From the NCBI RefSeq assembly GCF_030913705.1, contig NZ_CP133190.1:5109501-5173500 (forward strand): 64,000 nt of DNA, given 5' to 3'. The notes beneath the pieces are model-generated. The model was not told the origin of the DNA. It searched no databases and saw nothing but the letters and a program-made list of their open reading frames with translations. Below are positions 1 to 64,000 of the stretch, one piece after another. The stretch comes from Anaerocolumna sp. MB42-C2. Lineage in GTDB: Bacteria > Bacillota > Clostridia > Lachnospirales > Lachnospiraceae. A program made the position numbers and the translations under genes. Position 1 is the stretch's first letter, and each line of letters opens with the position of its first letter.

Positions 1-1
1 A

Positions 2-469
2 ATTCCATTATTTATTTTTTATAGTAAATTAGGGGTACTAAACACTTCATTTTCTCTGATTTTACCGCAGGTTGGGTTTGCACTGCCACTTTCGGTTATG
101 ATGTTCTGCAGTTTTTATGGCTTTTTGCCCAATGAGTTATTGGAAGCAGCAATTGTAGATGGATGTAGTACCTACCGTATTTTTGCAAAAATTGTTTTTC
201 CACTGGCGCGAAACACGATAATTACTATAGCGTCGATGTATAGTATATTAATATGGAATGATTTTATTTTTGCTAATACATTTATCAGCGATGATGCTGC
301 AAAAACAGTAGCAATGGGTTTAAAAGACTATGTTGGTGCTTTCGGTAATGTGGATTGGGGATCAACCTTTGCAGCGATAACTATTACGATATTACCCCCT
401 ATGATTGTCTACTTTGCATTGAACCGATGGGTTACTGCGGGTATGACTATGGGAGCAACCAAAGGATAA
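2..469 (+). CDS. Sugar ABC transporter permease, MalG type (3' part only)
   Basis: The reading frame is open from base 2, so the gene begins left of the window; about 155 residues remain. It is an inner-membrane permease subunit of a carbohydrate ABC importer (MalG/binding-protein-dependent transport family). The cytoplasmic EAA loop that docks on the ATPase is visible as ELLEAAIVDGCSTYRIF, with the expected conserved Gly, and hydrophobic segments lie on both sides. The C-terminus ends in the family-typical basic G-x-TKG tail. A bidirectional terminator follows and the next gene converges on it, so this ends an upstream operon, probably another sugar importer of the same locus. Family call is firm; the substrate cannot be read from the sequence. 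Confidence 0.9.
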   Translation: MPLFIFYSKLGVLNTSFSLILPQVGFALPLSVMMFCSFYGFLPNELLEAAIVDGCSTYRIFAKIVFPLARNTIITIASMYSILIWNDFIFANTFISDDAAKTVAMGLKDYVGAFGNVDWGSTFAAITITILPPMIVYFALNRWVTAGMTMGATKG

Positions 470-516
470 TTTTATGTAGTTATTAATGGGAATAACTATT
501 TCTAAAGCAATAAAGA

Positions 517-553
517 AAAAAAGTGTGGATTTTATGGTCTCACACTTTTTTTA
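517..553. terminator. Bidirectional intrinsic terminator
   Basis: AAGTGTG (521-527) pairs with CACACTT (541-547), flanked by A-rich sequence on the left and seven T on the right, so it can terminate transcription from both sides. It lies between the convergent permease and LacI-type genes. Confidence 0.85.
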
Positions 554-621
554 TAATAAGTTTTTTAGTACCGGAACTAAAGTTTTTTGTTTGAGGCTGT
601 GTAAACTAAAAACTTTGGATA

Positions 622-1710
622 TTAATAAATCTGATTAGAGAAATGTTTCTTTACCGTGGATTCCCGGTAAATAGCATCGGTTTGAAGATAAGTTATAGTG
701 TATGGAAGGGAAGGGTTTTGAATCCGATCCAATAGCTTTTTAGCAGCAATGATCCCCATATCAGAACTGTGAGAATTTACAGTGGTCAGATGGGGTTCTA
801 CAACAACAGAAGCCGGAACGTTATCAAAACCGGTTACAAGAACGTTTTTGGGTACAGTGATATTCAGGTCTTTTAAACAGGAAATTAGCTGAATTGCCAA
901 GGAATCATTGGCACAAACAAAAAGTTCCGGTAATGGATCCATCATTTTTAAATTAGAAATCAACCACAAACGATCCCAGTATTTTAAATCATCTTTTTCA
1001 ATAATACAGAAAGATTTATTAACTGTTAGATCACAGCCCTGGAGAGCCATACAGAAACCAGTCCAACGTTCGTAGAAACTTAAACAGTGTGTATAGGATC
1101 CTACGAATCCAGCCCGGTTAATACGGTGTTCATAAAGAAGTTTTTTAACCATATTGGCTAATCTGTATTTACTTTCCATTAATAAAATATCTGCGTTTAA
1201 GTTGTCTTCTGCTGCAGTGTAATAGGAATCGATAAATAAAACCGGTTTATTCAAAGAGCTGAGCATTTTACAATATTCACGGTCAAATAATTCCACACAT
1301 AAGATTGCGTCAATATTATTTAAGTCAAAAGTATTCGGCAGCCGTAAATAATGAATATCAGTATCCTGGATAGTAAATAGGGATAGGGTATACCCATATT
1401 TACTGATTTCCTGCTCCATTGTGGTTAACAGGGAAGAGCCAATATGCTGCTTATCCGGAAACTTATGAAATGTCAGGGCAATGTTGCCATGGATATTAGG
1501 AGCAGCATTTTGTTCTGAGGATTTAATAATATTAAAGGATTCTGGCATAGTGGAAAATTGTCTATAATTCAGTTCCGCCGCTCTCTTTAAGACCTTCTGT
1601 CTGGTTTTTTCTGAAATATTTTCACTGCCATTTAATGCTTTAGAAACGGTAGTGCGGGAAAGATGAAGTGAATCTGCAATATCCTGCACTAATATTCTTT
1701 GCTTTGCCAT
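622..1710 (-). CDS. LacI-family transcriptional regulator
   Basis: A 362-residue DNA-binding repressor. The N-terminus is a LacI helix-turn-helix with a hinge (IADSLHLSRTTVSKALNGSE, then KTRQKVLKRAAELNY, about residues 11-50). The rest is a periplasmic-binding-protein-like sensor domain ending in the family's dimer region (ASVVVEPHLTTVNS, then GIIAAKKLLDRI). It is transcribed away from the fructoside genes and faces them across a 395-base control region containing TTTACA/TGTAAA inverted repeats, which are likely its operators. It probably represses the GH32-GH172 genes and itself until a fructose-type effector binds. Effector identity is inferred from neighbours only. Confidence 0.92.
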   Translation of the reverse strand: MAKQRILVQDIADSLHLSRTTVSKALNGSENISEKTRQKVLKRAAELNYRQFSTMPESFNIIKSSEQNAAPNIHGNIALTFHKFPDKQHIGSSLLTTMEQEISKYGYTLSLFTIQDTDIHYLRLPNTFDLNNIDAILCVELFDREYCKMLSSLNKPVLFIDSYYTAAEDNLNADILLMESKYRLANMVKKLLYEHRINRAGFVGSYTHCLSFYERWTGFCMALQGCDLTVNKSFCIIEKDDLKYWDRLWLISNLKMMDPLPELFVCANDSLAIQLISCLKDLNITVPKNVLVTGFDNVPASVVVEPHLTTVNSHSSDMGIIAAKKLLDRIQNPSLPYTITYLQTDAIYRESTVKKHFSNQIY

Positions 1711-1740
1711 AATGTTAAAAATTCCTTTTCTTTATCTCTT

Positions 1741-1771
1741 TTGTAAACCTAATACAGAAGTTGGTTTACAA
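1741..1771. promoter_or_regulatory. Candidate LacI operator 1
   Basis: Perfect 9-base inverted repeat TTGTAAACC (1741-1749) and GGTTTACAA (1763-1771) with a 13-base spacer, 30 bases upstream of the LacI-type start codon. It shares the TTTACA/TGTAAA half-site with the sites at 1829 and 12205. Probably autoregulatory. Confidence 0.55.
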
Positions 1772-1828
1772 TTTTTATTATATCACAGAAAGAATGTGCA
1801 CGCAATATGTTTACAAATAGTAATTATG

Positions 1829-1842
1829 TTTACAAATGTAAA
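1829..1842. promoter_or_regulatory. Candidate LacI operator 2
   Basis: TTTACA-AA-TGTAAA, two perfect 6-base arms around two bases, typical in size and symmetry of LacI-family operators. A further GTTTACAAA half-site lies at about 1809. It is located between the divergent LacI-type and GH32-like genes. Confidence 0.5.
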
Positions 1843-1935
1843 AATTTAAAAAATTAAATAGGCATATAAAACATACAAAATATATAAAAACATTCTGTTT
1901 GATTTGTTTGAATATACAAATCAAACAAAGACAGA

Positions 1936-1963
1936 TTGACAAATGTTTAAAAAGTGTTAAAAT
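1936..1963 (+). promoter_or_regulatory. Promoter for the GH32/GH172 genes
   Basis: TTGACA (1936-1941), a 16-base spacer and TAAAAT (1958-1963) reading toward the GH32-like gene at 2106. The leader that follows holds a GCCGG hairpin at 2056. Confidence 0.5.
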
Positions 1964-2055
1964 AAATTTACACATAAGAAATACAGATATATAAATAAAT
2001 TGAACATATGTAAAAGTTTTAAGGAAAGTTATGAAACGTATGCAACAAAAAATAG

Positions 2056-2083
2056 GCCGGACCTATTGAGGCCGGCTTTATTC
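2056..2083 (+). terminator. Leader hairpin, possible weak terminator or attenuator
   Basis: GCCGG (2056-2060) pairs with CCGGC (2072-2076) and is followed by TTTATTCT. It sits 30 bases before the first gene of the operon, between promoter and ribosome site, so it could attenuate read-through; the stem is short and the T-run broken. Confidence 0.35.
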
Positions 2084-2105
2084 TAACAAAAAAGGAGAGA
2101 AGATA

Positions 2106-3533
2106 ATGGATTTATTTTATACTCCGGAATATGCAAAAACCGGTGATGTAATACCTTTTTATAATGAAGAATTGAAACAGTTTGATCATTATTACTTAAA
2201 GAACTGGAATCCGGATGCACCAAAGGACAAAATTGTTCATGGCTGGCATCGAATTACAACCATGGATAACCGGAATTATATTGAAACGCCTACAAAAATC
2301 CATGGAGGAACCGGTTCCGTTATTAAAGCAGATGGCCTGTACCATATGTTTTACTGCACATTTGATCAGAATCCCCCTGCGCAGTGGGCCAGACATGCAA
2401 TCAGTAAAGATCTGACCGAGTGGGAGGACGTTCCGGAGGATAAGTTCGGTCCGGATGGTGTGATTTACAATATGTCTGACTGGAGAGACCCTTATGTATT
2501 TTGGAATGAAGAAGAGAATAAGTGGTGGATGCTTCTGGCAGCCAGAGAGAATGCTCCAACGGAAAGAAACGGTTGTGTAGCTCTTTGCGCATCAGAGGAC
2601 CTGTCAAAATGGGAATATAGAAAGCCGATCTATGCGCCACGCTTTAACCAGGCAGCAAACGAATGCCCGGATTTATTTAAAATGGGTGACTGGTATTATC
2701 TGGTATACTCCAATTATACGGACGGTTTCTGTACTTATTACAGGATGAGTCAATCTTTAAACGGTCCCTGGATTCGCCCGGAAGTGGATACTTTTGACGG
2801 TAGGGCTTTTTATGCGGCTAAGACCGGTTTTGACGGAAAAGACCATTATGTATATGGATGGAATCCCACCAGAGGCGAGAATGGTTGGGGATTTGACCCG
2901 GGTAAAGACTTCGGTAAGGATTATAAAACCTGGAACTGGGGCGGCTCTATTGTAGTGCATAAGATTATCCAGCGCGCAGACGGTACCCTGGGAGTGTGCC
3001 CGGTAGAAAGTGTGGCAAATGCATTTAATAAAATACAAAATGCCAGCTTACAGTCCTTAACCGGAAACTGGGTAATAAATAAAAATACAGCAGTCTGCGA
3101 GTCTATGGATGGCTTTTCTTCCGCAATTGGTGATAAAATTCCGGAATTATGCTGTATTAAGGCGAAAATCAAATATAACGGAAATCCAACCCGATTTGGT
3201 ATTGCCTTACAAGTGGATGATACTTATGCACAGGGATATTATCTGATGTTTGAACCCTGGTACAACCGTATACAGTTCCGTTCCGGACTTCGGATGTATG
3301 AACAGGGAGGGCAGATGTTCCCTTATGCAGTAGAAATGGAACGTCTGATTAAACTGGAAGCGGGGAAAGAATATGAGCTTGCAATTTATATTCAGGATAC
3401 TCTTGCGGTTCTTTATGTAAATAATGAACTGGCATTTGGATTCCGTATGTACAATGAAAAGGATCGTCAGTTAGGTTTCTTTGTATCAGAAGGAACTCTG
3501 GAAGTAAAAGATGTAACCATTGAAGAGGAATAA
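2106..3533 (+). CDS. Divergent GH32-like (clan GH-J) glycosidase
   Basis: A 475-residue cytoplasmic enzyme (no signal peptide) with a five-bladed beta-propeller followed by a beta-sandwich, the GH32/GH43-type layout. The canonical WMNDPNG nucleophile motif is absent; instead GDVIPFY (Asp14) occupies that place. The other two signature blocks are clear: DWRDP (residues 125-129, stabilising Asp128) and NECPD (Glu186 as acid/base). A ribosome site (AAGGAG) precedes the ATG. Its stop lies 43 bases before the GH172 start, so the two are probably co-transcribed. A fructosidase acting on a short or modified fructoside, perhaps inulobiose, is likely from context; the exact linkage is not readable. 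Confidence 0.8.
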   Translation: MDLFYTPEYAKTGDVIPFYNEELKQFDHYYLKNWNPDAPKDKIVHGWHRITTMDNRNYIETPTKIHGGTGSVIKADGLYHMFYCTFDQNPPAQWARHAISKDLTEWEDVPEDKFGPDGVIYNMSDWRDPYVFWNEEENKWWMLLAARENAPTERNGCVALCASEDLSKWEYRKPIYAPRFNQAANECPDLFKMGDWYYLVYSNYTDGFCTYYRMSQSLNGPWIRPEVDTFDGRAFYAAKTGFDGKDHYVYGWNPTRGENGWGFDPGKDFGKDYKTWNWGGSIVVHKIIQRADGTLGVCPVESVANAFNKIQNASLQSLTGNWVINKNTAVCESMDGFSSAIGDKIPELCCIKAKIKYNGNPTRFGIALQVDDTYAQGYYLMFEPWYNRIQFRSGLRMYEQGGQMFPYAVEMERLIKLEAGKEYELAIYIQDTLAVLYVNNELAFGFRMYNEKDRQLGFFVSEGTLEVKDVTIEEE

Positions 3534-3576
3534 GAAGAGTACACTAAGAAATAAATACCATATAGGAGGAAATATC

Positions 3577-4677
3577 ATGTTTCATAACAGTATGGCAACA
3601 TTGCCGATTTTAAAAACAGGTAAAAGCAGAACCATTAACTGGGAAAACAGGACTGGGCAAAAGGGTGGGGGAGGCATGGCCGCCAGCGATCTGGGCCCAG
3701 AGAGAAAAGGATCACCCTGTATTCCGAAAATATCGGCCGGTGAGACAGTGACACTGGCAGAAATGGAGGGACCGGGTGTCGTTCAGCACATATGGATTAC
3801 CGTAACCGACCGTACCAGCGGCCGCAACCGATATGTACTTAGAGATTTGGTGCTGCGTATGTATTGGGATGGGGAAGAAACACCTTCTGTGGAAAGTCCT
3901 TTAGGCGATTTTTTCTGTTGTGGATTCGGTGTTTCCTATCCGGTTAATTCTATGCCTATCGTTGTAAACCCGACCAGGGGATTTAACTCGTATTTCCCTA
4001 TGCCGTTTGGAAAGAAAGCAAAAATTACGATAGAAAACCAGAATGATGAAGATATTAATGCATTTTTCTATCAGGTGGATTACTGTCTATATGATGAACT
4101 TCCGGAAAATACTGGCTATTTTCATGCTCAGTGGAGAAGACAGCGTCTAACCGAAAAAGGCAAAGATTATGTAATCCTTAACGGAGTGAAAGGAAAAGGC
4201 CAGTATGTTGGTACTTACATGGCACTTACGACCTTAGAACGTTATTGGTACGGAGAAGGAGAAGTAAAATTCTATCTGGATGGTGATGAAAAATATCCTA
4301 CAATTTGTGGAACCGGAACGGAAGATTATTTCGGAGGTGCCTGGAGTTTTGCAACCCAAGAGAACGGCAGGACCATAGAAAATACCTATTGTACACCATT
4401 TATGGGGTATCCTTATTATTCCCATCATGATACTTTTATCCATAACGATTACCATAATGATGATCAGATGCCCCAGAGAAGCTTCTATCGTTGGCATGTG
4501 ATGGATCCAATTCTATTTGAGGAAGATCTTAAAGTGACGATTCAGCAGATTGGGGTATACCACGGCGGCTTATTTGAAAGACAGGATGATGTGGCAACAG
4601 TAGCTTACTGGTACCAGACAGAACCCCATAATCCTTTCGGAACGTTAATGGAACGTAAAGAACGCTGGCCCAGATAA
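3577..4677 (+). CDS. GH172 (DUF2961) family enzyme, putative alpha-fructofuranosidase / difructose dianhydride hydrolase
   Basis: A 366-residue DUF2961 protein, the family now classed as GH172. Its founding member, from Bifidobacterium dentium, is a difructose dianhydride I synthase/hydrolase. Family hallmarks are FNSYFPMPF (residues 136-144), WYGEGEVKFYLDGD (224-237) and GTGTEDYFGGAW (245-256); the Glu residues in the last two blocks are the candidate catalytic pair. The ATG at 3577 was chosen because AGGAGGA lies seven bases before it; an in-frame start at 3520 would overlap the upstream gene. There is no signal peptide, so action is cytoplasmic. Position between two GH32-type genes supports breakdown of difructose anhydrides or alpha-linked fructosides to fructose. 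Family is near certain; substrate is inference. Confidence 0.88.
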   Translation: MFHNSMATLPILKTGKSRTINWENRTGQKGGGGMAASDLGPERKGSPCIPKISAGETVTLAEMEGPGVVQHIWITVTDRTSGRNRYVLRDLVLRMYWDGEETPSVESPLGDFFCCGFGVSYPVNSMPIVVNPTRGFNSYFPMPFGKKAKITIENQNDEDINAFFYQVDYCLYDELPENTGYFHAQWRRQRLTEKGKDYVILNGVKGKGQYVGTYMALTTLERYWYGEGEVKFYLDGDEKYPTICGTGTEDYFGGAWSFATQENGRTIENTYCTPFMGYPYYSHHDTFIHNDYHNDDQMPQRSFYRWHVMDPILFEEDLKVTIQQIGVYHGGLFERQDDVATVAYWYQTEPHNPFGTLMERKERWPR

Positions 4678-4756
4678 AGAAACGAGAAAAGATACCGAAA
4701 AAAGGGCAATTAAAAATTAAAGATGATAGAAACGAAGGCTAAGAGGGGAAGAGAGA

Positions 4757-6220
4757 ATGAGTAAAGTGTTAGAAAAAGCCAGAAAATATGAAATTGAAGT
4801 TTCAAAACAGATTCCGGAGGGACAAAAACCATCCTTCCATGTATGTGCACCGGTTGGCTGGATTAATGACCCTAACGGTTTTTCACTGTATCAGGGAGAA
4901 TATCATTTGTTTTATCAATATGATCCCTATCATGTTACTCAGGGGTTAATGCACTGGGGACACAGCAAATCAAAAGATTTTATTAAATGGGAACAGCTGC
5001 CGTGTGCTTTGGCACCGGATTCCAGTTATGATGGGCAGGGTTGTTTTTCTGGCAGTGCAGTGGAACATGACGGAAAACATATCCTGATGTATACTGGTGT
5101 ACTGGATAAAGAACAGGAAGACGGTTCCAGATTACTAAGGCAGACACAGTGTATTGCAATAGGAGACGGAGTGAACTATGAAAAACTGGATAGTAATCCG
5201 GTGATTACTAGTGATTTGCTGCCGGAAGGAAGCAGCAGGGAAGATTTCAGGGATCCGAAGATCTGGATAGAGGGAGAAGACTTCTATGCAATAATTGGAA
5301 GCAGGAGTGATAATACCGGCGGTCAGATTGTCTTGTTTAAATCCAAAGATGCAAAGAACTGGGAATATTTAGGTATTGTAGATGAAAGTCGAAATGAATA
5401 TGGAAAGATGTGGGAGTGTCCGGATTTCATTTACATAGACGGCAAACTGGTATTGCTCATTTCACCCACAGATATGCTGGCGGAAGGTCTGGAATTTCAT
5501 AATGGTAATAATACCATATATATCCTTGGGGATTATGACTTGGAAAATCATAAACTAATCCGGGAACGTGTAACAGCCATAGATTATGGACTGGATTTTT
5601 ATGCACCGCAGACACTGGAAACCGCAGACTGCAGAAGGATTATGATTGCGTGGATGCAGAGCTGGGATAACCATATCACACCGAAACACTTTAAATGGTC
5701 CGGTCTCATGACGGTTCCAAGGGAATTGTGTGTAAAAAACGGAATATTGTATCAAAATCCGGTAAGGGAATTAGAAAATTATTACCAGGACAAAGTAGAG
5801 TATGAGGCAGTAACTGTAAATGGGGAAAAAGAATTTATCGGTATTCAGGGCAGACAATTTGACATGACTGTGGAAGTGGAGACCGGTGATTACAAAGAAT
5901 TTGCTGTCCGCCTTGCTGCAGATGATAAATGTTATTCGGTTCTGCATTATAATGCGAAAGAAAATACGGTGACATTTGACCGTACTTGTTCCGGACTGAG
6001 TAAGGATATCATACATAAACGTTCCATGTATGTAAAAGAGCAGGGCGGTAAAATAAAACTACGTATATTGATGGACAAATATTCGGTGGAAGTTTTCGTA
6101 AATGACGGAGAACAGGCGATGACTTCTCTGATTTATACTTCCATGGAAGCGGATCAAATCCGATTCCTTAGTAAAGGTGAAGTTAAATGTAACATCGTCA
6201 AATACGATGTTGTAATATAA
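4757..6220 (+). CDS. scrB: GH32 beta-fructofuranosidase (sucrose-6-phosphate hydrolase type)
   Basis: A 487-residue canonical GH32 enzyme. The nucleophile motif WINDPNG holds Asp38, the stabiliser motif FRDP holds Asp166 and the acid/base motif WECPDF holds Glu220. A C-terminal beta-sandwich follows (SVEVFVNDGE). There is no secretion signal, so it hydrolyses imported sucrose(-6-phosphate), inulobiose or related beta-fructosides in the cytoplasm. GAGGGGAAGAGAG precedes the ATG. It lies 79 bases behind the GH172 gene, and the fructokinase that would take its product follows after a MATE gene. As no PTS sucrose permease lies here while an ABC importer does, an unphosphorylated substrate is more likely, so the symbol is by family only. 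Confidence 0.9.
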   Translation: MSKVLEKARKYEIEVSKQIPEGQKPSFHVCAPVGWINDPNGFSLYQGEYHLFYQYDPYHVTQGLMHWGHSKSKDFIKWEQLPCALAPDSSYDGQGCFSGSAVEHDGKHILMYTGVLDKEQEDGSRLLRQTQCIAIGDGVNYEKLDSNPVITSDLLPEGSSREDFRDPKIWIEGEDFYAIIGSRSDNTGGQIVLFKSKDAKNWEYLGIVDESRNEYGKMWECPDFIYIDGKLVLLISPTDMLAEGLEFHNGNNTIYILGDYDLENHKLIRERVTAIDYGLDFYAPQTLETADCRRIMIAWMQSWDNHITPKHFKWSGLMTVPRELCVKNGILYQNPVRELENYYQDKVEYEAVTVNGEKEFIGIQGRQFDMTVEVETGDYKEFAVRLAADDKCYSVLHYNAKENTVTFDRTCSGLSKDIIHKRSMYVKEQGGKIKLRILMDKYSVEVFVNDGEQAMTSLIYTSMEADQIRFLSKGEVKCNIVKYDVVI

Positions 6221-6232
6221 TAGATGAGGGCC

Positions 6233-6287
6233 GCCGCACCAGGAAATAAGACCGGAACAATAGACCGTTTACTTTTCCTGATGCGGC
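6233..6287. repeat. 14-base inverted repeat between GH32 and MATE genes
   Basis: GCCGCACCAGGAAA (6233-6246) and TTTCCTGATGCGGC (6274-6287) pair over 14 positions with one G-T wobble and a 27-base loop. No T-run follows, so it may be an mRNA-stability or partial termination element between the hydrolase genes and the exporter gene. Confidence 0.6.
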
Positions 6288-6321
6288 ATTGTTATGTACA
6301 ATAAAAGACAGGTGGCTGATA

Positions 6322-7674
6322 ATGACAAAAAATATGACACAGGGAAATCCAATGAAAGTAATTTTTGCTTTTTCATTTCCTATGCTGTTAGGAGGGATCT
6401 TTCAGCAGATTTATAATATAACTGATGCATTAGTCTTAGGGAATTTTGTAGGATCACGGGCGTTGGCAGCGGTGGGGGCTACCGGCTCGGCTACCTTTTT
6501 TCTGTTAGCGGTGGCATCGGGACTAACAAATGCTTTCGCTATAGTCATTGCACAGTACTTTGGTGCGGGAGATGAGAAAAAAGTACGCCGTACGACAGCA
6601 GGTACGATCTATATTATGGCTGCGGCCGGAATTATTTTATCCCTGGCAGGCATTTTCGGTGCAAGACCGCTGATGGAACTTTTGCAGGTTCCTGAGGATA
6701 TCAGGGATCAATCTGTTGTATATATCCATATATGTGTCGGAGGTTCGGCGGGACAGATTGTGTACAATGGTGCTGCATCTATTCTGAGGGCAGTAGGGGA
6801 CAGCCGGACACCTCTTTATTTTCTTATTTTTTCTACGGTACTCAATGTGGGAATGGATGTCCTGTTTGTCACAATACTGCATATGGGAGTGGCAGGTGCG
6901 GCAACGGCCACCATTCTATCACAGCTTACAGCAGCCGTTCTGTGTGTGGTTTATATTTACCGAAGATTTGCAATTTTCAGACTGCATAGGGAAGATTTCC
7001 GGCCGGAGTTAAAGATAATCGGAATAATTGTAAAAATCGGTCTTTCCATGAGTATACAGAGTATTCTTCTATCCATTGGTGAGATGACGGTCAGTGCGGT
7101 GGTAAACGGATTTGGTACAGATGTGGTAGCCGCATATACAACCGGCAACCGGGTGCACCAAATAGCAGCATTGGTGTTTTTGAATCTGTCTCAGGCCTTT
7201 GCATTATATGCCGGACAGAATCTGGGTGCGGGGAAACTGGATCGTATAGAGGAGGGCTTTAAAAAAGTGGCACTGCTGATTTTGGGTTTAAGTGTTGTGG
7301 CCGGGATATTTATTTTCTGTTTTGGTGAACAGTTTGTGCGAGTATTTATCTCTTCTTCCGATACCCATGTGGACAATGTAGTAAAAGTAGCAGGCGGTAT
7401 GCTGAGGATTATTTCCTTTTTTTATCCTTTCCAGGGATTAATCTGGCTTTATAACAATACGATGCGGGGGATGGGAGAGATCATGATACCACTGATTTCC
7501 GGTATCATTGAACTGGCTGTTAAGGTAGGACTTTCTATTATGTTGGCAGGGTTATTTGGTTATGTCGGTATCTGGTATGCCGGACCGATTGGATGGGTGC
7601 TGGGAATGCTGCCTGCTTTTATTTGGCTGCACAGCGGAAAGTGGAAAAATCATGTGGATAAAATTGTCGGATAA
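6322..7674 (+). CDS. MATE family multidrug/organic-cation exporter
   Basis: A 450-residue membrane protein with the 12-helix, two-fold repeated MATE layout; the first repeat opens with FAFSFPMLLGGIFQQIYNITDALVLGNFVG, cut here as PMLLGGIFQQIYNITDA. It expels a small molecule using a Na+ or H+ gradient. The ATG at 6322 follows GACAGGTGG; a start at 6289 would lack a ribosome site and would overlap the right arm of the upstream inverted repeat. It lies between the GH32 and fructokinase genes. MATE genes often sit in Clostridial sugar loci without a proven role; overflow export of a sugar or by-product is a guess. Confidence 0.9.
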   Translation: MTKNMTQGNPMKVIFAFSFPMLLGGIFQQIYNITDALVLGNFVGSRALAAVGATGSATFFLLAVASGLTNAFAIVIAQYFGAGDEKKVRRTTAGTIYIMAAAGIILSLAGIFGARPLMELLQVPEDIRDQSVVYIHICVGGSAGQIVYNGAASILRAVGDSRTPLYFLIFSTVLNVGMDVLFVTILHMGVAGAATATILSQLTAAVLCVVYIYRRFAIFRLHREDFRPELKIIGIIVKIGLSMSIQSILLSIGEMTVSAVVNGFGTDVVAAYTTGNRVHQIAALVFLNLSQAFALYAGQNLGAGKLDRIEEGFKKVALLILGLSVVAGIFIFCFGEQFVRVFISSSDTHVDNVVKVAGGMLRIISFFYPFQGLIWLYNNTMRGMGEIMIPLISGIIELAVKVGLSIMLAGLFGYVGIWYAGPIGWVLGMLPAFIWLHSGKWKNHVDKIVG

Positions 7675-7740
7675 AGAAGAAAATTCTCAGTTAATTATAC
7701 TATTAAGTTAGATGCTGCAATAACGATAATATAGCAGAAA

Positions 7741-7763
7741 CAAGGAAATGATATTTTTCCTTG
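7741..7763. repeat. Hairpin upstream of fructokinase gene
   Basis: CAAGGAAA (7741-7748) pairs perfectly with TTTCCTTG (7756-7763) around a 7-base loop. No T-run follows on either strand. A TATAAT at 7802-7807 downstream, 22 bases before the fructokinase ATG, may be a -10 box, although no good -35 partner is seen. Confidence 0.4.
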
Positions 7764-7828
7764 ACCGGTAGATAAAGGAAACTTGGCCAGGTAGATATTC
7801 TTATAATATAGGAAAAGGAGACACAAAT

Positions 7829-8794
7829 ATGAAAAAATTTGATGCAGTAGCACTCGGGGAGTTATTAATTGATTTTACAGATAATGGGAGGAGCATCCAG
7901 GGGAATACTATATTCGAAGCAAATCCGGGTGGGGCACCTTGTAATGTACTGGCCATGCTGAATAAATTGGGCCGTAAGACAGCATTTATCGGCAAAGTCG
8001 GAAAGGATATATTCGGAGTTAAACTAAAAACTGAATTGGAGGAAATCGGGATCGACACCTCCAACCTGGTTATAGATGAGGAGGTCCGCACCACACTGGC
8101 CTTCGTGCAGACTTTCGATGGCGGGGACCGGGATTTCTCTTTTTACCGTAATCCGGGTGCGGATATGATGTTAACAGCGGAAGAAATTCAGGATAGTCTG
8201 GTAACAGAAGCAAAAATTTTTCATTTCGGAACTCTTTCCATGACCCATGATGGGGTACGGGAAGCGACCAAAAAAGCCGTTACCCTGGCAAAATATAGCG
8301 GAGCGGTAATTTCGTTTGACCCTAACCTGCGTGAGCCATTGTGGAAATCCCTGGATGATGCTAGGAAGCAGGTTGATTATGGTTTATCCCAATGTGATGT
8401 ATTAAAAATCTCTGACAATGAGCTTTTATGGTTTACTGAAGAAAAGGAGTTTGATGCAGGAATTTCTGTAATTCGTGCTAATTACCATATTCCGCTTATC
8501 TTACTGTCCATGGGACGGGACGGCAGCCGGGCTTATTATAAAGATTTATCCGTGGAGGTACCTTCTTTCCTGCAGGAGAACACCATTGAAACAACCGGTG
8601 CGGGGGATACTTTTGGAGGAAGCTGCTTAAACTATGTATTGGAATATGGTCTTAATAACCTGGACGAAGAGAAATTAAAAGAGATGCTTACCTTTGCCAA
8701 TGCTGCTGCATCTATTATCACCACCAGGAAAGGTGCATTGCGTGTTATGCCCGAAGCAGACGAAGTAAAAGCATTTATTCAAAACAGAAAATAA
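7829..8794 (+). CDS. scrK: PfkB-family fructokinase
   Basis: A 321-residue ribokinase/PfkB-fold sugar kinase: ATP + fructose to fructose-6-phosphate (or 1-phosphate). The N-terminal GELLIDF and PGGAPCNVL (sugar lid with the GG hinge) and the C-terminal ETTGAGDTFGGS (catalytic Asp and anion hole, about residues 253-264) are intact. AAAAGGAG precedes the ATG. It collects fructose released by the GH32/GH172 enzymes and feeds glycolysis. Length and motifs match cytoplasmic fructokinases of sucrose and fructan operons; fructose specificity rests on both similarity and context. Confidence 0.92.
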   Translation: MKKFDAVALGELLIDFTDNGRSIQGNTIFEANPGGAPCNVLAMLNKLGRKTAFIGKVGKDIFGVKLKTELEEIGIDTSNLVIDEEVRTTLAFVQTFDGGDRDFSFYRNPGADMMLTAEEIQDSLVTEAKIFHFGTLSMTHDGVREATKKAVTLAKYSGAVISFDPNLREPLWKSLDDARKQVDYGLSQCDVLKISDNELLWFTEEKEFDAGISVIRANYHIPLILLSMGRDGSRAYYKDLSVEVPSFLQENTIETTGAGDTFGGSCLNYVLEYGLNNLDEEKLKEMLTFANAAASIITTRKGALRVMPEADEVKAFIQNRK

Positions 8795-8832
8795 ATACAA
8801 AATAACAAACAGTAATGTTAAATGGAGGAAAT

Positions 8833-10556
8833 ATGGTAAAAAAAAATTCTTAAAGCAGAATGATTTTTTGAACTATATCTTTAAATCAGTATTCCTAATC
8901 TTTATAATTTTTATTATAGTAAGTATTTTTTATAATTTATTTATCTATTATAAAGAAGAAGAGCATTATTCAGCCCTTGTTAAGAAAGGACAGATAGAAA
9001 GGCTGAACTATATTTCTAAAACCTTGGAAGAAGAAATCGGTAAAGTAAAGGTTGCGACCTATTTTGCAATGAAAGAGAATGCGGTTCTGGATTTATATGT
9101 AAAATTTAATTATGTGAATAGCCATCAGAAGAATAAATTATTAGAGGCTGTTGAGAAAAGATGTATGGAAATCAGCAATACAAACCCATATGTAAAAGAT
9201 TGCTATTTTTATTTAAATAAATATAAAATTAAAATTTCAATTGATAATTATAGTAATATGAATCAAAATGAAATTCTTAAAATAATTGACTTGGCGAAAC
9301 AAAGTAAAACATTGGTGAAAGCAGATAATAAAATTTTTATTGTTGATACCTTAAATATAGACTATTTAGGAGATAAATGGAGTTTGGATAATATTGCCGG
9401 AGTATTTGTAGCGGAGTTAGATATTAATAAATTAAAAAAAGAACTCAAATATGCAAAATTAACCGATAAGGATATGCTTTTTTTTACAGATAAGGATCAG
9501 GAAGAAATTTATATTAGTACAAAGACGGTAGAGGAATCTGTATTAAAACAAATTAATAATAAAAATATTTACTACAATCATGAAAAATATAAACTTCTTC
9601 ACTCAAATATCGAAAACTCCCACTATCAACTAATTTATCTGGAAAAACAGGATATGATTTCAATGATATATCAAAGGGCGGTTTTAAATATTTTAGGATT
9701 TTCTTTGATTGTATTATTGACGATTACAGTCTGCATTGTTTTATTTTACAGATATGTTGTGAAGCCTTTGAAAATCCTCTTAGTGGATGCTTTTGGACAA
9801 GTAAAGGAATCAAATTTCAGTTATAGAATAACGATCCCCGGGAATGAAGTATTTGACGATATTTATCAGAACTTTAACAATATGGTGGAGCGGATTGAAT
9901 TTTTGATTTCAAAAGAATTAAAGCAGGAAATTCTGGTGAATCAGGCAAATTTAAAACATTTGCAGGCACAAATCAACCCCCATTTTATGTATAATAGTTA
10001 TTTTGTGTTATACAGACTTATTAAAATAAATGACAGAGAAAACAGCTTACGTATTTGTGAAAATCTGGGCAGGTTTTTTCAGTATATTACAAGAGATTCA
10101 AAAGATGAAAAGAATTTATCCGATGAAATAAATCTGGCGCAGTCTTATACCATTATTCAGGGGTATCGTTTTAAAAACCAGATAATAATCGATTTTGAGG
10201 AACTTCCGGAACGTTATAATTATATTATTGTACCAAGATTAATTATTCAGCCTGTCATAGAAAATGTTTTTAAATATGTGGTCGATGAAATTTCAAATGA
10301 AGAAGTGATTTTAAAGGTACATTATTTTGAAGATATGGATGATTTAATTATCTGCATTGAAAATTCCGGACATATAACAAAGGAAGAATTGGAAAAAATT
10401 CAGCAAAGACTCCTTTCACCTGAAGAAAATGAAGATATTACGGCATTAATTAATATTAACTACCGGTTAAATATTTATTATAAGCAGGAAAAATCAGTGG
10501 AAGCATTTCAATCCTCTTTAGGAGGGTTAGAGGTTCATATTAAAGTGAGGATGTAG
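8833..10556 (+). CDS. YesM-type sensor histidine kinase (N-terminal frame interrupted at an A9 tract)
   Basis: Membrane sensor kinase of the YesM/LytS type. Transmembrane helix near the start, an extracellular region of about 250 residues, a second helix (NILGFSLIVLLTITVCIVLF), a HAMP linker, the His box HLQAQINPHFMYNS with the phosphorylated His, and a HATPase domain with the N-box IQPVIENVFKY. The natural start looks like ATG 8833, preceded by GGAGG, but a run of nine A at 8838-8846 leads to a stop after six codons. Ten A would read MVKKKFLKQNDFLNYIFKS straight into the long frame. Without that, translation would need TTG 8868, which has no ribosome site. It pairs with the response regulator starting four bases downstream and probably senses fructosides bound outside the cell. 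Confidence 0.85.
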
Positions 10557-10560
10557 AAAT

Positions 10561-12195
10561 ATGACAGAGAAAAGAAAATATACTTTATTAATTGTAGATG
10601 ATGAACCAATAATTTCAGATGGATTAAAAATCCTTTTTGAAGAGGAATTTCCGGGGGTATTTCAAATTTATAATTGCTATTATCCATTAAAAGCGATCGA
10701 GATTTTTAAATTTTTCAAACCGGATATTGTGGTAAGCGATATTAAAATGCCTAAAATGACAGGGATTGAAATGGTTGATAAAATGAGAAAAATAAAAGAT
10801 GAGATACATGTATTATATCTCTCCGGTTATGATGAATTCGACTTTGTATATTCTGCAATTAAGCAGGAGGCAGATGATTATATCCTGAAAACAGAAGGGG
10901 ATGCAATGATTGTTGAGGCAATGAAGAAAATGCTTTTAATGATAGAAAAAAATAATTCATTTATAGAAGAATACCAATCCGTCCAAAACAAGATTCTTTA
11001 TATGGAACCGGCCTATAAGCAGCAAGCGATAGGTTATATTTTAGATGGCATAATAGGCACAGAAGAAGAATTTGATCTTATTATGGCTGATTTAGAAAAA
11101 CCCATAGCAAAACAAGCCGGATTTTTAATAATTATTGGAAGCTGTAAAGAAATAAATCCCAGGAAAGTACAGGAGAATATCCTGGAAACGGTACGGCAAT
11201 TATTGATGAAAGCATATACGGGTAAGATTGATTTGATTCATAATACGATATACCGGAATAATTTTGTATGGATGATTGAGACAGAGGAGGCGGAATTACC
11301 GAAATTACTGCTGATATCCGTTGTTGATATACAAGAGAAGATTCAAAAAAATCTTGGAATTTTAATCTGTTTTGGTATCGCAGCGGAGGTAGTTAAATGG
11401 TATGAATTATCCGGAAAATATATGGAACTGTGGGAACAGATTCAAAGAAGTGTTATTAATGAGGAAAATAATATTATATTGGAAAACACAAGAAAGAATC
11501 AGGATTTTAACGGAGAAGACAGTACATTAACGGAAATGTTCGGTACGATTACAGAAAGATTCAAACTATTAAAAGAACAATTAGATACGGATAATTTTAC
11601 GGCATTTCGTTATTTGCTGAAAGAACTATTAAGAATTCTATCTGAGGCTAAGAGACATTCTATGTATGCTTTGGAAATATTTTATTATATTTCCAATATT
11701 CTGATTTCTTACATTAACAAAACTAATATCCGAATCGAATTAACTTCCAGAATACAGTTAATTGCTTTATTTGACCCGGGAGTATTTCATTCCTGGAAAC
11801 AGGCAGCTGATTATATCTTTGAATTAACGGATGCCATAGAAGAAATCAGAAATACAACAAACAGGAATGATATGGCGAATATAGCCGAAAAAACAAAATC
11901 CTATATCATTACACATATAGCGGATGATTTATGCCTGACCAAAATTGGATCGGTAATGGGATTTAACCCTGTTTATCTGGCAAGAATATTTAAACAGTTT
12001 GAAAAAGAAGGAATCAGAAATTATATTGAAAATTGCAGAATGGAGCTTGCATACCAATTAATTATGAATTCTAGGCTGAAAATATTTGAGATAGCAGAAA
12101 AATGCGGGTATCAGAACACTGCATATTTTATTAAGATTTATAAAAATCATTATAATATGACACCCCAGGAATGCAGGGAAAGAATGAATTTGTAA
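10561..12195 (+). CDS. YesN-type response regulator with AraC output domain
   Basis: A 544-residue response regulator. Receiver domain at about residues 6-125 with the acidic pocket (VDDEP), the phospho-acceptor Asp in VVSDIKMPKMTG, the Ser in LSGYDEFDF and the Lys in DDYILKTEG. A long middle region of unknown function follows, and the C-terminal 100 residues form an AraC double helix-turn-helix (LTKIGSVMGFNPVYLARIFK, then FEIAEKCGYQNTAYFIKIYK). It starts four bases after the kinase gene, so the two are translated together. Such pairs activate the adjacent LplB/YtcP-type importer genes; activation of the promoter between 12,240 and 12,325 is the likely job. Confidence 0.93.
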   Translation: MTEKRKYTLLIVDDEPIISDGLKILFEEEFPGVFQIYNCYYPLKAIEIFKFFKPDIVVSDIKMPKMTGIEMVDKMRKIKDEIHVLYLSGYDEFDFVYSAIKQEADDYILKTEGDAMIVEAMKKMLLMIEKNNSFIEEYQSVQNKILYMEPAYKQQAIGYILDGIIGTEEEFDLIMADLEKPIAKQAGFLIIIGSCKEINPRKVQENILETVRQLLMKAYTGKIDLIHNTIYRNNFVWMIETEEAELPKLLLISVVDIQEKIQKNLGILICFGIAAEVVKWYELSGKYMELWEQIQRSVINEENNIILENTRKNQDFNGEDSTLTEMFGTITERFKLLKEQLDTDNFTAFRYLLKELLRILSEAKRHSMYALEIFYYISNILISYINKTNIRIELTSRIQLIALFDPGVFHSWKQAADYIFELTDAIEEIRNTTNRNDMANIAEKTKSYIITHIADDLCLTKIGSVMGFNPVYLARIFKQFEKEGIRNYIENCRMELAYQLIMNSRLKIFEIAEKCGYQNTAYFIKIYKNHYNMTPQECRERMNL

Positions 12196-12204
12196 TAAAA
12201 AAGC

Positions 12205-12238
12205 CTTGTTTACAGGTAATGTAAACAAGTGCTATTTT
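12205..12238 (+). terminator. Terminator with an embedded LacI-like operator
   Basis: Perfect 10-base inverted repeat CTTGTTTACA (12205-12214) and TGTAAACAAG (12220-12229) around GGTAA, followed by TGCTATTTTTTTT. It ends the kinase-regulator transcript. The arms also contain the TTTACA/TGTAAA half-sites seen in the LacI control region at 1741-1842, so the same bases may serve as an operator ahead of the importer genes. Confidence 0.75.
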
Positions 12239-12324
12239 TTTTGCTATAAAAGTATGAAAAGTTTTATATAACTCCTTTGTGCCAACTGGTATATTAAATA
12301 CTATAAAAGAGGAGGCGTTAGCAA

Positions 12325-13242
12325 GTGAATAAAAGGAAACGGAAAACAAAAAACTGGTTTTTGAGAGAATTACCATTTCATATTATGCTTTTACCAGCAG
12401 TTATCATAACATTTATTTTTAAATATATACCTTTTGCCGGAATTACCATGGCATTTGAAAAGTATTCTCCTTTAAAGGGTATGTTTAACCAAAAATGGGT
12501 AGGCTTTGATAATTATAAATATTTATTTTCATTACCCGGGTTTTCAAGTGTTATCTGGAATACGGTTTATATAGCATTATTAAAGATGATAGGTAATTTG
12601 ATTCTTCCCGTATTGATTGCGCTGCTGTTAAATGAAGTCAGATCGAAAGCATATAAGAAAACAGTACAGACGGTGCTTTACCTCCCCCATTTTATTTCCT
12701 GGGCGGCACTGGCAGGTATCTTTATTGATATCCTTTCGCCATCTGGCGGTATTGTTAATCAAATGCTGCAATTATTTGGTATGAAACCGGTATTCTTCCT
12801 CGGGAATTCATCAGTCTTTCCTTATACAATGGTTGTCAGCGATATCTGGAAAGAACTTGGATGGGGGACGATTGTATATTTAGCTGCGATTACTGGAATT
12901 GATCCTACCTATTATGAGGCAGCAAAAATTGATGGTGCCGGACGTTTAAAACAAACATTATATGTAACGATTCCCAGTATATTACCCATGATACTTTTAA
13001 TGATGGTCCTGAGTGTGGGTAATGTATTACAGGCCGGTTTTGAGCAGGTTTATAATTTATACAGCCCGCAGGTATACAGTACCGGGGATATTATTGATAC
13101 TTTTGTTTACCGGATAGGTGTTATCGAGACCAGATTCGATCTGGCAACAGCGGTTGGCCTTTTTAAATCGGTTATATCTTTTATTCTTATAACGGTTGGT
13201 TATAAGCTTGCTGATAAAATGGCAGGATACAAGGTATTCTAG
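12325..13242 (+). CDS. Sugar ABC transporter permease, LplB type
   Basis: A 305-residue inner-membrane permease with six predicted helices and the EAA loop YYEAAKIDGAGRLKQTLYVTIP that contacts the ATPase. The sequence resembles LplB/YtcP partners found with YesMN systems (opening FHIMLLPAVIITFIFKYIPFAGI). AGAGGAGGC precedes the GTG/ATG region; the start used here is ATG 12325. It is the first of three genes encoding one importer with the permease and binding lipoprotein downstream. No ATPase gene is present, which is normal for this class because a shared MsmX-type ATPase serves several importers. Confidence 0.92.
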   Translation: MNKRKRKTKNWFLRELPFHIMLLPAVIITFIFKYIPFAGITMAFEKYSPLKGMFNQKWVGFDNYKYLFSLPGFSSVIWNTVYIALLKMIGNLILPVLIALLLNEVRSKAYKKTVQTVLYLPHFISWAALAGIFIDILSPSGGIVNQMLQLFGMKPVFFLGNSSVFPYTMVVSDIWKELGWGTIVYLAAITGIDPTYYEAAKIDGAGRLKQTLYVTIPSILPMILLMMVLSVGNVLQAGFEQVYNLYSPQVYSTGDIIDTFVYRIGVIETRFDLATAVGLFKSVISFILITVGYKLADKMAGYKVF

Positions 13243-13365
13243 GAAGTGCCTTAAAGTATACCCTTGAGGCGCATAAAACTATATTTCAAATTAATTGTAT
13301 GGTATATTCGGGAAACTTATGTAGTATGGAATTGCCTAGTGAAAATGAAAGGATACATACACAGC

Positions 13366-14262
13366 ATGAAAATTAAAGAATCTTCTTCAAAAAAAGTATT
13401 TAATGTAATAAACTACGTTTTTTTAGGCTTACTGGGTCTAACCTGTATTTTGCCGTTGGTCAATCTGTTTTCCATTTCTTTTAGTGCAAGGGCATTAGTG
13501 GATGCGAATGCAGTGACATTCTGGCCGAAAGGTTTCAATACGGCTGCTTATGAGTATATCTTATCAAATAAGCAATATTATATATCCTTTGGAATCACAT
13601 TATGCAGGGTAATTTTAGGTTGGGGTGTAAATTTGGCACTTATTATTTTAGTGGCTTACCCGTTATCTAAGGATGATAAGAGAACTTTCCGGTGCAAAAA
13701 AATTTATACCTGGTTTTTCCTCATAACAATGTGCTTTAACGGAGGTTTAATACCAACATTCTTAGTTGTTAGTAAAATGCATTTAGTTAACTCATTTTGG
13801 GCGCTGATTTTACCGGAAGCTTTACCTATGTTCTGCGTACTTATCATGTTGAATTTTTTCAGAGGGATTCCAAAAGCAATTGAAGAAGCAGCACTGGTTG
13901 ATGGAGCAAATTGGTTTATTACAATGTTTAAAGTATATCTGCCATTATCTAAGCCGTCATTGGCTACCGTATCATTGTTTGTAATTGTTAACCACTGGAA
14001 TTCCTGGTTCGATGGTATGATTTATATGAATTTACCGGAAAAATATCCGTTAATGACATATCTGCAATCTATGGTACTGAAATTTGATATTTCCAAAATA
14101 ACTTCAGAAATGTTAATGAGAAATCCAAGTCTCATGGAGGTAACAGGCAGAGGTATTAAAGGAGCGATGATATTATTATGCACAGTCCCTATCTTACTGG
14201 TTTACCCATTCCTGCAGAAGTATTTCGTAGCAGGAGTAGTAATGGGCAGTGTGAAAGAGTAA
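13366..14262 (+). CDS. Sugar ABC transporter permease, YtcP type
   Basis: The second permease subunit, about 298 residues from ATG 13366, with six helices and the EAA loop AIEEAALVDGANWFITMFKVYLP. The end, KYFVAGVVMGSVKE, matches the family. Start choice is uncertain: the frame is open to a TTG at 13264, and ATG 13345 is possible; ATG 13366 (MKIKESSSKKVFN) gives the usual family N-terminus and has AAAGGA upstream at a rather long spacing. It forms a heterodimer with the LplB-type protein and imports an oligosaccharide or fructoside. Confidence 0.9.
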   Translation: MKIKESSSKKVFNVINYVFLGLLGLTCILPLVNLFSISFSARALVDANAVTFWPKGFNTAAYEYILSNKQYYISFGITLCRVILGWGVNLALIILVAYPLSKDDKRTFRCKKIYTWFFLITMCFNGGLIPTFLVVSKMHLVNSFWALILPEALPMFCVLIMLNFFRGIPKAIEEAALVDGANWFITMFKVYLPLSKPSLATVSLFVIVNHWNSWFDGMIYMNLPEKYPLMTYLQSMVLKFDISKITSEMLMRNPSLMEVTGRGIKGAMILLCTVPILLVYPFLQKYFVAGVVMGSVKE

Positions 14263-14314
14263 GAAATTAAGCGAATGCTTAATTATAAATCAAGAATCAA
14301 AGGAGGATTTTTTT

Positions 14315-16021
14315 ATGAAAGTTAAAAAACTATTATCAATGTTATTGGCAATTGTAATGGTTGTATCCCTTGGGGCATGTAGCAGTACGCCGGATGAAAC
14401 TTCTGGTGGGGATGCATCCGTTACGGAAACAGGGGCTGAAACAACAGATGCATCCACAGATAAGCCTGTTGAACTGACCTATATGCACAAACTTTTTGGG
14501 GATGAGAAATTTGTTGGAAACGACGATATCAACAACAATGTATGGACCAGGTATTACAAAGAAAAATTGGGGATTAAACTGAATTACGTAGTTGCAGCGG
14601 CAGGCGATGATTATACCCAGAAACTTACCATGGCAATTGCATCCGATGATTTGCCGGATATAATGGATCTTCCCCCGGAAGAATTTAAGGAATTGGCTGA
14701 TGCAGGGCTTTTATATGATTTATCGGATTTATATGATAAGTATGCATCTGATCTACTGAAACAGTCACTGGAAGCAGATGGAGGAACACAGCTGACGTCC
14801 GCTAAAGTCGATGGCAAATTATATGGCTTTCCTCAACCGGCAGCATCGGATTCCACGGTTGATATGATTTGGGTACGGTCTGATTGGCTCAAAAATTTGG
14901 GATTAAGTGCACCAACCACCATGGACGAATTAATAAAGGTAGCAAGAGCCTTTAAAAATGATGATCCGGATGGCAATGGAGTAGATGATACTTGGGGTAT
15001 CGGTTTTCAAAACAAGATTTGTGATAAAGACGGAGCCAGCCCGGGCAGTTTTGAAGGTTTCTTTGCCGCTTATGGTTCTTATTCCAAAGCATGGCTCAGA
15101 GGACAGGACGGGACCATCCAATACTCAGGCATTGAAAATGGAATCAAGGATGCATTAATACAGTTAAATACAATATATAAAGAAGGGCTGATAGATCCGG
15201 AATTTGGAGTAAAAGATACGACAAAGCTTTCCGAAGATATTGCATCCGGTAAAGTCGGTCTGTTTTATGGTACGGAAGGGATACCGTGGGGTTGTGCCAA
15301 GAGCAGTATTGAAAATAATCCGAAGGCAGATTGGGTGAGTCTTCCGATTGTATCTGCCACAGACAAACCGGCAGTAGCGCCCATGTATGTTAGAATTACA
15401 CGCTATTTTGCAGTCAACAAGAACTGCAAGAATCCGGAAGCTATCTTTAAAATAGCCAATGTCTTCCAGGAGAAGATTAATTCTATTGATTCAGATGAAG
15501 AAACATTAAATACTTTTGGTGTAGATCCCGCAACAGGAGCTAATCTTGCTGCCTATGCAGCTATTGGTTTAGATCCTGCCATTCAAAAATGTAATACCTA
15601 TTATTCAGAAATCAAATCAGTTTTTGATGGAAAATCGACAGTGGATCAGATTCATCCTGAAGCCGCCCGTTATTATAAGGTGATGAAAGAATATATAGAC
15701 AGCGGTTATGATAAAACCAACTCATTGGGATGGAACTATTATAAATTTATCGGACCTGAGGGAAGCTGGAATACAATCATCAATGATTATAAAGCAAATA
15801 ACAGAACCACAGAATCCTTATTCTTTGGTGCACCAACGGCCACTATGAGTACGAGTTTAGCTTCCCTTGATAAACTACAGTCGGAAACCTATGTTAATAT
15901 CATTATGGGAACACAGGGACCGGATACATTTGATAAATTCGTCACTGACTGGAAAACACTTGGCGGTGACCAGATTACAAAAGAAGTCAATGAATGGCAT
16001 AAAACTACTTTCGGGAATTAG
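14315..16021 (+). CDS. Extracellular sugar-binding lipoprotein (LipO/YtcQ type)
   Basis: A 568-residue solute-binding protein. The lipoprotein signal peptide ends in the lipobox LGAC with Cys22 as lipid anchor, followed by a Ser/Thr/Glu/Gly-rich linker. The mature part is a large two-lobed cluster-type binding protein, longer than most sugar-binding proteins, as is usual for LipO/YtcQ proteins paired with LplB/YtcP permeases. AAAGGAGG precedes the ATG. It captures the sugar outside the membrane for the two upstream permeases and may also present it to the sensor kinase. The ligand is probably a fructo-oligosaccharide or difructose anhydride, by context. Confidence 0.93.
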   Translation: MKVKKLLSMLLAIVMVVSLGACSSTPDETSGGDASVTETGAETTDASTDKPVELTYMHKLFGDEKFVGNDDINNNVWTRYYKEKLGIKLNYVVAAAGDDYTQKLTMAIASDDLPDIMDLPPEEFKELADAGLLYDLSDLYDKYASDLLKQSLEADGGTQLTSAKVDGKLYGFPQPAASDSTVDMIWVRSDWLKNLGLSAPTTMDELIKVARAFKNDDPDGNGVDDTWGIGFQNKICDKDGASPGSFEGFFAAYGSYSKAWLRGQDGTIQYSGIENGIKDALIQLNTIYKEGLIDPEFGVKDTTKLSEDIASGKVGLFYGTEGIPWGCAKSSIENNPKADWVSLPIVSATDKPAVAPMYVRITRYFAVNKNCKNPEAIFKIANVFQEKINSIDSDEETLNTFGVDPATGANLAAYAAIGLDPAIQKCNTYYSEIKSVFDGKSTVDQIHPEAARYYKVMKEYIDSGYDKTNSLGWNYYKFIGPEGSWNTIINDYKANNRTTESLFFGAPTATMSTSLASLDKLQSETYVNIIMGTQGPDTFDKFVTDWKTLGGDQITKEVNEWHKTTFGN

Positions 16022-16048
16022 TTGACTAAAATGAGCGAGGTTAAACAG

Positions 16049-17470
16049 ATGAAAGGCAATTATAATATTTTTTATACCCCGGAAAAACAGTACCCGGGAA
16101 TGCCTCATGGAGAGATGTGCGGTGATTTCATGCCGTTTTACTGGAAAGGCACGTTTTATCTTTTCTACTTATATAAATACTGTGTTTATGTAGTGGAAAC
16201 AAAAGATTTTGTAAGGTATGGAATGCCAAAACTGGTATTACAGAACGGATCACCGGATGATCAGGACTGGCATATAGGCACAGGCAGTGTTTTCCATCAT
16301 GATGGATTATTTTACTTCCATTATACAGGATTCTGTGAAGGAAACCATAATGTTGAGGGCAAAAATGAGCAGGTAGTAATGCGTGCTGTAAGTACGGATT
16401 TAAATACCTGGGTAAAGGATAAAGAATTCTTTTTTAAACCGGATATAGAACATTATGGTAACCTTCATTGGAGGGATCCTCATGTTATCTGGAACGAAGA
16501 ACTTCAAAAATACTGTATGATTATTACAGCGACAGAAAAAGAAGGAGCCTTTTTAAGAAACGGATGTACAGCGGTGTATGTTTCGGATGATGTTAAGAAC
16601 TGGAAGCACTATAAAAAGTTATATGCACCAAGAACTTTCATTACCCATGAGTGCCATGATGCATTTCAGATAGGCAAGTGGTGGTATTTATCTTTTTCTA
16701 ACTATTCACGGTGGTGGGAGACGAGATACCGTATATCCGAAAGTTTTAACGGACCCTGGACTATGCCGGATTTTGATGATATGTTTGACGGAAGAGAATT
16801 TTATGCGGCAAAAACGGTATCGGATGGTACAAGAACGTATCTGGTAGGCTGGCAGTCAGTCAGAAAAGATTGTAAAGATGAAGAGAAGTTTGTGTGGGGC
16901 GGGAATGTACTTGTACATGAATTAGTCCAGAGACCGGATGGTACTTTAGGTGTCGGAATGGTAAAAGAAATAGAAGAATCCTTTCAAGAAAAAGTTCCCA
17001 TGTCAATGATAGAAAGGCAAGGAGCCTGGAGTGGGACTGATATGATTCAAGGTGAATCAAAAGATGGTTTTGGCTGGGCAGAGATCGGCAGACTATCCGA
17101 TACTTCTTTATTTGAAACAACAATTGAGTGGGAGGAGGGTACCAAAGCAGTTGGATTAATGATTCATACAAGTGATGAAAAATTAGAAAAATGGTGCCAG
17201 CTACGCCTTGAAATAACACATAATAAGATAGTTATGGATCGTTATAACAGAATTGACGGAGAGCAATACTACATGGATGAAAGACCTGTCATATTTCAAG
17301 GGAATAAAGCAACGGTTAAGTTAATTGTCAGCGGAAGTATTATGCTGGCATATGTAGGGGATGTGGCACTTTCTACCCGCTGCTACAGTGTTGATCCAGG
17401 CTCTGTAGGTATATTTGTAGAATATGGAAAGGTGAATTGCAGAGATACGAAGCTGCTTGGTCAAAAATAG
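16049..17470 (+). CDS. Divergent GH32-like (clan GH-J) glycosidase
   Basis: A 473-residue paralogue of the enzyme at 2106, again cytoplasmic, with propeller plus beta-sandwich. The nucleophile motif is GDFMPFY (Asp26) rather than WMNDPNG, the stabiliser motif HWRDP holds Asp143, and the acid/base motif reads HECHD (Glu201) where most relatives have ECPD. It shares GTGSV with its paralogue. ATG 16049 is preferred because GAGCGAGG lies eight bases upstream; ATG 16031 or TTG 16022 in the same frame are alternatives. The gene directly follows the binding protein and ends the importer operon before two terminators. It likely hydrolyses the imported sugar; linkage unknown. Confidence 0.8.
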   Translation: MKGNYNIFYTPEKQYPGMPHGEMCGDFMPFYWKGTFYLFYLYKYCVYVVETKDFVRYGMPKLVLQNGSPDDQDWHIGTGSVFHHDGLFYFHYTGFCEGNHNVEGKNEQVVMRAVSTDLNTWVKDKEFFFKPDIEHYGNLHWRDPHVIWNEELQKYCMIITATEKEGAFLRNGCTAVYVSDDVKNWKHYKKLYAPRTFITHECHDAFQIGKWWYLSFSNYSRWWETRYRISESFNGPWTMPDFDDMFDGREFYAAKTVSDGTRTYLVGWQSVRKDCKDEEKFVWGGNVLVHELVQRPDGTLGVGMVKEIEESFQEKVPMSMIERQGAWSGTDMIQGESKDGFGWAEIGRLSDTSLFETTIEWEEGTKAVGLMIHTSDEKLEKWCQLRLEITHNKIVMDRYNRIDGEQYYMDERPVIFQGNKATVKLIVSGSIMLAYVGDVALSTRCYSVDPGSVGIFVEYGKVNCRDTKLLGQK

Positions 17471-17553
17471 TTAATTTTTGCCTGGTATCAAATCTTACAG
17501 GTGGATTTTATTTTGCTTCAAATAAGGAAACATAAGATAATACCCATTAAAAT

Positions 17554-17578
17554 CAGAGGATAAAACCTCTGGTTTTTT
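17554..17578 (+). terminator. Intrinsic terminator of importer operon
   Basis: CAGAGG (17554-17559) and CCTCTG (17566-17571) around ATAAAA, then GTTTTTTG. It lies 84 bases behind the GH32-like stop codon. Confidence 0.75.
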
Positions 17579-17635
17579 GATAAAATGTATAATCATTATG
17601 TCAAGTATGGATGTAATAGCAAGTGTTAGAGCAAT

Positions 17636-17677
17636 CCCCCTCACTCAACGTGGAATTAAGTGAGGGGGTATTTTTTT
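17636..17677 (+). terminator. Second strong terminator
   Basis: Perfect 10-base stem CCCCCTCACT (17636-17645) with AGTGAGGGGG (17659-17668), then TATTTTTTT. It marks the right boundary of the fructoside locus; relic DNA begins immediately after. Confidence 0.85.
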
Positions 17678-17843
17678 ATTTCCCCTATTTTTCAAGAATT
17701 ATATATCTGAAACATAACTAAAAATTTGTCCGATTCTAATAAGCGGCTGTAATAATGTGGGTGCGCAATAAATGACTGCGTAATAACTGACATCCGCCGA
17801 ACTAATAGAAGCGGTGGTGACGAGCAATAAAATCCGATTATAA

Positions 17844-19349
17844 AAAAATACAGAGTGGGCTTTTGTTGGGATTTACGCTGATGAGGCTATTACCGGAACA
17901 AAGACAGTAAAGCGTGAAGGGTTTTTGAATATGATAAAAGACTGTATGAATGGACAGATAGACATCATATTAACCAAGTCTATTTCAAGATTCTCAAGGA
18001 ATCTGGTAGATACGCTTCAGTATGTCCGTTTACTGAAAGAGAAAAATATTGCTATCGTGTTTGAGAAGGAAAATATCAATACTCTTTCCATGGAAAGTGA
18101 AATGGCATTAGCACTTCTAAGCACTTTGGCTCAAAATGAAGTAGAATCACTGTCGGCTAATGTAAAAATGGGTATTAAGATGAAAATGAAGCGCGGCGAA
18201 ATGATGGGCTTTAATGGCTGTCTGGGATATGATTATCATTCGGAAGATAAAACAATTACAGTTAATGAAGAGGAAGCTCAAACTGTTCGCTGGATTTTTG
18301 AACAGTATATCATGGGATATGGTTCTTATACCATTGTAAATCAACTGGTTCAGCTTGGTAAGAAAAATAAGAAAGGCAAGGTGAAATGGACGGATAGTGG
18401 AATAATAGGAATTATCTCCAATGAGAAATACAAAGGAGATTTATTACTTGGTAAGACATTTACTGTTGATCCGATTTCAAAACGAAGGCTTGATAACATG
18501 GGAGAAGAGGACCAGTTCTATATTAAAAATCATCATGAACCTATTATTTCTGCCGAAATGTGGAATAAAGCCCAGGAAATTCGTAAAAAGCGTTATAAGG
18601 AAAATGTGCTGACGATTGGCGGTACAAGGGAAAAGTTTACAAGAAAATATGCGCTCAGCAGTCTTTGTGAGTGTGGGTTTTGTGGAACTAAACTCACAAG
18701 ACGAGCCCATAATCAAGACACACATTCTACAAAGCCGGTTTGGAAGTGCAGGACAGCTACTAATAAAGGTAAAGATTTATGCCCTCATAGTAAAGCTTTA
18801 GATGAAGTAATTATTGAAAACGCATTCTTAGAGGTATATCGGTTGTTGTCAGTTAATTTTGATGATGTATTGGATTCTGTTCTTGCAACAGTAGAGGATG
18901 CCTTAGCAAATGAAGAAGATATAGTAAGATTAAAGAAAATTGAAAAATCTTTGAGTGCATGGGAGTCTAAGCGAAAAAAATTGACTGATATGCTATTGGA
19001 TGATACAATTTCTAAAGAAGCATATGATGAGAAATATAATGATTTTACGGATAAGATTAATCAGAGTAAAAATGAAAAGGAACTCTTGATGCTAAATTTA
19101 GATTCTAAAAAAAACATCAAAATACGTATGAAGGATTTAAGAGAAAGGCTATCGGAAGTAGATATGCTTGACGAGTTTGACAGAGTTGTATTTGAAAGCA
19201 TTGTAGAGAAAGTAATCGTTGGCGAAACAAACGAAGATGGTTCGATTGATCCGTATAAATTAACGTTTGTACTGAAAGGAAATGGGTATAAGGCAATTCC
19301 TGATGCGAAGGAAAGATATATAAGTTTATGTAAAAAGCAAATTAGTTGA
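17844..19349 (+). pseudogene. Large serine recombinase, N-terminal catalytic region missing
   Basis: The frame is open from 17844 after an in-frame stop at 17841. It reads NTEWAFVGIYADEAITG, the second half of a resolvase catalytic domain, then ISRFSRNLVDTL, a recombinase domain, a zinc-ribbon (CECGFCGTKLTRR, later a C-x4-C pair) and a coiled coil. The expected first 50-60 residues with the YCRVS nucleophile Ser are absent, and no matching sequence was found just upstream. It is therefore a decapitated site-specific recombinase of the kind that mobilises integrative elements. An internal ATG at 17931 could only give an inactive fragment. A scar resembling the RlmD/RumA C-terminus lies 180 bases downstream. 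Confidence 0.85.
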
Positions 19350-19389
19350 AAAGTGAATACATTTGATAGGTTAGAAAGGAAGCATTAAA

Positions 19390-19618
19390 ATGAGCGTATT
19401 TGATGACCTGTTGGATGGTAAAGAAGTTTTAAATGAAATTAATAGTAAAGCAGATGATCATATTCATATGTGTTCTTTCTGGCAGGACGAGCTGGATAAT
19501 ATGTGTTCTTATCGGCAATACGACACATGTTGAGACGTGCGTTTTATTAACTCAAAAAAATTTGGCGAGCTATAATGTAGAAATAACTGTAGATATTGAT
19601 GTGAATAAGTAAACATAA
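19390..19618 (+). pseudogene. Chimeric relic ending in an RlmD/RumA-like HVET peptide
   Basis: AAGGAAGC and ATG 19390 open a 47-codon frame (MSVFDDLLDGKEVLN) that stops at 19533. From about 19525 a second frame reads THVETCVLLTQKN and ends NK-stop at 19612. The HVETCVLL phrase resembles the C-terminal end of 23S rRNA uracil methyltransferases (RlmD/RumA), a known insertion target of integrative elements. This looks like a junction scar, not a working gene. The family assignment of so short a peptide is tentative. Confidence 0.45.
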
Positions 19619-20020
19619 GCCTTGGAGTGTAATCCAAGGCTAAATTAACAGGCTAATTATCTAGATAAGATTAATGTGGAAATGATTTGGAAAATATCTT
19701 ATAAAATTTTATATACTAAATAATGTAACTATAAATAACTATAAAAGTTTATGATATTGCAGCTTGAAAAAGCAAGGTGTGCAATAATGTGGTTAAAGGT
19801 GAAGATGGGCAACAGGGTATAGCGGTAATAAAAGATATACATGAATATGGGTTGAGAATGCTAAGCGGTGATTTAAAAGAAGATGAAATTTTAGAATGCA
19901 TACTTGTTATTATCCTACATTACAACGGAGGGCATTGTATTACGTTATTTTGGTTGATTTGAAAAGAGCATTGACAAAAAACTAAGAACGAGGTAATATT
20001 GTTGATAATATCAACTAATC
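19613..20020. other. Intergenic stretch without convincing gene
   Basis: Holds an 8-base hairpin (AGCCTTGG at 19619-19626 with CCAAGGCT) lacking a T-run. A 61-codon frame at 19777-19962 has no ribosome site and no recognised family; its start (VVKGEDGQQGIAVIKDIHEY) looks more protein-like than its end, so it may be another truncated relic. Confidence 0.4.
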
Positions 20021-20031
20021 GGAGGCGTGGT

Positions 20032-20919
20032 ATGAATAAAGAAGAAATAGTTAGAAAAGAGGTAAGGTTAATTGTGAGAGAATTAGGTTTATTAAATCAC
20101 AATTGCTTCAATTCAGACTTGACAATTGCACAAGCGCACATATTAAATTACCTGAAACAAAACGGAAAGACTCCTTTTAATGAATTATTAATAAACCTGG
20201 GTATTGATAAGGCTTCACTTAGTAGAATAGTTAGCAATATGGAGGCAAAAAATTACTTAGAATTGAAAAAGTCTGAAGATGATAAGAGAATGAAAGATAT
20301 CTACATTCTGCCATTAGGTTTGACAACTATTAGCGATGGGGATTATAAAGCAAATGCATTTATAAAAGAGATTTTAGATTTAGGAAATAGCGAGGACATA
20401 GATAATATTGTTAGAGCATTTAGAGTATTTCGAATTCTTGCATTAAAAAACAATCTAAGAAAGAATGATTCTAGAATTTCGATAGAAAAAATTTCGGAAA
20501 ATTATATGAATGATGCAATAAAATTAGCAACAGAAGTATTTGCTAATGAGCAGAGTATTCCTGCAGAATCAATTTCAATTGATGGTAATTTAAAGCCAAT
20601 CTGGTGGTGTGCAAGAGTAGGAGAAGATATCATTGGGGTGGCAGCATCTTGGAAAGAAAAAGATAAATGGAAATGGGGAAGATTTGCTGTTGATAAGAGA
20701 TTGCGAGGTTTTGGTATTGGTCAAAAAATAGCCATTTATTCATTAAAAGAAATTTTTAGCCAATATACGGATGAGGTATATATTGAAGCAAGAGAAGTAA
20801 CTGTAAATATGTTAATAAAATTTGGATGTAAAGTTATTGGAGAAACGGAAGATTTTTATGGCGATACTATAACACCAATATTATTAAAAAAAGAGTTGTT
20901 TGATGAACATTTGAAATGA
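20032..20919 (+). CDS. MarR-type regulator fused to GNAT acetyltransferase
   Basis: A 295-residue two-domain protein. Residues 1-140 form a MarR-like winged helix (LGIDKASLSRIVSNMEAKNY with a basic wing SEDDKRMKD). Residues 155-290 form a GNAT domain with the acetyl-CoA loop FAVDKRLRGFGIGQKIA. The GGAGG at 20021-20025 selects ATG 20032 over the upstream TTG 19999. Such fusions occur widely; the acetylated substrate is unknown. The gene stands alone between relics, and it may be a passenger of the lost mobile element. Confidence 0.85.
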   Translation: MNKEEIVRKEVRLIVRELGLLNHNCFNSDLTIAQAHILNYLKQNGKTPFNELLINLGIDKASLSRIVSNMEAKNYLELKKSEDDKRMKDIYILPLGLTTISDGDYKANAFIKEILDLGNSEDIDNIVRAFRVFRILALKNNLRKNDSRISIEKISENYMNDAIKLATEVFANEQSIPAESISIDGNLKPIWWCARVGEDIIGVAASWKEKDKWKWGRFAVDKRLRGFGIGQKIAIYSLKEIFSQYTDEVYIEAREVTVNMLIKFGCKVIGETEDFYGDTITPILLKKELFDEHLK

Positions 20920-20958
20920 AAGCTGTTAAAACCAGAGCATTTCTGAAAGATTTACTCT

Positions 20959-21219
20959 TTGAATTGGCTGTTCGTTGCGGGTTTACTCACTGGGATTATC
21001 GGGTTAGGAATCAGCGTATTTCTGAATTATGAGAAAAAGTATCTCTTGACCCAGTCCATTTTTAATTCTGAACCAGAGACAATCCGGGGTGAGGTTGTGT
21101 CTGATAAACAGACCACGTTACCCACAGAACGTGACAATCTGTTTGAAAATAGCGTATTAACCACCAGTCTGGTGGTGCTTTTTTCAATTATGCCCTATGG
21201 CGCGATCTCTTGTTTATGA
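20959..21219 (+). CDS. Unrecognised small ORF with one membrane segment, probably relic
   Basis: An 86-codon frame with a strongly hydrophobic beginning (LFVAGLLTGIIGLGISVFL) followed by a polar stretch. It has only a TTG start without ribosome site, and a terminator hairpin sits inside its 3' end, both arguing for a decayed or truncated membrane-protein gene. No family recognised. Confidence 0.25.
   Translation: MNWLFVAGLLTGIIGLGISVFLNYEKKYLLTQSIFNSEPETIRGEVVSDKQTTLPTERDNLFENSVLTTSLVVLFSIMPYGAISCL
21160..21184 (+). terminator. Intrinsic terminator
   Basis: ACCACC (21160-21165) and GGTGGT (21171-21176) around AGTCT, then GCTTTTTTC. It has no intact gene directly upstream and is probably left over from a lost operon. 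Confidence 0.65.
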
Positions 21220-21220
21220 T

Positions 21221-21430
21221 GATAAAAGAAGTGATTTGGTGGAAAACGAAGCAATGAAAGCATATCTGGAACTGATAAATCAAGCCGACCATCTAATTTT
21301 TATTTACCGCATATGGCACTATAGCCGTAAATGAAAAGTGGGTCAATCGTGGTATGAAGGAAAGTCCAAGTAAAATTGCTGCTTTTATTAATAAAGCGAC
21401 AGAAGCAGTATCGAAAGATTTTTATTGATA
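21221..21430 (+). pseudogene. Relics, including a TetR C-terminus-like piece
   Basis: Two fragments in different frames. The second, from about 21313, reads VNEKWVNRGMKESPSKIAAFINKATEAVSKDF-stop, close to the end of TetR/AcrR ligand domains (W-x3-GMKESP-x-IA). The first (MKAYLELINQADHL) is not recognised. No start or promoter is evident. Tentative. Confidence 0.35.
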
Positions 21431-21480
21431 CTCCCTTTCATTATAATAACCAATAAATTGTACAATATCGAAAGAGCAAA

Positions 21481-21642
21481 ATGGCGTTTGCTTGGACCTA
21501 TGAAACGTCTAAAAAAGCAATTTTAGAAATATACCCTGCCGCGAAGGCACAGCTAGTTCTTTACGACATCATTATTGTCTACTCAAGGCATGTTGAAACG
21601 ATAATTCTGATGACGAAATGTGGTTTGGATGGCAAAAAGTAA
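21481..21642 (+). pseudogene. Short ORF carrying an HVETIILM scar
   Basis: A 53-codon frame (MAFAWTYETSKKA, later AQLVLYDIIIVYSRHVETIILM) with no good ribosome site. SRHVET-I-ILM matches the scars at 19525, 25060, 26200 and 35650 and resembles the RlmD/RumA C-terminus. It is probably the remnant of an insertion-site gene end. Confidence 0.4.
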
Positions 21643-21693
21643 GGTTTGACCACAAGATGTCGTGGTTTTTGGGCGAAAAATGAGCAAAAAAAT

Positions 21694-21728
21694 GGGGCTA
21701 AAAATGCAATTTTTAGCCCCGCTTTTTT
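21694..21728 (+). terminator. Strong intrinsic terminator
   Basis: Perfect 12-base stem GGGGCTAAAAAT (21694-21705) with ATTTTTAGCCCC (21709-21720), loop GCA, then GCTTTTTTTGC. On the minus strand a 29-codon frame (MHFKVHLIAHCKDIF, ATG at about 21807, GAAGAGGTG upstream) ends inside it; that fragment is unrecognised. Confidence 0.85.
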
Positions 21729-21809
21729 TGCTCTTCCACGGATGACATAGTGTAGTTGGAGAAGATATCCTTACAATGTGCTATTAAATGAACTTTAAAA
21801 TGCATAAGA

Positions 21810-22060
21810 TTAGCACCTCTTCTGTAATGGTTTATTTGATGTGTTAATCTTATTATACCACTTCATAGGTGCTATTTTAATGTCAATGAACCAATTAAAG
21901 TAATAATTATGCTTGATAAGTCAAACATTTTCACCAGCTATGCTCGTGGGAATATTGAGTTAATAATTATTTTAATTTTAATTGAAGATGAATATGTTTG
22001 GTAGTAAACTGTATAGATAAGAGTAATTATAGATTTAAAGATATTTTGAATGGAGGTAAG
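21810..22060. other. Intergenic, no gene seen
   Basis: A/T-rich. AGCACCT near 21810 is matched by an inverted AGGTGCT near 21868, around the promoter-like region of the small minus-strand frame at 21718-21807. Otherwise nothing recognised before the GGAGGT of the next gene. Confidence 0.4.
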
Positions 22061-22062
22061 TA

Positions 22063-22740
22063 ATGAAGTATAAAAAATTAAAGATAATATATTTTATAAT
22101 CTTCATTATAGTTATGGTTGGTACTGGTTGTACGAAGGAAACAACAAAGGATGATAATAATATACTGATTCAACCAGATAATGGAAGTGACGAAAGGCAA
22201 ATAAATGAAAATGATATTTTAATAAAAGAGCATCCATTATTAGAGAATACACCATTCTATAGCGCAACAATTGAAAACATTAAAGGAAAATATTCTGAAA
22301 AGCTAGCGGTTTCTTATTCGGAAGAAAAGCTTGATGGGTTCTTAACTTATTATACGGGTGATGGAATAGTTTATATTACGACAGAAGACGGAGGCTTGTA
22401 TTCTGTAATACTAACTAATGATAACTATGAATTTGCCTGCGGTCTTAAAACTGGTATGAGTGAAAGTGAGATTAACAAATTAAATTTATCATTTAATATT
22501 TATGATAAAGATGAGATTGGAGTCGATAAGAAAGTAAGCAGTTATTTATTGAGTTATAAAAAAGGCCCTTTGTCAATGTTTGATTTTGATTCAATCTATT
22601 ATTACAGTGCTATTTTAAATGCTGAGGTTGATAGTGACAATGAAATGGATAGCTTTGCAGGACGTTGTATTGGCCTCATTGTCTTTATGAAGGATGGTAA
22701 ATCAATTGCCGTATCTACAGATTGGCCAAATGCTAATTAA
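22063..22740 (+). CDS. Predicted lipoprotein of unknown function
   Basis: A 225-residue protein beginning with a basic stretch, a hydrophobic helix and the lipobox VGTGC (Cys23), followed by an acidic, Asn-rich linker. It should be anchored outside the membrane. The rest contains alternating beta-like segments (YYTGDGIVYITTEDGGLYSV) and no motif I recognise. GGAGGT precedes the ATG well. It stands alone between relics. The sequence looks intact and is typical of poorly characterised Clostridial lipoproteins. Confidence 0.8.
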   Translation: MKYKKLKIIYFIIFIIVMVGTGCTKETTKDDNNILIQPDNGSDERQINENDILIKEHPLLENTPFYSATIENIKGKYSEKLAVSYSEEKLDGFLTYYTGDGIVYITTEDGGLYSVILTNDNYEFACGLKTGMSESEINKLNLSFNIYDKDEIGVDKKVSSYLLSYKKGPLSMFDFDSIYYYSAILNAEVDSDNEMDSFAGRCIGLIVFMKDGKSIAVSTDWPNAN

Positions 22741-22921
22741 AAATTATAATATTCTGTAGAAATAGTAAAAGAATGTTATGATTAGGAACGTAATTAACTA
22801 TAATGATTTGATGAGGTATAATTTATTTCGCAAATTCAATTTAATATAAATAGACATGGTCTATAGCTGTTTGGTAAAATTAAGTCACCACAACAAAATC
22901 TCTCAAAGGAGGCTATAGAAC

Positions 22922-23050
22922 ATGTCCGATAACATTATACAATTAAATCAGGTACTTATCCATAACGAATTGAAAGATTTAGAATACATAGAATTACTAA
23001 GTGAAGACGCTAATCCATCAGAAAAATTTGGAGACTGGACAAGAGAATAA
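22922..23050 (+). pseudogene. IS256-family transposase, N-terminal remnant
   Basis: MSDNIIQLN...L-I-H-ELKDL is the standard opening of IS256/mutator-type transposases, with AAAGGAGG before the ATG. After about 20 codons the family sequence stops and the frame runs into unrelated DNA, ending after 42 codons. The A/T-rich sequence upstream from about 22,850 may be the left end of the element; no right end was found. Confidence 0.7.
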
Positions 23051-23211
23051 AGGTAGATAAGAAGAAAACTGGTGTTCAATTAGAAATGAACCGGTCGAAC
23101 CTTATTTATAATATTATTTCACTTATAAACGAAGGTGCAATTAGCTTTGTAGATCTCGAAGAGTTCAGTGATGAATTGAAGGAAACCATAAGTGCTTTTG
23201 TTGAGAGATAA
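23035..23211 (+). pseudogene. Fragment of small conserved protein (LDKRIK family)
   Basis: A 58-codon frame reading LDKRIKVDKKKTGVQLEMN, then LIYNIISLINEGAI and ending FVER-stop. It begins inside the IS256 relic without its own start. Its first 45 bases recur at 61,783-61,830 with few differences. The peptide looks like the C-terminus of a small helical protein; function unknown. Its start was probably lost in the rearrangement that joined it to the transposase piece. Confidence 0.5.
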
Positions 23212-23240
23212 TTTATTATATAGTATAGAAGGGTATTTTC

Positions 23241-23269
23241 TTGACACTATATCGGAACACCGATATAAT
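23241..23269 (+). promoter_or_regulatory. Consensus promoter with operator for the XRE antitoxin
   Basis: TTGACA (23241-23246), 17-base spacer, TATAAT (23264-23269). Between and over them lies an 8-base inverted repeat TATATCGG (23248-23255) and CCGATATA (23260-23267) around AACA. This is the layout expected for autorepression by the XRE protein encoded 18 bases downstream. Confidence 0.8.
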
Positions 23270-23286
23270 GAATGCAGGTGATGAAA

Positions 23287-23758
23287 ATGACAATACAACA
23301 GCTTTTACAGAATACGAATATGTCCCGTTATCGTTTATCAAAAATTAGCGGGATTCCATGGACTACTCTTGCAGATATTTATTCCGGGAAAACCCATCTT
23401 AACCGTTGTAGCGCAGGAACACTCTCCAAACTATCCAAAACGCTTGGTCTAACAATTGAGGAACTCCTGGCACTGGAAACAAAGCCGGAAGAGAACATAG
23501 TCACAGGAAAACCAAATAGAAAAACCAAATAGAAAAACTTATCTGGAATCTGGACTGCCGGAGAGTGTTAAAAAAGCAATAAAAGAATATTTACAAGGTG
23601 AAAAGGAACAGGTGCTCTATCTTGATTGTTTGTGGGACGAATTATATGGAGCCATTAATTCCAATCTTTGGGCTGACTTAATTACTGAGGAACAGGCTAG
23701 CTGTCTTCGTGAAAAATATCTTGGTACAGAGGGAAAGGAGAAGAGCATTAATGATTGA
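23287..23758 (+). pseudogene. XRE-family antitoxin, frameshifted by a 13-base duplication
   Basis: ATG 23287 (after GCAGGTGATG) starts a helix-turn-helix protein: LLQNTNMSRYRLSKISGIPWTTLADIYSGK. The frame stops at 23532. A perfect tandem copy of 13 bases (23510-23522, 23523-23535) lies just before the stop. With a single copy the frame would continue KTYLESGLPESVKKAIKEYL to a stop at 23758, overlapping the next start by eight bases, the normal antitoxin-toxin arrangement. So the antitoxin is split by a recent insertion. Only the DNA-binding half can be made. The upstream operator is intact. Confidence 0.85.
23510..23535 (+). repeat. 13-base tandem duplication inside antitoxin gene
   Basis: AACCAAATAGAAA occurs twice head to tail (23510-23522 and 23523-23535). 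As 13 is not a multiple of three, the copy shifts the reading frame and creates the TAG at 23530-23532. Confidence 0.95.
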
Positions 23759-24164
23759 TTTTACATCGTGTGAAGTAAATAAATTCAGAGCCTACGGTGG
23801 AGCAAATGGAAATAAAATTAATATTCTTTATGAGGGAAATAGCTATATGCTTAAATTTCCGCCTGTCCCAAGTCGTAATATAACCATGAGTTACACCAAT
23901 GGGTGTATCAGTGAATATCTTGCCTGCCATATTTTTGCCTCCCTCGGTTTCAAAACCCAGGAGACACTTCTCGGAACCTATACCGATTCACGTGGAAAGG
24001 AAAAGGTAGTAGTGGCATGTGGAGATTTTACCGAAGGCGGAAAAAAGCTCATTGAGTTTGCACATCTGAAGAATACTTGTATCAGCAGTGAACAGAATGG
24101 ATATGGCACAGAGCTTTCCTCCATCCTACTGAATTTGTATGTACATGTACTCTGCATCAATTAA
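23751..24164 (+). pseudogene. CtkA/HipA-like kinase toxin, truncated
   Basis: ATG 23751 overlaps the ancestral antitoxin stop; GGAAAGGAGAAG precedes it. MIDFTSCEVNKFRAYGGANG, then YMLKFPP and EYLACHIFASLGF are characteristic of HipA-like/CtkA protein-kinase toxins found beside such XRE genes. The family is about 300 residues; here it is intact to GTELSSIL (about residue 127) and then runs into foreign sequence and stops at 137 residues. The catalytic DRHNGNWG-type loop and metal-binding Asp are gone, so it cannot be an active kinase. Confidence 0.8.
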
Positions 24165-24296
24165 TTGGAGATTCAGTTCCAGTCATATGTACAACTATGG
24201 ATGGATTTTTGCTTCATAGTTGCTTTCAGGATTCATATAAGAAGAACATGAAAAAATGTTGCATTTTTTTAAAGGAACAAAACGTTATACCCGGGA

Positions 24297-24535
24297 ACTA
24301 CTACGATTCTTCCTGAAAGTTTGCGAGCAGCAGCAATGCTGGCCGAAGGGAAAGAACAGTTAGGTCAAATGGGTATAAATATCGATCTAGATGCAACTGC
24401 AATAGATATTTCCTCCATTTCATTTGAAAATGGAATTAATGGAGAAATGACGAAGACTACGAAAAAAGTCTACCCAAATGATTCATGTCCTTGCGGCAGT
24501 GGAAAGAAATTAAAAAGTGTTGTGGTAAGTTTTAA
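24297..24535 (+). pseudogene. SEC-C zinc-motif protein, 3' end with one-base deletion
   Basis: From about 24297 the frame reads TTTILPESLRAAAMLAEG, then PNDSCPCGSGKK. The expected finish KYKKCCGK appears only after a one-base shift near 24511 (KKCCGKF-stop, ending 24535). The CxC...CC zinc ligands are thus split over two frames. SEC-C motifs are found at the ends of many Clostridial accessory proteins. The 5' part is missing. Confidence 0.6.
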
Positions 24536-24588
24536 AGATTCGTTACTTAATGAATCAATTCTGAGTTGGTGTAGTGCTAGGAGTGTAT

Positions 24589-24917
24589 ATGAGAACGGAA
24601 GCAACGATAGAAGAATGGAATAAATTATATGAGATCGCAACACGTATTAAGACGTTAAAACCGTGGGAATTCTTGTGGGATATGGATATATTTCCTTTGA
24701 AATGAATGAACCGGAAGAGGATTCTCTTGTGATTCTGGCGAATAGTCTAATAGATTTCATTTTTAAATATGGGTTGCCAAGAGAAATACGAGTTTCAAAT
24801 ATGATCGTTGAAGCGGCTTTGGAACAAATCTGTGAAATATGTGAAATTAAGCTTAGAAAGGTGAAAAGATTGCATGCAATGGATGATTTTTTAAATTCTA
24901 TGAGAAAGTTTAATTAG
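24589..24917 (+). pseudogene. Degenerate accessory protein (two fragments, internal deletion)
   Basis: AGGAG and ATG 24589 open MRTEATIEEWNKLYEIATRIK...PWEFLWDMD, which stops at 24705. A second frame from 24702 reads MNEPEEDSLVILANSLIDFIF...GLPREIRVSNMIVEAALEQIC and ends at 24917. Both look like the two ends of one protein of the type encoded next to SEC-C and pRiA4b ORF-3-like genes (DUF7309/DUF6930-like, tentative), joined by an internal deletion with a frame change. Not functional as a whole. Confidence 0.5.
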
Positions 24918-25215
24918 CATTCCGGCAAAAATGGATGCTGAATGTCAGTAATAAAAAACTATTAGAATGGGAAATGTTGAACTAATGGGAGGTTTGTGGA
25001 CTTGCAAGAGCTAATATCTCGAGGCCTACGCCAAGGCACAAATGCGTCTTTCAGGAATCATTATCACCGACTCAGCACATGTAGAAGTTTGTATAAGGGT
25101 TGAGAGGGTGAAAGGTTGATAAATAGCGGGTTGTGAGATATTGAGTGCCTTAATGCTGAGAGGGTAGCCCTTGAGAGTATAAACGATGAAATAGAAAAAT
25201 GAAAGGGAAACAAGT
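24918..25215. other. Intergenic with one HVE scar
   Basis: Around 25,040-25,106 the + strand reads GIIITDSAHVEVCI, similar in form to the HVET scars at 19525, 21590, 26200 and 35650. No start codon or ribosome site belongs to it. GAAAGGGAAACAAGT before 25216 serves the next gene. Confidence 0.35.
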
Positions 25216-26091
25216 ATGGATGATGCATTACTGCTTAAGATGGAGTTCGATAATGGGAGAGAACTGACTGATGAAACTATAAGTAGTCTTCTATTTTCAT
25301 CTGAATTGATCCAGTCTCTTACCAGTGAGTTTTCAAAGAATTCATTATATCCTATATGGAGATTATTAGCCCTTTCAGAGATTCCTTATGCCGGAAGATT
25401 AAAGTATACTCAGGACTTGCTGCAATATATAGAGAAAACATATGCCACGTCCGATGGATTCTCAATAACGGGAAAAAGTGAAGATATGTTGCCTTGCTAT
25501 AATGCAATGATTGTGGAAGCATATTCAAAGTTAGGATTTGCCGATAATCATTATATTAAATGTGCTGTTGAATGGATTAAGAATTATCAAGTGTTCGAAA
25601 GAAGCGAAAAGACTTTATGGCTTGGTGTAGGATCTACCAAGTATGGTGGTTGTTTAAAAGCAATACCTTGTTATATCGGAATTGCAAAATCAGTAAAAGC
25701 ACTGCTGTATTATCATAATGCTTCTACGGTCCAGGATGATAAAGTTAGGGAAATTATAATAAAAGGTACTGACTATTTATTGCAGCATAATTTGTATCAA
25801 CGATTAACAAATAACGAGCCTATAACAAAGCATATACTTGATATAGCATTTCCCCAATCATATCAGTTGAATATCGTTGAATTGATTGATATTGCTTATA
25901 TGACAAAGAACATGAATAATCCCAGAGTGAAACAAGCTATCGATTTTATCAAAAGCAGGAAAACGAAGGATAATAATTGGAGGATCAATTATATCTATAA
26001 GGCTGATGGCTTTATAAGTTTTGATAAGCGCGGAAGAAAAGGAGAATGGGTAAGTTACTTGTTGGAAAAGTACCTTAGTCAAGTGACATAA
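25216..26091 (+). CDS. Prenyltransferase/squalene-cyclase-like alpha/alpha-toroid protein
   Basis: A 291-residue soluble helical protein. Repeated helical-hairpin units with YNAMIVEAYSKLGFADNHYIKCAVEWI and LWLGVGSTKYGGCLKAIPCYIGIAKSVKALL (quoted in part) resemble the alpha/alpha barrels of prenyltransferase/squalene oxidase repeats. The canonical catalytic DxDD or zinc ligands are not obvious. GAAAGGGAAAC precedes the ATG. A decayed paralogue lies at 28,060-28,504, on the other side of the FliB-like gene. Function unknown; many Clostridia carry such genes without assigned role. Confidence 0.6.
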   Translation: MDDALLLKMEFDNGRELTDETISSLLFSSELIQSLTSEFSKNSLYPIWRLLALSEIPYAGRLKYTQDLLQYIEKTYATSDGFSITGKSEDMLPCYNAMIVEAYSKLGFADNHYIKCAVEWIKNYQVFERSEKTLWLGVGSTKYGGCLKAIPCYIGIAKSVKALLYYHNASTVQDDKVREIIIKGTDYLLQHNLYQRLTNNEPITKHILDIAFPQSYQLNIVELIDIAYMTKNMNNPRVKQAIDFIKSRKTKDNNWRINYIYKADGFISFDKRGRKGEWVSYLLEKYLSQVT

Positions 26092-26372
26092 CGGTAGTTG
26101 GTTTTTATTATGAATATGTAATTAAATTTCACTAAAATAACATAATTATCTATTGCAATCGACCCTTCCGCCAAGGTCCCACCAGGCTCTGACCGCATCT
26201 TTTTTACGCACTCAAGGCATTGCGAGGTTATATGCCTGTTGCAACCCACCGAGGGATAAAATAGAATAAAAATTAGTGAAAGCCGTGAGCCCCTATCAGC
26301 TCACGGTTTTCTTGTACCCTAATTTGAGAAAAGAGATAATGATGAAAAATATTAGAAGAATAGATCAGTTAT
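26092..26372. other. Intergenic with HCE scar and terminator
   Basis: The + strand near 26,197-26,255 reads FFTHSRHCEVICLLQPTEG-stop, another member of the HVE scar family. A terminator follows at 26283: CCGTGAGC (26283-26290) with GCTCACGG (26299-26306), then TTTTCTTG. Confidence 0.45.
26283..26312 (+). terminator. Intrinsic terminator
   Basis: CCGTGAGC (26283-26290), 8-base loop, GCTCACGG (26299-26306), TTTTCTT. It lies 190 bases behind the toroid-protein gene, directly after the HCE scar. Confidence 0.75.
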
Positions 26373-26381
26373 AGAAAAAAG

Positions 26382-26494
26382 TTGAAGGTTGCTGCGTATT
26401 GCAGGGTTAGTACAAAATTCGAAAGCCAACAGCGGTTTCAGTGTGAAAAACGGGCAAAAATCATATCTTGCAAAACAGAAAAGAATATCCTGCT
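26382..26494 (+). pseudogene. Serine recombinase, catalytic N-terminus only
   Basis: LKVAAYCRVSTKFESQQRF carries the YCRVS catalytic-serine motif of resolvase-type recombinases, followed by about 15 more residues, then family similarity ends. This is the mirror image of the headless recombinase at 17844, though whether both come from one gene is not known. Confidence 0.6.
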
Positions 26495-26671
26495 AAGTTG
26501 ATATATATGATTTAGACTCGACGCTTGACTACGTGGAAAATAAAGAACGACTTCAAAAGCTTCTAACAGTATTATTCGGCCTGGGCAGTGGGCTGTTCCT
26601 GCAGGAAGGTACCTATGTCGGTGATGCGTTTTTTCAGTTCATTCCGCCTGGCGCATGTTGAGATTTTAAAG

Positions 26672-26755
26672 AAGGATGTTACACGGGCTTGGGAAAATAA
26701 GGGCGATATCGTTGTTGGTAATGGTGCATAGATTGGTTGTGAAGCGGTTACTATG
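26672..26755 (+). pseudogene. CatB/Vat-type acetyltransferase fragment
   Basis: WENKGDIVVGN, then (after a TAG in place of the usual Trp codon) IGCEAVTM matches the W-x2-KGDI-VVGNDVWIG block of xenobiotic acetyltransferases with left-handed beta-helix fold. Only about 28 codons survive, with an in-frame stop. It is flanked by unrelated fragments. Confidence 0.5.
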
Positions 26756-26913
26756 TCGAGCTTCCATATTAAAATGGAGCAATTATTGGAACAATCACAG
26801 TCTAAGGGTTATTTGAAAAAACAACAAAATAGTTATATACTGGATTTATAAGAAGCACTGAGAAAATAAGAAGTATACAAAATGACTCTATCAGTGTACT
26901 TTAGGAGATGATT

Positions 26914-28047
26914 ATGAAGAAAGAAATCAAAACGGACTACTATGACACTTTTACCTGCATTGCAGACAAGTGTTCGTTTAATTGTTGTCAAGAGTGGAAG
27001 ATTGCAGTAGATGATGATACTTATATAAAATGGAATCGCTTAAGCTTAACAAAGCATAACAATAATTATTTAGATCAATATGTAAAACAAAAAGATGGCA
27101 CACGTGTCGTTGCATTGAATGAACAGAAGCAGTGTCCTTTCTTAAATGAACAGAAACTTTGCAATCTAGTATTGAATTTTGGAGATGAATTTTTGTCTGA
27201 AACTTGTGCGATTTTCCCAAGGCAGATACACGAATTTGCAGATAGAAAAGAATATTCTTTGGTATCCTGTTGCCCAGAAGTTGTGGATTTGATGAATCAG
27301 CAGGATAAAATTTGTTTTACGAAGAATATGTTTGATATGGATGAAGACATTTTGTTGCAGATTCGAACTATGATGATTACTATTATGCAAAATCAACACT
27401 TTTCTATTTCAAAGAGTGTGATGATGATTTTTTATATTCTTCTGGATATTCATCAAAACGAATCTGTATTAAAAAAAGAGATAGACGAATATAAGGACAA
27501 AGCTGTTTTAAAAGAATTATCAGATACCATAGATAACATGCAATTTCTTAGTTTAGATACTTTTGAAGAAAATAATGAACTTTTTTTAGACATAGCTGAA
27601 AATTATCGAAAGCAAGAACTATATACCAGTTATCTGGAACCAATAGCTGTGATAGCGGAAAACTTATCGAGAGACTATGATAAGCGTAAAATGATCGTAC
27701 AATTACAGAAATTCGAAAAGCAGTTTTCTTCTTATGAAAAGTTATTTCGCAATTACCTTGTTGTAGAAATTTTCTCAAACAGTCTGATGCCAGAATCGGA
27801 TTTGGAAAGTATAGTTGTTATGATTCAGTGGATTGCTATGGAATATGCGATAATGAGGCACTCAATCTTTCTAAGTTGGTTACTTGATGAACAAGAAAAA
27901 CTGTCTTATACGGTGGTACGTAATTATATTGTTGTTATATCACGAATGATGGGATATGATCAAGAAGATATCTGTCAATATCTGGATAAAAGCTTTGAAA
28001 ACTTAATATGGGAATGGGGATATTTGGCTTTGCTTATTGGAGCGTAA
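26914..28047 (+). CDS. fliB: FliB-like lysine-N-methylase (cysteine-rich)
   Basis: A 377-residue protein with the family's N-terminal cysteine cluster: C-x4-C-x3-NCC (residues 12-22), CPFLNEQKLCNL, and a CAIFPRQ...CCPEV block, probably ligands of an iron-sulfur cluster. FliB family members methylate lysines of flagellin; the rest is helical. TTAGGAGATGATT places ATG 26914 at the correct distance; ATG 26908 would be too near AGGAG. No flagellar gene lies in this window, so the substrate here may be another surface protein. The gene appears full length, unlike its neighbours, and sits between two toroid-protein genes, one decayed. Confidence 0.75.
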   Translation: MKKEIKTDYYDTFTCIADKCSFNCCQEWKIAVDDDTYIKWNRLSLTKHNNNYLDQYVKQKDGTRVVALNEQKQCPFLNEQKLCNLVLNFGDEFLSETCAIFPRQIHEFADRKEYSLVSCCPEVVDLMNQQDKICFTKNMFDMDEDILLQIRTMMITIMQNQHFSISKSVMMIFYILLDIHQNESVLKKEIDEYKDKAVLKELSDTIDNMQFLSLDTFEENNELFLDIAENYRKQELYTSYLEPIAVIAENLSRDYDKRKMIVQLQKFEKQFSSYEKLFRNYLVVEIFSNSLMPESDLESIVVMIQWIAMEYAIMRHSIFLSWLLDEQEKLSYTVVRNYIVVISRMMGYDQEDICQYLDKSFENLIWEWGYLALLIGA

Positions 28048-28059
28048 TAAGGTGAATAA

Positions 28060-28504
28060 TCTGATATCACCGAGCCTTTACTTAAAGAATGTGCCAATAT
28101 AATATTCAGTGCATGGGGGTAAGATGGATATTTAAGTTGTACCCATACTGCTAATGCGGTCAATGTGCTTTGCCACAGGGGTTATGCTTTTGATGCCGGA
28201 CTGCAGAAAACTTTCTAACACCTTTTGAATACACAATATACCGATGGCAGTTGGCGCTACAACAAGTTTAGCTTTGGCAGAGGTCCAAAATGAGTATTCT
28301 AACCCTTTCCCAACACTTACTGTCCTGATTGCATTCCGCTTTAGTGACTATCTCAATAAAGAACCAGCGCTTGATAGGTCTGTAGATTTCTTGCTTGAGC
28401 ATTGGACAATCCGGAAACCGATTGGCCCATTCCACTATGGAATAGGCACACGGTTTATGCAAATCGAATATCCTTTCCGCAACTCCAGACTGATTATGAA
28501 CTAA
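28060..28504 (+). pseudogene. Decayed prenyltransferase/toroid-protein gene
   Basis: One frame reads SDITEPLLKECANIIFSAWG, stop, DGYLSCTHTANAVNVLCHRGY, later a second TAA, then NTQYTDGSWRYNKFSFGRGP. A one-base shift continues EYSNPFPTLTVLIAFRFSDYL, LDRSVDFLLEHW and HYGIGTRFMQIEYPFRN to a stop at 28504. The QxxDGSW and repeated helices mark it as a prenyltransferase/squalene-cyclase-like repeat protein, related in fold to the intact gene at 25216. Two nonsense codons and a frameshift make it a clear pseudogene; the 5' half is absent. Confidence 0.7.
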
Positions 28505-28516
28505 TAACTACAATTT

Positions 28517-28551
28517 AAAAGTATCAGACATATTGGTTTGGTACTTTTGTA
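28517..28551 (+). terminator. Probable terminator
   Basis: AAAAGTAT (28517-28524) pairs with GTACTTTT (28541-28548) with one G-T pair and a 16-base loop; the right arm is itself T-rich. It follows the toroid pseudogene stop. Confidence 0.5.
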
Positions 28552-28765
28552 TTCAGTTTGGTTTTAGAGGATAAGGCAAAATCGGAAATCCCGTTATCTA
28601 AAACAAAAATATTAACGAAACCGAATTACTGTGCTGCCGTATAGATGAGCTGCTTTTGTTTACCGCAGTTTTTTCGTTATAAGTTGACAGAAATCATAAT
28701 ATGGTCAATAATTAGAGAGTATGTAACATTAATAACTCTATATAAAATACGGAAATGGTGATCCT

Positions 28766-29938
28766 ATGTCAAATAGATACGAAGAAGATTTATTAAAACA
28801 GCAAGTACTTGAAATCATGAATGATGAAAAAGCAGAGAAAGATAAAATGGAGCTAGTAGAAAAGGAAGAGCAAGGAAGGGCTCCGCAGCCAAAGAAGTCA
28901 CCTTCCCGAAAAAAGAAAAACCATAAGGCATTAAAAATGGCAGGCATTATGGTTTTAATTCTACTGATTCTAATTGTCTTAATTATTGGAACAAAGCCGG
29001 GACGCAGCATTATCTATAAATCAGCAAGCACCTTTGCCTTTCATAATATGAACAACGAAGAAATTATTAAGGAATACGATGCGGCAGGCAGTACAGAGCA
29101 TGCTGACGGAGCAAGGTACGAAGACTATGTAACCAATTATCTGATCTTCGGTATCGAAGAATTCGGGGGAGCCAGAAATACCGATTCCATGATGATTGCC
29201 TCCATCAATACCAAAGATGATACCTTAAAGCTTACCTCGTTGCTTCGTGACAGCTATGTTGATATACAAGGTTATAAAGCAAATAAATTGAATTCTGCTT
29301 ATGCACGGGGTGGAGCGAGATTATTGGTTGATACGATAGAAAAGAATTATAAGGTCCAAATCGACGGTTATGTATCGGTTGATTTCAAATCCTTTGAGAA
29401 AATAGTTGATCTATTAGGCGGCGTAACAATTGAGCTGGGGAAAGAAGAAGCACGATACCTTAACAAAACCAATTACATATCGCAAAAGAAAAATCGAAAT
29501 GTAAAAAAAGGTGTTAATCATCTCAATGGCAATCAGGTCATGGGATATGTCCGCGTACGAAAAGTAAAAACTCTGGGCGGAGTAAATGATGACTATGGTC
29601 GTATTGTCCGACAGCAAAGAGCTTTAAAAGCGATATTTAATAGCTATAAATCTCCGAAAAACCTGTTCAAAATTCTATCCATTACAAAAGAAAGTCTGGG
29701 TTATGTGACAACGAATTTAACACAGAATCAGATAGAAAAAGCAATGGCGGATTTGGTTGAGAATAAAATAACAACCTTGGATACCTTCCGAATTCCGGCT
29801 GACGGAGCCTTTGATGCACCTAAGAAATACAATGGAATCACTTATCCGATTGTTTTAGATTGGGATAAGAATAGAGTTGAATTATATAAGTTTATATTTG
29901 ATGATACAGAGAAGGAAGCGGTTGCCACATTAAAGTAA
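28766..29938 (+). CDS. LytR-CpsA-Psr (LCP) family cell-wall glycopolymer ligase
   Basis: A 390-residue membrane enzyme. A charged cytoplasmic N-terminus with a KKSPSRKKKNHK cluster precedes one transmembrane helix (residues about 53-72); the extracellular LCP domain follows with NTDSMMIASINTKDD, LTSLLRDSYVDI, KLNSAYARGG and YGRIVRQQRALK, the arginine and aspartate motifs that bind polyprenyl pyrophosphate. LCP enzymes attach teichoic acids or capsule to peptidoglycan. A suitable ribosome site (GAAATGGTGATCC) is weak but the start fits the family. It stands alone; the gene looks intact and may be a core chromosomal gene between two relic zones. Confidence 0.92.
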   Translation: MSNRYEEDLLKQQVLEIMNDEKAEKDKMELVEKEEQGRAPQPKKSPSRKKKNHKALKMAGIMVLILLILIVLIIGTKPGRSIIYKSASTFAFHNMNNEEIIKEYDAAGSTEHADGARYEDYVTNYLIFGIEEFGGARNTDSMMIASINTKDDTLKLTSLLRDSYVDIQGYKANKLNSAYARGGARLLVDTIEKNYKVQIDGYVSVDFKSFEKIVDLLGGVTIELGKEEARYLNKTNYISQKKNRNVKKGVNHLNGNQVMGYVRVRKVKTLGGVNDDYGRIVRQQRALKAIFNSYKSPKNLFKILSITKESLGYVTTNLTQNQIEKAMADLVENKITTLDTFRIPADGAFDAPKKYNGITYPIVLDWDKNRVELYKFIFDDTEKEAVATLK

Positions 29939-29997
29939 TAAGTCAAGATTGTAATGAAAAATATATTATTATAACTACTTATTCCCTCATATTAGGC

Positions 29998-30066
29998 GAA
30001 GCAACTGACTTTCTCCGTAAGGGCACAGAGTAAATAACCAGTGTACCGGCGAGTTAAGGTTGCTTC
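29998..30066. other. Possible structured RNA or repeat behind the LCP gene
   Basis: GAAGCAAC (29998-30005) and GTTGCTTC (30059-30066) form a perfect 8-base outer stem around 53 bases that also offer ACT/AGT and CTC/GAG pairings. It does not match a riboswitch I know. No intact gene follows; the next 150 bases hold nothing recognised. Confidence 0.3.
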
Positions 30067-30224
30067 TTCGTTGGACATTACGTTTTGTTTTGCACACATT
30101 TGTTCAATATGCGGAAAGAGAAAAAGAGCTGTTTGCTATGATTTCCGACTTTTTTATTTTTGCTGTATAATTAGGTGTGGAGCCGATTCCGTCCGAGGAA
30201 CATCCGAAGCAAGGAGGGATCAAA

Positions 30225-30395
30225 GTGCAAGCATCCCAAATCATAACCCTGATCGCTATGACGTTGACCATGTTTGGAGTCATCGGCTTATTATCCTTGC
30301 TGGGTATTACTACACACTCAGCGGCATCAAATCTAAAACCGAGGGCGCTGGGCATCACGGGACGGCCCGCTGGGCATCAAAGCAGGAGATCGACG
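30225..30395 (+). pseudogene. VirD4/TraG-type conjugation coupling protein, N-terminal remnant
   Basis: AAGGAGG and GTG 30225 start QASQIITLIAMTLTMFGVIGL, a membrane helix. After a frame change near 30303 it continues GYYYTLSGIKSKTEG...HHGTARWASKQEI, the typical segment joining the membrane anchor to the ATPase of VirD4-like proteins in Gram-positive conjugative elements. The ATPase domain is missing; amidohydrolase sequence follows directly. Confidence 0.65.
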
Positions 30396-30398
30396 ACA

Positions 30399-30704
30399 TG
30401 GATAAATACGGTATCGACGTACTGGTAATTTCCGGGGTCGGGTCCCATTCAAAACGATCTCGACACGGCACGTGCTGTGAATACAGCCACCCGATGCAAT
30501 GATTTACTTTACGACCTCACGAAAAGATATCCGACACGTTTCAAGGCATTCGGCAATCTAGCTTTCCAGAATCCGGTTGCCGCAGCTTTGGAGGCAGAGC
30601 GCTGTATTAAAGAACTCGGATTTGTGGGTTTTATGGTAAACGGCGCCACCAATTTTCATTACTACGACGAGCCGCAGTTTTATCCTATTTGGGCTAAAGG
30701 ATGA
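30399..30704 (+). pseudogene. Amidohydrolase (decarboxylase-like) fragment fused behind the VirD4 relic
   Basis: MDKYGIDVLVISG, then (frame change near 30445) IQNDLDTARAVNTATRCNDLL, RYPTRFKAFGNLAFQNP and ELGFVGFMVNG resemble the middle of metal-dependent amidohydrolases of the 2,3-dihydroxybenzoate/gamma-resorcylate decarboxylase group. The N-terminal metal motif and the C-terminal two thirds are missing, and the frame ends at 30704. It shares a continuous frame with the coupling-protein remnant, a chimera made by recombination. Confidence 0.65.
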
Positions 30705-30926
30705 ATAATTTCCTACCAGGTTTGACATCTTATTGCTCACCTGAGCCTCATGGAGAGACGGCAATAAAGATGCAGTAATGTGGTTGTTAATCTATTCCTA
30801 AGTTTTGAAGAGATTACTGTTACAAATTGAAAATTGCATAATATGTAATCTGCAAGGCCCGACCAGGTCCAACAAACAAGGAATGGATTTTCTTTAAATA
30901 TATAAAGTATGAAAGGTGGTTTGGTA
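30705..30926. other. Intergenic, no gene seen
   Basis: Nothing recognised apart from the AAAGGTGG ribosome site at about 30912 of the following gene. Confidence 0.5.
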
Positions 30927-31874
30927 ATGAAAATTCTCATAGTCGGCTATTTTACTGAGACCTCAAAATTGAATATCATAAGGAATTTTCCAGAAGAATG
31001 GAACATCGTAATTGTTCCGCCTGGGGAAGAAATGCTGCATCATATTGAAGATTGCCAAGTAATCATACCAGAACATGTTAAAATTGATCGCAATCTGCTT
31101 TCAAAAGCAAAAAAATTAAAATTGGTGCAGACAGGCGCAGGATATGATAATGTAGATATCGATGCCTGTACGCAACAAGACATTTGGACGGCCAATGCGG
31201 CAGGAGTGAATGCTCAGGCAGTAGCCGAGCACGTAATGGCATTAATATTGTCTTATTATAAAAACATACCGTTTCTTGATGCTTTCATGAAAAAAAAGAT
31301 AGATCAAAATCAATTGGACTATACGGGAAGTGAGTTAAAAGGCAAAACGATTGGAATTATTGGATTTGGCGCTATTGGTAAAAAAGTAGCCGAGTTTTGC
31401 AGGGTTTTTGATATGAATGTATTGGCTTATGCTAGAAAAGCTGTTGTACAACCTGACGGTTTTGTGAAAATGACAGATTTTGATAATCTTGTAAGTGCAT
31501 CAGACATAGTAACAGTACATGCATCCTTGAATCCACAAACCAAACAGCTGATCGACAAAGAGGTATTCAAGAAAATGAAGAATACCGCACTTTTTATTAA
31601 TACAGCCCGCGGTGGAATTGCCAATGAAAAAGACTTAATAGATGCTTTAAAAAATGGAGATATATCAGGCGCATGCCTGGATGTGTTTGAAACTGAACCC
31701 CTTCCAATTGACAGTGAGCTTCGGAATCTGAGTAATGTGATACTTACGCCTCATACGGCAGGCATGCCTGACGGTCTCAAATTTCATAAAAAGAGATATG
31801 ATTTCTTTGTGAATAATATAAAACGTGTAGAAAATGGTGAAGAGCCTGAAAGCAAGCTTAATCAGTTATTCTAA
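30927..31874 (+). CDS. D-isomer-specific 2-hydroxyacid dehydrogenase
   Basis: A 315-residue NAD(P)-dependent reductase that interconverts 2-oxoacids and D-2-hydroxyacids. The Rossmann motif GIIGFGAIGKKV (about residues 140-150), the substrate/coenzyme Arg in FINTARGGI, the Glu in CLDVFETEPLP and the catalytic His in LTPHTAG are all present. ATG 30927 follows AAAGGTGG; ATG 30909 upstream lacks a site. It stands alone and ends in a 15-base inverted repeat. It most resembles the phosphoglycerate/glyoxylate-type dehydrogenases; substrate cannot be set. Confidence 0.9.
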   Translation: MKILIVGYFTETSKLNIIRNFPEEWNIVIVPPGEEMLHHIEDCQVIIPEHVKIDRNLLSKAKKLKLVQTGAGYDNVDIDACTQQDIWTANAAGVNAQAVAEHVMALILSYYKNIPFLDAFMKKKIDQNQLDYTGSELKGKTIGIIGFGAIGKKVAEFCRVFDMNVLAYARKAVVQPDGFVKMTDFDNLVSASDIVTVHASLNPQTKQLIDKEVFKKMKNTALFINTARGGIANEKDLIDALKNGDISGACLDVFETEPLPIDSELRNLSNVILTPHTAGMPDGLKFHKKRYDFFVNNIKRVENGEEPESKLNQLF

Positions 31875-31906
31875 ACGGATATAACTATCATCAAGTCTTA
31901 GCGGAG

Positions 31907-31947
31907 TTCTCTACAGTCTATACAGACAACATATAGACTGTGGAGAA
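31907..31947. repeat. 15-base inverted repeat behind the dehydrogenase gene
   Basis: TTCTCTACAGTCTAT (31907-31921) and ATAGACTGTGGAGAA (31933-31947) pair over 15 positions with one G-T wobble and an 11-base loop. No T-run follows; may stop or protect transcripts of the convergent genes. Confidence 0.6.
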
Positions 31948-32022
31948 TGAGTATAGGTACTTATACCCTATCATCTTTATGTAAAAGCTTGCTTAAATCT
32001 ATTGCTGTTTGGTAAACCTCCA

Positions 32023-32708
32023 CTATGCGACTGTTCCAGCAACCCCTATTATTCCCGTAATAGCGGGTATGGCGATGCTAGCGAAGCCAAGAGAAACATT
32101 TGAAATAAATAATGCTGGAATTGTCCAGGGAAAGTAAGCTGCAAGCCCAGCCTGCGCAACGACATTGGAAATAACCACTATAAGGAACGCAAGTCCAATA
32201 GGAGCTAAATATCCCTTACTGACATTCGCCAATAGGGCACTTATCGTACTGACAACCATAGTTAACAGTGATGCAGTCATAAAAGCAAGAAAACTTTCAT
32301 GATAATCAACCATATTCCACCATTAAGACCAATCAACATACCCATAATAAATACTACCGCGAACATGAAAAAGGCTAACAATACATCCCAAAGAAAAATT
32401 ACGATGAACTTTGAAAGTACCACATAAAGTTTAGATAATGGTTTCACTAGCAATTCACTGATTGTTTTATCGGTGTATTCCCGTCCGAAAACCCAACAAG
32501 CGGTGAAAGAGAATCCAATCACCAAAATAGCAGTGCTTGAACCAAGTAAATCTGTTAAATAAGGCTCCCATCCGGCATCTACCGCATTGATATATGTGAC
32601 TAAACCAAGCATAATTGGCATAGTGGCAAATGCGACTACAACAATCCAAAAAACACTTGAACGCAATACTTTAAGGGCTTCGCAATGTATAAATGACAAT
32701 ATTTTCAT
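32023..32708 (-). pseudogene. ABC-2 type permease (bacitracin/lantibiotic exporter type), frameshifted
   Basis: Starting from ATG 32708 (AAGGA seven bases upstream) the protein reads MKILSFIHCEALKVLRSSVFW and shows several transmembrane helices and the GREYTDKTISELLVKPLS segment common in ABC-2/BcrB-type permeases. The frame ends at 32277 after VFLLL; a one-base shift near 32,290 picks up TASLLTMVVSTISALL and continues to 32023. So one small deletion split a once complete six-helix permease. It is also in frame with the truncated ATPase upstream. Confidence 0.75.
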
Positions 32709-33032
32709 TCGTGTATCCTTCTTGTACTTTGAATCATCCGCAAAAAAATAACCTTCCCAATAACCAACTTGCTCCCATAACTTGTGAGTTCCGGGGTCAA
32801 CTTTATTCCCCAGCATATAGATACTACCGGACGAGGGTTTGAGCAATGACAATATCATTTTAATTGTGGTTGATTTGTCTGCTCCATTCAAACCAAGAAA
32901 CCCGAATATTTCGCCACCATTTACCTCAAGTGAAAGATTGCTGACGGCACGATAATCACCAAAATTTTTTGTGAGACTATCCAACTGTATTGCAGCTGAG
33001 CCGTTACTACTTGATTTTTCCATTTTATGCAC
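32700..33032 (-). pseudogene. ABC transporter ATPase, truncated and with damaged Walker A
   Basis: Residues 1-90 of a multidrug/bacitracin-type ABC ATPase: IQLDSLTKNFGDYRAVSNLSL then the Walker A region GLNGADKSTTIKM, where the invariant Gly of GxGKST is Asp. The protein breaks off after LWEQVGYWE; signature (LSGGQ), Walker B and H-loop are missing, and the frame runs through 11 foreign codons into the permease start. An internal deletion therefore fused the two genes. Non-functional. Confidence 0.8.
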
Positions 33033-33193
33033 TCCTTATGTGAATTTCTTTTGCGTTTTTATTTAAATTCACCGCTTACCCCCTTTAATGTTGTCTCATA
33101 CTTTTGGCTAATGCCCCGTAGTATTTTGGCTGGCAGGAAAACCCCTTGTCGGTTTTTTATTTAACAAAGATATTTACAAAATATGGGCATCAT

Positions 33194-33240
33194 ATTATAA
33201 TAATACTTATTATAAGTGTTAAAATAAGTATTATTATAAT
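33194..33240. promoter_or_regulatory. Perfect 18-base inverted repeat upstream of ROK gene
   Basis: ATTATAATAATACTTATT (33194-33211) and AATAAGTATTATTATAAT (33223-33240) are exact reverse complements separated by 11 bases. It ends 24 bases before the ROK start codon and overlaps the only promoter space between this gene and the divergent ABC relic, so an operator or mRNA leader stem is likely. Confidence 0.65.
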
Positions 33241-33264
33241 AATGAATAATAGAGGGGGGAATTA

Positions 33265-34257
33265 ATGGGAAACGCAATTACAATAAAGCAGAGTAATATT
33301 GACACAGTTCGCCGTGCCTTGTATTCATGCAGGATTTCTACAGTTAAAGATTTGGCACAAAAGACGGATATCAGTCCTGCTACTGTGGGGAGTATTTTAA
33401 ATATTCTTGTGGAAACAGGAGAAGTACAGACAGGTGATATGGTTTCCTCTACAGGAGGAAGACCATCTCAATCTTATATATTCAACGCCGAATATGCATA
33501 CATACTTGCACTTTCTGCAAGAACCAACAAGGATAAAGACGTGATACATGCTTCTGTTACCAACTTATTAGGCCAAGTGGTATGGGAAGTAACACATGAT
33601 TATAAGTGTATTCATATATTGGGCTTTGAATCAGTCATTGACATATGTTTAAAAAAATATCCGACAATAAAGATTTTGGCCTTTTCCTTGCCGGGCGTTG
33701 AACGTGATGGTGTGATTGTGGCAAATGATTATAAAGAATTAGAAGGGTTGCATTTCGCAAACAACCTAAAGGAAAGATATGGACTTCCCGTTATTATTGA
33801 AAATGATATTAATGCAGCTGTGGCAGGATATGGTCGGACGCTGGGAACCTTCCCTGCCATAGTGGGTATTTATTTTCCACGACGCTATCCGCCTGGCGCA
33901 GGTCTATTAATAAACGGTAGAGTCTTCAAAGGGACGTCCGGATATGCAGGAGAAATCAATTTGATGCCATTGAACATTGACTGGCTTACGGTGAATTATT
34001 GCAACAAAAAAGAGATTGCTCCTGCTATATCAAAGCTAATATGTGCTATCACAAGCGTTATCGACCCGCACCGTATAATATTGTATGGGGACTTTTTCTC
34101 CGACGAGCTGCAAAAAGAAATAAATATGTCTGTATCTAAACAAGTAGTGCGTAATATTATTCCATCTATTATTTACCGGGCTGAACTGGAAGCTGATATA
34201 ACTTCCGGTTTGATTTTGCAGGCATTATCTCTTTATGAGAGTGAGGCGAAGGCATAA
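33265..34257 (+). CDS. ROK-family transcriptional regulator
   Basis: A 330-residue NagC/XylR-type regulator. The N-terminal winged helix (ISTVKDLAQKTDISPATVGSILNIL) is followed by a sugar-kinase-like ROK domain: the sugar site with IENDINAAVAGYGRT, the GAGLLINGRVFKGTSGYAGEI block, and a C-terminal helix. The zinc-binding CxCGxxGCxE motif of catalytic ROK kinases is absent, in keeping with a regulator. AGAGGGGGG precedes the ATG. It is followed after 125 bases by a Gfo/Idh/MocA-like gene that it probably controls. Confidence 0.85.
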   Translation: MGNAITIKQSNIDTVRRALYSCRISTVKDLAQKTDISPATVGSILNILVETGEVQTGDMVSSTGGRPSQSYIFNAEYAYILALSARTNKDKDVIHASVTNLLGQVVWEVTHDYKCIHILGFESVIDICLKKYPTIKILAFSLPGVERDGVIVANDYKELEGLHFANNLKERYGLPVIIENDINAAVAGYGRTLGTFPAIVGIYFPRRYPPGAGLLINGRVFKGTSGYAGEINLMPLNIDWLTVNYCNKKEIAPAISKLICAITSVIDPHRIILYGDFFSDELQKEINMSVSKQVVRNIIPSIIYRAELEADITSGLILQALSLYESEAKA

Positions 34258-34382
34258 TGATCGCGGTTGAATTGCATATTCATCCAACTACAGGCAGTGA
34301 ATTATCACCCCCAGTTATTTTCAGGAAATGCTGTCAGAATAGACTTTTTAGGTTGAAGCATAAAACAATTAGGAGGGAAAAA

Positions 34383-35384
34383 ATGTCAAAGTTACGAGTG
34401 GGATTGATCGGATTTGGGTCTTGGGTTAGAAAAGCATATCTACCAGCTTTGCAATACGATGGTCGCGCTGTTATCACTGCAGTGACGGCTGCAACGGAAA
34501 AAACAAGACAGCTTGCGGGAGAGATATTAGGTAATAATGTAGCTGCCTTTGATAGCTATGAAGATTTATTGAGTCATGGAGATTTTGATGCTGTAATGAT
34601 AGCTGTTCCCGACAGTGTCCATCAAGCTGTTTTAACTGCTGCACTTCAAAGGGAGGTTGCGATATTCTATGAACCGCCGATCTCACATATACGGGGGCAG
34701 ATTCCAATAATGATTAACCGTTTGCTTACTTCGTCTCAGGTTACTTATGCTCATCTTGAGTTGTGCTTTCATCCGGGTATTGAGCATGCTGTTAACTTGA
34801 TTAAGAGTGATACAATTGGATTATTACATAATGTTGCTATAACATTGCATGCGGACTGGGGGCATTCGAGAGATTCGGATTTGTGTTTGATGAACCGTAT
34901 GTCTTGTTGGTATGTGGATGTTTTAAACCGAATTATTGGTTCAATTCCAAAGCGTGTATTAGTGCTTGATGGGTATGGCTGTTCTGGCCGTATGCAGAAT
35001 ATAAGTACTGGAATTTATGATTATAATGGTATCTGGGGTATATTCAGGGCTAATGTAAGCAGTCCGGAAGGAGTGTCAATCATAATAGAAATCAGCGGTG
35101 ATAAAGGAGATATTTATTTGAACTATTTTACGGGCGAACTTCGTTACCGTACCATGCAGCACCCGGAGTGGATTGTTGAATACATATCTCCATTAAAGCC
35201 CTATGCAGATTGGCCTGGGGTACGTGAGAACATTTCATCTTTCCTGGATTGCGTGATAAGTGGAGAGCCAAGCCAAGGAAATGCGCAAACTGTTGCACAA
35301 TTAAATTTGATTGGACTCGCTTCAGATAAATCAATAGATACCAGAGGCTGGGTAGAGGTAGAAAAGATAAATTTAAGCAAATAA
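34383..35384 (+). CDS. Gfo/Idh/MocA-family oxidoreductase-like protein
   Basis: A 333-residue two-domain protein. N-terminal Rossmann motif GLIGFGSWVRKAYLPAL and the loop AVPDSVHQAV fit NAD(P)-dependent sugar/inositol dehydrogenases. The usual EKP motif that carries the catalytic Lys reads EPP here (FYEPPIS), and the downstream His-rich substrate block is also altered, so redox activity is doubtful. TTAGGAGGG places the start at ATG 34383. It is probably translated from the same mRNA as the ROK regulator and may act as a ligand-sensing partner or on an unusual sugar. Confidence 0.75.
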   Translation: MSKLRVGLIGFGSWVRKAYLPALQYDGRAVITAVTAATEKTRQLAGEILGNNVAAFDSYEDLLSHGDFDAVMIAVPDSVHQAVLTAALQREVAIFYEPPISHIRGQIPIMINRLLTSSQVTYAHLELCFHPGIEHAVNLIKSDTIGLLHNVAITLHADWGHSRDSDLCLMNRMSCWYVDVLNRIIGSIPKRVLVLDGYGCSGRMQNISTGIYDYNGIWGIFRANVSSPEGVSIIIEISGDKGDIYLNYFTGELRYRTMQHPEWIVEYISPLKPYADWPGVRENISSFLDCVISGEPSQGNAQTVAQLNLIGLASDKSIDTRGWVEVEKINLSK

Positions 35385-35639
35385 TTTGATATTAAGATTA
35401 CTCTCAAAGACGGTCCAAAAGAAGCTGCATTTTGCAATCAAGATAGTACTACCAGAAGCATTTTTCTTTTTACATCCGGGTGAATATTTCATCAATCGAA
35501 AGTTTCCATTCTAATATATTTGTCTGTAATGGAGAATTAGCATATCGGGTTCAAAAAAAGTAGGCAAGAATTCTGAAATGGTGTTTTGCAATGTTTAATA
35601 AAATAATTCTCCGACAAGGAGTCAATGGGTCTTGAAGGC

Positions 35640-35699
35640 ATCTTTTTTGACCGTTCAAGGCATGTGGAGTCCATAGTCCTGTTGCAACGAAAAAACAGT
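35640..35699 (+). pseudogene. HVES scar
   Basis: FFDRSRHVESIVLLQRKNS-stop, closely similar to the scars at 21590 and 26200 (SRHVE/SRHCE followed by I-x-LLQ). It has no start codon. It precedes an AraC relic directly. Confidence 0.4.
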
Positions 35700-35704
35700 T
35701 AAAT

Positions 35705-36267
35705 TATTAAAGCAAGAAAATATAAATATAACGGAAGAGGATTGGAATCGTTTGGCACGAGGAATCAACGGTAGAAATGTTTCCATTCCTGTATAACATC
35801 TTTACTTAAGCAGATTAGACAATCAAATATTACTGATGAACTTTTTGAGAAATATCTTAAAACCAAAGCAATTGAAGCATATTTATTAGTTTTGGACTTT
35901 GTTCAAAAGAAAAGAAAAATTAGAACTAAAAAGGCTAAACAATAAAAGTCATAAAGCAGTAAAGGGAGCTATAAGCATTTTGGATAATTCATTTGGTAAT
36001 CCTCCGATTATTTCTGAACTATCAAAGATGGTAGAGGTTGATAAAAAAACATTACAGTTTGCTTTTAAAGAAATTGTAGGACTTAGTATTCATAAGTACG
36101 TTCGTACATTAAAAATGCAAAAGGCGTTGTTGTTACTAGAAGATAAAAAGTTGAATATTGAAGATATATCAAAAGCTGTTGGTTATCAAAGCAAAATCCA
36201 TTTTTATAGGGCGTTTGAGGAGGTGTTTTCAATAAAGCCATCGGAGATGAGAAAAATCCTGACATAG
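35705..36267 (+). pseudogene. AraC-type regulator, broken by frameshifts
   Basis: The first part (KQENINITEEDWNRLARGINGRN) is stopped at 35800 by a one-base deletion, as the near-identical copy at 49,813-49,907 shows. The next part reads SLLKQIRQSNITDELFEKYL, and a second shift near 35,920 enters the last frame (35899-36267) with a double helix-turn-helix: ISELSKMVEVDKKTLQFAFKE and IEDISKAVGYQSKIHFYRAFE. The DNA-binding C-terminus is intact but it is unlikely to be expressed as a normal regulator. Confidence 0.65.
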
Positions 36268-36735
36268 CAGTATAGAATATTTTGAAACAAGAACTAGACT
36301 CTCTGTAAATACTCAGTTGTTCAACATTGGCAGTACGTTATTTGTTAAGACTAGAGTATTGCGAAATGTATTTATATAATCTTACTGTTGCTTTGACTCT
36401 AAATATCTAAATACATTATATGTTGATAAAAACCTTAAGCAACATGGCTTGATTCAGGCTTTTTCAAGAACAAACCGTGTACTGAGAGAAGCGAGAAAAC
36501 AATATGTCTTGCTTACCGATCCGCAGAAAATCTCATCTGTATGCTTTATGAATGCGATGAGCGTTCAAAGTACATAATCAAGGCAAACGTGAAAGCTTTT
36601 CTTGAGGCACAGAACAAAGGAAAAGTTTTTAAGTTCTGTGTCCTCACGCACTCTAATTCTTGTATTATTTTTGCAGATAGGGCATAGTAACCACTTTTTT
36701 GTATTCATGCTTCACTTTCCATAGAGTAGTTATTT
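36268..36735. other. Relic stretch
   Basis: 36306-36345 repeats a piece found at 49,912-49,951 (AGTTGTTC..ACATTGGCAGTACG). 36413-36486 encodes [22 protein letters not shown], a type I restriction HsdR motif. 36510-36687 holds an open stretch ([20 protein letters not shown]) that I do not recognise. No intact gene. Confidence 0.45.
36413..36486 (+). pseudogene. Type I restriction enzyme HsdR fragment
   Basis: [23 protein letters not shown] is the conserved [21 protein letters not shown] block of the HsdR motor/C-terminal region. Only about 25 codons remain; no HsdM or HsdS sequence was seen nearby. Confidence 0.65.
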
Positions 36736-37014
36736 TTATTTTTTATTCTTAAGAGGATATATTAGATTTGATAATATCGTGACCCCTCCTGCAGATGCTG
36801 TTCCAATCGCCCACGGAATTTTACCTACAAATAGCTGAAAAGCTCCTGTCAACAACAAGCCGATGCCGATATAGGCACCGATTGTCCGTCCGATTTTATC
36901 AACTCTTGGCGAGGGTGTTCGCACTTTTTCTGTTTTTTCTAAAAGTGTTTGTGTAAATTCTAAGGGTCTCTCTATTGCTTTTCTTGTGACCTTAAAAAGT
37001 TTATCCTGCTTCAT
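36736..37014 (-). CDS. Small membrane protein of the ABC exporter operon
   Basis: A 92-residue protein with two hydrophobic segments near the C-terminus (IGAYIGIGLLLTGAFQLFV and a second GTASAGGVTILSNLIYPL). No family recognised. It starts directly after the stop of the ABC-2 permease, with GGAGG-like sequence within that gene's end, so it belongs to the same operon and may be an accessory subunit of the exporter. Confidence 0.6.
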   Translation of the reverse strand: MKQDKLFKVTRKAIERPLEFTQTLLEKTEKVRTPSPRVDKIGRTIGAYIGIGLLLTGAFQLFVGKIPWAIGTASAGGVTILSNLIYPLKNKK

Positions 37015-37713
37015 TTATTCTACCTCCATATGATTGATTTTGTGGGATAACGTAACAAATACCGCTAAAATAGCAAGCAAGGAAACACCTATAATCAGCA
37101 AGGAAATGGCAAAATTTCCTGCACTGCCAATCGCAATATTACCATAAATACCAGACAAAATAAATGAACTGATTAACGTAGCTGGTACGGACTTTTTAAT
37201 AAACCCAATGCGCATAGCCAATAACCCGATTGCACTGACTGCAACTATAGAAACAACTATAGTGGCAACTGCTTTTATCAAGATGTCGCTCGTCATAGTA
37301 TCCGATACAATGGGGGAGAACGATTCAGTAGCAGCGAAAACAAAAATAGGCAGTATCGTGCAGAGCAGCATGGATAGCACCACGAATGAGAAAACAATCA
37401 ATATTTTTGCTGAAAATGCTTTTTTGCGACCCACGGGATAAGAAAAGAGTAATGCCAACCGTTTTCCAGAATACTCCTCAATAATCAGTTTTTCATACAT
37501 GGATGCTGATAAAACACCAAAAATGAGAATACTCATTGCACCAGTAAATAGAAAGATGTTCTCATAGTTCATAAAGTCCACTTCTTGTTCCACCTGTGCC
37601 ACATAAGCAATAAAGTAGGTGAATGCCAATAATACAAAACCGCTAATAGTGCTGCTGATGAGATAAGGGCGCAAATTGATACGCTGTAATTCTAAATTAA
37701 TAAGTTTCACCAT
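37015..37713 (-). CDS. ABC-2 type transporter permease
   Basis: A 232-residue integral membrane protein with six predicted helices, starting LINLELQRINLRPYLISS and containing SMYEKLIIEEYSGKRLALLFSYPVGRKK, the coupling-helix region usual in lantibiotic-immunity and bacteriocin-type exporters. It overlaps the ATPase gene by seven bases, so the two are translationally coupled. It exports a peptide or drug; specificity unknown. Confidence 0.85.
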   Translation of the reverse strand: MVKLINLELQRINLRPYLISSTISGFVLLAFTYFIAYVAQVEQEVDFMNYENIFLFTGAMSILIFGVLSASMYEKLIIEEYSGKRLALLFSYPVGRKKAFSAKILIVFSFVVLSMLLCTILPIFVFAATESFSPIVSDTMTSDILIKAVATIVVSIVAVSAIGLLAMRIGFIKKSVPATLISSFILSGIYGNIAIGSAGNFAISLLIIGVSLLAILAVFVTLSHKINHMEVE

Positions 37714-38441
37714 AGCTGATTTCCTCCATTCATGGTGGCAAAAAAATAATCCTCAAGACTGCCTTTGTGCTCTGCTTTAATTTGTGCCAAATTAGATTCA
37801 CATACTATTTTTCCATCAACAATAACACCAATTGTATCTGCTATATGTTCAATTTCACTTAGGATATGACTGGATATTAGAATTGTCATACCGTTTTCTT
37901 TTGTAAGAATTAAAAACAATTCTCTCATCGCTTTAATTCCCATAGGGTCAAGTCCGTTAATCGGCTCATCTAAAATCAAAATTTTAGGCTGGTGAATCAA
38001 TGCTCTGGCGATTCCAAGTCGCTGTCGCATACCTAGTGAGAACTTGGCAACAGTTTTTTCTCCAACATCAGATAGCCCTACCATTTGCAATGCTTTTTCA
38101 ACCCCAAATCCAGAAGTATTCATATAGGCTAAGTGAATTTCTAAGTTTTTTCGTGCCGAAAGATGCTCATAAAAAGCAGGTGATTCAATTAAACTTCCTA
38201 TTTGAGAAAGCATTCGGTCACGGTTCTTTAGCATAGCTGACCCCAATATTTCAGTACTGCCAGAATCGGGTATCAGCAAACCAGTCAGTAGCTTAAATAT
38301 GGTGGTCTTTCCTGCACCATTTGCGCCAAGAAAGCCATAGATTGTACCCTGCTCGATACACATAGAACAATCCTTAATAACTTTATTATTGCCAAAGCAC
38401 TTTACCAAATGATTTGTTTGAATTGCTATTTGTAAACACAT
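37707..38441 (-). CDS. ABC transporter ATPase (antibiotic/lantibiotic exporter type)
   Basis: A 244-residue ATP-binding subunit. Walker A GANGAGKTTIF, signature LGMRQRLGIA (the S-x-G-MRQR variant of bacitracin/lantibiotic exporters), Walker B ILILDEPINGLD and the H-loop ILISSHILSE are complete. CAAGGAGAAA precedes the ATG. It powers the permease encoded next and is controlled by the operator at 38460 just upstream. Confidence 0.93.
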   Translation of the reverse strand: MCLQIAIQTNHLVKCFGNNKVIKDCSMCIEQGTIYGFLGANGAGKTTIFKLLTGLLIPDSGSTEILGSAMLKNRDRMLSQIGSLIESPAFYEHLSARKNLEIHLAYMNTSGFGVEKALQMVGLSDVGEKTVAKFSLGMRQRLGIARALIHQPKILILDEPINGLDPMGIKAMRELFLILTKENGMTILISSHILSEIEHIADTIGVIVDGKIVCESNLAQIKAEHKGSLEDYFFATMNGGNQLW

Positions 38442-38459
38442 ATTTTCTCCTTGTAAAAA

Positions 38460-38472
38460 ACCGACAGTCGGT
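38460..38472. promoter_or_regulatory. TetR operator in front of the ABC exporter genes
   Basis: ACCGAC-A-GTCGGT, a perfect palindrome 19 bases upstream of the ATPase start, between the TetR stop and the exporter genes. A near copy lies ahead of the TetR gene at 39195. Confidence 0.75.
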
Positions 38473-38530
38473 CTTTAAAATGTGTTAAAAATGGACTGTT
38501 ATAATAACAGCCATTTTGATTAAAAAGCTT

Positions 38531-39178
38531 TTAAAACATTCCAGTCTTGTCATACCCATTTGTAATGCTCACAATAAAGTCGCTATCAATTATATCTAAT
38601 CCGAGCATACACATAACCGATTGCAGGTAGTATAAACGCTTTTGCGTTTCCTCTAAATTGCGCTCAAACAAAATTGGACTTGCCCAAAAATTTAAAAGCA
38701 TTAAAAATATTTCTGCACATAATTTAGGCTGTGCAGTTTGTAAAGAGCCATCTTTTACCCCTTCTTCTATCAGCTGCGCTATAATAGGCGCATCTTTATT
38801 GACAGCATTTTGTAAGGCACCCATAACAAAAAATGGATCTTTTGCTTGTGAAGTCAAAACTGTATCAAACATATGAGTTTTCGTATTTGTAACCAGATGA
38901 TAAAGAATTTTTTTCAACTTTTCCTTTGTGTTTGTTCCCTTAGTGTTTTGAACTAATTCTCGCAGCATATCAGCGGCGTACTGTGCTCGTTTTTCTCTCA
39001 CAGCTTCTAAAATTTCTTCTTTTGACTTAAAATGGTGATATAGCCCACCTTTGGAAAGATTGAGAGCATTCAAAATATCCTGTATTGTGGTCTGCTCGTA
39101 GCCTTTTTCAACAAATAGCTTTATTGACGCATCAACTATTCTTTCCTGTGTTTGTTCTGGATATTTATTTCTTCCCAT
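38531..39178 (-). CDS. TetR/AcrR-family repressor of the ABC exporter operon
   Basis: A 215-residue repressor with the N-terminal TetR helix-turn-helix (TTIQDILNALNLSKGGLYHHFKSKEEIL) and a helical ligand domain. AGGAGGTG precedes the ATG. It is the first gene of the block; the exporter genes follow on the same strand 90 bases later. Matching palindromes lie ahead of this gene and ahead of the ATPase gene, so autorepression and repression of the exporter until a toxic ligand binds is likely. Confidence 0.92.
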   Translation of the reverse strand: MGRNKYPEQTQERIVDASIKLFVEKGYEQTTIQDILNALNLSKGGLYHHFKSKEEILEAVREKRAQYAADMLRELVQNTKGTNTKEKLKKILYHLVTNTKTHMFDTVLTSQAKDPFFVMGALQNAVNKDAPIIAQLIEEGVKDGSLQTAQPKLCAEIFLMLLNFWASPILFERNLEETQKRLYYLQSVMCMLGLDIIDSDFIVSITNGYDKTGMF

Positions 39179-39194
39179 GGCACCTCCTATAAAA

Positions 39195-39207
39195 ACCGAC
39201 GGTTGGT
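39195..39207. promoter_or_regulatory. TetR operator in front of the TetR gene
   Basis: ACCGAC-G-GTTGGT, 12 of 13 positions as at 38460 apart from the centre and one arm base, 17 bases upstream of the TetR ATG. Confidence 0.7.
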
Positions 39208-39442
39208 CTATATATATTCTATCAATTCTTTATTCTTTTGTCAATCCCTATGTAGTTAATTCAAGAAAAAAGTGTGTTGGGTAAAACAACACACAGTAAG
39301 CGGAAGAAAGAAAATGTTGTTTTTGAAAAGCCGGTAAGGATGATAAAAAGTCGCTTAACAATGAACCAGGTCGATGGCAGTGATGTAGAACTGATTGAAC
39401 GGAAATTGGAACGGTTGCAAAAGCTTTATTAATGAAAAGAAA
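39208..39442. other. Relic stretch
   Basis: GTGTGTTG (39271-39278) and CAACACAC form an 8-base hairpin. From about 39,262 to 39,432 a frame reads QEKSVLGKTTHSKRKKEN...MNQVDGSDVELIERKLERL-QKLY-stop, without start; it looks like a protein end but I do not recognise it. Confidence 0.35.
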
Positions 39443-39658
39443 ATGGAAGGTACTATTAAAGGTGAAAAATATTCTTATATTGGAAAAGAAGCGCATTGTG
39501 TAGACTGCGGCTCTGAAATTTATGTCGCAGAGGTAAATAATTTTAATTTAAAAGCACTATATGATGCATATTGAGAAAAGAATAATATCGTATCACACAA
39601 TATGATTAATACAAATGACATTAAAGGTTATGCTCAGAAAATGTTCGAACAGATGTAG
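39443..39658 (+). pseudogene. Zinc-finger antitoxin fragment (MqsA/HigA2-like)
   Basis: MEGTIKGEKYSYIGKEAHCVDCGSE (quoted in part: EAHCVDCGSEIYVAEVNN) has the CxxC zinc-finger and V-x3-N-LKALYDAY helix of MqsA-type antitoxin N-termini. A TGA stands where an Arg codon (AYR-EKNN) is expected, after which the frame goes on EKNNIVS. The DNA-binding half is missing. Confidence 0.5.
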
Positions 39659-39678
39659 AACGCTTAATTTAAATATAT

Positions 39679-39726
39679 ACAGACTTTCTTGTAAATTTAA
39701 ATTTTGCTGGAAAGTCTGTTGTTTTT
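39679..39726 (+). terminator. Intrinsic terminator
   Basis: Perfect 10-base stem ACAGACTTTC (39679-39688) with GAAAGTCTGT (39710-39719), then TGTTTTTAT. It follows the antitoxin relic. Confidence 0.75.
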
Positions 39727-39963
39727 ATATTTAGATTGGATTGTGGGTGAGTTCTTGTGGCGAAATATCCGAATGCCGATTATAGAAAACATCAATGATT
39801 CGGAAAAAGAAATGAAAGATCGAAGAATATTTTTGCAGGATATAAGAGGTATAGAACGTATGGATATGAAACCTGTTTCGAATTATGGGAGCACTAAATA
39901 TAAAGCTCTAGGTAAAATTATTCCGCAATTTAACAATAAAACAATCTCAATATGCTTGTGGAT
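39727..39963. other. Open frame without recognisable family
   Basis: A 97-codon frame (39704-39997) starts inside the terminator and has no ribosome site; the part DRRIFLQDIRGIERMDMKPV is protein-like but not recognised. It runs into the long repeat at 39964. Probably a relic. Confidence 0.3.
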
Positions 39964-40284
39964 CGAGCGGAAAGCGAATGAATGGCAGAGTTTTTAGTGT
40001 ATTCGATGCTTCTCTGTTAAATAAAATAAAAAATCAGCAGACAGCGTTTGGCAGTCTGCTGACTTTTTTATATTCGATACATTTCATAAATTATCGAACA
40101 AATATTTCAATTAAGAGACACAACTGAATACAAATGGATATCTTAACTGCCGTTCACCACCGTATGTTCTTCATTTCACGATTTTTATTATTTTAAATGG
40201 AGGACAGTTCTATGGCTGATTATCGAAAGAAAATTAATTACCGGGATAAGTTATACACAACTTGGGATTCTACCTGCATATATG
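39964..40284 (+). repeat. Long direct repeat, left copy
   Basis: Closely similar to 51497-51846. It contains a terminator (TCAGCAGAC/GTCTGCTGA) and, at 40212, ATG after TGGAGGACAG starting MADYRKKIN, a 37-codon frame that runs into the reductase 3' end. About the first 20 codons are shared by the two copies, so a small protein has lost its end in both places. Confidence 0.85.
40034..40069 (+). terminator. Intrinsic terminator in left repeat
   Basis: TCAGCAGAC (40034-40042), 11-base loop, GTCTGCTGA (40054-40062), CTTTTTT. The right repeat has the same hairpin at 51567-51597. Confidence 0.8.
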
Positions 40285-40287
40285 TTA

Positions 40288-42285
40288 TTAAATTGCCATT
40301 GCAATTTCATATGCATCCCAAATAGCGCCCATTAGATTAGATACTTTTGAGGCGTCTCCTATTAAATGCACCTCTGCACCACAATCTTTTAATGCTTCAT
40401 ATAATGATTTATCGCTGATGTATCCAATACTTGTAATAATTGTGCCGGCATCTAATTCAACTGAGCTGCCGTTCTCCTCAAACTGAACACCATTGGATGT
40501 GATTGCGGTAACATTTACATTAGTATGAACACCAATGTTATGAGATAATACAAGATTTTGAAGCATTGTTTTATTAGCAGCATTTAAGCCTTTTACTTGT
40601 AAAATATCAGGAAGCATTTCAAGAATTTCAACATGTTTTCCTTTATCTTTTGTTAGGCTATATGCAATTTCAACTCCAGTAAGTCCACCGCCTATAACCA
40701 CCACTTTATCACTGATTGGTTTTGTCTCCAATAATGCTTCCACTGCGGTTATAACTTTTTCTGAATCTGCTCCATCTATGGTCAGCTTTCTTGCAGTGGA
40801 GCCGGTTGCCACAAATACAGAATCTGGTTTAGCAGTTTTTATCGTGTTTTCATTTACCTCTGTGTTCATATGAACTGTTACACCGGTATCTTTAAGTTGT
40901 TTCACATACCATTGTATTAACTTTTTATCCTCATCTTTAAAACTCATAGAAGAAGCAGGAATGAAAACACCCCCAAGATTGTTCGTGCGTTCATATAAAT
41001 CTACTTTGTGCCCTCTAAGCGCACTGATTCTTGCAGCTTCCATACCGCTAATACCGCCGCCGATGACCATAATATTCTTTTTAACATCAGCAGGTTTAAT
41101 TTCATATTTACTTTCCATGCCAACTTGTGGATTAATTGCACATGAAGTGTTCTTTCCAGAGAAAAATCTCTCCAAACATCCTGCATGACATCCAATGCAA
41201 GGTCTGATATCGTCAAAGTTTTCAGCTTGTACTTTATGTGGCCATTCAGGGTCAGCAAGTAATGCCCGTCCAACAGAAATAGCATCTATACTTCCATTTG
41301 CAACAGCCTCGGTTGATATTTCAGGATCGTCCATTTTACCTGCACATATAACAGGAATATCAACAAATTGTTTTATATATTGAGCATCTGCCAAGTTACA
41401 TGCTTTCGGCATATATACGGGCGGGTGTGCGAAATACCATGATTCATATGTGCCATTGTCTGCATCTAAAGCATCATAACCGGCGCCTTGAAGAATTTTT
41501 GCTATTTTGGCACTTTCTTCTAGGTCGCGGCCATATTCTACAAAATTTTCCCCGGGAAGGGCTCCTTTATCAATACCCAATCCTTTCATATAGCTTTTAA
41601 CGCTATATCTTATTAAAACCGGAAAATCTTTACCGCATTTTTTCTTTATTGCTTGTACTGTTTCTGTGGCATAGCGAAGTCTGTTCTCTAAGCTTCCGCC
41701 ATATTGGTCTGTACGGCGATTGGTACATTCCATAGAAAATTGATCCATTAAGTATCCTTCATGAAGCGCATGAACTTCTACCCCGTCAAATCCCGCCTGT
41801 TTTGCAATATAAGCACCATTAGCATAAGATTGTATAAGAAATTGAACTTCTTCTGTTGTTAATGCTCGATGCATCATTTCAGGATGCCAAACATTTGGAT
41901 TTTCTGAAGAAGAAATAGGGTCATTGTCTATAAAAAAACCATCTTTACGGTTTCTGCCGGCCCCGTTTGCTATTTGAAGTACAATTTTAGCACCATACTT
42001 ATGGACTTCGTCAGTAAGCTTTTTGTTGGATTCAATATAAGAATCACCTGCTGTAGCCAATGTGGCATGCATTGCATCCAGTTTATTCTGACATGCGATA
42101 CCTGTTGTTACAATTAGTCCTACTCCTCCTTTTGCACGTGCAACGTATAAATCGACAGCATCTTGATTAAAACTTCCGTCAGGATTTTTTGCATGTAATC
42201 CCATTGGAGCCATGGCTATTCTGTTTTTTACTTTCATTGTACCTATTTTCATAGGCTGAAATAATGCATCAATTTTACCTTTCAT
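40288..42285 (-). CDS. Fe-S flavin reductase of the enoate/2,4-dienoyl-CoA reductase family (BaiCD-like layout)
   Basis: A 665-residue enzyme with an N-terminal old-yellow-enzyme FMN barrel (LFQPMKIGTMKVKNRIAMAP, then GVEVHALHEGYLMDQF), a 4Fe-4S site CIGCHAGC-x11-C, and a C-terminal FAD/NAD(P)H domain with two Rossmann motifs (MVIGGGISGMEAA and VVVIGGGLTGVEIA). Electrons pass from NAD(P)H through FAD and the cluster to FMN and reduce an activated C=C bond. ATG 42285 with GAGAGGTAC is chosen; an upstream ATG at 42426 would put the promoter inside the gene. The HALHEGYL block recalls bile-acid BaiCD enzymes, but the substrate is open. Divergent from a TetR regulator; part of its 3' end is duplicated at 51,846. 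Confidence 0.88.
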   Translation of the reverse strand: MKGKIDALFQPMKIGTMKVKNRIAMAPMGLHAKNPDGSFNQDAVDLYVARAKGGVGLIVTTGIACQNKLDAMHATLATAGDSYIESNKKLTDEVHKYGAKIVLQIANGAGRNRKDGFFIDNDPISSSENPNVWHPEMMHRALTTEEVQFLIQSYANGAYIAKQAGFDGVEVHALHEGYLMDQFSMECTNRRTDQYGGSLENRLRYATETVQAIKKKCGKDFPVLIRYSVKSYMKGLGIDKGALPGENFVEYGRDLEESAKIAKILQGAGYDALDADNGTYESWYFAHPPVYMPKACNLADAQYIKQFVDIPVICAGKMDDPEISTEAVANGSIDAISVGRALLADPEWPHKVQAENFDDIRPCIGCHAGCLERFFSGKNTSCAINPQVGMESKYEIKPADVKKNIMVIGGGISGMEAARISALRGHKVDLYERTNNLGGVFIPASSMSFKDEDKKLIQWYVKQLKDTGVTVHMNTEVNENTIKTAKPDSVFVATGSTARKLTIDGADSEKVITAVEALLETKPISDKVVVIGGGLTGVEIAYSLTKDKGKHVEILEMLPDILQVKGLNAANKTMLQNLVLSHNIGVHTNVNVTAITSNGVQFEENGSSVELDAGTIITSIGYISDKSLYEALKDCGAEVHLIGDASKVSNLMGAIWDAYEIAMAI

Positions 42286-42318
42286 AAAAAGTACCTCTCT
42301 CTTATAGAATAGAATTTT

Positions 42319-42366
42319 GTTACCGTGGTATACTTTTATTGTATACCACGGTATACAATATGTCAA
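42319..42366 (-). promoter_or_regulatory. Reductase promoter overlapped by two TetR operators
   Basis: On the minus strand TTGACA (42366-42361), 17-base spacer, TACAAT (42343-42338). GTATACC-AC-GGTATAC (42341-42356) is a perfect palindrome over the promoter spacer, and a second, slightly shortened one, GTTACC-GT-GGTATAC, lies at 42319-42333. Together they also form a 13-base inverted repeat TACCGTGGTATAC/GTATACCACGGTA. The TetR gene at 42516 is the obvious source of the repressor. Confidence 0.8.
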
Positions 42367-42515
42367 TGTTTTAACAAATATAAATTTTAAAATTTGGATA
42401 AGTATGATATAATTGTAATAGAACAATCTTTTTTCAAGTCATAAAATAAATAACGCTTAAAAGTACCCTCACATTACGTTTTGAGTCTTGAGCGTAGCAA
42501 AGGAATGGAATAAAT

Positions 42516-43112
42516 ATGATAGAAAATATAAAACACACAATTTTGGATAAAGCTATTAAACTTTTTAAAGAAAATGGGTTTGATAATGTAACTATTAATG
42601 AAATATGTGAATGCTGCAATATTACAAAGAGGACATTTTACTATCATTATGATTCGAAGAAAACTCTACTTTTAGATTATTTTTCTTTAGTTGATGAAGA
42701 TATAGAAACTACTTTAAAGGATATAGATAATGAAACAAAATGGCTTGATAAATGTTGGAAAGTAAAACAAATTCATGTAAATGGAATTGCAAATTTGAAT
42801 CCGGACATATTAAAAAATTTAATTAAAATCGACATGGAACAACAAAATAATATGTTCAGCTTTAGGTTAAATGATTATGATCCGAATTTGAAAAGATTGC
42901 GACAAATGGTTCTTGAATATACGCGTAAAGCCCAAGAAACAGGGGAGATTGACGCTGATACTTCTGCGGAAGATTTATCATATTGTTTTGCATCTGCATT
43001 TTTGGGATTAGCTGTAAACTGGAGTTCAACAGGAGGAAACTTTGATTTGGTAGAAGCATCAAAGAAATATTTCGATTTAATATATAAAAAAACATCAATT
43101 CCTAAACATTGA
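42516..43112 (+). CDS. TetR/AcrR-family regulator
   Basis: A 198-residue regulator with helix-turn-helix VTINEICECCNITKRTFYYHYDSKKTLLLDYF and a helical ligand domain. It is divergent from the Fe-S flavin reductase at 40288, and the two share a 230-base control region with paired GTATACC/GGTATAC palindromes over the reductase promoter. It probably holds the reductase off until its substrate is present. Ribosome site weak (AAAGGAATGGAAT), start by family fit. Confidence 0.88.
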   Translation: MIENIKHTILDKAIKLFKENGFDNVTINEICECCNITKRTFYYHYDSKKTLLLDYFSLVDEDIETTLKDIDNETKWLDKCWKVKQIHVNGIANLNPDILKNLIKIDMEQQNNMFSFRLNDYDPNLKRLRQMVLEYTRKAQETGEIDADTSAEDLSYCFASAFLGLAVNWSSTGGNFDLVEASKKYFDLIYKKTSIPKH

Positions 43113-43709
43113 ACATCTTAGCTTATAGTAATTCATTCATAATATTAAAAGGAGCAATCAAAGATGTTCTCCGAAACCCGAAAAAAAGCATTGGAGTAAT
43201 AGGATTAATTTAAATCTATAACGAAAGTAATTCTGCTTCTATGATAGCCAAGCAGGCAAGCATTGCATCTATGGATTTCCCAAAGAAACGATCCACCGGA
43301 GCATAACAGCTTATCGAGATAAATACCCCTGAGCATCCGGGTCATCCTCCCATCGAAGTCAAATTGTTGCTTCGAACTCGGAGAAGATATACAATGTGTA
43401 TCAGAAAAAATCGGATACAGCAGAGCCAGTATTTATACTTGGCGCAGAAAGTATATTCATAAAGGGGCGGTTGCACTTATAAATACCGGTGATGATCCTT
43501 GGGGCAGTTTGTCGTTACTGTTCACTCCCCTGCAAAAAACAGCAGTTCCGCGAACAATAACACGCTTCGCGATGCACACAAAACGCGAAAACAGCGTTCC
43601 TACGCTGCAATTCCCCGGTTTTCTGTGACAATACACTCACAAAAAACACGTCGAGTTTATGCCTGTGAACAGTAACATTTTGTCCCCCTACTGAAACTTA
43701 TAAAGTAAT
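43113..43709. other. Relic stretch between two regulators
   Basis: A ribosome site (AAAAGGAGC) and ATG at about 43164 open only a dozen codons (MFSETRKKALE-stop). An IS3-type transposase piece follows (separate entry). 43,500-43,700 holds nothing recognised. Confidence 0.4.
43187..43530 (+). pseudogene. IS3-type transposase OrfA-like fragments
   Basis: In different frames: AKQASIASMDFPKKRST, then CCFELGEDIQCVSEKIGYSRASIYTWRRKY. The last part is a helix-turn-helix of the kind seen in IS3/IS630-group transposase first proteins. At least one frameshift and a nonsense codon separate the parts. No inverted ends were identified. Confidence 0.5.
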
Positions 43710-44243
43710 TCATTCATAATATTTTTTTAAGTCAGTCGGTAAACTTTTATAAACATTCTCTGCGATAATCTCAGGACTTACTTTCATATCATCCAGCACC
43801 CAATCTATCTGCATATAGGTAACTCCGTGCCAAAAAAGCTGCAATTGTAACAATAGATTTTCATCAAGTCTTTTATAACCGATATGTTCTTTAGCATAAT
43901 CCATCTGTAAATTGAAATAACAATTTTTAAATGAGTTTGGGCCTTCGAGAGTTATGGCATTTTTATAAAAAGCTTTGTGTCTTGTCATTTTGGTTAATGT
44001 TAGTACAAAACATTCTTTAATATCCTTATTCTTAGAAAATGCAGCCAATGACTCTTTTGCATTATACTTATGAAACCAAAATATTAAGTCATATTTATCA
44101 ATGAAGTGCTTATAGAAGGTTTGACGTGTCATGCTGCAATTTCTCATGATTTCAGTAATGCTTATTCGCTCTATGGGCTTGCTTTGCAACTGCTGTTCTA
44201 ACGCCTCAACGATCATAAGCTTTGTTTCATCGTGATCTTTCAC
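43710..44243 (-). CDS. TetR-family regulator (DhaS-like C-terminus)
   Basis: A 177-residue regulator from GTG 44243, which has AGAGGAG nine bases upstream; a longer in-frame ATG at 44297 lacks a site. The helix-turn-helix ISITEIMRNCSMTRQTFYKHFIDKYDLI is followed by a C-terminal domain of the TetR_C_8/DhaS kind. It is divergent from the second Fe-S flavin reductase at 44603, as the first TetR is from the first reductase, and probably controls it. Confidence 0.85.
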   Translation of the reverse strand: MKDHDETKLMIVEALEQQLQSKPIERISITEIMRNCSMTRQTFYKHFIDKYDLIFWFHKYNAKESLAAFSKNKDIKECFVLTLTKMTRHKAFYKNAITLEGPNSFKNCYFNLQMDYAKEHIGYKRLDENLLLQLQLFWHGVTYMQIDWVLDDMKVSPEIIAENVYKSLPTDLKKYYE

Positions 44244-44602
44244 TTTCTTCGCTCCTCTAGATTTGATTAATATTTTCCTAATTGAGAAATCCCACAATCC
44301 TTAGAATCATTGGCTTTTCATCTTTTACATATTTTTATTTGGATATAGTATAGCATAGGCGGTTGATTTATGCAAATTTACAAATGTATGATAATGCATC
44401 ATTTTATGACGACATTATATCCTATATGTGAATTGAAAAACTCTGTTAATTTAATATCATTTAATTAAGGCTTCATGCTTCTTTCTTAGCTTTTGTTTAC
44501 CTTGCTTCTACTGATATTTTAAGTAGCACAAAATTATATATTTTATAAACAAGGCTTATTAAAGGAACTATTATTATAAAACGTAAGAAAAGGAGAAACA
44601 GA
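44244..44602. promoter_or_regulatory. Divergent control region between TetR and flavin reductase
   Basis: About 360 bases without a gene. ATGAT-AATGC-ATCAT at about 44,389-44,403 is a small inverted repeat that could be an operator; AAAAGGAGAAAC serves the reductase start. No good consensus promoter was found. Confidence 0.35.
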
Positions 44603-46570
44603 ATGAACTTTGAAAAAACATTCAGTCCTATGTATATAGGCAAAATGATGGTCAAGAACCGTTTGGTAATGCCTCCGATGGGTTCCTGTCTGTACGAAGA
44701 ATTAGGTAAGATATCCGATGCAACAATTAATTATTATGCTGCACGTGCACGTGGAGGGTTCGGCTTAATCTTTGTTGAAGTTGCCGCAGTGGAACGAGAT
44801 GGGCTGGCTATTCCCGAAGAAATCGATATTTCAGTAGATGAAGCCATTCCGGGTTTAAGGAAACTGGCATCAGCTATCAAACACTACGGTTCCAGAGCGT
44901 GCATTCAGCTTCATCACGCCGGCCGTCAGACCAACTCTCAGTTGTCGCATGGCATGCAGGTTATATCGTCTTCTCCGATACCGTGTCCTATTTTCAGGAA
45001 TACTCCCAAAGAAATGACAACAGAAGAAGTATACGTTATGATAGACAAATTTATTGCAGCGGCTGTACGTGCTAAAAAAGCTGGTTTCGATATGGTAGAA
45101 GTTCATTGTGCTCACGGTTATTTGGCAGCAGAGTTTTTAAGTGGGCGTTATAATAAGCGCATTGATGAGTTTGGCGGCGATATCTATAGCAGAACTTTAT
45201 TTGTCAAACTGATTGTGGAGGGGATAAAAAGAGAGTGCGGTGCGGATTTTCCGGTATCTGTACGTATGAGCTCAAATGAATACTTAAGAGGAGGCTATAA
45301 AGAAAATGAAGCAGTAGTTATAGCAACATTACTTGAGTCCTACGGTGTTGATGCGCTTCATCTTTCCGCAGGCACCTACGGTGCTTACGAATACATTTTA
45401 CCAACAGCATCCCAGCCGCCGGCATGGAATATTGAAGCAGCAAAGTTATTCAAACAGGCTTTGAATATACCTGTAATCACAGTTGGACGTTACAACCAGC
45501 CCCATGTCATTGAATACGCTCTGCAAAGGGGCGATGCAGACTTCATCGCATTAGGGCGCCAGTCTGTTGCTGATCCGGAGTTCCCGAACAAAATGTTTTC
45601 AAACGAACTTATGGAAATTCATCCTTGTATTAGCTGCGGTCAGCGCTGTCTTTCCAATCATGCAGGCCCTGCGACTGGAGTTGCCGACTGGGCAGGTGGC
45701 GACTATGGAATGAGTTGTCTCCAAAACCCGTTATCAAATGATATGCCTCAAAATCGTATTATTGAGACGAAAGACCCCCAAAATGTAATGATCGTTGGTG
45801 CAGGACCGGCAGGTTTAGAAGCTGCATGGATTGCAGCAGCAAGGGGTCACAAGGTATCATTATTTGAAAAAAATCCACGTAACCGTGCAGGCGGTCAATA
45901 TCTGATTGCTTCTTATCCTCCAAATAAACAGGATATCACACGCGTTATTAAGCATTATCTATATATGTGTGAAAAATACAGTGTCGATATGCACTTTGAC
46001 ACTGAAGTAAATATTGATTTAATCCAGCAAATCAAACCCGACGTGCTTATAATAGCGACAGGTGGTACGCCCTTGATACCGCGTATCCCGGGCATTGAGG
46101 GTAAAAATGTCAAGATTGCTACAGATGTACTTCTTGGCAAGCAAAACGTTGACGGTAAGATACTAGTATTAGGAGGCGGACTTGTAGGTCTTGAATCTGC
46201 AATGTACTGTGCAGATTATTGCGAAAATATTACCGTAGTTGAAATGATGCCAAAACTTATCCCAACTCTCCCCAATGCTACGAGAGTAAGCCTGCTGAAG
46301 GAAATTAAGAAAGAAGAAATTGAAATTCTCACAAACACTAAAGTGCTTGAGTTGTTTGAGAACAGCGCGCTTGTAGAAAAAGACGGTGAACAAATTGAAC
46401 TCAAAGGGTTTGATCATATCGTCGTTGCACTCGGTGTGCGTTCAAACAAATGTCTCGGTGATGATGTCAGCGGTCTGGCACCTGTTGTTGAGGTTATTGG
46501 TGATGCGTCCAAAACGCGTACCGCAGTGGAAGCAATCTATGAAGGGGCAAAGGTTGCGTTGCGAATTTAG
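44603..46570 (+). CDS. Fe-S flavin reductase of the enoate/2,4-dienoyl-CoA reductase family (second copy)
   Basis: A 655-residue enzyme with the same three-part layout as the gene at 40288 but clearly different sequence. FMN barrel (VKNRLVMPPMGS, HHAGRQTN, MVEVHCAHGYLAAEFLSG), Fe-S cysteines CISCGQRC, then a fourth Cys only 22 residues later instead of the usual 11-12, then FAD and NAD(P)H motifs (MIVGAGPAGLEAA and LVLGGGLVGLESA). It should reduce an activated double bond with NAD(P)H. The resemblance to BaiH-type bile-acid or aromatic-acid reductases is suggestive only. A divergent TetR gene lies upstream. Confidence 0.88.
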   Translation: MNFEKTFSPMYIGKMMVKNRLVMPPMGSCLYEELGKISDATINYYAARARGGFGLIFVEVAAVERDGLAIPEEIDISVDEAIPGLRKLASAIKHYGSRACIQLHHAGRQTNSQLSHGMQVISSSPIPCPIFRNTPKEMTTEEVYVMIDKFIAAAVRAKKAGFDMVEVHCAHGYLAAEFLSGRYNKRIDEFGGDIYSRTLFVKLIVEGIKRECGADFPVSVRMSSNEYLRGGYKENEAVVIATLLESYGVDALHLSAGTYGAYEYILPTASQPPAWNIEAAKLFKQALNIPVITVGRYNQPHVIEYALQRGDADFIALGRQSVADPEFPNKMFSNELMEIHPCISCGQRCLSNHAGPATGVADWAGGDYGMSCLQNPLSNDMPQNRIIETKDPQNVMIVGAGPAGLEAAWIAAARGHKVSLFEKNPRNRAGGQYLIASYPPNKQDITRVIKHYLYMCEKYSVDMHFDTEVNIDLIQQIKPDVLIIATGGTPLIPRIPGIEGKNVKIATDVLLGKQNVDGKILVLGGGLVGLESAMYCADYCENITVVEMMPKLIPTLPNATRVSLLKEIKKEEIEILTNTKVLELFENSALVEKDGEQIELKGFDHIVVALGVRSNKCLGDDVSGLAPVVEVIGDASKTRTAVEAIYEGAKVALRI

Positions 46571-47072
46571 CAAGTAATCGTTCTGTAAAAAATAACATAC
46601 AATCACAGGGTCGCAAAATGGAATGGCTTATTCGATGACAGAATTGTTGATAAGACTTCAATTTTGAGTTCTTATCTAAAAAGAATTTCTGTGAATGAAG
46701 AATCTGGTGTACTCGGCATCAGTTAAATAAGCTGAGTGGTTTTAAAAATCACCCATTTAAAGTAGAAACAAACAAGAATTATTTGAGTTGATGCAGAGTA
46801 TTGAATAGGGCGGAATCTTGATTCCTTTATTAGCGAGACCCAAGCCAGAAGGTATATTATTGAACTTTATGTAACAAAGTGGTATATTAGTCCATGTTAA
46901 TGTCGACTTGATGAGGAAGTAAACAGTGAATTGTTTCACAATTCAAATCTTTTTATTATAACAGGCTAAAAGATAGTTAATTTATATTAAGTATTTTTAA
47001 CAAAAAGCAGATATTTTTTAAATAACGAGCTTTCCGATTGCGTGATTATTAATTTTACAGGAGGCATTTATA
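46571..47072. other. Relic stretch with ParB piece
   Basis: Contains the ParB-like fragment (46720-46860). The remainder is A/T-rich and shows no gene until ACAGGAGGC at 47058. Confidence 0.4.
46720..46860 (+). pseudogene. ParB-like partition protein fragment
   Basis: QLNKLSGFKNHPFKVETNK, then after a one-base deletion ELFELMQSIE, a TAG, and GGILIPLLARPKPEG. This is the opening of the ParB/Spo0J nuclease-like domain (L-x-PF-x-HPFKV...ELMQSI...G-x-L-x-P). Both damage types show decay. Typical cargo of plasmids and integrative elements. Confidence 0.65.
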
Positions 47073-47192
47073 ATGAGTGAGTATGCAATTAGAACAAGTC
47101 ATTTAACGAAAAAGTATGGTGAACAAAAAAGCGTAGATGACTTATGCTTACACGTCAAAAAAAGGAATGCTATAGGTGGAGATTATGTTTGA
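47073..47192 (+). pseudogene. ABC transporter ATPase, N-terminal remnant
   Basis: ACAGGAGGC and ATG 47073 start MSEYAIRTSHLTKKYGEQKS-VDDLCLHVKK, the usual opening of an antibiotic-type ABC ATPase, then the sequence departs before Walker A and stops after 39 codons. The tail overlaps the ribosome site and first codons of the AraC gene. Confidence 0.65.
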
Positions 47193-48105
47193 TCAGGTTA
47201 ATCATTTGCATAAAGAGCTTGCAGGACTCGTTGATCGTCATTCCGATAGGGATGGTACTCAATCTACTGCGATTCCATCCATTAGCTTTTCTCGTCACTC
47301 TGCTCCTCATCATTTCACAGGAACAGGTGCACCCTACAGAATTAACAAACCCTCAATCTATATTGTTGTTCAAGGATTAAAGGATGTAATATTTGGTGAA
47401 GAGCGATTTAGTTATGGGCCGTCGAATTACCTTGTAGCTTCTATGGATTTACCGATAATTGCCGAGGTGCTTGAGGCATCGGCTGAAGTCCCGAACTTGA
47501 CATGTAGAATTGAATTTACTCATAGTCAAATTTTGGAGTTATTAAGCGATGAAGAGCTCAAGGTGAGCTTCGTTGGAAAATCAAAACGTGGTATGAATGT
47601 TGCCAAATTAGATTTATCTATGTTGGATGCTGTTGTTAGACTAGTTCGTCTACTAGATAAGCCGGCCGATATCCCTGTACTTGCACCGCTTTTTACAAAA
47701 GAGATTTTATACAAGGTGTTGCATGGAGAGCATGGCGATTCACTAAGACAAATTGTAACTGACGAGAGTCCAACTATTCATATTCAAAATGCAATCCAAC
47801 AGATTGTGGATAATTTTCAAGAACCTTTCCGCATTGAAGATCTAGCCGATATTGCTAATATGAGTGTTTCGTCATTTCATAGACATTTTAAAGAAATAAC
47901 CGCAATGAGCCCGATTCAATTTCAAAAGCAACTGCGGCTTCAGGAATCCCGGCGTCAATTAATAACTCAGTCAGTTGACGTCGCAGAGGTTGCGTTTCGG
48001 GTCGGTTATGAAAGTCCAACACAATTCATTCGCGAGTATTCCAGAATGTTTGGCGTTACGCCAAAAAAAGATATGAAACGGTTGAAAAGGCTTGATATAC
48101 AATAA
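47185..48105 (+). CDS. AraC-family regulator
   Basis: A 306-residue regulator. The first 170 residues form an AraC_N-type cupin sensor (PSIYIVVQGLKDVIFGEERF and YLVASMDLPIIAEV), the last 100 a double helix-turn-helix (IEDLADIANMSVSSFHRHFKEIT and VAEVAFRVGYESPTQFIREYSRMFG). AGGTGGAG selects ATG 47185. A terminator follows, and the aldo/keto reductase gene it probably controls starts 250 bases later; such AraC-reductase pairs are common in bacteria. Confidence 0.92.
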   Translation: MFDQVNHLHKELAGLVDRHSDRDGTQSTAIPSISFSRHSAPHHFTGTGAPYRINKPSIYIVVQGLKDVIFGEERFSYGPSNYLVASMDLPIIAEVLEASAEVPNLTCRIEFTHSQILELLSDEELKVSFVGKSKRGMNVAKLDLSMLDAVVRLVRLLDKPADIPVLAPLFTKEILYKVLHGEHGDSLRQIVTDESPTIHIQNAIQQIVDNFQEPFRIEDLADIANMSVSSFHRHFKEITAMSPIQFQKQLRLQESRRQLITQSVDVAEVAFRVGYESPTQFIREYSRMFGVTPKKDMKRLKRLDIQ

Positions 48106-48147
48106 GAGGATACTTGAGAGACGTCAAAAAACAAATCCATAATTTCA

Positions 48148-48189
48148 AAGAGTATGATTGGCGGTTATAGCCTATCATGCTCTTTTTTA
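48148..48189 (+). terminator. Intrinsic terminator
   Basis: AAGAGTATGAT (48148-48158) and ATCATGCTCTT (48174-48184), 11 pairs with one G-T, then TTTTTAAG. Ends the AraC transcript. Confidence 0.75.
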
Positions 48190-48357
48190 AGATTATGTTA
48201 TAAAATATGCTTCGGGAAATGATAGTAATAGGCAACTTTTTGATTCAATCGTGTTACCGCTCGTCTGAGTATCCGAGGTAAAATTGGTATAGCTTCAATG
48301 GATGCTTCTAGTGCCATAAGTAGTTGAAGCTAATATAACATTTTTTCGGAGGTATAA

Positions 48358-49413
48358 ATGAATAATATTAAGCTTGGCCACTCTGGCCTTGAGGTTTCAC
48401 CTATCTGCATCGGATGCATGGGATTTGGAGATCCATCCAAGGGATACCCATCTTGGGCGCTCGGTGAAGAGAAGAGTCGCGTTTTGATCAAACACGCGAT
48501 TGAGGCTGGTCTTAATTTCTTCGACACAGCCAATTTGTATGGGGCGGGATCGAGCGAGGAGATCGTCGGCAAGGCGCTCAAGGACTTCGCTAAACGCGAG
48601 AACGTCGTCATTGCCACTAAACTTGGCGCCCCCATGCGCTCAGGTCCTAACGCATTCGGTCTCTCGCGAAAGGCGATTATGAACGAAATCGATTGCAGTC
48701 TAAAGCGACTTGGCACCGATTACATTGATCTTTACCAAATCCATCGCGCTGACCCATTCACTCCATGGGAAGAGACCCTAGAAGCGCTCCATGATCTCGT
48801 AAAGATGGGAAAAGTGCGCTATTTGGGCGCCTCCACAATGAGAACGTGGCAGTTCGCTAAGGCCCTTCACATCCAGCAGAGAAATGGCTGGACACGCTTT
48901 ATATCGATGCAACACAACTACAATCTGCTTGCCCGCGAGGAAGAAAACGAAATGATCCCTCTTTGTGCTGACGAGGGGATTCAGACTATCATTTACAGCC
49001 CGCTTTTCCGCGGTCGTCTGGCACGCGCTTGGGGTGAAACCACTGCACGCTCAGAGTCCGAAGCTGGTGCCAATAAGTATTTCGAGGCAACTGCGGCAGC
49101 CGATCAGAAGATCGTTGAGGCTGTTGGAAAAGTCTCAGAGGAACGTGGGGTAAGCCGTGCACTGATCGCGCTTGCCTGGTTGTATCGCAATCCAGTTGTT
49201 GCGGCACCTATAGTTGGGGCGCTCAGAACCAGCCATATCGACGATGCTATTGCAGCACTTTCGATCAAGCTGACCGATGAAGAAGCTGCGCGTTTGGAGG
49301 CATCATACACTCCTCGTATTGATGTGAATGTTAAAAATTCTGATCCGAAGGCGATAGCTCAAATGTCGGCAACAGTTGGGCATGAAATTGCGCCCCCAGT
49401 CGCCTCCAAATAA
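48358..49413 (+). CDS. Aldo/keto reductase
   Basis: A 351-residue NADPH-dependent reductase of the YajO/Tas-like branch. The catalytic tetrad is visible: Asp and Tyr in NFFDTANLYGAGSSE, Lys in IATKLGAP, His in YQIHRADP; the coenzyme-binding end reads ALRTSHIDDAIAAL. CGGAGG precedes the ATG. From about 48,450 the codons are visibly richer in G and C than in neighbouring genes, suggesting transfer from another organism. It is preceded by the AraC gene and probably inducible. Substrate unknown. Confidence 0.92.
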   Translation: MNNIKLGHSGLEVSPICIGCMGFGDPSKGYPSWALGEEKSRVLIKHAIEAGLNFFDTANLYGAGSSEEIVGKALKDFAKRENVVIATKLGAPMRSGPNAFGLSRKAIMNEIDCSLKRLGTDYIDLYQIHRADPFTPWEETLEALHDLVKMGKVRYLGASTMRTWQFAKALHIQQRNGWTRFISMQHNYNLLAREEENEMIPLCADEGIQTIIYSPLFRGRLARAWGETTARSESEAGANKYFEATAAADQKIVEAVGKVSEERGVSRALIALAWLYRNPVVAAPIVGALRTSHIDDAIAALSIKLTDEEAARLEASYTPRIDVNVKNSDPKAIAQMSATVGHEIAPPVASK

Positions 49414-49631
49414 TTTAATGAAAGGAGCCACACTTCGATCTACCCGAGGCGCGGCTCCATTAAGTACTGTAGATACAGTGCTTGGATAAAAGAACAATAG
49501 TAAGAGTCCTGATACTAGAAATCTATTGTGCACAAAAAGAAATATATAGAATAAATCCTTCTCTAATGAAGCAAAAAAGGCAGAAAGTTCTGTATCGCGC
49601 AAAAACCCCCGGTGGATCAAGTTCAGGTTTG
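49414..49631. other. Intergenic stretch
   Basis: GGAGCC at about 49,425 and GGCTCC at about 49,453 can form a weak stem behind the aldo/keto reductase. The + strand at 49,599-49,646 reads AKTPGGSSSGLAVAIV, similar to the amidase serine loop, possibly by chance. Confidence 0.35.
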
Positions 49632-49786
49632 GCTGTTGCAATAGTACAAATAGTAAGCAACAGACTCATAACTCGTCCCATTTTTTGTGGAGCAATATTG
49701 CCTTGCACATAAGCATAAAGCAGCACATTGAATAATGTTGCGGAAACTCCCATTAAAAAGCAAAAAATTAAACAAATCAAAAGCAA
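49632..49786 (-). pseudogene. MFS transporter fragment
   Basis: FCFLMGVSATLFNVLLYAY, then VQGNIAPQKMGRVMSLLLT resembles the loop and helix of MFS drug exporters (Y-x-Q-x-NIAPE-x-GRVMSL). Only about 45 codons survive, joined at both ends to other sequence. Confidence 0.6.
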
Positions 49787-49789
49787 TTA

Positions 49790-49925
49790 CGCTTATGGTA
49801 TCCGATGATTTTTTAAAGCAAGAAAATATAAACATAACGGAAGAGGATTGGAATCGTTTGGCACGAGGAATCAACGGTAGAAATATTTCTATTCCTGCTA
49901 TAACATCTTTACTACTTAGTTGTTC
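49790..49925 (+). pseudogene. AraC-type regulator, N-terminal relic (copy of 35,705)
   Basis: MVSDDFLKQENINITEEDWN and ARGINGRNISIPAITSLL. Bases 49,813-49,907 match 35,707-35,802 closely and keep the C that the other copy has lost. The rest of the regulator is missing; a piece of a third sequence (SCSTLAVRYLL) follows, also shared with 36,306. Confidence 0.55.
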
Positions 49926-50179
49926 GACATTGGCAGTACGCTATTTGTTAAGAATCTGCTTCTTAATTATCGTTTGTTCTGCCCACAATAAGGTCGGAAA
50001 GAACATAGGCTGGGTGATGGTTGTTATCCAGGTTTAAGAGAATATTCCGTTGAAGCTGGGCAGCTAATAGAGGGCGAAGTTTTTCAAGCAGCATATAATC
50101 TGTTTAATATGATTTTTGTTTAAGCTCCGTTTAATTTTCTCTGCTAAGATGAGCTCATAAATAAATGGAGGTGTACTTT
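49926..50179. other. Intergenic, no gene seen
   Basis: Continuation of the relic frame to 50037 without recognisable family, then the AATGGAGGTG ribosome site of the next gene at 50164. Confidence 0.4.
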
Positions 50180-51412
50180 ATGGATAATAGATTAAAAACA
50201 GATGGGATTACCGCCATCACCAATATACGAATTTTCGACGGTGAAAATGTTATTAATGACAAAACTGTGGTAATCAAAGGGTCACATATTCAGGCAGTAG
50301 GCGGGAAAGTGCCGGTTGGGGCAAGCGTAATTGATGGGCGAGGCAAAACACTGTTGCCTGGTCTTATCGATTCCCATGTGCATACCGACTTTGAAGGCTT
50401 AAACGATGCGCTTAAATTTGGCGTTACCACAGAGATGGATATGCAGGGCCATTGGCCAATAAAAAAACGTAAGGAAGTAGCTGATAGGAACGATATTGCT
50501 GATGTGCGTTCCCCGGGAATGGGTATTACCCCTAAAGGAGGACATCCAACTCAGTATATGAGTTCAAGCAGCCTGCTGATACGTTTAGTACTACCGTTCG
50601 TATTCCGGTTTGTACAGACACCTGAAGAGGCAGTTAAATTCGTTGACAAACAGATTACCGGAGGGTCCGATTACATCAAAATCTTTATTGAGGATGGAAG
50701 CTGTATTGGTTACCCCGGCCTGCCTGTGCTGGATGATCAGACCATTCGTGCGGCCATAAATGAAGCGCATCGCCACAATAAACTTACTATCGTCCATGCC
50801 ACGACTGCCGAAGCGACAAAGCGCGCGATCGATGCCGGAATAGATGGACTAGGTCATTTGTTCTTTGACCGCTCACCCTCCCCACAGCTTGTTGAAGATA
50901 TTGCGTCATCCGGCGCTTTTATTATACCTACTTTGGTGACCCTCTCCTCAGCTTTTGGTAATAACGCAGCCTGGTTGGCTAACGACGAACGGGTACGCTC
51001 AAAACTTAGCAAGAAGTGGCTCGACGCCCTCTCTCGCTGCATGAACGTTTATCCGCAGGGAAAGCTTGAAGAGGCTTATACCACGATCAGGGCTCTCCGA
51101 GATGCAGGTGTGGATATATTAGCGGGATGCGATGTGGCAGACCCGTTACCGATGCTAGGAGGCCTCGCCCATGGAGCAAGCCTGCACCATGAGCTACAGC
51201 TGCTTGTCGCAGCGGGGCTTACACCGAACGAGGCGCTGCGTGCAGCTACCTCCACTCCAGCGCGTCGTTTCGGGCTCACTGACCGCGGCCGGATTGCCCC
51301 CGGTGCCCTTGCTGACCTGCTATTGGTCGATGGCAACCCGTTGACCGACATTTCTGACACGCTGTCCATTCACGCTGTTTGGCATCGGGGTGACCAACTC
51401 GCGGCAATTTAA
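50180..51412 (+). CDS. Metal-dependent amidohydrolase (imidazolonepropionase-like)
   Basis: A 410-residue hydrolase. Metal site HxH in LIDSHVHTDF, a bridging Lys in YIKIF, further His ligands in IVHATT and LGHLFF and the catalytic Asp in LAGCDVADPL; the frame closes with the beta-sandwich PGALADLLLVDGNPL. GGAGGTG selects ATG 50180. It hydrolyses a cyclic amide, ester or peptide-like compound; the family is too broad to tell. From roughly 50,750 onward G and C are more frequent than in the first 500 bases, which may show a mosaic gene. It may work with the aldo/keto reductase in handling a foreign compound, without direct proof. Confidence 0.88.
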   Translation: MDNRLKTDGITAITNIRIFDGENVINDKTVVIKGSHIQAVGGKVPVGASVIDGRGKTLLPGLIDSHVHTDFEGLNDALKFGVTTEMDMQGHWPIKKRKEVADRNDIADVRSPGMGITPKGGHPTQYMSSSSLLIRLVLPFVFRFVQTPEEAVKFVDKQITGGSDYIKIFIEDGSCIGYPGLPVLDDQTIRAAINEAHRHNKLTIVHATTAEATKRAIDAGIDGLGHLFFDRSPSPQLVEDIASSGAFIIPTLVTLSSAFGNNAAWLANDERVRSKLSKKWLDALSRCMNVYPQGKLEEAYTTIRALRDAGVDILAGCDVADPLPMLGGLAHGASLHHELQLLVAAGLTPNEALRAATSTPARRFGLTDRGRIAPGALADLLLVDGNPLTDISDTLSIHAVWHRGDQLAAI

Positions 51413-51496
51413 AAAATGATGATTATTTGTACCAGTCGTTGAATAATTAAGTAGTAATATTAAGCCGGTTCAAAACAGAATTTACTATTAAAGCTA
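51413..51496. other. Short intergenic stretch
   Basis: Nothing recognised before the right copy of the long repeat. Confidence 0.5.
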
Positions 51497-51846
51497 CGAG
51501 CGGAAAGCGAATGATTGGCAGAGCTTTTAGTGCATTCGACGCTTCTCTGTTAAATAAAATAAAAAAGTCAGCAGACAGCGTTTGGCAGTCTGCTGACTTT
51601 TTGTATTCGACACATTTCATAAATTACTGAATAATGAGTGAGATACAAAAAATATCGACCAAATAATTTCAATTAAGAGACACAACTGAATACAAATGGA
51701 TATCTTAACTGCCGCTCACCACCGTTTGTTCATCATTTCACGATTTTTATTATTTTTAAATGGAGGACAGTTCTATGGCTGATTATCGAAAGAAAATTAA
51801 CTGCACGGATAAGTTATACACAACTTGGGATTCTACCTGCATATAT
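51497..51846 (+). repeat. Long direct repeat, right copy
   Basis: Matches 39964-40284 including the terminator (GTCAGCAGAC 51567-51576, GTCTGCTGAC 51588-51597) and the small ATG frame at 51775 after TGGAGGACAG (MADYRKKIN). This copy has about 25 extra bases near 51,630. It ends at the word TATATG and joins there to a piece of the reductase 3' end. Confidence 0.85.
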
Positions 51847-52018
51847 ATGCAATTTCAACTCCAGTAAGTCCACCGCCTATAACCATCACTTTATCACTGA
51901 TTGGTTTTGTCTCCAATAATGCTTCCACTGTGGTTATAACTTTTTCTGAATCTGCTCCACCTATGGTTAGCTTTCTTGCAGGGGAGCCGGTTGCCACAAA
52001 TATAGAATCTGGTTTAGT
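51846..52018 (-). pseudogene. Duplicated fragment of the Fe-S flavin reductase gene
   Basis: Closely similar to 40,661-40,833, the FAD/NAD-domain part of the reductase at 40288, in the same orientation relative to the repeat. Between repeat and fragment the 374 bases found in the left locus (40,285-40,658) are missing; TATATG occurs at both edges of the missing segment, pointing to a deletion at microhomology. Confidence 0.85.
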
Positions 52019-52023
52019 AAATA

Positions 52024-52090
52024 TTCTTCTAGATCTGAAATTATCTGACTTACAGTAGGTTGTGACAGATAGAGCTTTTTACAGCCTCAC
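52024..52090 (-). pseudogene. LysR helix-turn-helix fragment
   Basis: The minus strand reads KKLYLSQPTVSQIISDLEE, the recognition helix block of LysR regulators. It is joined directly to the duplicated reductase fragment and has neither start nor remaining domain. Confidence 0.6.
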
Positions 52091-52655
52091 TCATTTTTCA
52101 TAAAGATATGATATATGAGCAAACTCTCCGTAACTTAAAACGTTTTGGAGTGACCAATGGCGAGAATTGTTACGTAAAAGGCCCCTTCCAGTTGTTCTCA
52201 GATCTAGGAAAAAAAATCAGGTGGGATAAACAGGACCACATAGTGCATTTACCTCCCAGATTTTTATGCCAATCAGGTGGTGTTTACGTTTTAAAATATT
52301 CTGGAAATTAATCCATAATCTTACTTTTGTCTATGGAAGAATATTGTAGAAAATTAAAGAAATATAAGATATAATAATATACATCAATAATAATACTATG
52401 TGAAACGAGGTGTTGCTTAGAAAAAAACAATGGTATCCAGTTATAAACAATAGAAATTTTTGGGTGTAATATGAGTCCAGCGTAATTGATTTGGTTTATT
52501 TCGGTTGTGTACATGAAAAACGTAATTATAGGATATCTCTGAGTAGAATTATATATAATTAGACAATGATTAGTAGGTTTATAAGATAATAAACATATGG
52601 AAGAGGGGGAGACAATGCTACCAGATTATTAAACCACTAGAAAGGAATAGATGCT
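52091..52655. other. Intergenic stretch before the chemoreceptor gene
   Basis: A 67-codon frame at 52108-52311 (MIYEQTLRNLKRFGVTNGE) has no ribosome site and no recognised family. The rest is A/T-rich; AGAAAGGAATAG at about 52,638 serves the next gene. Confidence 0.4.
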
Positions 52656-54722
52656 ATGAGAATAGGATTTAACGGATTAAAAGGAAAGATACTTATTTCT
52701 ACAATGATTGTATTATTAATAACAATTATTTCTTTGACTGCTATAGTGATTTATAATATTAATAAAAAATCTTATGAGGATTATTATAAAAATTCTACAG
52801 AACAAATGAAGAGTGTATCACAAGCTATTAATATTTTTTATGATCAAATAGATAAGAATATTGATATGTTGGCAACGAACCCTATAATTATGAACGTTGA
52901 TGATAAGATTACTACATATAAAGATACTACTAAAGATACTCCAATGCATCCATCCGCCAATGAAGGGATAGAAAAGGAAATTTATAAGATTTTTGAGCAA
53001 TATGCAGCTAGTCACCAAGGTACAAGTTATGTATATTTAGGAACAAAAAATGGAGGATACATACAATGGCCGGAAGAAACTACAATGGCAGGATATGATC
53101 CGACCAAAAGGCCTTGGTATAATGATGCAATGAGTAAGAATGGGGATATAATCAGAACAGAACCATATGAGTACAAATCACAATTGCTTACAAGCAATGC
53201 GCGTACGATTACTGATAAGAACGGTAATGTTTTAGGAGCAATTGGAATTGATGTTCAGCAATCTGAAATCAGTAATATGCTAAAAAGCATGAAAACCGGT
53301 GAGACAGGATATGCAATGATTGTACATAGTAATGGTTTAATTATGGCAGATGGTAATAGCGAGAATAATAATTTTAAAAAAGTTGAAGAGGTTAATATAG
53401 ATGGATTAGATAGACTTGGGGGGATAGATTTAACCCCTTTTACAGTAACTGTTAACAAGGTTAAGTATATAGTGAATCCATATAAAGTTAACGGAACTGA
53501 CTGGATTCTGGCTTCGTTTATGGCAAAAGAGGAATTGGAGTCGGGAGCCAGAAAAATAGTAAAAACTATTGCGGTTTCTGCAGTTACCATATTAATAATA
53601 GCTTTTCTTCTTTTAAGCTATGTTGCAGGAAATATAACGAAACCGATACTAGCAGTTACTAAAAAAGTTCAAGATTATGCAGATTTGAATTTTTCTACTG
53701 ATAGTAAATCTAAAGTGGAAAAATTTATGAGTGGAAAAGATGAAATTGGAAATATGGTGAGAGCTTTAAAGATTATGAGGGATAATGTGGCTGACTTTAT
53801 ATTCACCACATCAGAAGCCGCAGAGCAGGTAGCTGCTTCAGCTGAAGAATTAACTGCGACTTCGTTACAAGCAGCTACTGCTTCAGAAGAAATAGCTACA
53901 ACAATTGAGGAAATTGCAAAGGGGGCTGGGGAGCATGCAAAAGATACTGAAATATCAGCTGATTATATAGGAGAAATGGGTAAATTATTGGAAAAGGATT
54001 CTCAGTATCTAAAAGAATTGAATACTTCTGCGGTTCAGATTGAAAAGCAGAAAGAAGAAGGTTTTACAATTATTAAAGAGTTAATAGATAAGACAACGAA
54101 GAATAATAATTTATCAAATAATGTCTATGGGATCATTATTAGTAACAATGAGAGTGCAGAAAAAATTGATAATGCAAGTTCTATGATTCAGAATATAGCA
54201 GATCAGACAAATCTTTTATCTTTAAATGCTGCTATCGAAGCCGCAAGAGCCGGTGATGTCGGAAAAGGTTTTGCAGTAGTTGCGGAAGAAATACGAAAGT
54301 TAGCAGACGAATCGAATAGGTTTTCAAAAGAAATAAAAACTTTAATAAATGAATTAAAAGAGAAGTCCCAAAATGCCGTTGATTTGATACAAAAATCAAA
54401 GCAGATAGTAGCTGAGCAATCGTTGAGTGTTGGAACCACAGAAGAAAAGTTTGAGGGTATTGCTGAGGCAATAGACATTATAAAAAACAAAATATATAAA
54501 CTTAATCATTCTTCAGACCTTATGGCAAGCAATAAAAGCAAAGTCATAGAATTGACTCAGAATTTAGCTGCGATTTCTGAGGAGAATGCTGCAGGAACGC
54601 AGGAAGCCTCTGCCGCAATGGAAGAACAGGCCGCCACGATTGATAATATTGCAAAATCGGGAGAGAGTTTAGCTGCAATAGCAGAGGAATTAAGAGGATT
54701 AATTGAGAAATTTAAGATATAA
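52656..54722 (+). CDS. Methyl-accepting chemotaxis protein with dCache sensor
   Basis: A 688-residue transmembrane chemoreceptor. N-terminal helix ([20 protein letters not shown]), an extracellular double-Cache domain of about 270 residues ([27 protein letters not shown]), a second helix ([20 protein letters not shown]), HAMP, and a long cytoplasmic coiled coil with the conserved tip [20 protein letters not shown] and [17 protein letters not shown]. It binds a small ligand outside and tunes CheA kinase inside. No che genes lie nearby. The gene is complete. Confidence 0.95.
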
Positions 54723-54779
54723 TTAAAGTATAGTTGTTAAAAAGTCTTGGCCATCAATGAGAAACACTCTACAGAACTT

Positions 54780-54947
54780 ACTTGCATTCAGGCATATGAT
54801 GTATGGCAGGAAAAAAAGAATTACGGCAAGGTTAGCATGGGTGTGGTTCGAACCACATATTTAATTGATGAAGATGGGATGATTGTGAAAGTCTTTGGTA
54901 AAGTGAAAGCAGCGGAAAATCCGGCACAGATGCTGGAGCAGTTATAG
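54780..54947 (+). pseudogene. bcp: Peroxiredoxin (Bcp-type) C-terminal fragment
   Basis: ELTCIQAYDVWQEKKNYGK, then MGVVRTTYLIDEDGMI and VFGKVKAAENPAQMLEQL is the last 55 residues of bacterioferritin-comigratory-protein-type thiol peroxidases. The N-terminal two thirds with the peroxidatic Cys are missing, and the frame has no ribosome site. It follows the chemoreceptor stop directly. Confidence 0.75.
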
Positions 54948-55163
54948 GATATAAAGATAATAATTTAACCGGCATTTCCGGTCTGAATGGTATCAAGGTT
55001 TTTCATGAGTTAGATTTGCTTATTCCAAGAAGGTTTTGGAAGTTATTTAAAAAAGCGAATTCATAATGTTGAGGTGATTGCAAACAAGAAAAGGCTTAAA
55101 TATTTAAATTTTAAGCCTTTTTTTCGGTTAATTTTATAGAAAGGGTAGTTGGGAATCTATTTG
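54948..55163. other. Intergenic with relic and terminator
   Basis: A short frame ending 55066 (GLNGIKVFHELDLLIPRRF) has no start and no known family. The terminator at 55089 follows. Confidence 0.4.
55089..55124 (+). terminator. Intrinsic terminator
   Basis: AAAAGGCTTAAA (55089-55100) and TTTAAGCCTTTT (55110-55121) are a perfect 12-base stem, followed by further T. Confidence 0.8.
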
Positions 55164-55212
55164 TTGACAAAGCATCTTACTATTGCTATACTTTAAACAT
55201 ACACAGTGTATG
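55164..55212 (+). promoter_or_regulatory. Promoter and operator of the TetR gene
   Basis: TTGACA (55164-55169), 17-base spacer, TATACT (55187-55192). A palindrome CATACAC-A-GTGTATG (55198-55212) lies at the expected transcription start, 15 bases before the ATG. A related palindrome stands before the downstream gene at 55935, so both genes may be controlled by this TetR. Confidence 0.75.
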
Positions 55213-55227
55213 AAAAGAGGTACATTA

Positions 55228-55887
55228 ATGCCACGAAACAAATATCCCGAAGAAACAGAGCAGATAATACTTGACGCTGCATTAAAACTGTTTATTAAAA
55301 ATGGCTATGAGCAAACAACAATTCTTGATATAGTCGATGAAATGGGCGGCCTGACACGAGGAGCCTTTTATCACCATTTCAAAACAAAGGAAGAAGTTTT
55401 TTTTGCGTTGATTGATAAATTATTTAATGATATAGAACCATTTGCAAAAATCGGAGCCCGCGACGACATAAATGGTTTAGAAAAAATAAAACTAACCTTG
55501 CAAATATTAAACGAGAGCGAAGAATATACCGTACTTCATCTTCAAATACTCCCATTGATTGAAAGCAGTCCGACAGCTTTTAAGATATATATGGAAAAAC
55601 AGCGAACCTTTTTAGCATCAAAATATGCTGAACTTATTGAAGAGGGTATAAACGACGGCTCAATCAAAGCAAAGTATCCGAAACTAACAGCCGAATTATT
55701 TTTGTTGATTTGTAATGTATGGATGATGCCAACAATATACCCACAGGCAAACGAAGAAGAAGCGTGGCAAAGATTTAATATGGCAAAGGACATAATTGAC
55801 TTTTTAGGGTTGCCGGTTCTTGATAAAACCCTAACTTCTCATGTTGTAATAAATGACCAAGGTATCGTTGTTGAAATCAAAAAATGA
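55228..55887 (+). CDS. TetR/AcrR-family regulator
   Basis: A 219-residue regulator with the TetR helix-turn-helix (TTILDIVDEMGGLTRGAFYHHFKTKEEVF) and a helical ligand domain. AAGAGG selects ATG 55228; an upstream TTG at 55183 would lie in the promoter. It is autoregulated by the CATACAC/GTGTATG palindrome, judging by position. It precedes the 97-residue protein at 55981. It resembles the repressor at 38531 in its opening (PRNKYPEETE), suggesting related families. Confidence 0.92.
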   Translation: MPRNKYPEETEQIILDAALKLFIKNGYEQTTILDIVDEMGGLTRGAFYHHFKTKEEVFFALIDKLFNDIEPFAKIGARDDINGLEKIKLTLQILNESEEYTVLHLQILPLIESSPTAFKIYMEKQRTFLASKYAELIEEGINDGSIKAKYPKLTAELFLLICNVWMMPTIYPQANEEEAWQRFNMAKDIIDFLGLPVLDKTLTSHVVINDQGIVVEIKK

Positions 55888-55934
55888 GACAAGCAGCAGA
55901 GAAATACAATAAAGGAATTCTTTTAACTTAATAC

Positions 55935-55951
55935 ATACATACAATATGTAT
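55935..55951. promoter_or_regulatory. Candidate TetR operator
   Basis: ATACATA-CAA-TATGTAT, two perfect 7-base arms, 29 bases upstream of the 97-residue protein's start. Its half-site (ATACA/TGTAT) is related to that at 55198. Confidence 0.55.
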
Positions 55952-55980
55952 AAAAAATATTTATTAGGAGGATTATTGCA

Positions 55981-56274
55981 ATGAAAAGAAATGACATTGG
56001 ACTGGATGATCTTTTAGCAGAGTTTAACGAGAATATTATCGGTAAACCAAGTTCTGCTACTCTTGGTATTGTTACTATTACACGTAGGGATTTAGAAGAA
56101 TTAAAGGCATCCAACAAAAAGGCAAACATCAAAATGACTGGCATACTGACATTTTCTGAAGATATTACACCTGATTTAGCGAAAGAAACTATAGAAAGTG
56201 TTAAAGTACGAGGAACAATAAAAGCCTCTCCTAAGGTGCAGGAAGTGTTGAATACACTCATTAACGAAACATAG
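55981..56274 (+). CDS. Small protein of unknown function, probable TetR target
   Basis: A 97-residue soluble protein (MKRNDIGLDDLLAEFNENIIG, middle part IKMTGILTFSEDITPDLAKETI, end VRGTIKASPKVQEVL). The alternating beta and helix pattern is protein-like, and TTAGGAGGATT is a strong ribosome site. No family recognised. It is separated from the TetR gene by 93 bases with an operator-like palindrome, and a terminator follows. Probably a real, small, regulated gene; it may once have headed a longer operon. Confidence 0.6.
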   Translation: MKRNDIGLDDLLAEFNENIIGKPSSATLGIVTITRRDLEELKASNKKANIKMTGILTFSEDITPDLAKETIESVKVRGTIKASPKVQEVLNTLINET

Positions 56275-56301
56275 TGGTTAAAGATTTTAATATTAACTAA
56301 A

Positions 56302-56334
56302 TTGCAGACGAATCTGTCTGCAATTTTTTTTTAT
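56302..56334 (+). terminator. Intrinsic terminator, insertion point of the group II intron
   Basis: ATTGCAGAC (about 56302-56310) and GTCTGCAAT (56317-56325) around GAATCT, then a run of T. The intron begins about ten bases later. Confidence 0.8.
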
Positions 56335-56868
56335 TTCATAGGAGTATGTCTAGCGAAGCTGGACCACACCAGCCGGTGTAAGTCCGGTCACGGTAATCGC
56401 CAGTGAGCCGTGTAGCCAAATCCGGTGCGTTGCAGTAATGTAGGGTGCTAAGCGGATGGGTAAAGTAACTTCGGGAAGAAGTGCGAGCAATCATGCAGAC
56501 CGTAACATAAAGTGAATTCTGCCGTATCGTAAGATAAACTTTTCTGAAAAGAAAAGAGATGAGGAAGTCGAGCCCCGTCCTATTGGGCGAAGACCATGGA
56601 AGATGGGAAGAAACTGGAAAGCACCATTGACGAACCTCCGGTATATGGGAAACGGTATGTAGGAAAGGTGGGGTTCGGAACTGGAGAGACCCTACCTGCC
56701 ACCGAAAGGTAAAGAAGAAACGTATAAGCACGAGCGAAATCGTATTCTTGGTGGGAGGGAGTTCGGAGGGGTTAATAGTACCGATGATGGTAATGGAACA
56801 AAACATTACTTAGGAAAGGAACCCTACTTCATTCAAGTTTGCAGAGAGGGTAAGAGTGAGAGAATGTC

Positions 56869-58155
56869 ATGAAGACTAACAACTCCAAAGAAAAAGTTCG
56901 ACAACTTCAAAACAAACTATATTTAACAGCCAAGAAGTGTAGTACAAGAAGATTCCATGCACTTTATGACAAGGTATATCGGGAAGATGTATTATTGGAA
57001 GCGTGGAAAAGAGTGAAAGCAAACCAAGGTTCAAGTGTAATTGATGGAATCAGCATAGCGGAAATAGAAAACTATGGCATGAAGAACTATCTGGAGGAAA
57101 TCCAGGAGGAACTAATGCTTGGCAATTATAGTCCGAAGCCGGTGAAACGGGTCATGATTCCTAAACCCGATGGAAGCAAGAGACCACTCGGTATTCCAAC
57201 AGTCAAGGATAGAATCGTACAGATGGCAACAAAAATAGCAATAGAGCCCGTATTCGAAGCGGACTTTAAGAACTGTTCCTACGGATTCAGACCGAAACGA
57301 AGTGCAAAGCAGGCGCTTGAGGTAGTCAGAAAGGCGTGTAACAACAAAGGGTATTATGTTGTAGATGCCGATATCGAGAAGTTCTTTGACAAAGTAAATC
57401 AAGACAAACTGATGAAACTGGTGGAACAAAGAATAGCAGACAGACGGATATTAAAACTAATAAGGCAGTGGCTGAAAGCGGGAGTTCTGTATGGGAACAT
57501 AATAGAAATCAGCGAACTTGGCACAAGTCAGGGTTCAGTCATTTCGCCACTATTAGCAAATATTTATTTAAATACGTTTGACCGACTGTGGGAAAAGTAT
57601 GGACTTACCCATGGCAAGTTAGTACGTTACGCCGATGATAGTGTAATCATCTGTAAAAATAAGAGAAGTGCCAACCATGCGTTAAATTTGATGCAATACA
57701 TCATGGGAAAACTGGACTTAACACTACATCCAACTAAGACAAAAATAGTAGATATGTGGGATGGAAAAGATGGTTTTGATTTTCTGGGTATACACCATAG
57801 AAGATTTACAAAAGTAAAGAAGAATGGTACGCCTTACGGAGAAACATACCAGTATCCAAGCAAGAAAGCCATGAAGAAAATGAAGACAGCCATCAAAGAA
57901 AATATAAATCAGAGAAATCTGCTCCCCAGAAGTGAGGAAGAATTGATTAAGGTAATGAACCCCAAAATCGTTGGATGGAGGAATTATTACAAGACAAGAA
58001 ATGATGGGAAGTGGCTAAAAGCAATTGATTGGTGCATTCTGTGCACATTTACAAGATGGTATAACAAGAAACATCAGAAAAGCAGAAGTCTTAAAGGGTT
58101 ATGTAAAATAAACCTTACATTAATGGATAAGGGTTTGCAGAGAATGACTGCATGA
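56869..58155 (+). CDS. ltrA: Group II intron reverse transcriptase/maturase
   Basis: A 428-residue protein. Reverse-transcriptase blocks in order: PKPVKRVMIPKPDGSKRPLGIP (quoted in part), YGFRPKRSAKQAL, VVDADIEKFFDKV, GTSQGSVISPLLANIYL and the catalytic YADD in LVRYADDSVIIC. The maturase (X) domain follows (NPKIVGWRNYY and the Trp-rich end). The C-terminus stops after a short DNA-binding tail with no HNH endonuclease cysteines. It helps the intron RNA fold and splice and copies it at new sites. No stop or frameshift interrupts it. Confidence 0.95.
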   Translation: MKTNNSKEKVRQLQNKLYLTAKKCSTRRFHALYDKVYREDVLLEAWKRVKANQGSSVIDGISIAEIENYGMKNYLEEIQEELMLGNYSPKPVKRVMIPKPDGSKRPLGIPTVKDRIVQMATKIAIEPVFEADFKNCSYGFRPKRSAKQALEVVRKACNNKGYYVVDADIEKFFDKVNQDKLMKLVEQRIADRRILKLIRQWLKAGVLYGNIIEISELGTSQGSVISPLLANIYLNTFDRLWEKYGLTHGKLVRYADDSVIICKNKRSANHALNLMQYIMGKLDLTLHPTKTKIVDMWDGKDGFDFLGIHHRRFTKVKKNGTPYGETYQYPSKKAMKKMKTAIKENINQRNLLPRSEEELIKVMNPKIVGWRNYYKTRNDGKWLKAIDWCILCTFTRWYNKKHQKSRSLKGLCKINLTLMDKGLQRMTA

Positions 58156-58184
58156 CATAAAGCTGTAGAAAGAAGAATGTCGGA

Positions 58185-58217
58185 AAGCCGTATGAGGGAA
58201 AACCTCACGTACGGTTT
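58185..58217 (+). ncRNA. Group II intron domain V
   Basis: AAGCCGTATGAGG, loop GAAAA, CCTCACGTACGGTTT. This conserved AGCCGTAT/CGTACGGTT hairpin with the AGC-type catalytic triad base is diagnostic of group II introns. It is shorter than the 34-base form usual in class A/B introns. Confidence 0.9.
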
Positions 58218-58311
58218 GATGAGGGGAAAGAGGTCTTGCGACCTCCGACCTACTCTACAAGTTCTCCGAACTTCCCTATGAAATAAAAAGCCCGACCGGC
58301 GGGATGCGCAT

Positions 58312-58351
58312 GACGCGCTATTGGAAGTTGTCACTAAAGTGACAGCGCGTC
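58312..58351. repeat. Nested hairpin in the 3' flank of the intron
   Basis: GACGCGCT (58312-58319) pairs with AGCGCGTC (58344-58351), and inside it TGTCACT (58329-58335) pairs with AGTGACA (58338-58344). A third short stem TCTG...CAGA follows near 58,362. No T-run; role unknown. It lies between the intron and the PadR promoter. Confidence 0.5.
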
Positions 58352-58393
58352 AGCGCTAGAGTCTGGCAGTCAGACGATTTCTCATAAAGTCTC

Positions 58394-58430
58394 TTGACAA
58401 TGCCACTACTATGTGATACAGTATAGTAGT
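58394..58430 (+). promoter_or_regulatory. Promoter and operator of the PadR-exporter operon
   Basis: TTGACA (58394-58399), 17-base spacer, TACAGT (58417-58422). An inverted repeat ACTACTAT (58405-58412) and ATAGTAGT (58423-58430) with a 10-base spacer brackets the promoter core, as usual for PadR repressors. Confidence 0.75.
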
Positions 58431-58484
58431 AATAAGCAATACAGGATACAAGTCACACACAGTAGTGAATGGAGGGTAATGCAT

Positions 58485-58817
58485 TTGGAAAATATAACAG
58501 AGATGCTAAAAGGTGTTTTAGAGGGTTGCGTGCTTGAAATTATCAGCCGTGAGCAGACATACGGTTATGAAATTACACGCAAGCTCAATGCCATGGGCTT
58601 TACCGATGTGGTAGACGGTACGGTTTATACAATTCTTGTGCGCCTTGAAAAAAATGCACTAGTAACGGTGGAAAAGCAAAAATCTACAGAGGGACCGCCG
58701 AGAAAGTTTTTTACGTTGAGTGATGCAGGGTATGAGGAACTTAAAAGTTTTTGGTTAAAATGGGATTTTGTCGCATCAAAAATTAATTCATTAAAGGACG
58801 GTGCAAATCATGATTGA
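58485..58817 (+). CDS. PadR-family transcriptional repressor
   Basis: A 110-residue regulator. The winged-helix PadR core is complete: NITEMLKGVLEGCVLEIISREQTYGYEITRKL, then VDGTVYTILVRLEKNALV and the GPPRKFFTLSDAG wing. TTG 58485 is preferred because GGAGGG lies nine bases before it; ATG 58479 is too close. Its stop overlaps the first DUF1048 start (ATGA type), so the operon is translationally coupled. PadR proteins sense toxic compounds and release exporter genes. Confidence 0.9.
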   Translation: MENITEMLKGVLEGCVLEIISREQTYGYEITRKLNAMGFTDVVDGTVYTILVRLEKNALVTVEKQKSTEGPPRKFFTLSDAGYEELKSFWLKWDFVASKINSLKDGANHD

Positions 58818-59181
58818 TAGATTTATGAAATTAGTCATTGGCGATTTAGAGGAGAAAAAGGAATACAGTCAGATGATGAAGCGAGTGCATGCCCTTCCGC
58901 AGGAATATCGCTTTGCTTTCAAAAAAATACAAAGATATATGTATAACATCGGTGCAATAAACGGAGATACGGCTGTTTTTGTTAACTTTAATGTGTTCAT
59001 TGGTTTACTGGAGTTATTTGAAGCAAGTGCAGCAGAAGGTAAAAATGTGATTGATATTACCGGAAGTGATGTTGGGCGTTTTGCCGATGAGTTAATAGCG
59101 GCATACAGCACCGGCACCGAAACAGTGCGCGACAAGCTAAACCATGAGGTAGCTGAATATTTTAAAAAGGAGGATAAATAA
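58810..59181 (+). CDS. DUF1048 family protein (first)
   Basis: A 123-residue helical protein of the DUF1048 family (MIDRFMKLVIGDLEEKKEYSQ, middle ALPQEYRFAFKKIQRYM, end DVGRFADELIAAYSTGTET). It overlaps the PadR stop codon and lies directly before a second DUF1048 gene. Members of this family are nearly always found beside PadR genes; function unknown. No membrane segment, so cytoplasmic, perhaps a modulator of the PadR protein or the exporter. Confidence 0.9.
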   Translation: MIDRFMKLVIGDLEEKKEYSQMMKRVHALPQEYRFAFKKIQRYMYNIGAINGDTAVFVNFNVFIGLLELFEASAAEGKNVIDITGSDVGRFADELIAAYSTGTETVRDKLNHEVAEYFKKEDK

Positions 59182-59556
59182 ATGCTTGATTTCATCAATA
59201 AAATGATAGGCGACAAAAGGGAATACAAAGAGCAGATGTCACGGGTGGCAGCTCTTCCTGAGGATTACCGTTTTGTCTATGAGAAAATACAAAACTATAT
59301 ATGGAGCTTTGCAGGCGGTTCGGGTATGGATATGCTAAAAACTCTGTATGAACTTATCGATCTTTTTGAAGAAAGCGTTGCTGAGAATAGACATGTACTT
59401 GATGTAACAGGCGAAGATGTTGCAGGTTTCTGTGATGAATTAATACGTGGAAACAAACTTTGGATTGACAGTCAGCGAAATAAACTCAATCTAGGTATGA
59501 AAAACGAATTTAAAAAAGGTATGATCTCCGGTAAAGACAAAAAAGAAAGAGAGTGA
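59182..59556 (+). CDS. DUF1048 family protein (second)
   Basis: A 124-residue paralogue of the preceding gene, sharing the EYKEQMSRVAALPEDYRFVYEKIQNYIW block (quoted in part) and the VTGEDVAGFCDELIRG end. AAGGAGG lies before its ATG, which directly follows the first DUF1048 stop. Tandem DUF1048 pairs suggest a heterodimer. Role unknown. Confidence 0.9.
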   Translation: MLDFINKMIGDKREYKEQMSRVAALPEDYRFVYEKIQNYIWSFAGGSGMDMLKTLYELIDLFEESVAENRHVLDVTGEDVAGFCDELIRGNKLWIDSQRNKLNLGMKNEFKKGMISGKDKKERE

Positions 59557-59559
59557 AAA

Positions 59560-59742
59560 ATGGATCAGGATGAAAACAGACAATGGCTTCTATGTCCTTT
59601 TTGTAAAAATAAAACCCGTACAATGCTGCGAGAGGACACCACACTGCAAAACTTCCCCCTTTTTTGTCCCAAGTGCAAAAAAGAAATAGTCGTCAATGTT
59701 AAAAATAATATCATAACTGTTATCAAAGAGCCGGACGCTTAG
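59560..59742 (+). CDS. Cysteine-rich KTR family protein
   Basis: A 60-residue protein with two CxxC pairs (LLCPFCKNKTRTM and LFCPKCKKEI), a small zinc-ribbon, and the KTR signature that names the family. It starts three bases after the DUF1048 gene (GAAAGAGAGTG as ribosome site). KTR proteins are common small accessory genes of Clostridia and of Tn916-like elements; role unknown, perhaps nucleic-acid binding. A terminator follows. Confidence 0.85.
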   Translation: MDQDENRQWLLCPFCKNKTRTMLREDTTLQNFPLFCPKCKKEIVVNVKNNIITVIKEPDA

Positions 59743-59748
59743 ACGCAG

Positions 59749-59793
59749 AGCCGATAACCATGAGGAATATTCGCATAGGTTGTCGGCTTTTTA
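59749..59793 (+). terminator. Terminator or attenuator before the exporter genes
   Basis: AGCCGATAACC (59749-59759) and GGTTGTCGGCT (59778-59788), 11 pairs with one G-T, followed by TTTTT. It separates KTR and ABC genes that read the same way, so partial termination could set different amounts of regulator and exporter. Confidence 0.75.
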
Positions 59794-59824
59794 TATATTA
59801 ATTCATCAAAAGGAGGCATTCAAA

Positions 59825-60586
59825 ATGCAAAATATCATTATCGAAGTACAGGGATTAAAAAAGGCTTTTGGAAAAGTTGAAGTCTTAAAGGGGGTGGACT
59901 TTACGGTTGAGTTTGGCAAGATCTTTGCTCTTTTAGGCTCCAATGGTGCGGGTAAAACCACAACCATCAAAATCTTGTCAACATTGCTTTCGCAAGACAG
60001 CGGTAATGCGAAAATATGTGGTTTTGACGTTAAATGGCAAGCCCGACTTGTAAAACCGGTTATAAGTCTTACAGGACAATTTGCCGCAGTAGACGAAATT
60101 CTTACTGGCCGTGAAAACCTTATACTAATTGGAAAGCTCCGTCATATAAAAGATCCACGAAAAACCGCTACCGACTTACTGACACGCTTTGGGCTGATAG
60201 AAGCAGCAGACCGTCCTGTCGGAACGTATTCCGGAGGTATGCGGCGACGCTTGGACATTTCCATGAGTTTACTAGGAAACCCTAAGGTTATTTTTCTCGA
60301 TGAACCAACCACAGGACTCGATCCCGAAGCAAGAATTGAAGTTTGGAAAGAGGTTAAACAGCTTTCAGAAAACGGAACAACCATTTTTTTGACAACACAA
60401 TACTTGGAAGAGGCAGAGCAGTTGGCAGATAGTATTGCCATTCTTCATGAAGGAAAAATTATTGCAGATGGCTCTCTTGCTGAATTAAAGAAACTTATCC
60501 CTCCTGCAAAAGTAGAATATGTGGAAAAGCAACCTACATTAGAGGAAATATTTCTTTCAATTATTAGTAATAAGGAGGTAAATTAA
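59825..60586 (+). CDS. ABC transporter ATPase, daunorubicin-resistance (DrrA) type
   Basis: A 253-residue ATPase. Walker A GSNGAGKTTTIKI, the Q-loop region, signature YSGGMRRRLDISMSL (the MRRRLD variant of drug-resistance exporters), Walker B VIFLDEPTTGLDPEAR and the C-terminal DrrA extension (LPP-x-KVEYVEKQPTLEEIF). AAAGGAGGC selects ATG 59825. It powers the ABC-2 permease encoded two bases later. With the PadR repressor it makes an inducible drug exporter. Confidence 0.94.
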   Translation: MQNIIIEVQGLKKAFGKVEVLKGVDFTVEFGKIFALLGSNGAGKTTTIKILSTLLSQDSGNAKICGFDVKWQARLVKPVISLTGQFAAVDEILTGRENLILIGKLRHIKDPRKTATDLLTRFGLIEAADRPVGTYSGGMRRRLDISMSLLGNPKVIFLDEPTTGLDPEARIEVWKEVKQLSENGTTIFLTTQYLEEAEQLADSIAILHEGKIIADGSLAELKKLIPPAKVEYVEKQPTLEEIFLSIISNKEVN

Positions 60587-60587
60587 A

Positions 60588-61358
60588 ATGGGAAATAAAA
60601 AAAATCTTTTTTTACGAGATACAAATGTTATGCTTGGACGCTCAATGAAACATATTTTTAGAAGTATCGATACCATTATTACGGTGTGCATAACGCCTAT
60701 TGCTATTATGCTGCTTATGGTATATGTTTTTGGAGGTGCAATGGGGGGTGGCATGAGCACAGCGGAATATGTAAGTTATTCACTACCCGGCATTCTGCTT
60801 ATTTCTATCTCCAGTGCCATTGCCTATACTGCACTTCGTCTATTTACGGATATTAAAAGTGGATTTTTTGATCGTTTCAAATCCATGCCTATTTCAGCTT
60901 CTTCGGCATTGTGGGCACATGTTCTAACATCTTTAGTTTCTAACGCAATGTCATTGGCAGTTATTTTCTTGGTGGCTTTTTTCATGGGATTCCGTTCATC
61001 GGCAGGTATGTTTAACTGGCTTGCTGTTATAGGAATTCTTGCACTTTTCACATTGGCTCTGACGTGGGTTGCAGCCATTGCGGGTTTGAAAGCCAAATCC
61101 GTAGAAGGTTCAAGTGCATTTTCCTACCCTCTGATTTTTCTGCCATTTATTAGTTCAGCTTTTTTATCGACGGAAACCATGCCTGCAGCTGTACGAGCTT
61201 TTGCTGAAAATCAGCCTGAAACCGCTATCGTGGATAGCATACGAGCCCTATTAATGAATAAGACTGTTGGAAATGAAATATGGACAGCACTCGCTTGGTG
61301 TGTAGGTATAATGCTGGTAGCTTGGTTTTTTGCAATGAGAGCATATCGAAAGATTTAA
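60588..61358 (+). CDS. ABC-2 type drug exporter permease (DrrB type)
   Basis: A 256-residue membrane protein with six predicted helices. DTNVMLGRSMKHIFRSIDTII, the helix SLPGILLISISSAIAYTALRLF, and the FDRFKSMPISASSALWAHVL coupling helix are typical of DrrB-type permeases. It begins one base behind the ATPase stop, with AAGGAGG inside that gene. It expels a hydrophobic compound together with the DrrA-type ATPase. Confidence 0.93.
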   Translation: MGNKKNLFLRDTNVMLGRSMKHIFRSIDTIITVCITPIAIMLLMVYVFGGAMGGGMSTAEYVSYSLPGILLISISSAIAYTALRLFTDIKSGFFDRFKSMPISASSALWAHVLTSLVSNAMSLAVIFLVAFFMGFRSSAGMFNWLAVIGILALFTLALTWVAAIAGLKAKSVEGSSAFSYPLIFLPFISSAFLSTETMPAAVRAFAENQPETAIVDSIRALLMNKTVGNEIWTALAWCVGIMLVAWFFAMRAYRKI

Positions 61359-61691
61359 TGCAGTTTTGCGTTGCGCTGTTAAAGGTTCCTCTACTTAATA
61401 CTCTCTTATGAAGGTTTCAAAGCCGTTACACAAAAGTGATGGCTTTGCTTATGTTCAAAGAACTAATAAAATCTGCCACATTGTCATCACTTTCTACCAT
61501 ACCAGTTTTACCTAATCGTTTCGATGTCTGGAACTCTTTTTGTTGTTTAGAATTTTTGCATAGAATTGAGGAGACAGGATTGATGGCACATAGTTACTTA
61601 ATACCGGTACAATAAAATACTTATGGAAAGATTATGTAAACTAGTGTAATATTAGCTTATTGAGATTAATTAAGCACAAAGGAAAAGAACA
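61359..61691. other. Intergenic, no gene seen
   Basis: CAAAGCC (about 61,418) and GGCTTTG (about 61,442) can pair but no T-run follows; possibly a weak terminator of the exporter operon. No gene recognised. Confidence 0.4.
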
Positions 61692-61847
61692 ATGAATTCA
61701 TTAAAGTTCGGTAAAAAGATCGTTATTACAATTATTATTGTATTATTACTAATAAATGTAATTGCTATAATTAGCATGGCGTTTTGGAGGCTGGACAAGA
61801 GAATAAAGGAAGATAGGAAGAAAACTGTAAGCTCCTTTGAGAGATAG
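61692..61847 (+). pseudogene. Chimeric relic: chemoreceptor-like membrane anchor joined to LDKRIK piece
   Basis: A 51-codon frame. MNSLKFGKKIVITIIIVLLLI is like the start of a chemoreceptor (compare [20 protein letters not shown] at 52656), then from codon 34 LDKRIKEDRKKTVSSFER-stop. 61,783-61,830 resembles 23,028-23,075. Two genes were joined at or near the shared piece. Confidence 0.5.
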
Positions 61848-62291
61848 TTTAGAGTATATGGAGTGTTGAATTGTAATTCGGGTAGAAATAGACAAACTGC
61901 TTCAGAAATTATATGACATCAACCGAAAAATAAAAGGCAGCTTATTTAATTATATAATGAGTTTTGTCATGTAAGAAGCAGACACAACTCATTTTCTTCC
62001 ACTTTACATAAATAATATTTCTATTTATACTTTCCTTAATTACCTATTATAATGGGTTATTTATAAAAATATACAAGAGCTAAGATAAGTACTTAACTGT
62101 AGCATAATATGCCACTGCGGATAGTGACCAACATGGCGTAGCATATGCCATTAACTGTCTGTTGGACGGTTAATTAGAAATCATTCGGAAAAATAGAAGT
62201 GAAAAAATTGAAACTTTTTTAAATAGGAAAAACCTAATAAGAAGTAAGGATTCCCATATAATCAAGCTGAAAGAAGAGAGGAGGGCTGTTT
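61848..62291. other. Intergenic, no gene seen
   Basis: A/T-rich; ATGGCGTAGCATATGCCAT near 62,133 is a short imperfect palindrome. AGAGGAGGG at 62,277 is the ribosome site of the next gene. Confidence 0.4.
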
Positions 62292-64000
62292 ATGAAGTTG
62301 ACACCGAGGAATAAAAAGATGATATTACTTCTTATAGAAGAGAATAATTATATAACGGTACGTTATATCGCTGAGATGGTAAATGTAAGTTCGAGGACGG
62401 TCCTCCGGGAATTGATTCATATAGAGAACTGGCTGAACAACAAGGGCATTGTACTGGAAAAGAAAAAAGGCAGCGGAATTCGTATCAATTTACGGGATAA
62501 AGAAAGAGAAGTTTTGAAAAATGAGATAAAGAGTGAGAAAGCGGATCTGGTTTATTCGCCGGAGCAAAGGCTTACTTTATTAAAAGCAGAGCTTTTAAAA
62601 AATTCCGGAATAACCAAGCTTTATACCTTAACCAAGTTACTGGAAGTTACAGAAAGTACCATCAGTACGGATTTGGACAAGCTTCGTACCTGGATGGACA
62701 AATTTAGTTTAAAGATTAATAAAAAACCTGGGCTTGGGGTATACGTGGAAGGTAATGAAATATCTGTCAGGAGCGCAATCATTACCCTAATTTATGAACA
62801 GGTCCATGAAGCGGAATTAATCAATATCATATTTAATAAAACAATAGAGACCTTTAATCTGGATTTAATTAAAACCAGAATAAACCGGGGGATTCTTGAT
62901 ATAATGGATATTAATAATCTGGTACTGGCCAAACAGCTACTTAAGAATGTGGAAAATCAGATGGGCTGTCAGTTTGCGGATAACTCTTATATCGCACTGG
63001 TAATAAGAATTAGTGTGACATTGCACCGGTGTCTTATGAGTATGTTTATCAATGATATCGGTGATTTGGAAAAGAATGTACCTAAGGATAAACTATATAA
63101 CATGGTAAAAGAGTGGTTTATTTCCCGTGAAAAACCTCTGTCCTATACGGTCCCGGATGAAGAAATCAAATATCTTGTAATTCATATCAGAGGTGCCGAG
63201 ATACAGGAAAGGCAGGGGCGTGATTATAAGCAAGATATAAAAGACCTTAAGACTTTGGAATTGACAAAGGAAGTTATTTATATTGCCGAAAGGGAAACAG
63301 GTATCTATCTTGAGGATAGTGAAAAATTGCTGAAGGGCTTGGCAGTGCATCTTAAGATGGCTATATACCGAATAAAAATGCACTTGGATATTATGAATCC
63401 CTTATTAGAGGATATTAAGGACATGTATCCCGATTTATTTCAGACGGCCGAAAAATGTGCTTCATTTATTGAAGAAAAAGAAAGTATTATTGTACCAGAA
63501 GATGAAATCGCATATTTGGCCACTCATATCGGAGCGGCAGTGAAAGAAGAAAAAAGTAAAACTCTTCAGCTATACCGTGCGGTAGTTGTAAGTACAAATG
63601 ACATTGGTGCAGCTCAGTTGCTGGTATCAGAAATTGAACGGGTATTTCCTAGTATCCGGATCTCTTCGATTATTTCCGTTATGGATATGGATATTGCCCA
63701 GTTAACACAAAAACATATCGATTTCATTATTACCACAGTAGAACTGCAGGTTTCAAAACTTCCGTTCATACTGGTAAATCCTATATTAAATGAAGCGGAT
63801 AAGAGGCATATACGGGATGTATTGGATAACTTTTTGCCGGTAAATGTAAATTACGGCAGGTTAAGAACAGCCCAGTTTAAAGAAAAGTTAGATAAGTTAA
63901 AACGATATAGCAGTTATGTTTTGCAGTTTATAGATAATTTTCTGTTTATTGAACAGGTTTCCGCAAATAATGATGAAGTCTTAAATCATTTCATCAGTCG
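62292..64000 (+). CDS. PRD-containing PTS transcriptional regulator (MtlR/LicR type), 5' part
   Basis: 569 complete codons are in the window; the gene runs off the right edge. N-terminal helix-turn-helix (ITVRYIAEMVNVSSRTVLREL), a second one (YTLTKLLEVTESTISTDLDKL), PRD1 and PRD2 with phosphorylatable His245, His298, His353 and His412, then an EIIB-like domain from about residue 427. In that domain the usual Cys-containing loop reads VVVSTNDIGAAQLL, so the phosphorylated Cys is lacking. AGAGGAGGG precedes the ATG. Such proteins activate sugar PTS operons in answer to phosphorylation by HPr and EII; the target operon must lie to the right. Confidence 0.9.
   Translation, partial: MKLTPRNKKMILLLIEENNYITVRYIAEMVNVSSRTVLRELIHIENWLNNKGIVLEKKKGSGIRINLRDKEREVLKNEIKSEKADLVYSPEQRLTLLKAELLKNSGITKLYTLTKLLEVTESTISTDLDKLRTWMDKFSLKINKKPGLGVYVEGNEISVRSAIITLIYEQVHEAELINIIFNKTIETFNLDLIKTRINRGILDIMDINNLVLAKQLLKNVENQMGCQFADNSYIALVIRISVTLHRCLMSMFINDIGDLEKNVPKDKLYNMVKEWFISREKPLSYTVPDEEIKYLVIHIRGAEIQERQGRDYKQDIKDLKTLELTKEVIYIAERETGIYLEDSEKLLKGLAVHLKMAIYRIKMHLDIMNPLLEDIKDMYPDLFQTAEKCASFIEEKESIIVPEDEIAYLATHIGAAVKEEKSKTLQLYRAVVVSTNDIGAAQLLVSEIERVFPSIRISSIISVMDMDIAQLTQKHIDFIITTVELQVSKLPFILVNPILNEADKRHIRDVLDNFLPVNVNYGRLRTAQFKEKLDKLKRYSSYVLQFIDNFLFIEQVSANNDEVLNHFIS

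Follow-up and report, generated by a model that had tools for sequence, protein, structure and literature searches.

Gene content of the island

The window analyzed here is the whole of a 64,000-nucleotide stretch from Anaerocolumna sp. MB42-C2 (NZ_CP133190.1). We identified a GH172 (DUF2961) gene between two GH32-type genes, with the three open reading frames in the order given by the preliminary description and each with Pfam matches, and the surrounding genes that it had named (LacI, a PfkB kinase, a two-component pair, and two permeases with a binding protein) were recovered as well. The following features were annotated:

Upstream of the window, L084:5861-7471: GH32 enzyme with a lipoprotein-like N-terminus (judged by eye)
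Upstream of the window, L084:12338-13651: sugar-binding protein
1-469, + strand: second permease of the upstream importer, 3' part (PF00528; L084:14642-15466)
622-1710, - strand: LacI-type repressor (PF00356, PF13377)
2106-3533, + strand: BT1760-like GH32 enzyme (PF00251, E 2.2e-18; PF16346)
3577-4677, + strand: GH172 (DUF2961) enzyme, 366 aa (PF11175, residue alignment, predicted model)
4757-6220, + strand: canonical GH32 beta-fructofuranosidase, ScrB subfamily (PF00251, E 2.4e-95; PF08244; TIGR01322)
6289-7674, + strand: MATE-family exporter (PF01554; TIGR00797 above cut-off)
7829-8794, + strand: PfkB-family sugar kinase (PF00294)
8868-10556, + strand: histidine kinase of the two-component pair (PF06580)
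10561-12195, + strand: AraC-type response regulator (PF00072, PF12833)
12325-13242, + strand: ABC importer permease A (PF00528)
13264-14262, + strand: ABC importer permease B (PF00528)
14315-16021, + strand: importer sugar-binding protein (PF01547; lipoprotein-like N-terminus by eye)
16022-17470, + strand: additional GH32 enzyme (PF00251, E 1.9e-19; motifs GDFMPF, WRDPH, HECHD)

Together these genes form a putative fructoside-use island of approximately 27 kb, the largest part of which lies inside the window and which extends at least 9 kb upstream of it; 5 of the 8 GH32 matches genome-wide sit in this island. The permease gene at 1-469 has its start roughly 360 bases upstream of the window and is the final gene of a GH32-binding protein-permease-permease module (gene-order clusters c8/c6/c3) that stands directly 5' of GH172 in several other genomes. 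The LacI gene is divergent from the GH genes, and the real start of permease B is probably 3' of the listed TTG. Fructokinase PRK09434 was the top NCBIfam match of the sugar kinase, at 196.4 of 450 bits and thus below the cut-off. The MATE exporter gene inside the gene run and the GH32 gene at 16022-17470 were both absent from the preliminary description.

The 2106-3533 protein matched the BT1760-like C domain (PF16346) at 33.2 bits, with a cut-off of 31.4, and aligned near full length (query residues 2-472, E 8.3e-41) with the endo-levanase BT1760 (6r3r; PMC6560043). Its triad is intact, comprising Asp14 as nucleophile, the RDP Asp, and the acid/base Glu of NECPD, with GDVIPF, WRDPY, and NECPD aligning with BT1760 Asp41, Asp169, and Glu221; the likeness is distant, however, and does not establish endo-levanase action, and no signal peptide was seen in the N-terminus, as judged by eye. 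The 4757-6220 protein scored 402.7 bits against TIGR01322 (cut-off 356.4) and carries the motifs NDPNG, FRDP, and WECPD. PF16346 had no match in the 16022-17470 protein, which falls in the same cluster (c2) as the 2106 gene. The earlier statement that no secreted enzyme is encoded held for the window's own GH genes, with N-termini judged by eye, but not for the lipoprotein-like GH32 enzyme upstream.

The GH172 protein and its characterized relatives

The GH172 reading frame is intact, and the DUF2961 profile was covered over its whole length (E 8.5e-96, 320 bits). Translation likely starts at ATG 3577, because AGGAGG stands 5' of it, the listed TTG 3520 being a mechanical start only. The GTGTEDYFGGAW block reported earlier is present and contains the catalytic Glu249. 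The catalytic Glu pair, whose loss in an alignment would have counted against the earlier proposal, was found: Glu227 aligned as acid/base and Glu249 as nucleophile with Glu270 and Glu291 of alphaFFase1, and alphaFFase1 Asp292, Trp267, and Trp298 are likewise retained. The enzyme would probably carry out retaining exo-hydrolysis of an alpha-D-furanoside.

The founder of GH172, alphaFFase1 of Bifidobacterium dentium (BBDE_2040, 7v1v), acts on DFA I and also cuts alpha-D-Araf; Glu270 and Glu291 are its catalytic residues, Gly299 admits fructose, and Glu85 and Lys147 of the +1 subsite are needed for inulobiose and not for pNP-alpha-D-Araf (PMC8605356). Kashima et al. used a conserved-pocket set with identity to alphaFFase1 above 47.45% and judged that Cys at the place of Gly299 would clash with fructose (PMC8605356). 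ExoMA1 of Microbacterium arabinogalactanolyticum (8ic8) is an exo-alpha-D-arabinofuranosidase with weaker alpha-D-fructofuranosidase activity, and its Asn253 is a specificity residue (PMC10509167).

With alphaFFase1, the window protein shares the fold, the catalytic pair, the lack of a signal peptide, and neighboring LacI, GH32, and ABC genes, but it is only 36.4% identical over 321 aligned positions, lacks the calcium-site Asn/Asp, and has a shorter C-terminus (366 vs approximately 448 residues), the corresponding part of alphaFFase1 forming a long helix. ExoMA1 is the nearest solved and characterized protein, with 45% identity (E 7e-80), and was also the top fold match (TM 0.86) of the predicted model (pLDDT 88), which additionally matched PRD1-type capsid proteins weakly. 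On this model, the protein is predicted to adopt a double jelly-roll fold; the model is a monomer and so does not show the pocket, which forms between subunits in alphaFFase1 and ExoMA1. Further, DgGH172c (8ah3) and BACUNI_00161 (4kq7) have the family and catalytic residues in common with the window protein but are 35-38% identical to it, group with alphaFFase1, and carry Cys at the gate; BACUNI_00161 also has an export signal, unlike the window protein (PMC10115798, PMC8812541).

Phylogenetic placement and active-site residues

In a tree of 91 rows, the window protein fell outside both characterized groups among the matches listed. Its group is separate from alphaFFase1 with support of 95/92 and 99/96, whereas ExoMA1 lies within the same 84-row group (95/92), and the fork dividing the window's group from ExoMA1 is moderately supported (88/76), with a weakly supported fork on the ExoMA1 side (83/36). 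The relatives were picked by closeness to the window protein (the best 80 loci among the matches listed), and the breadth and tree are therefore biased to its kin; the short L045 row, of 239 aa, did not enter the alignment. Members of the window's group were identified in Lachnospiraceae, Faecalibacterium, Paenibacillaceae, Spirochaetota, Bifidobacterium, Lactobacillus, and Haloferax. In the open-access literature searched, no member of this group came with an assay, a ligand, or expression data; the 7 GH172 enzymes assayed there are alphaFFase1, ExoMA1, DgGH172a-c, NocGH172, and MycGH172.

Residues were counted in 81 rows, of which 64 belong to the window's fork and 17 to that of ExoMA1; the counts exclude 4 solved proteins and 6 rows (alphaFFase1-type L043, related L056, 554-aa L051 and L054, and second copies of L049 and L035). 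Among the matches listed, both catalytic Glu positions were conserved in 64 of 64 fork rows, and the Glu85 position was a gap in the window protein and in all 64; ExoMA1 likewise has no Glu85 loop. Lys147 aligned with Thr133 of the window protein, in a loop of differing length where the alignment is unsure, and Lys occupied this position in 5 of the 64 rows listed, including the own-genome paralogue L085. The gate residue of the window protein is Ser257, aligned with Gly299 of alphaFFase1 and Asn253 of ExoMA1; Gly was present at this place in 10 of 64 fork rows and Asn in 0 of 64, again among the matches listed.

Linkage of GH172 with GH32 in other genomes

Among the matches listed, 25 of all 80 loci had a GH32 label: 25 of the 63 loci that belong to the window's fork and 0 of the 17 that do not. 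The latter are mostly metagenome bins, and the GH32 density estimate covered a subset of 31 loci. This subset, mostly isolate genomes, was taken for the GH32 expectation after the GH32 labels were seen. A GH32 gene was located within 10 kb of GH172 in 15 of these 31 related loci among the matches listed, compared with 0.67 expected from genome-wide density, where the background (Pfam matches per genome) and local counts (blastp to window GH32 genes, E 1e-8) come from different detectors, some local labels stand at 25-30% identity, and genome sizes are rounded. The loci are not independent, many contigs stop near the GH172 gene, and the GH32 gene counted in L043 belongs next to an alphaFFase1 gene. 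No GH32 gene was in reach in 16 of the 31 counted loci and 38 of the 63 fork loci among the matches listed. Direct adjacency was found in both orientations, with GH32 immediately 3' of GH172 in 10 of 82 rows and immediately 5' in 7 of 82 among the matches listed, the window being in both counts. One cultured relative with the GH172-GH32 pair is Eisenbergiella porci (L004).

Three recurring modules were identified, and the importers that accompany GH172 fall into three sets, each clustering apart from the others. The GH32-binding protein-permease-permease-GH172 module was found in Lachnospiraceae, Spirochaetaceae, and Paenibacillaceae. A second module, HK-RR-permeases-binding protein-GH32, accompanies GH172 in L006, L016, and the window, and in L016, GH172 and GH32 are inserted into this order. 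The third consists of two-component, importer, and GH172 genes alone and includes the own-genome paralogue L085 (72% identical to the window protein) among others.

Full-length alphaFFase1-type genes, separate from the window type, were present in 2 of 32 genomes among the matches listed, and no alphaFFase1 orthologue was found in the own genome. In L043, a copy 91% identical to the window protein over residues 53-366 lies approximately 6 kb from an alphaFFase1 orthologue, which is followed by GH32 and PfkB genes; the copy has no match to the first 52 residues and may therefore be broken there. Any GH172 was detected in 19 of 150 genomes of the family (the listing left out 111 genomes that had no match) and none in the same-genus genome G055. 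The endo-D-arabinanase family GH183 (PF13810) had no match in the own genome and was present in 1 of 32 genomes among the matches listed, a Cohnella also harboring an ExoMA1-type copy. The fucose/D-arabinose-isomerase family PF07882, which serves L-fucose too, was present in 19 of the 32 genomes listed; the own-genome gene, at 0.15 Mb, is distant from the island at 5.1 Mb and decides nothing.

Proposed role of the island

Taking together the computed results (gene families, conserved catalytic residues, tree placement, order of genes, and linkage to GH32), we infer that imported small alpha-D-fructofuranosides are opened by GH172 and finished by the GH32 enzymes, to which we assign a probability of approximately 0.5. 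Uptake of small fructose-containing sugars would depend on the surface-bound-looking GH32 enzyme upstream and the ABC importers. In the cytoplasm, GH172 would use its nucleophile Glu249 and its acid/base Glu227 to release a D-fructofuranosyl unit in alpha linkage, or one of similar chemistry. Beta-fructosyl bonds would be cut by the BT1760-like and the canonical GH32 enzyme, the PfkB kinase would phosphorylate the freed hexose, and LacI and the two-component pair would switch the genes. A role in fructoside use is favored because of the GH32 linkage beyond expectation and the presence of GH183 in a single genome of the 32. Several observations weigh against it: both sequence and fold place the protein nearest to a characterized alpha-D-arabinofuranosidase, the gate holds Ser257 in place of the smaller Gly299, many loci lack GH32 and the paralogue L085 has only importer and two-component genes beside it, and the fork from ExoMA1 is no more than moderately supported. 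Of the earlier proposal of a difructose-anhydride or alpha-fructoside locus, the fructoside part is backed by the catalytic Glu residues, the importer genes, and the GH32 tie in other genomes; the difructose dianhydride step modeled on the founding enzyme was not supported, with no Glu85 loop, Lys147 apparently unmatched (alignment unsure), Ser for Gly299, and a protein nearer to ExoMA1 and apart from alphaFFase1, whose orthologues are separate genes.

GH172 might instead be an exo-alpha-D-arabinofuranosidase on imported D-arabinofuranosides of actinobacterial or other glycans, with the GH32 setting secondary. The closeness to ExoMA1 in sequence, fold, and tree and the activity of alphaFFase1 itself on alpha-D-Araf (PMC8605356) agree with this, but the Asn253 position is Ser in the window and Asn in none of the fork rows listed, and the neighbors here are GH32 genes, whereas ExoMA1 belongs to a GH183/GH116 D-arabinan cluster (PMC10509167); we consider this role unlikely. 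D-arabinan use as a general role was set back by the near absence of GH183 from the 32 genomes listed and by the gate residue.

It is improbable that the enzyme hydrolyzes DFA I to inulobiose for splitting by GH32, as modeled for B. dentium, even though the adjoining genes are of the same kinds as in that operon (LacI, GH32, GH172, and ABC; PMC8605356), the catalytic residues are retained, and Lys occurs at the Lys147 position in a few relatives, among them L085 and not the window protein. DFA-type substrates require one enzyme for the alpha bond and another for the beta bond, in keeping with GH172 and GH32 genes standing side by side. The identity to alphaFFase1 nevertheless lies below that of the Kashima et al. 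set, the Glu85 gap and the Thr at Lys147 (alignment unsure) depart from its pocket, the tree separates the groups, and alphaFFase1 orthologues are missing from the own genome and rare elsewhere among the matches listed. Assignment to the DFA I synthase/hydrolase type was therefore rejected on four grounds: residues, identity, tree position, and the occurrence of alphaFFase1 orthologues as genes of their own. The DFA III clusters of Blautia (GH91, GH32, and ABC) resemble the island as proposed here in belonging to gut Lachnospiraceae and in ABC import, intracellular opening, and GH32, but their opening enzyme, GH91, is of another family (PMC11538131).

Least probable is an ordinary levan or inulin oligosaccharide island running on several GH32 enzymes with GH172 as a freely shuffled accessory for an unrelated furanoside, which would suit the five GH32 genes of the island, the three importer sets, the frequent lack of GH32, and the patchy occurrence of GH172 in the family, but GH172 and GH32 stand side by side repeatedly, with the GH32 type and the gene order varying, so that repeated independent insertion at unrelated places is hardly the cause, and GH32 labels were confined to fork loci among the matches listed.

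Implications for the GH172 family

A published model for DFA I already combines GH172, GH32, and ABC genes; the addition made here is the clade. We tentatively suggest a third widespread GH172 group with its own specificity, for imported alpha-D-fructofuranosides other than DFA I, with candidate substrates such as further caramel-type fructose dianhydrides and mixed alpha-fructosides. The labels "DFA I hydrolase" and "D-arabinofuranosidase" could be transferred to its members by similarity alone; neither is safe for the window's group, and the comparison singles out Ser257 and the missing loop as the features to look at. If such a third group exists, some gut bacteria would harbor the window type, others the alphaFFase1 type, and a few both, and if the group opens dietary alpha-fructosides, it would provide an extra gut-bacterial route to heated-sugar products.

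Gene content of the island

The three central genes of the preliminary description, their motif, and the surrounding genes were all identified as real in the window, which was placed at G000:C1:5109501-5173500 of the single-contig, 6.44-Mb genome of Anaerocolumna sp. MB42-C2.

Genes of the island in the window, in order
Window start: importer permease, inside which the window opens
622-1710, minus strand: LacI
2106-3533: BT1760-like GH32
3577-4677: GH172
4757-6220: canonical GH32
6289-7674: MATE exporter, amid the run of fructoside genes
7829-8794: PfkB kinase
Following: histidine kinase and response regulator, two permeases, binding protein
Ending at 17470: further GH32, after the binding protein
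17925-19349: serine recombinase, directly past the island (Recombinase and zinc-ribbon domains, with a Resolvase match that starts only at profile position 54)

Gene 4757 encodes a standard ScrB-subfamily GH32 enzyme. Gene 2106 aligned with the endo-levanase BT1760 over residues 2-472 (E 8.3e-41), with its GDVIPF, WRDPY, and NECPD motifs corresponding to Asp41, Asp169, and Glu221 of BT1760 (PMC6560043). Fructokinase was the best match of the PfkB kinase, far below the cut-off (196 of 450 bits). MATE-like labels were found in 9 of 80 fetched loci among the matches listed, at 23-33% identity. The serine recombinase gene possibly marks a mobile-element border of the island. Elsewhere, the window holds two NADH:flavin oxidoreductases (Oxidored_FMN and Pyr_redox; 40288-42426, minus strand, and 44603-46570, plus strand), both with TetR-like genes nearby (by eye), and a group II intron reverse transcriptase/maturase (56869-58155).

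The island is larger than its part in the window, and we examined the 15 kb directly upstream (L084).

Genes of L084, in order towards the window
124-2379: DUF5696 gene (E 1.1e-168), farthest upstream in the sequence read, N-terminus membrane-type by eye
Following: permease-like gene (by eye), permease
Next: gene sized like a binding protein, without a Pfam family above the cut-off
5861-7471: GH32 whose N-terminus looks lipoprotein-like by eye (a hydrophobic stretch followed by Cys)
Following: LacI, HAD hydrolase, LacI, another GH32, binding protein, two permeases

Five of the genome's 8 GH32 (PF00251) matches, and 5 of the 6 with E <1e-15, lie within 5.1004-5.1270 Mb. The cut-off of the BT1760-like C-domain was passed by 2 of these 5 island genes, 2106 and the lipoprotein-like one, and genes 16022 and L084:10781 grouped with 2106 in clustering. 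Because of the lipoprotein-like upstream GH32, the earlier view that the genes encode no secreted enzyme fails for the island. No Walker A motif (G..G.GK[ST]) was found in any frame of L084 or in any window gene starting before 17500, and the importer ATPase is therefore not encoded there; transporters of this class usually share an ATPase encoded elsewhere.

Linkage to GH32 and recurrent gene orders

A GH32 gene was identified within 10 kb of GH172 in 15 of 31 loci with counted genomes and in none of the other 16, against 0.67 loci expected from genome-wide GH32 density and a maximum of 6 in 100,000 simulated draws. Among the matches listed, 25 of 63 fetched loci inside the window's fork (the tree branch holding the window GH172) and 0 of 17 outside it carried a GH32 label. 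GH32 lay directly after GH172 in 10 and directly before it in 7 of 82 rows. The presence of DUF2961 genes near carbohydrate importers, as well as DUF2961-GH32 fusions, is already published (PMC8812541). GH183, which accompanies GH172 in clusters for D-arabinan, was detected in 1 of 32 genomes.

Three gene-order modules recurred around GH172 in the fetched loci. Module I comprises GH32, binding protein, two permeases, and GH172 (L034, L048, L051, L053, L054, L056, and L057) and also occurs in the own genome, where a LacI and a GH32 gene stand ahead of GH172. Module II comprises a two-component pair, binding protein, two permeases, and GH172 without GH32 (the own-genome paralogue locus L085, L024, L030-L033, and L046; in L023, the GH172 row was masked by an overlapping frame, and in L027 and L029, the two-component genes were differently clustered or missing). 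Module III, a two-component pair, two permeases, binding protein, and GH32 with GH172 nearby, was found in L006, L016, and the window; by this recurrence, the island's downstream half (8868-17470) probably belongs to one system with the rest.

Residues of the window GH172

The solved proteins closest to the window GH172 were, in order, ExoMA1 (8ic8, E 7e-80, 45.0% identity over aligned positions), 4kq7 (37.6%), 8ah3 (35.4%), and the founding enzyme alphaFFase1 (7v1v, E 3.3e-45, 36.4%). Its AlphaFold2 monomer (pLDDT 88) likewise matched 8ic8 best (TM 0.86; 7v1v, 0.73). The alignment confirmed both catalytic residues, with the acid/base Glu270 and nucleophile Glu291 of alphaFFase1 at Glu227 and Glu249. 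Trp267, Asp292, and Trp298 are retained, and Tyr187 is replaced by Phe, a substitution partly tolerated in alphaFFase1 (90% of pNP-Araf and 31% of inulobiose activity left; PMC8605356). In place of the calcium ligands Asn31, Asp33, and Asn272, the window protein has Gly, Pro, and Glu; the Glu85 loop is absent; and Lys147 lies opposite Thr133 in an uncertain loop alignment. Mutants of Glu85 and Lys147 kept 94-100% of pNP-alpha-D-Araf activity and <5% of inulobiose activity in the same source (PMC8605356), and these two residues therefore make alphaFFase1 a difructose enzyme.

At the gate, Gly299 of alphaFFase1 leaves space for the fructose hydroxymethyl, and Asn253 of ExoMA1 blocks it (PMC10509167); Cys in BACUNI_00161 is expected to clash, according to Kashima et al. 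(PMC8605356). The window protein has Ser257 here, which is intermediate between Gly and Asn. The window GH172 belongs to an unassigned group, and both of its default annotations fail a residue test.

Grouping and distribution of GH172 kinds

A maximum-likelihood tree was built from 91 proteins, with relatives taken from the matches listed. In it, alphaFFase1, its L043 orthologue, an L056 copy, DgGH172c, and 4kq7 formed one group (99/96), and everything near the window GH172 formed another of 84 rows (95/92). ExoMA1 fell in a 20-row side of the latter (83/36), beside an ExoMA1-type Cohnella copy (99/89), and the window GH172 in a 64-row fork (88/76) containing sets of 50 (95/96), 45 (97/83), and 21 rows (100/100), the last mainly Lachnospiraceae, with Faecalibacterium, Scatolibacter, and Clostridium sp. 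These values support the split of the window group from alphaFFase1 well and that from ExoMA1 moderately. All 64 fork rows have both catalytic Glu and a gap at the Glu85 position, with Ser (49), Gly (10), Ala (4), or Cys (1) at the gate. Two 554-aa Paenibacillus GH172-like proteins near GH32 (L051:19205-20866 and L054:15542-17203), placed far from all other rows, are possibly a doubled or highly divergent type.

Window-type and alphaFFase1-type GH172 are encoded separately. Of 32 genomes searched, 2 had a full-length alphaFFase1-type gene (at least 69% identity to the L043 copy), one of them being that of L043. The own genome had none, and both of its full GH172 genes belong to the window's fork. 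L043 (Clostridium sp. Marseille-P2415) has a copy that shares 91% identity with the window GH172 over residues 53-366, with the first 52 unmatched. About 6 kb from this copy lies the alphaFFase1 orthologue (E 4e-256 to 7v1v), with GH32 and PfkB genes after it; two frames located between the importer and this orthologue resemble a split group II intron reverse transcriptase/maturase (by eye). A PF11175 match was present in 19 of 150 genomes of the family, the own genome counted; 8 of the other 18 had a nearly full-length window-type copy (at least 67%), 3 an intact alphaFFase1-type copy (78-79%), 2 an alphaFFase1-type piece, and 5 other kinds only.

The second own-genome GH172 (L085:11412-12650, around G000:C1:4423810; 72% identical) neighbors a two-component pair and an ABC importer, with no GH32 label in the 20 kb read, and L085 may be a minimal system with GH172 as sole hydrolase. 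A third is a remnant (L003:1501-1638; G000:C1:4131860-4131997) covering 41 of 235 profile positions in a 70-aa frame.

Proposed function

The proposal of a difructose-anhydride locus has a precedent in the B. dentium model, with LacI, GH32, GH172, and ABC genes and import of difructose anhydride I (PMC8605356), and is therefore not new; the specific substrate is its weak point. The analysis establishes the catalytic residues, the grouping, and the gene linkage, whereas we infer the substrate and the transport direction. Small fructosides would most likely be partly trimmed at the cell surface and then imported, the alpha-furanosidic bond being opened by GH172 with a retaining mechanism, beta bonds cut by the GH32 enzymes, and the released hexose phosphorylated. 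The locus is a real, well-formed sugar island of an ordinary kind.
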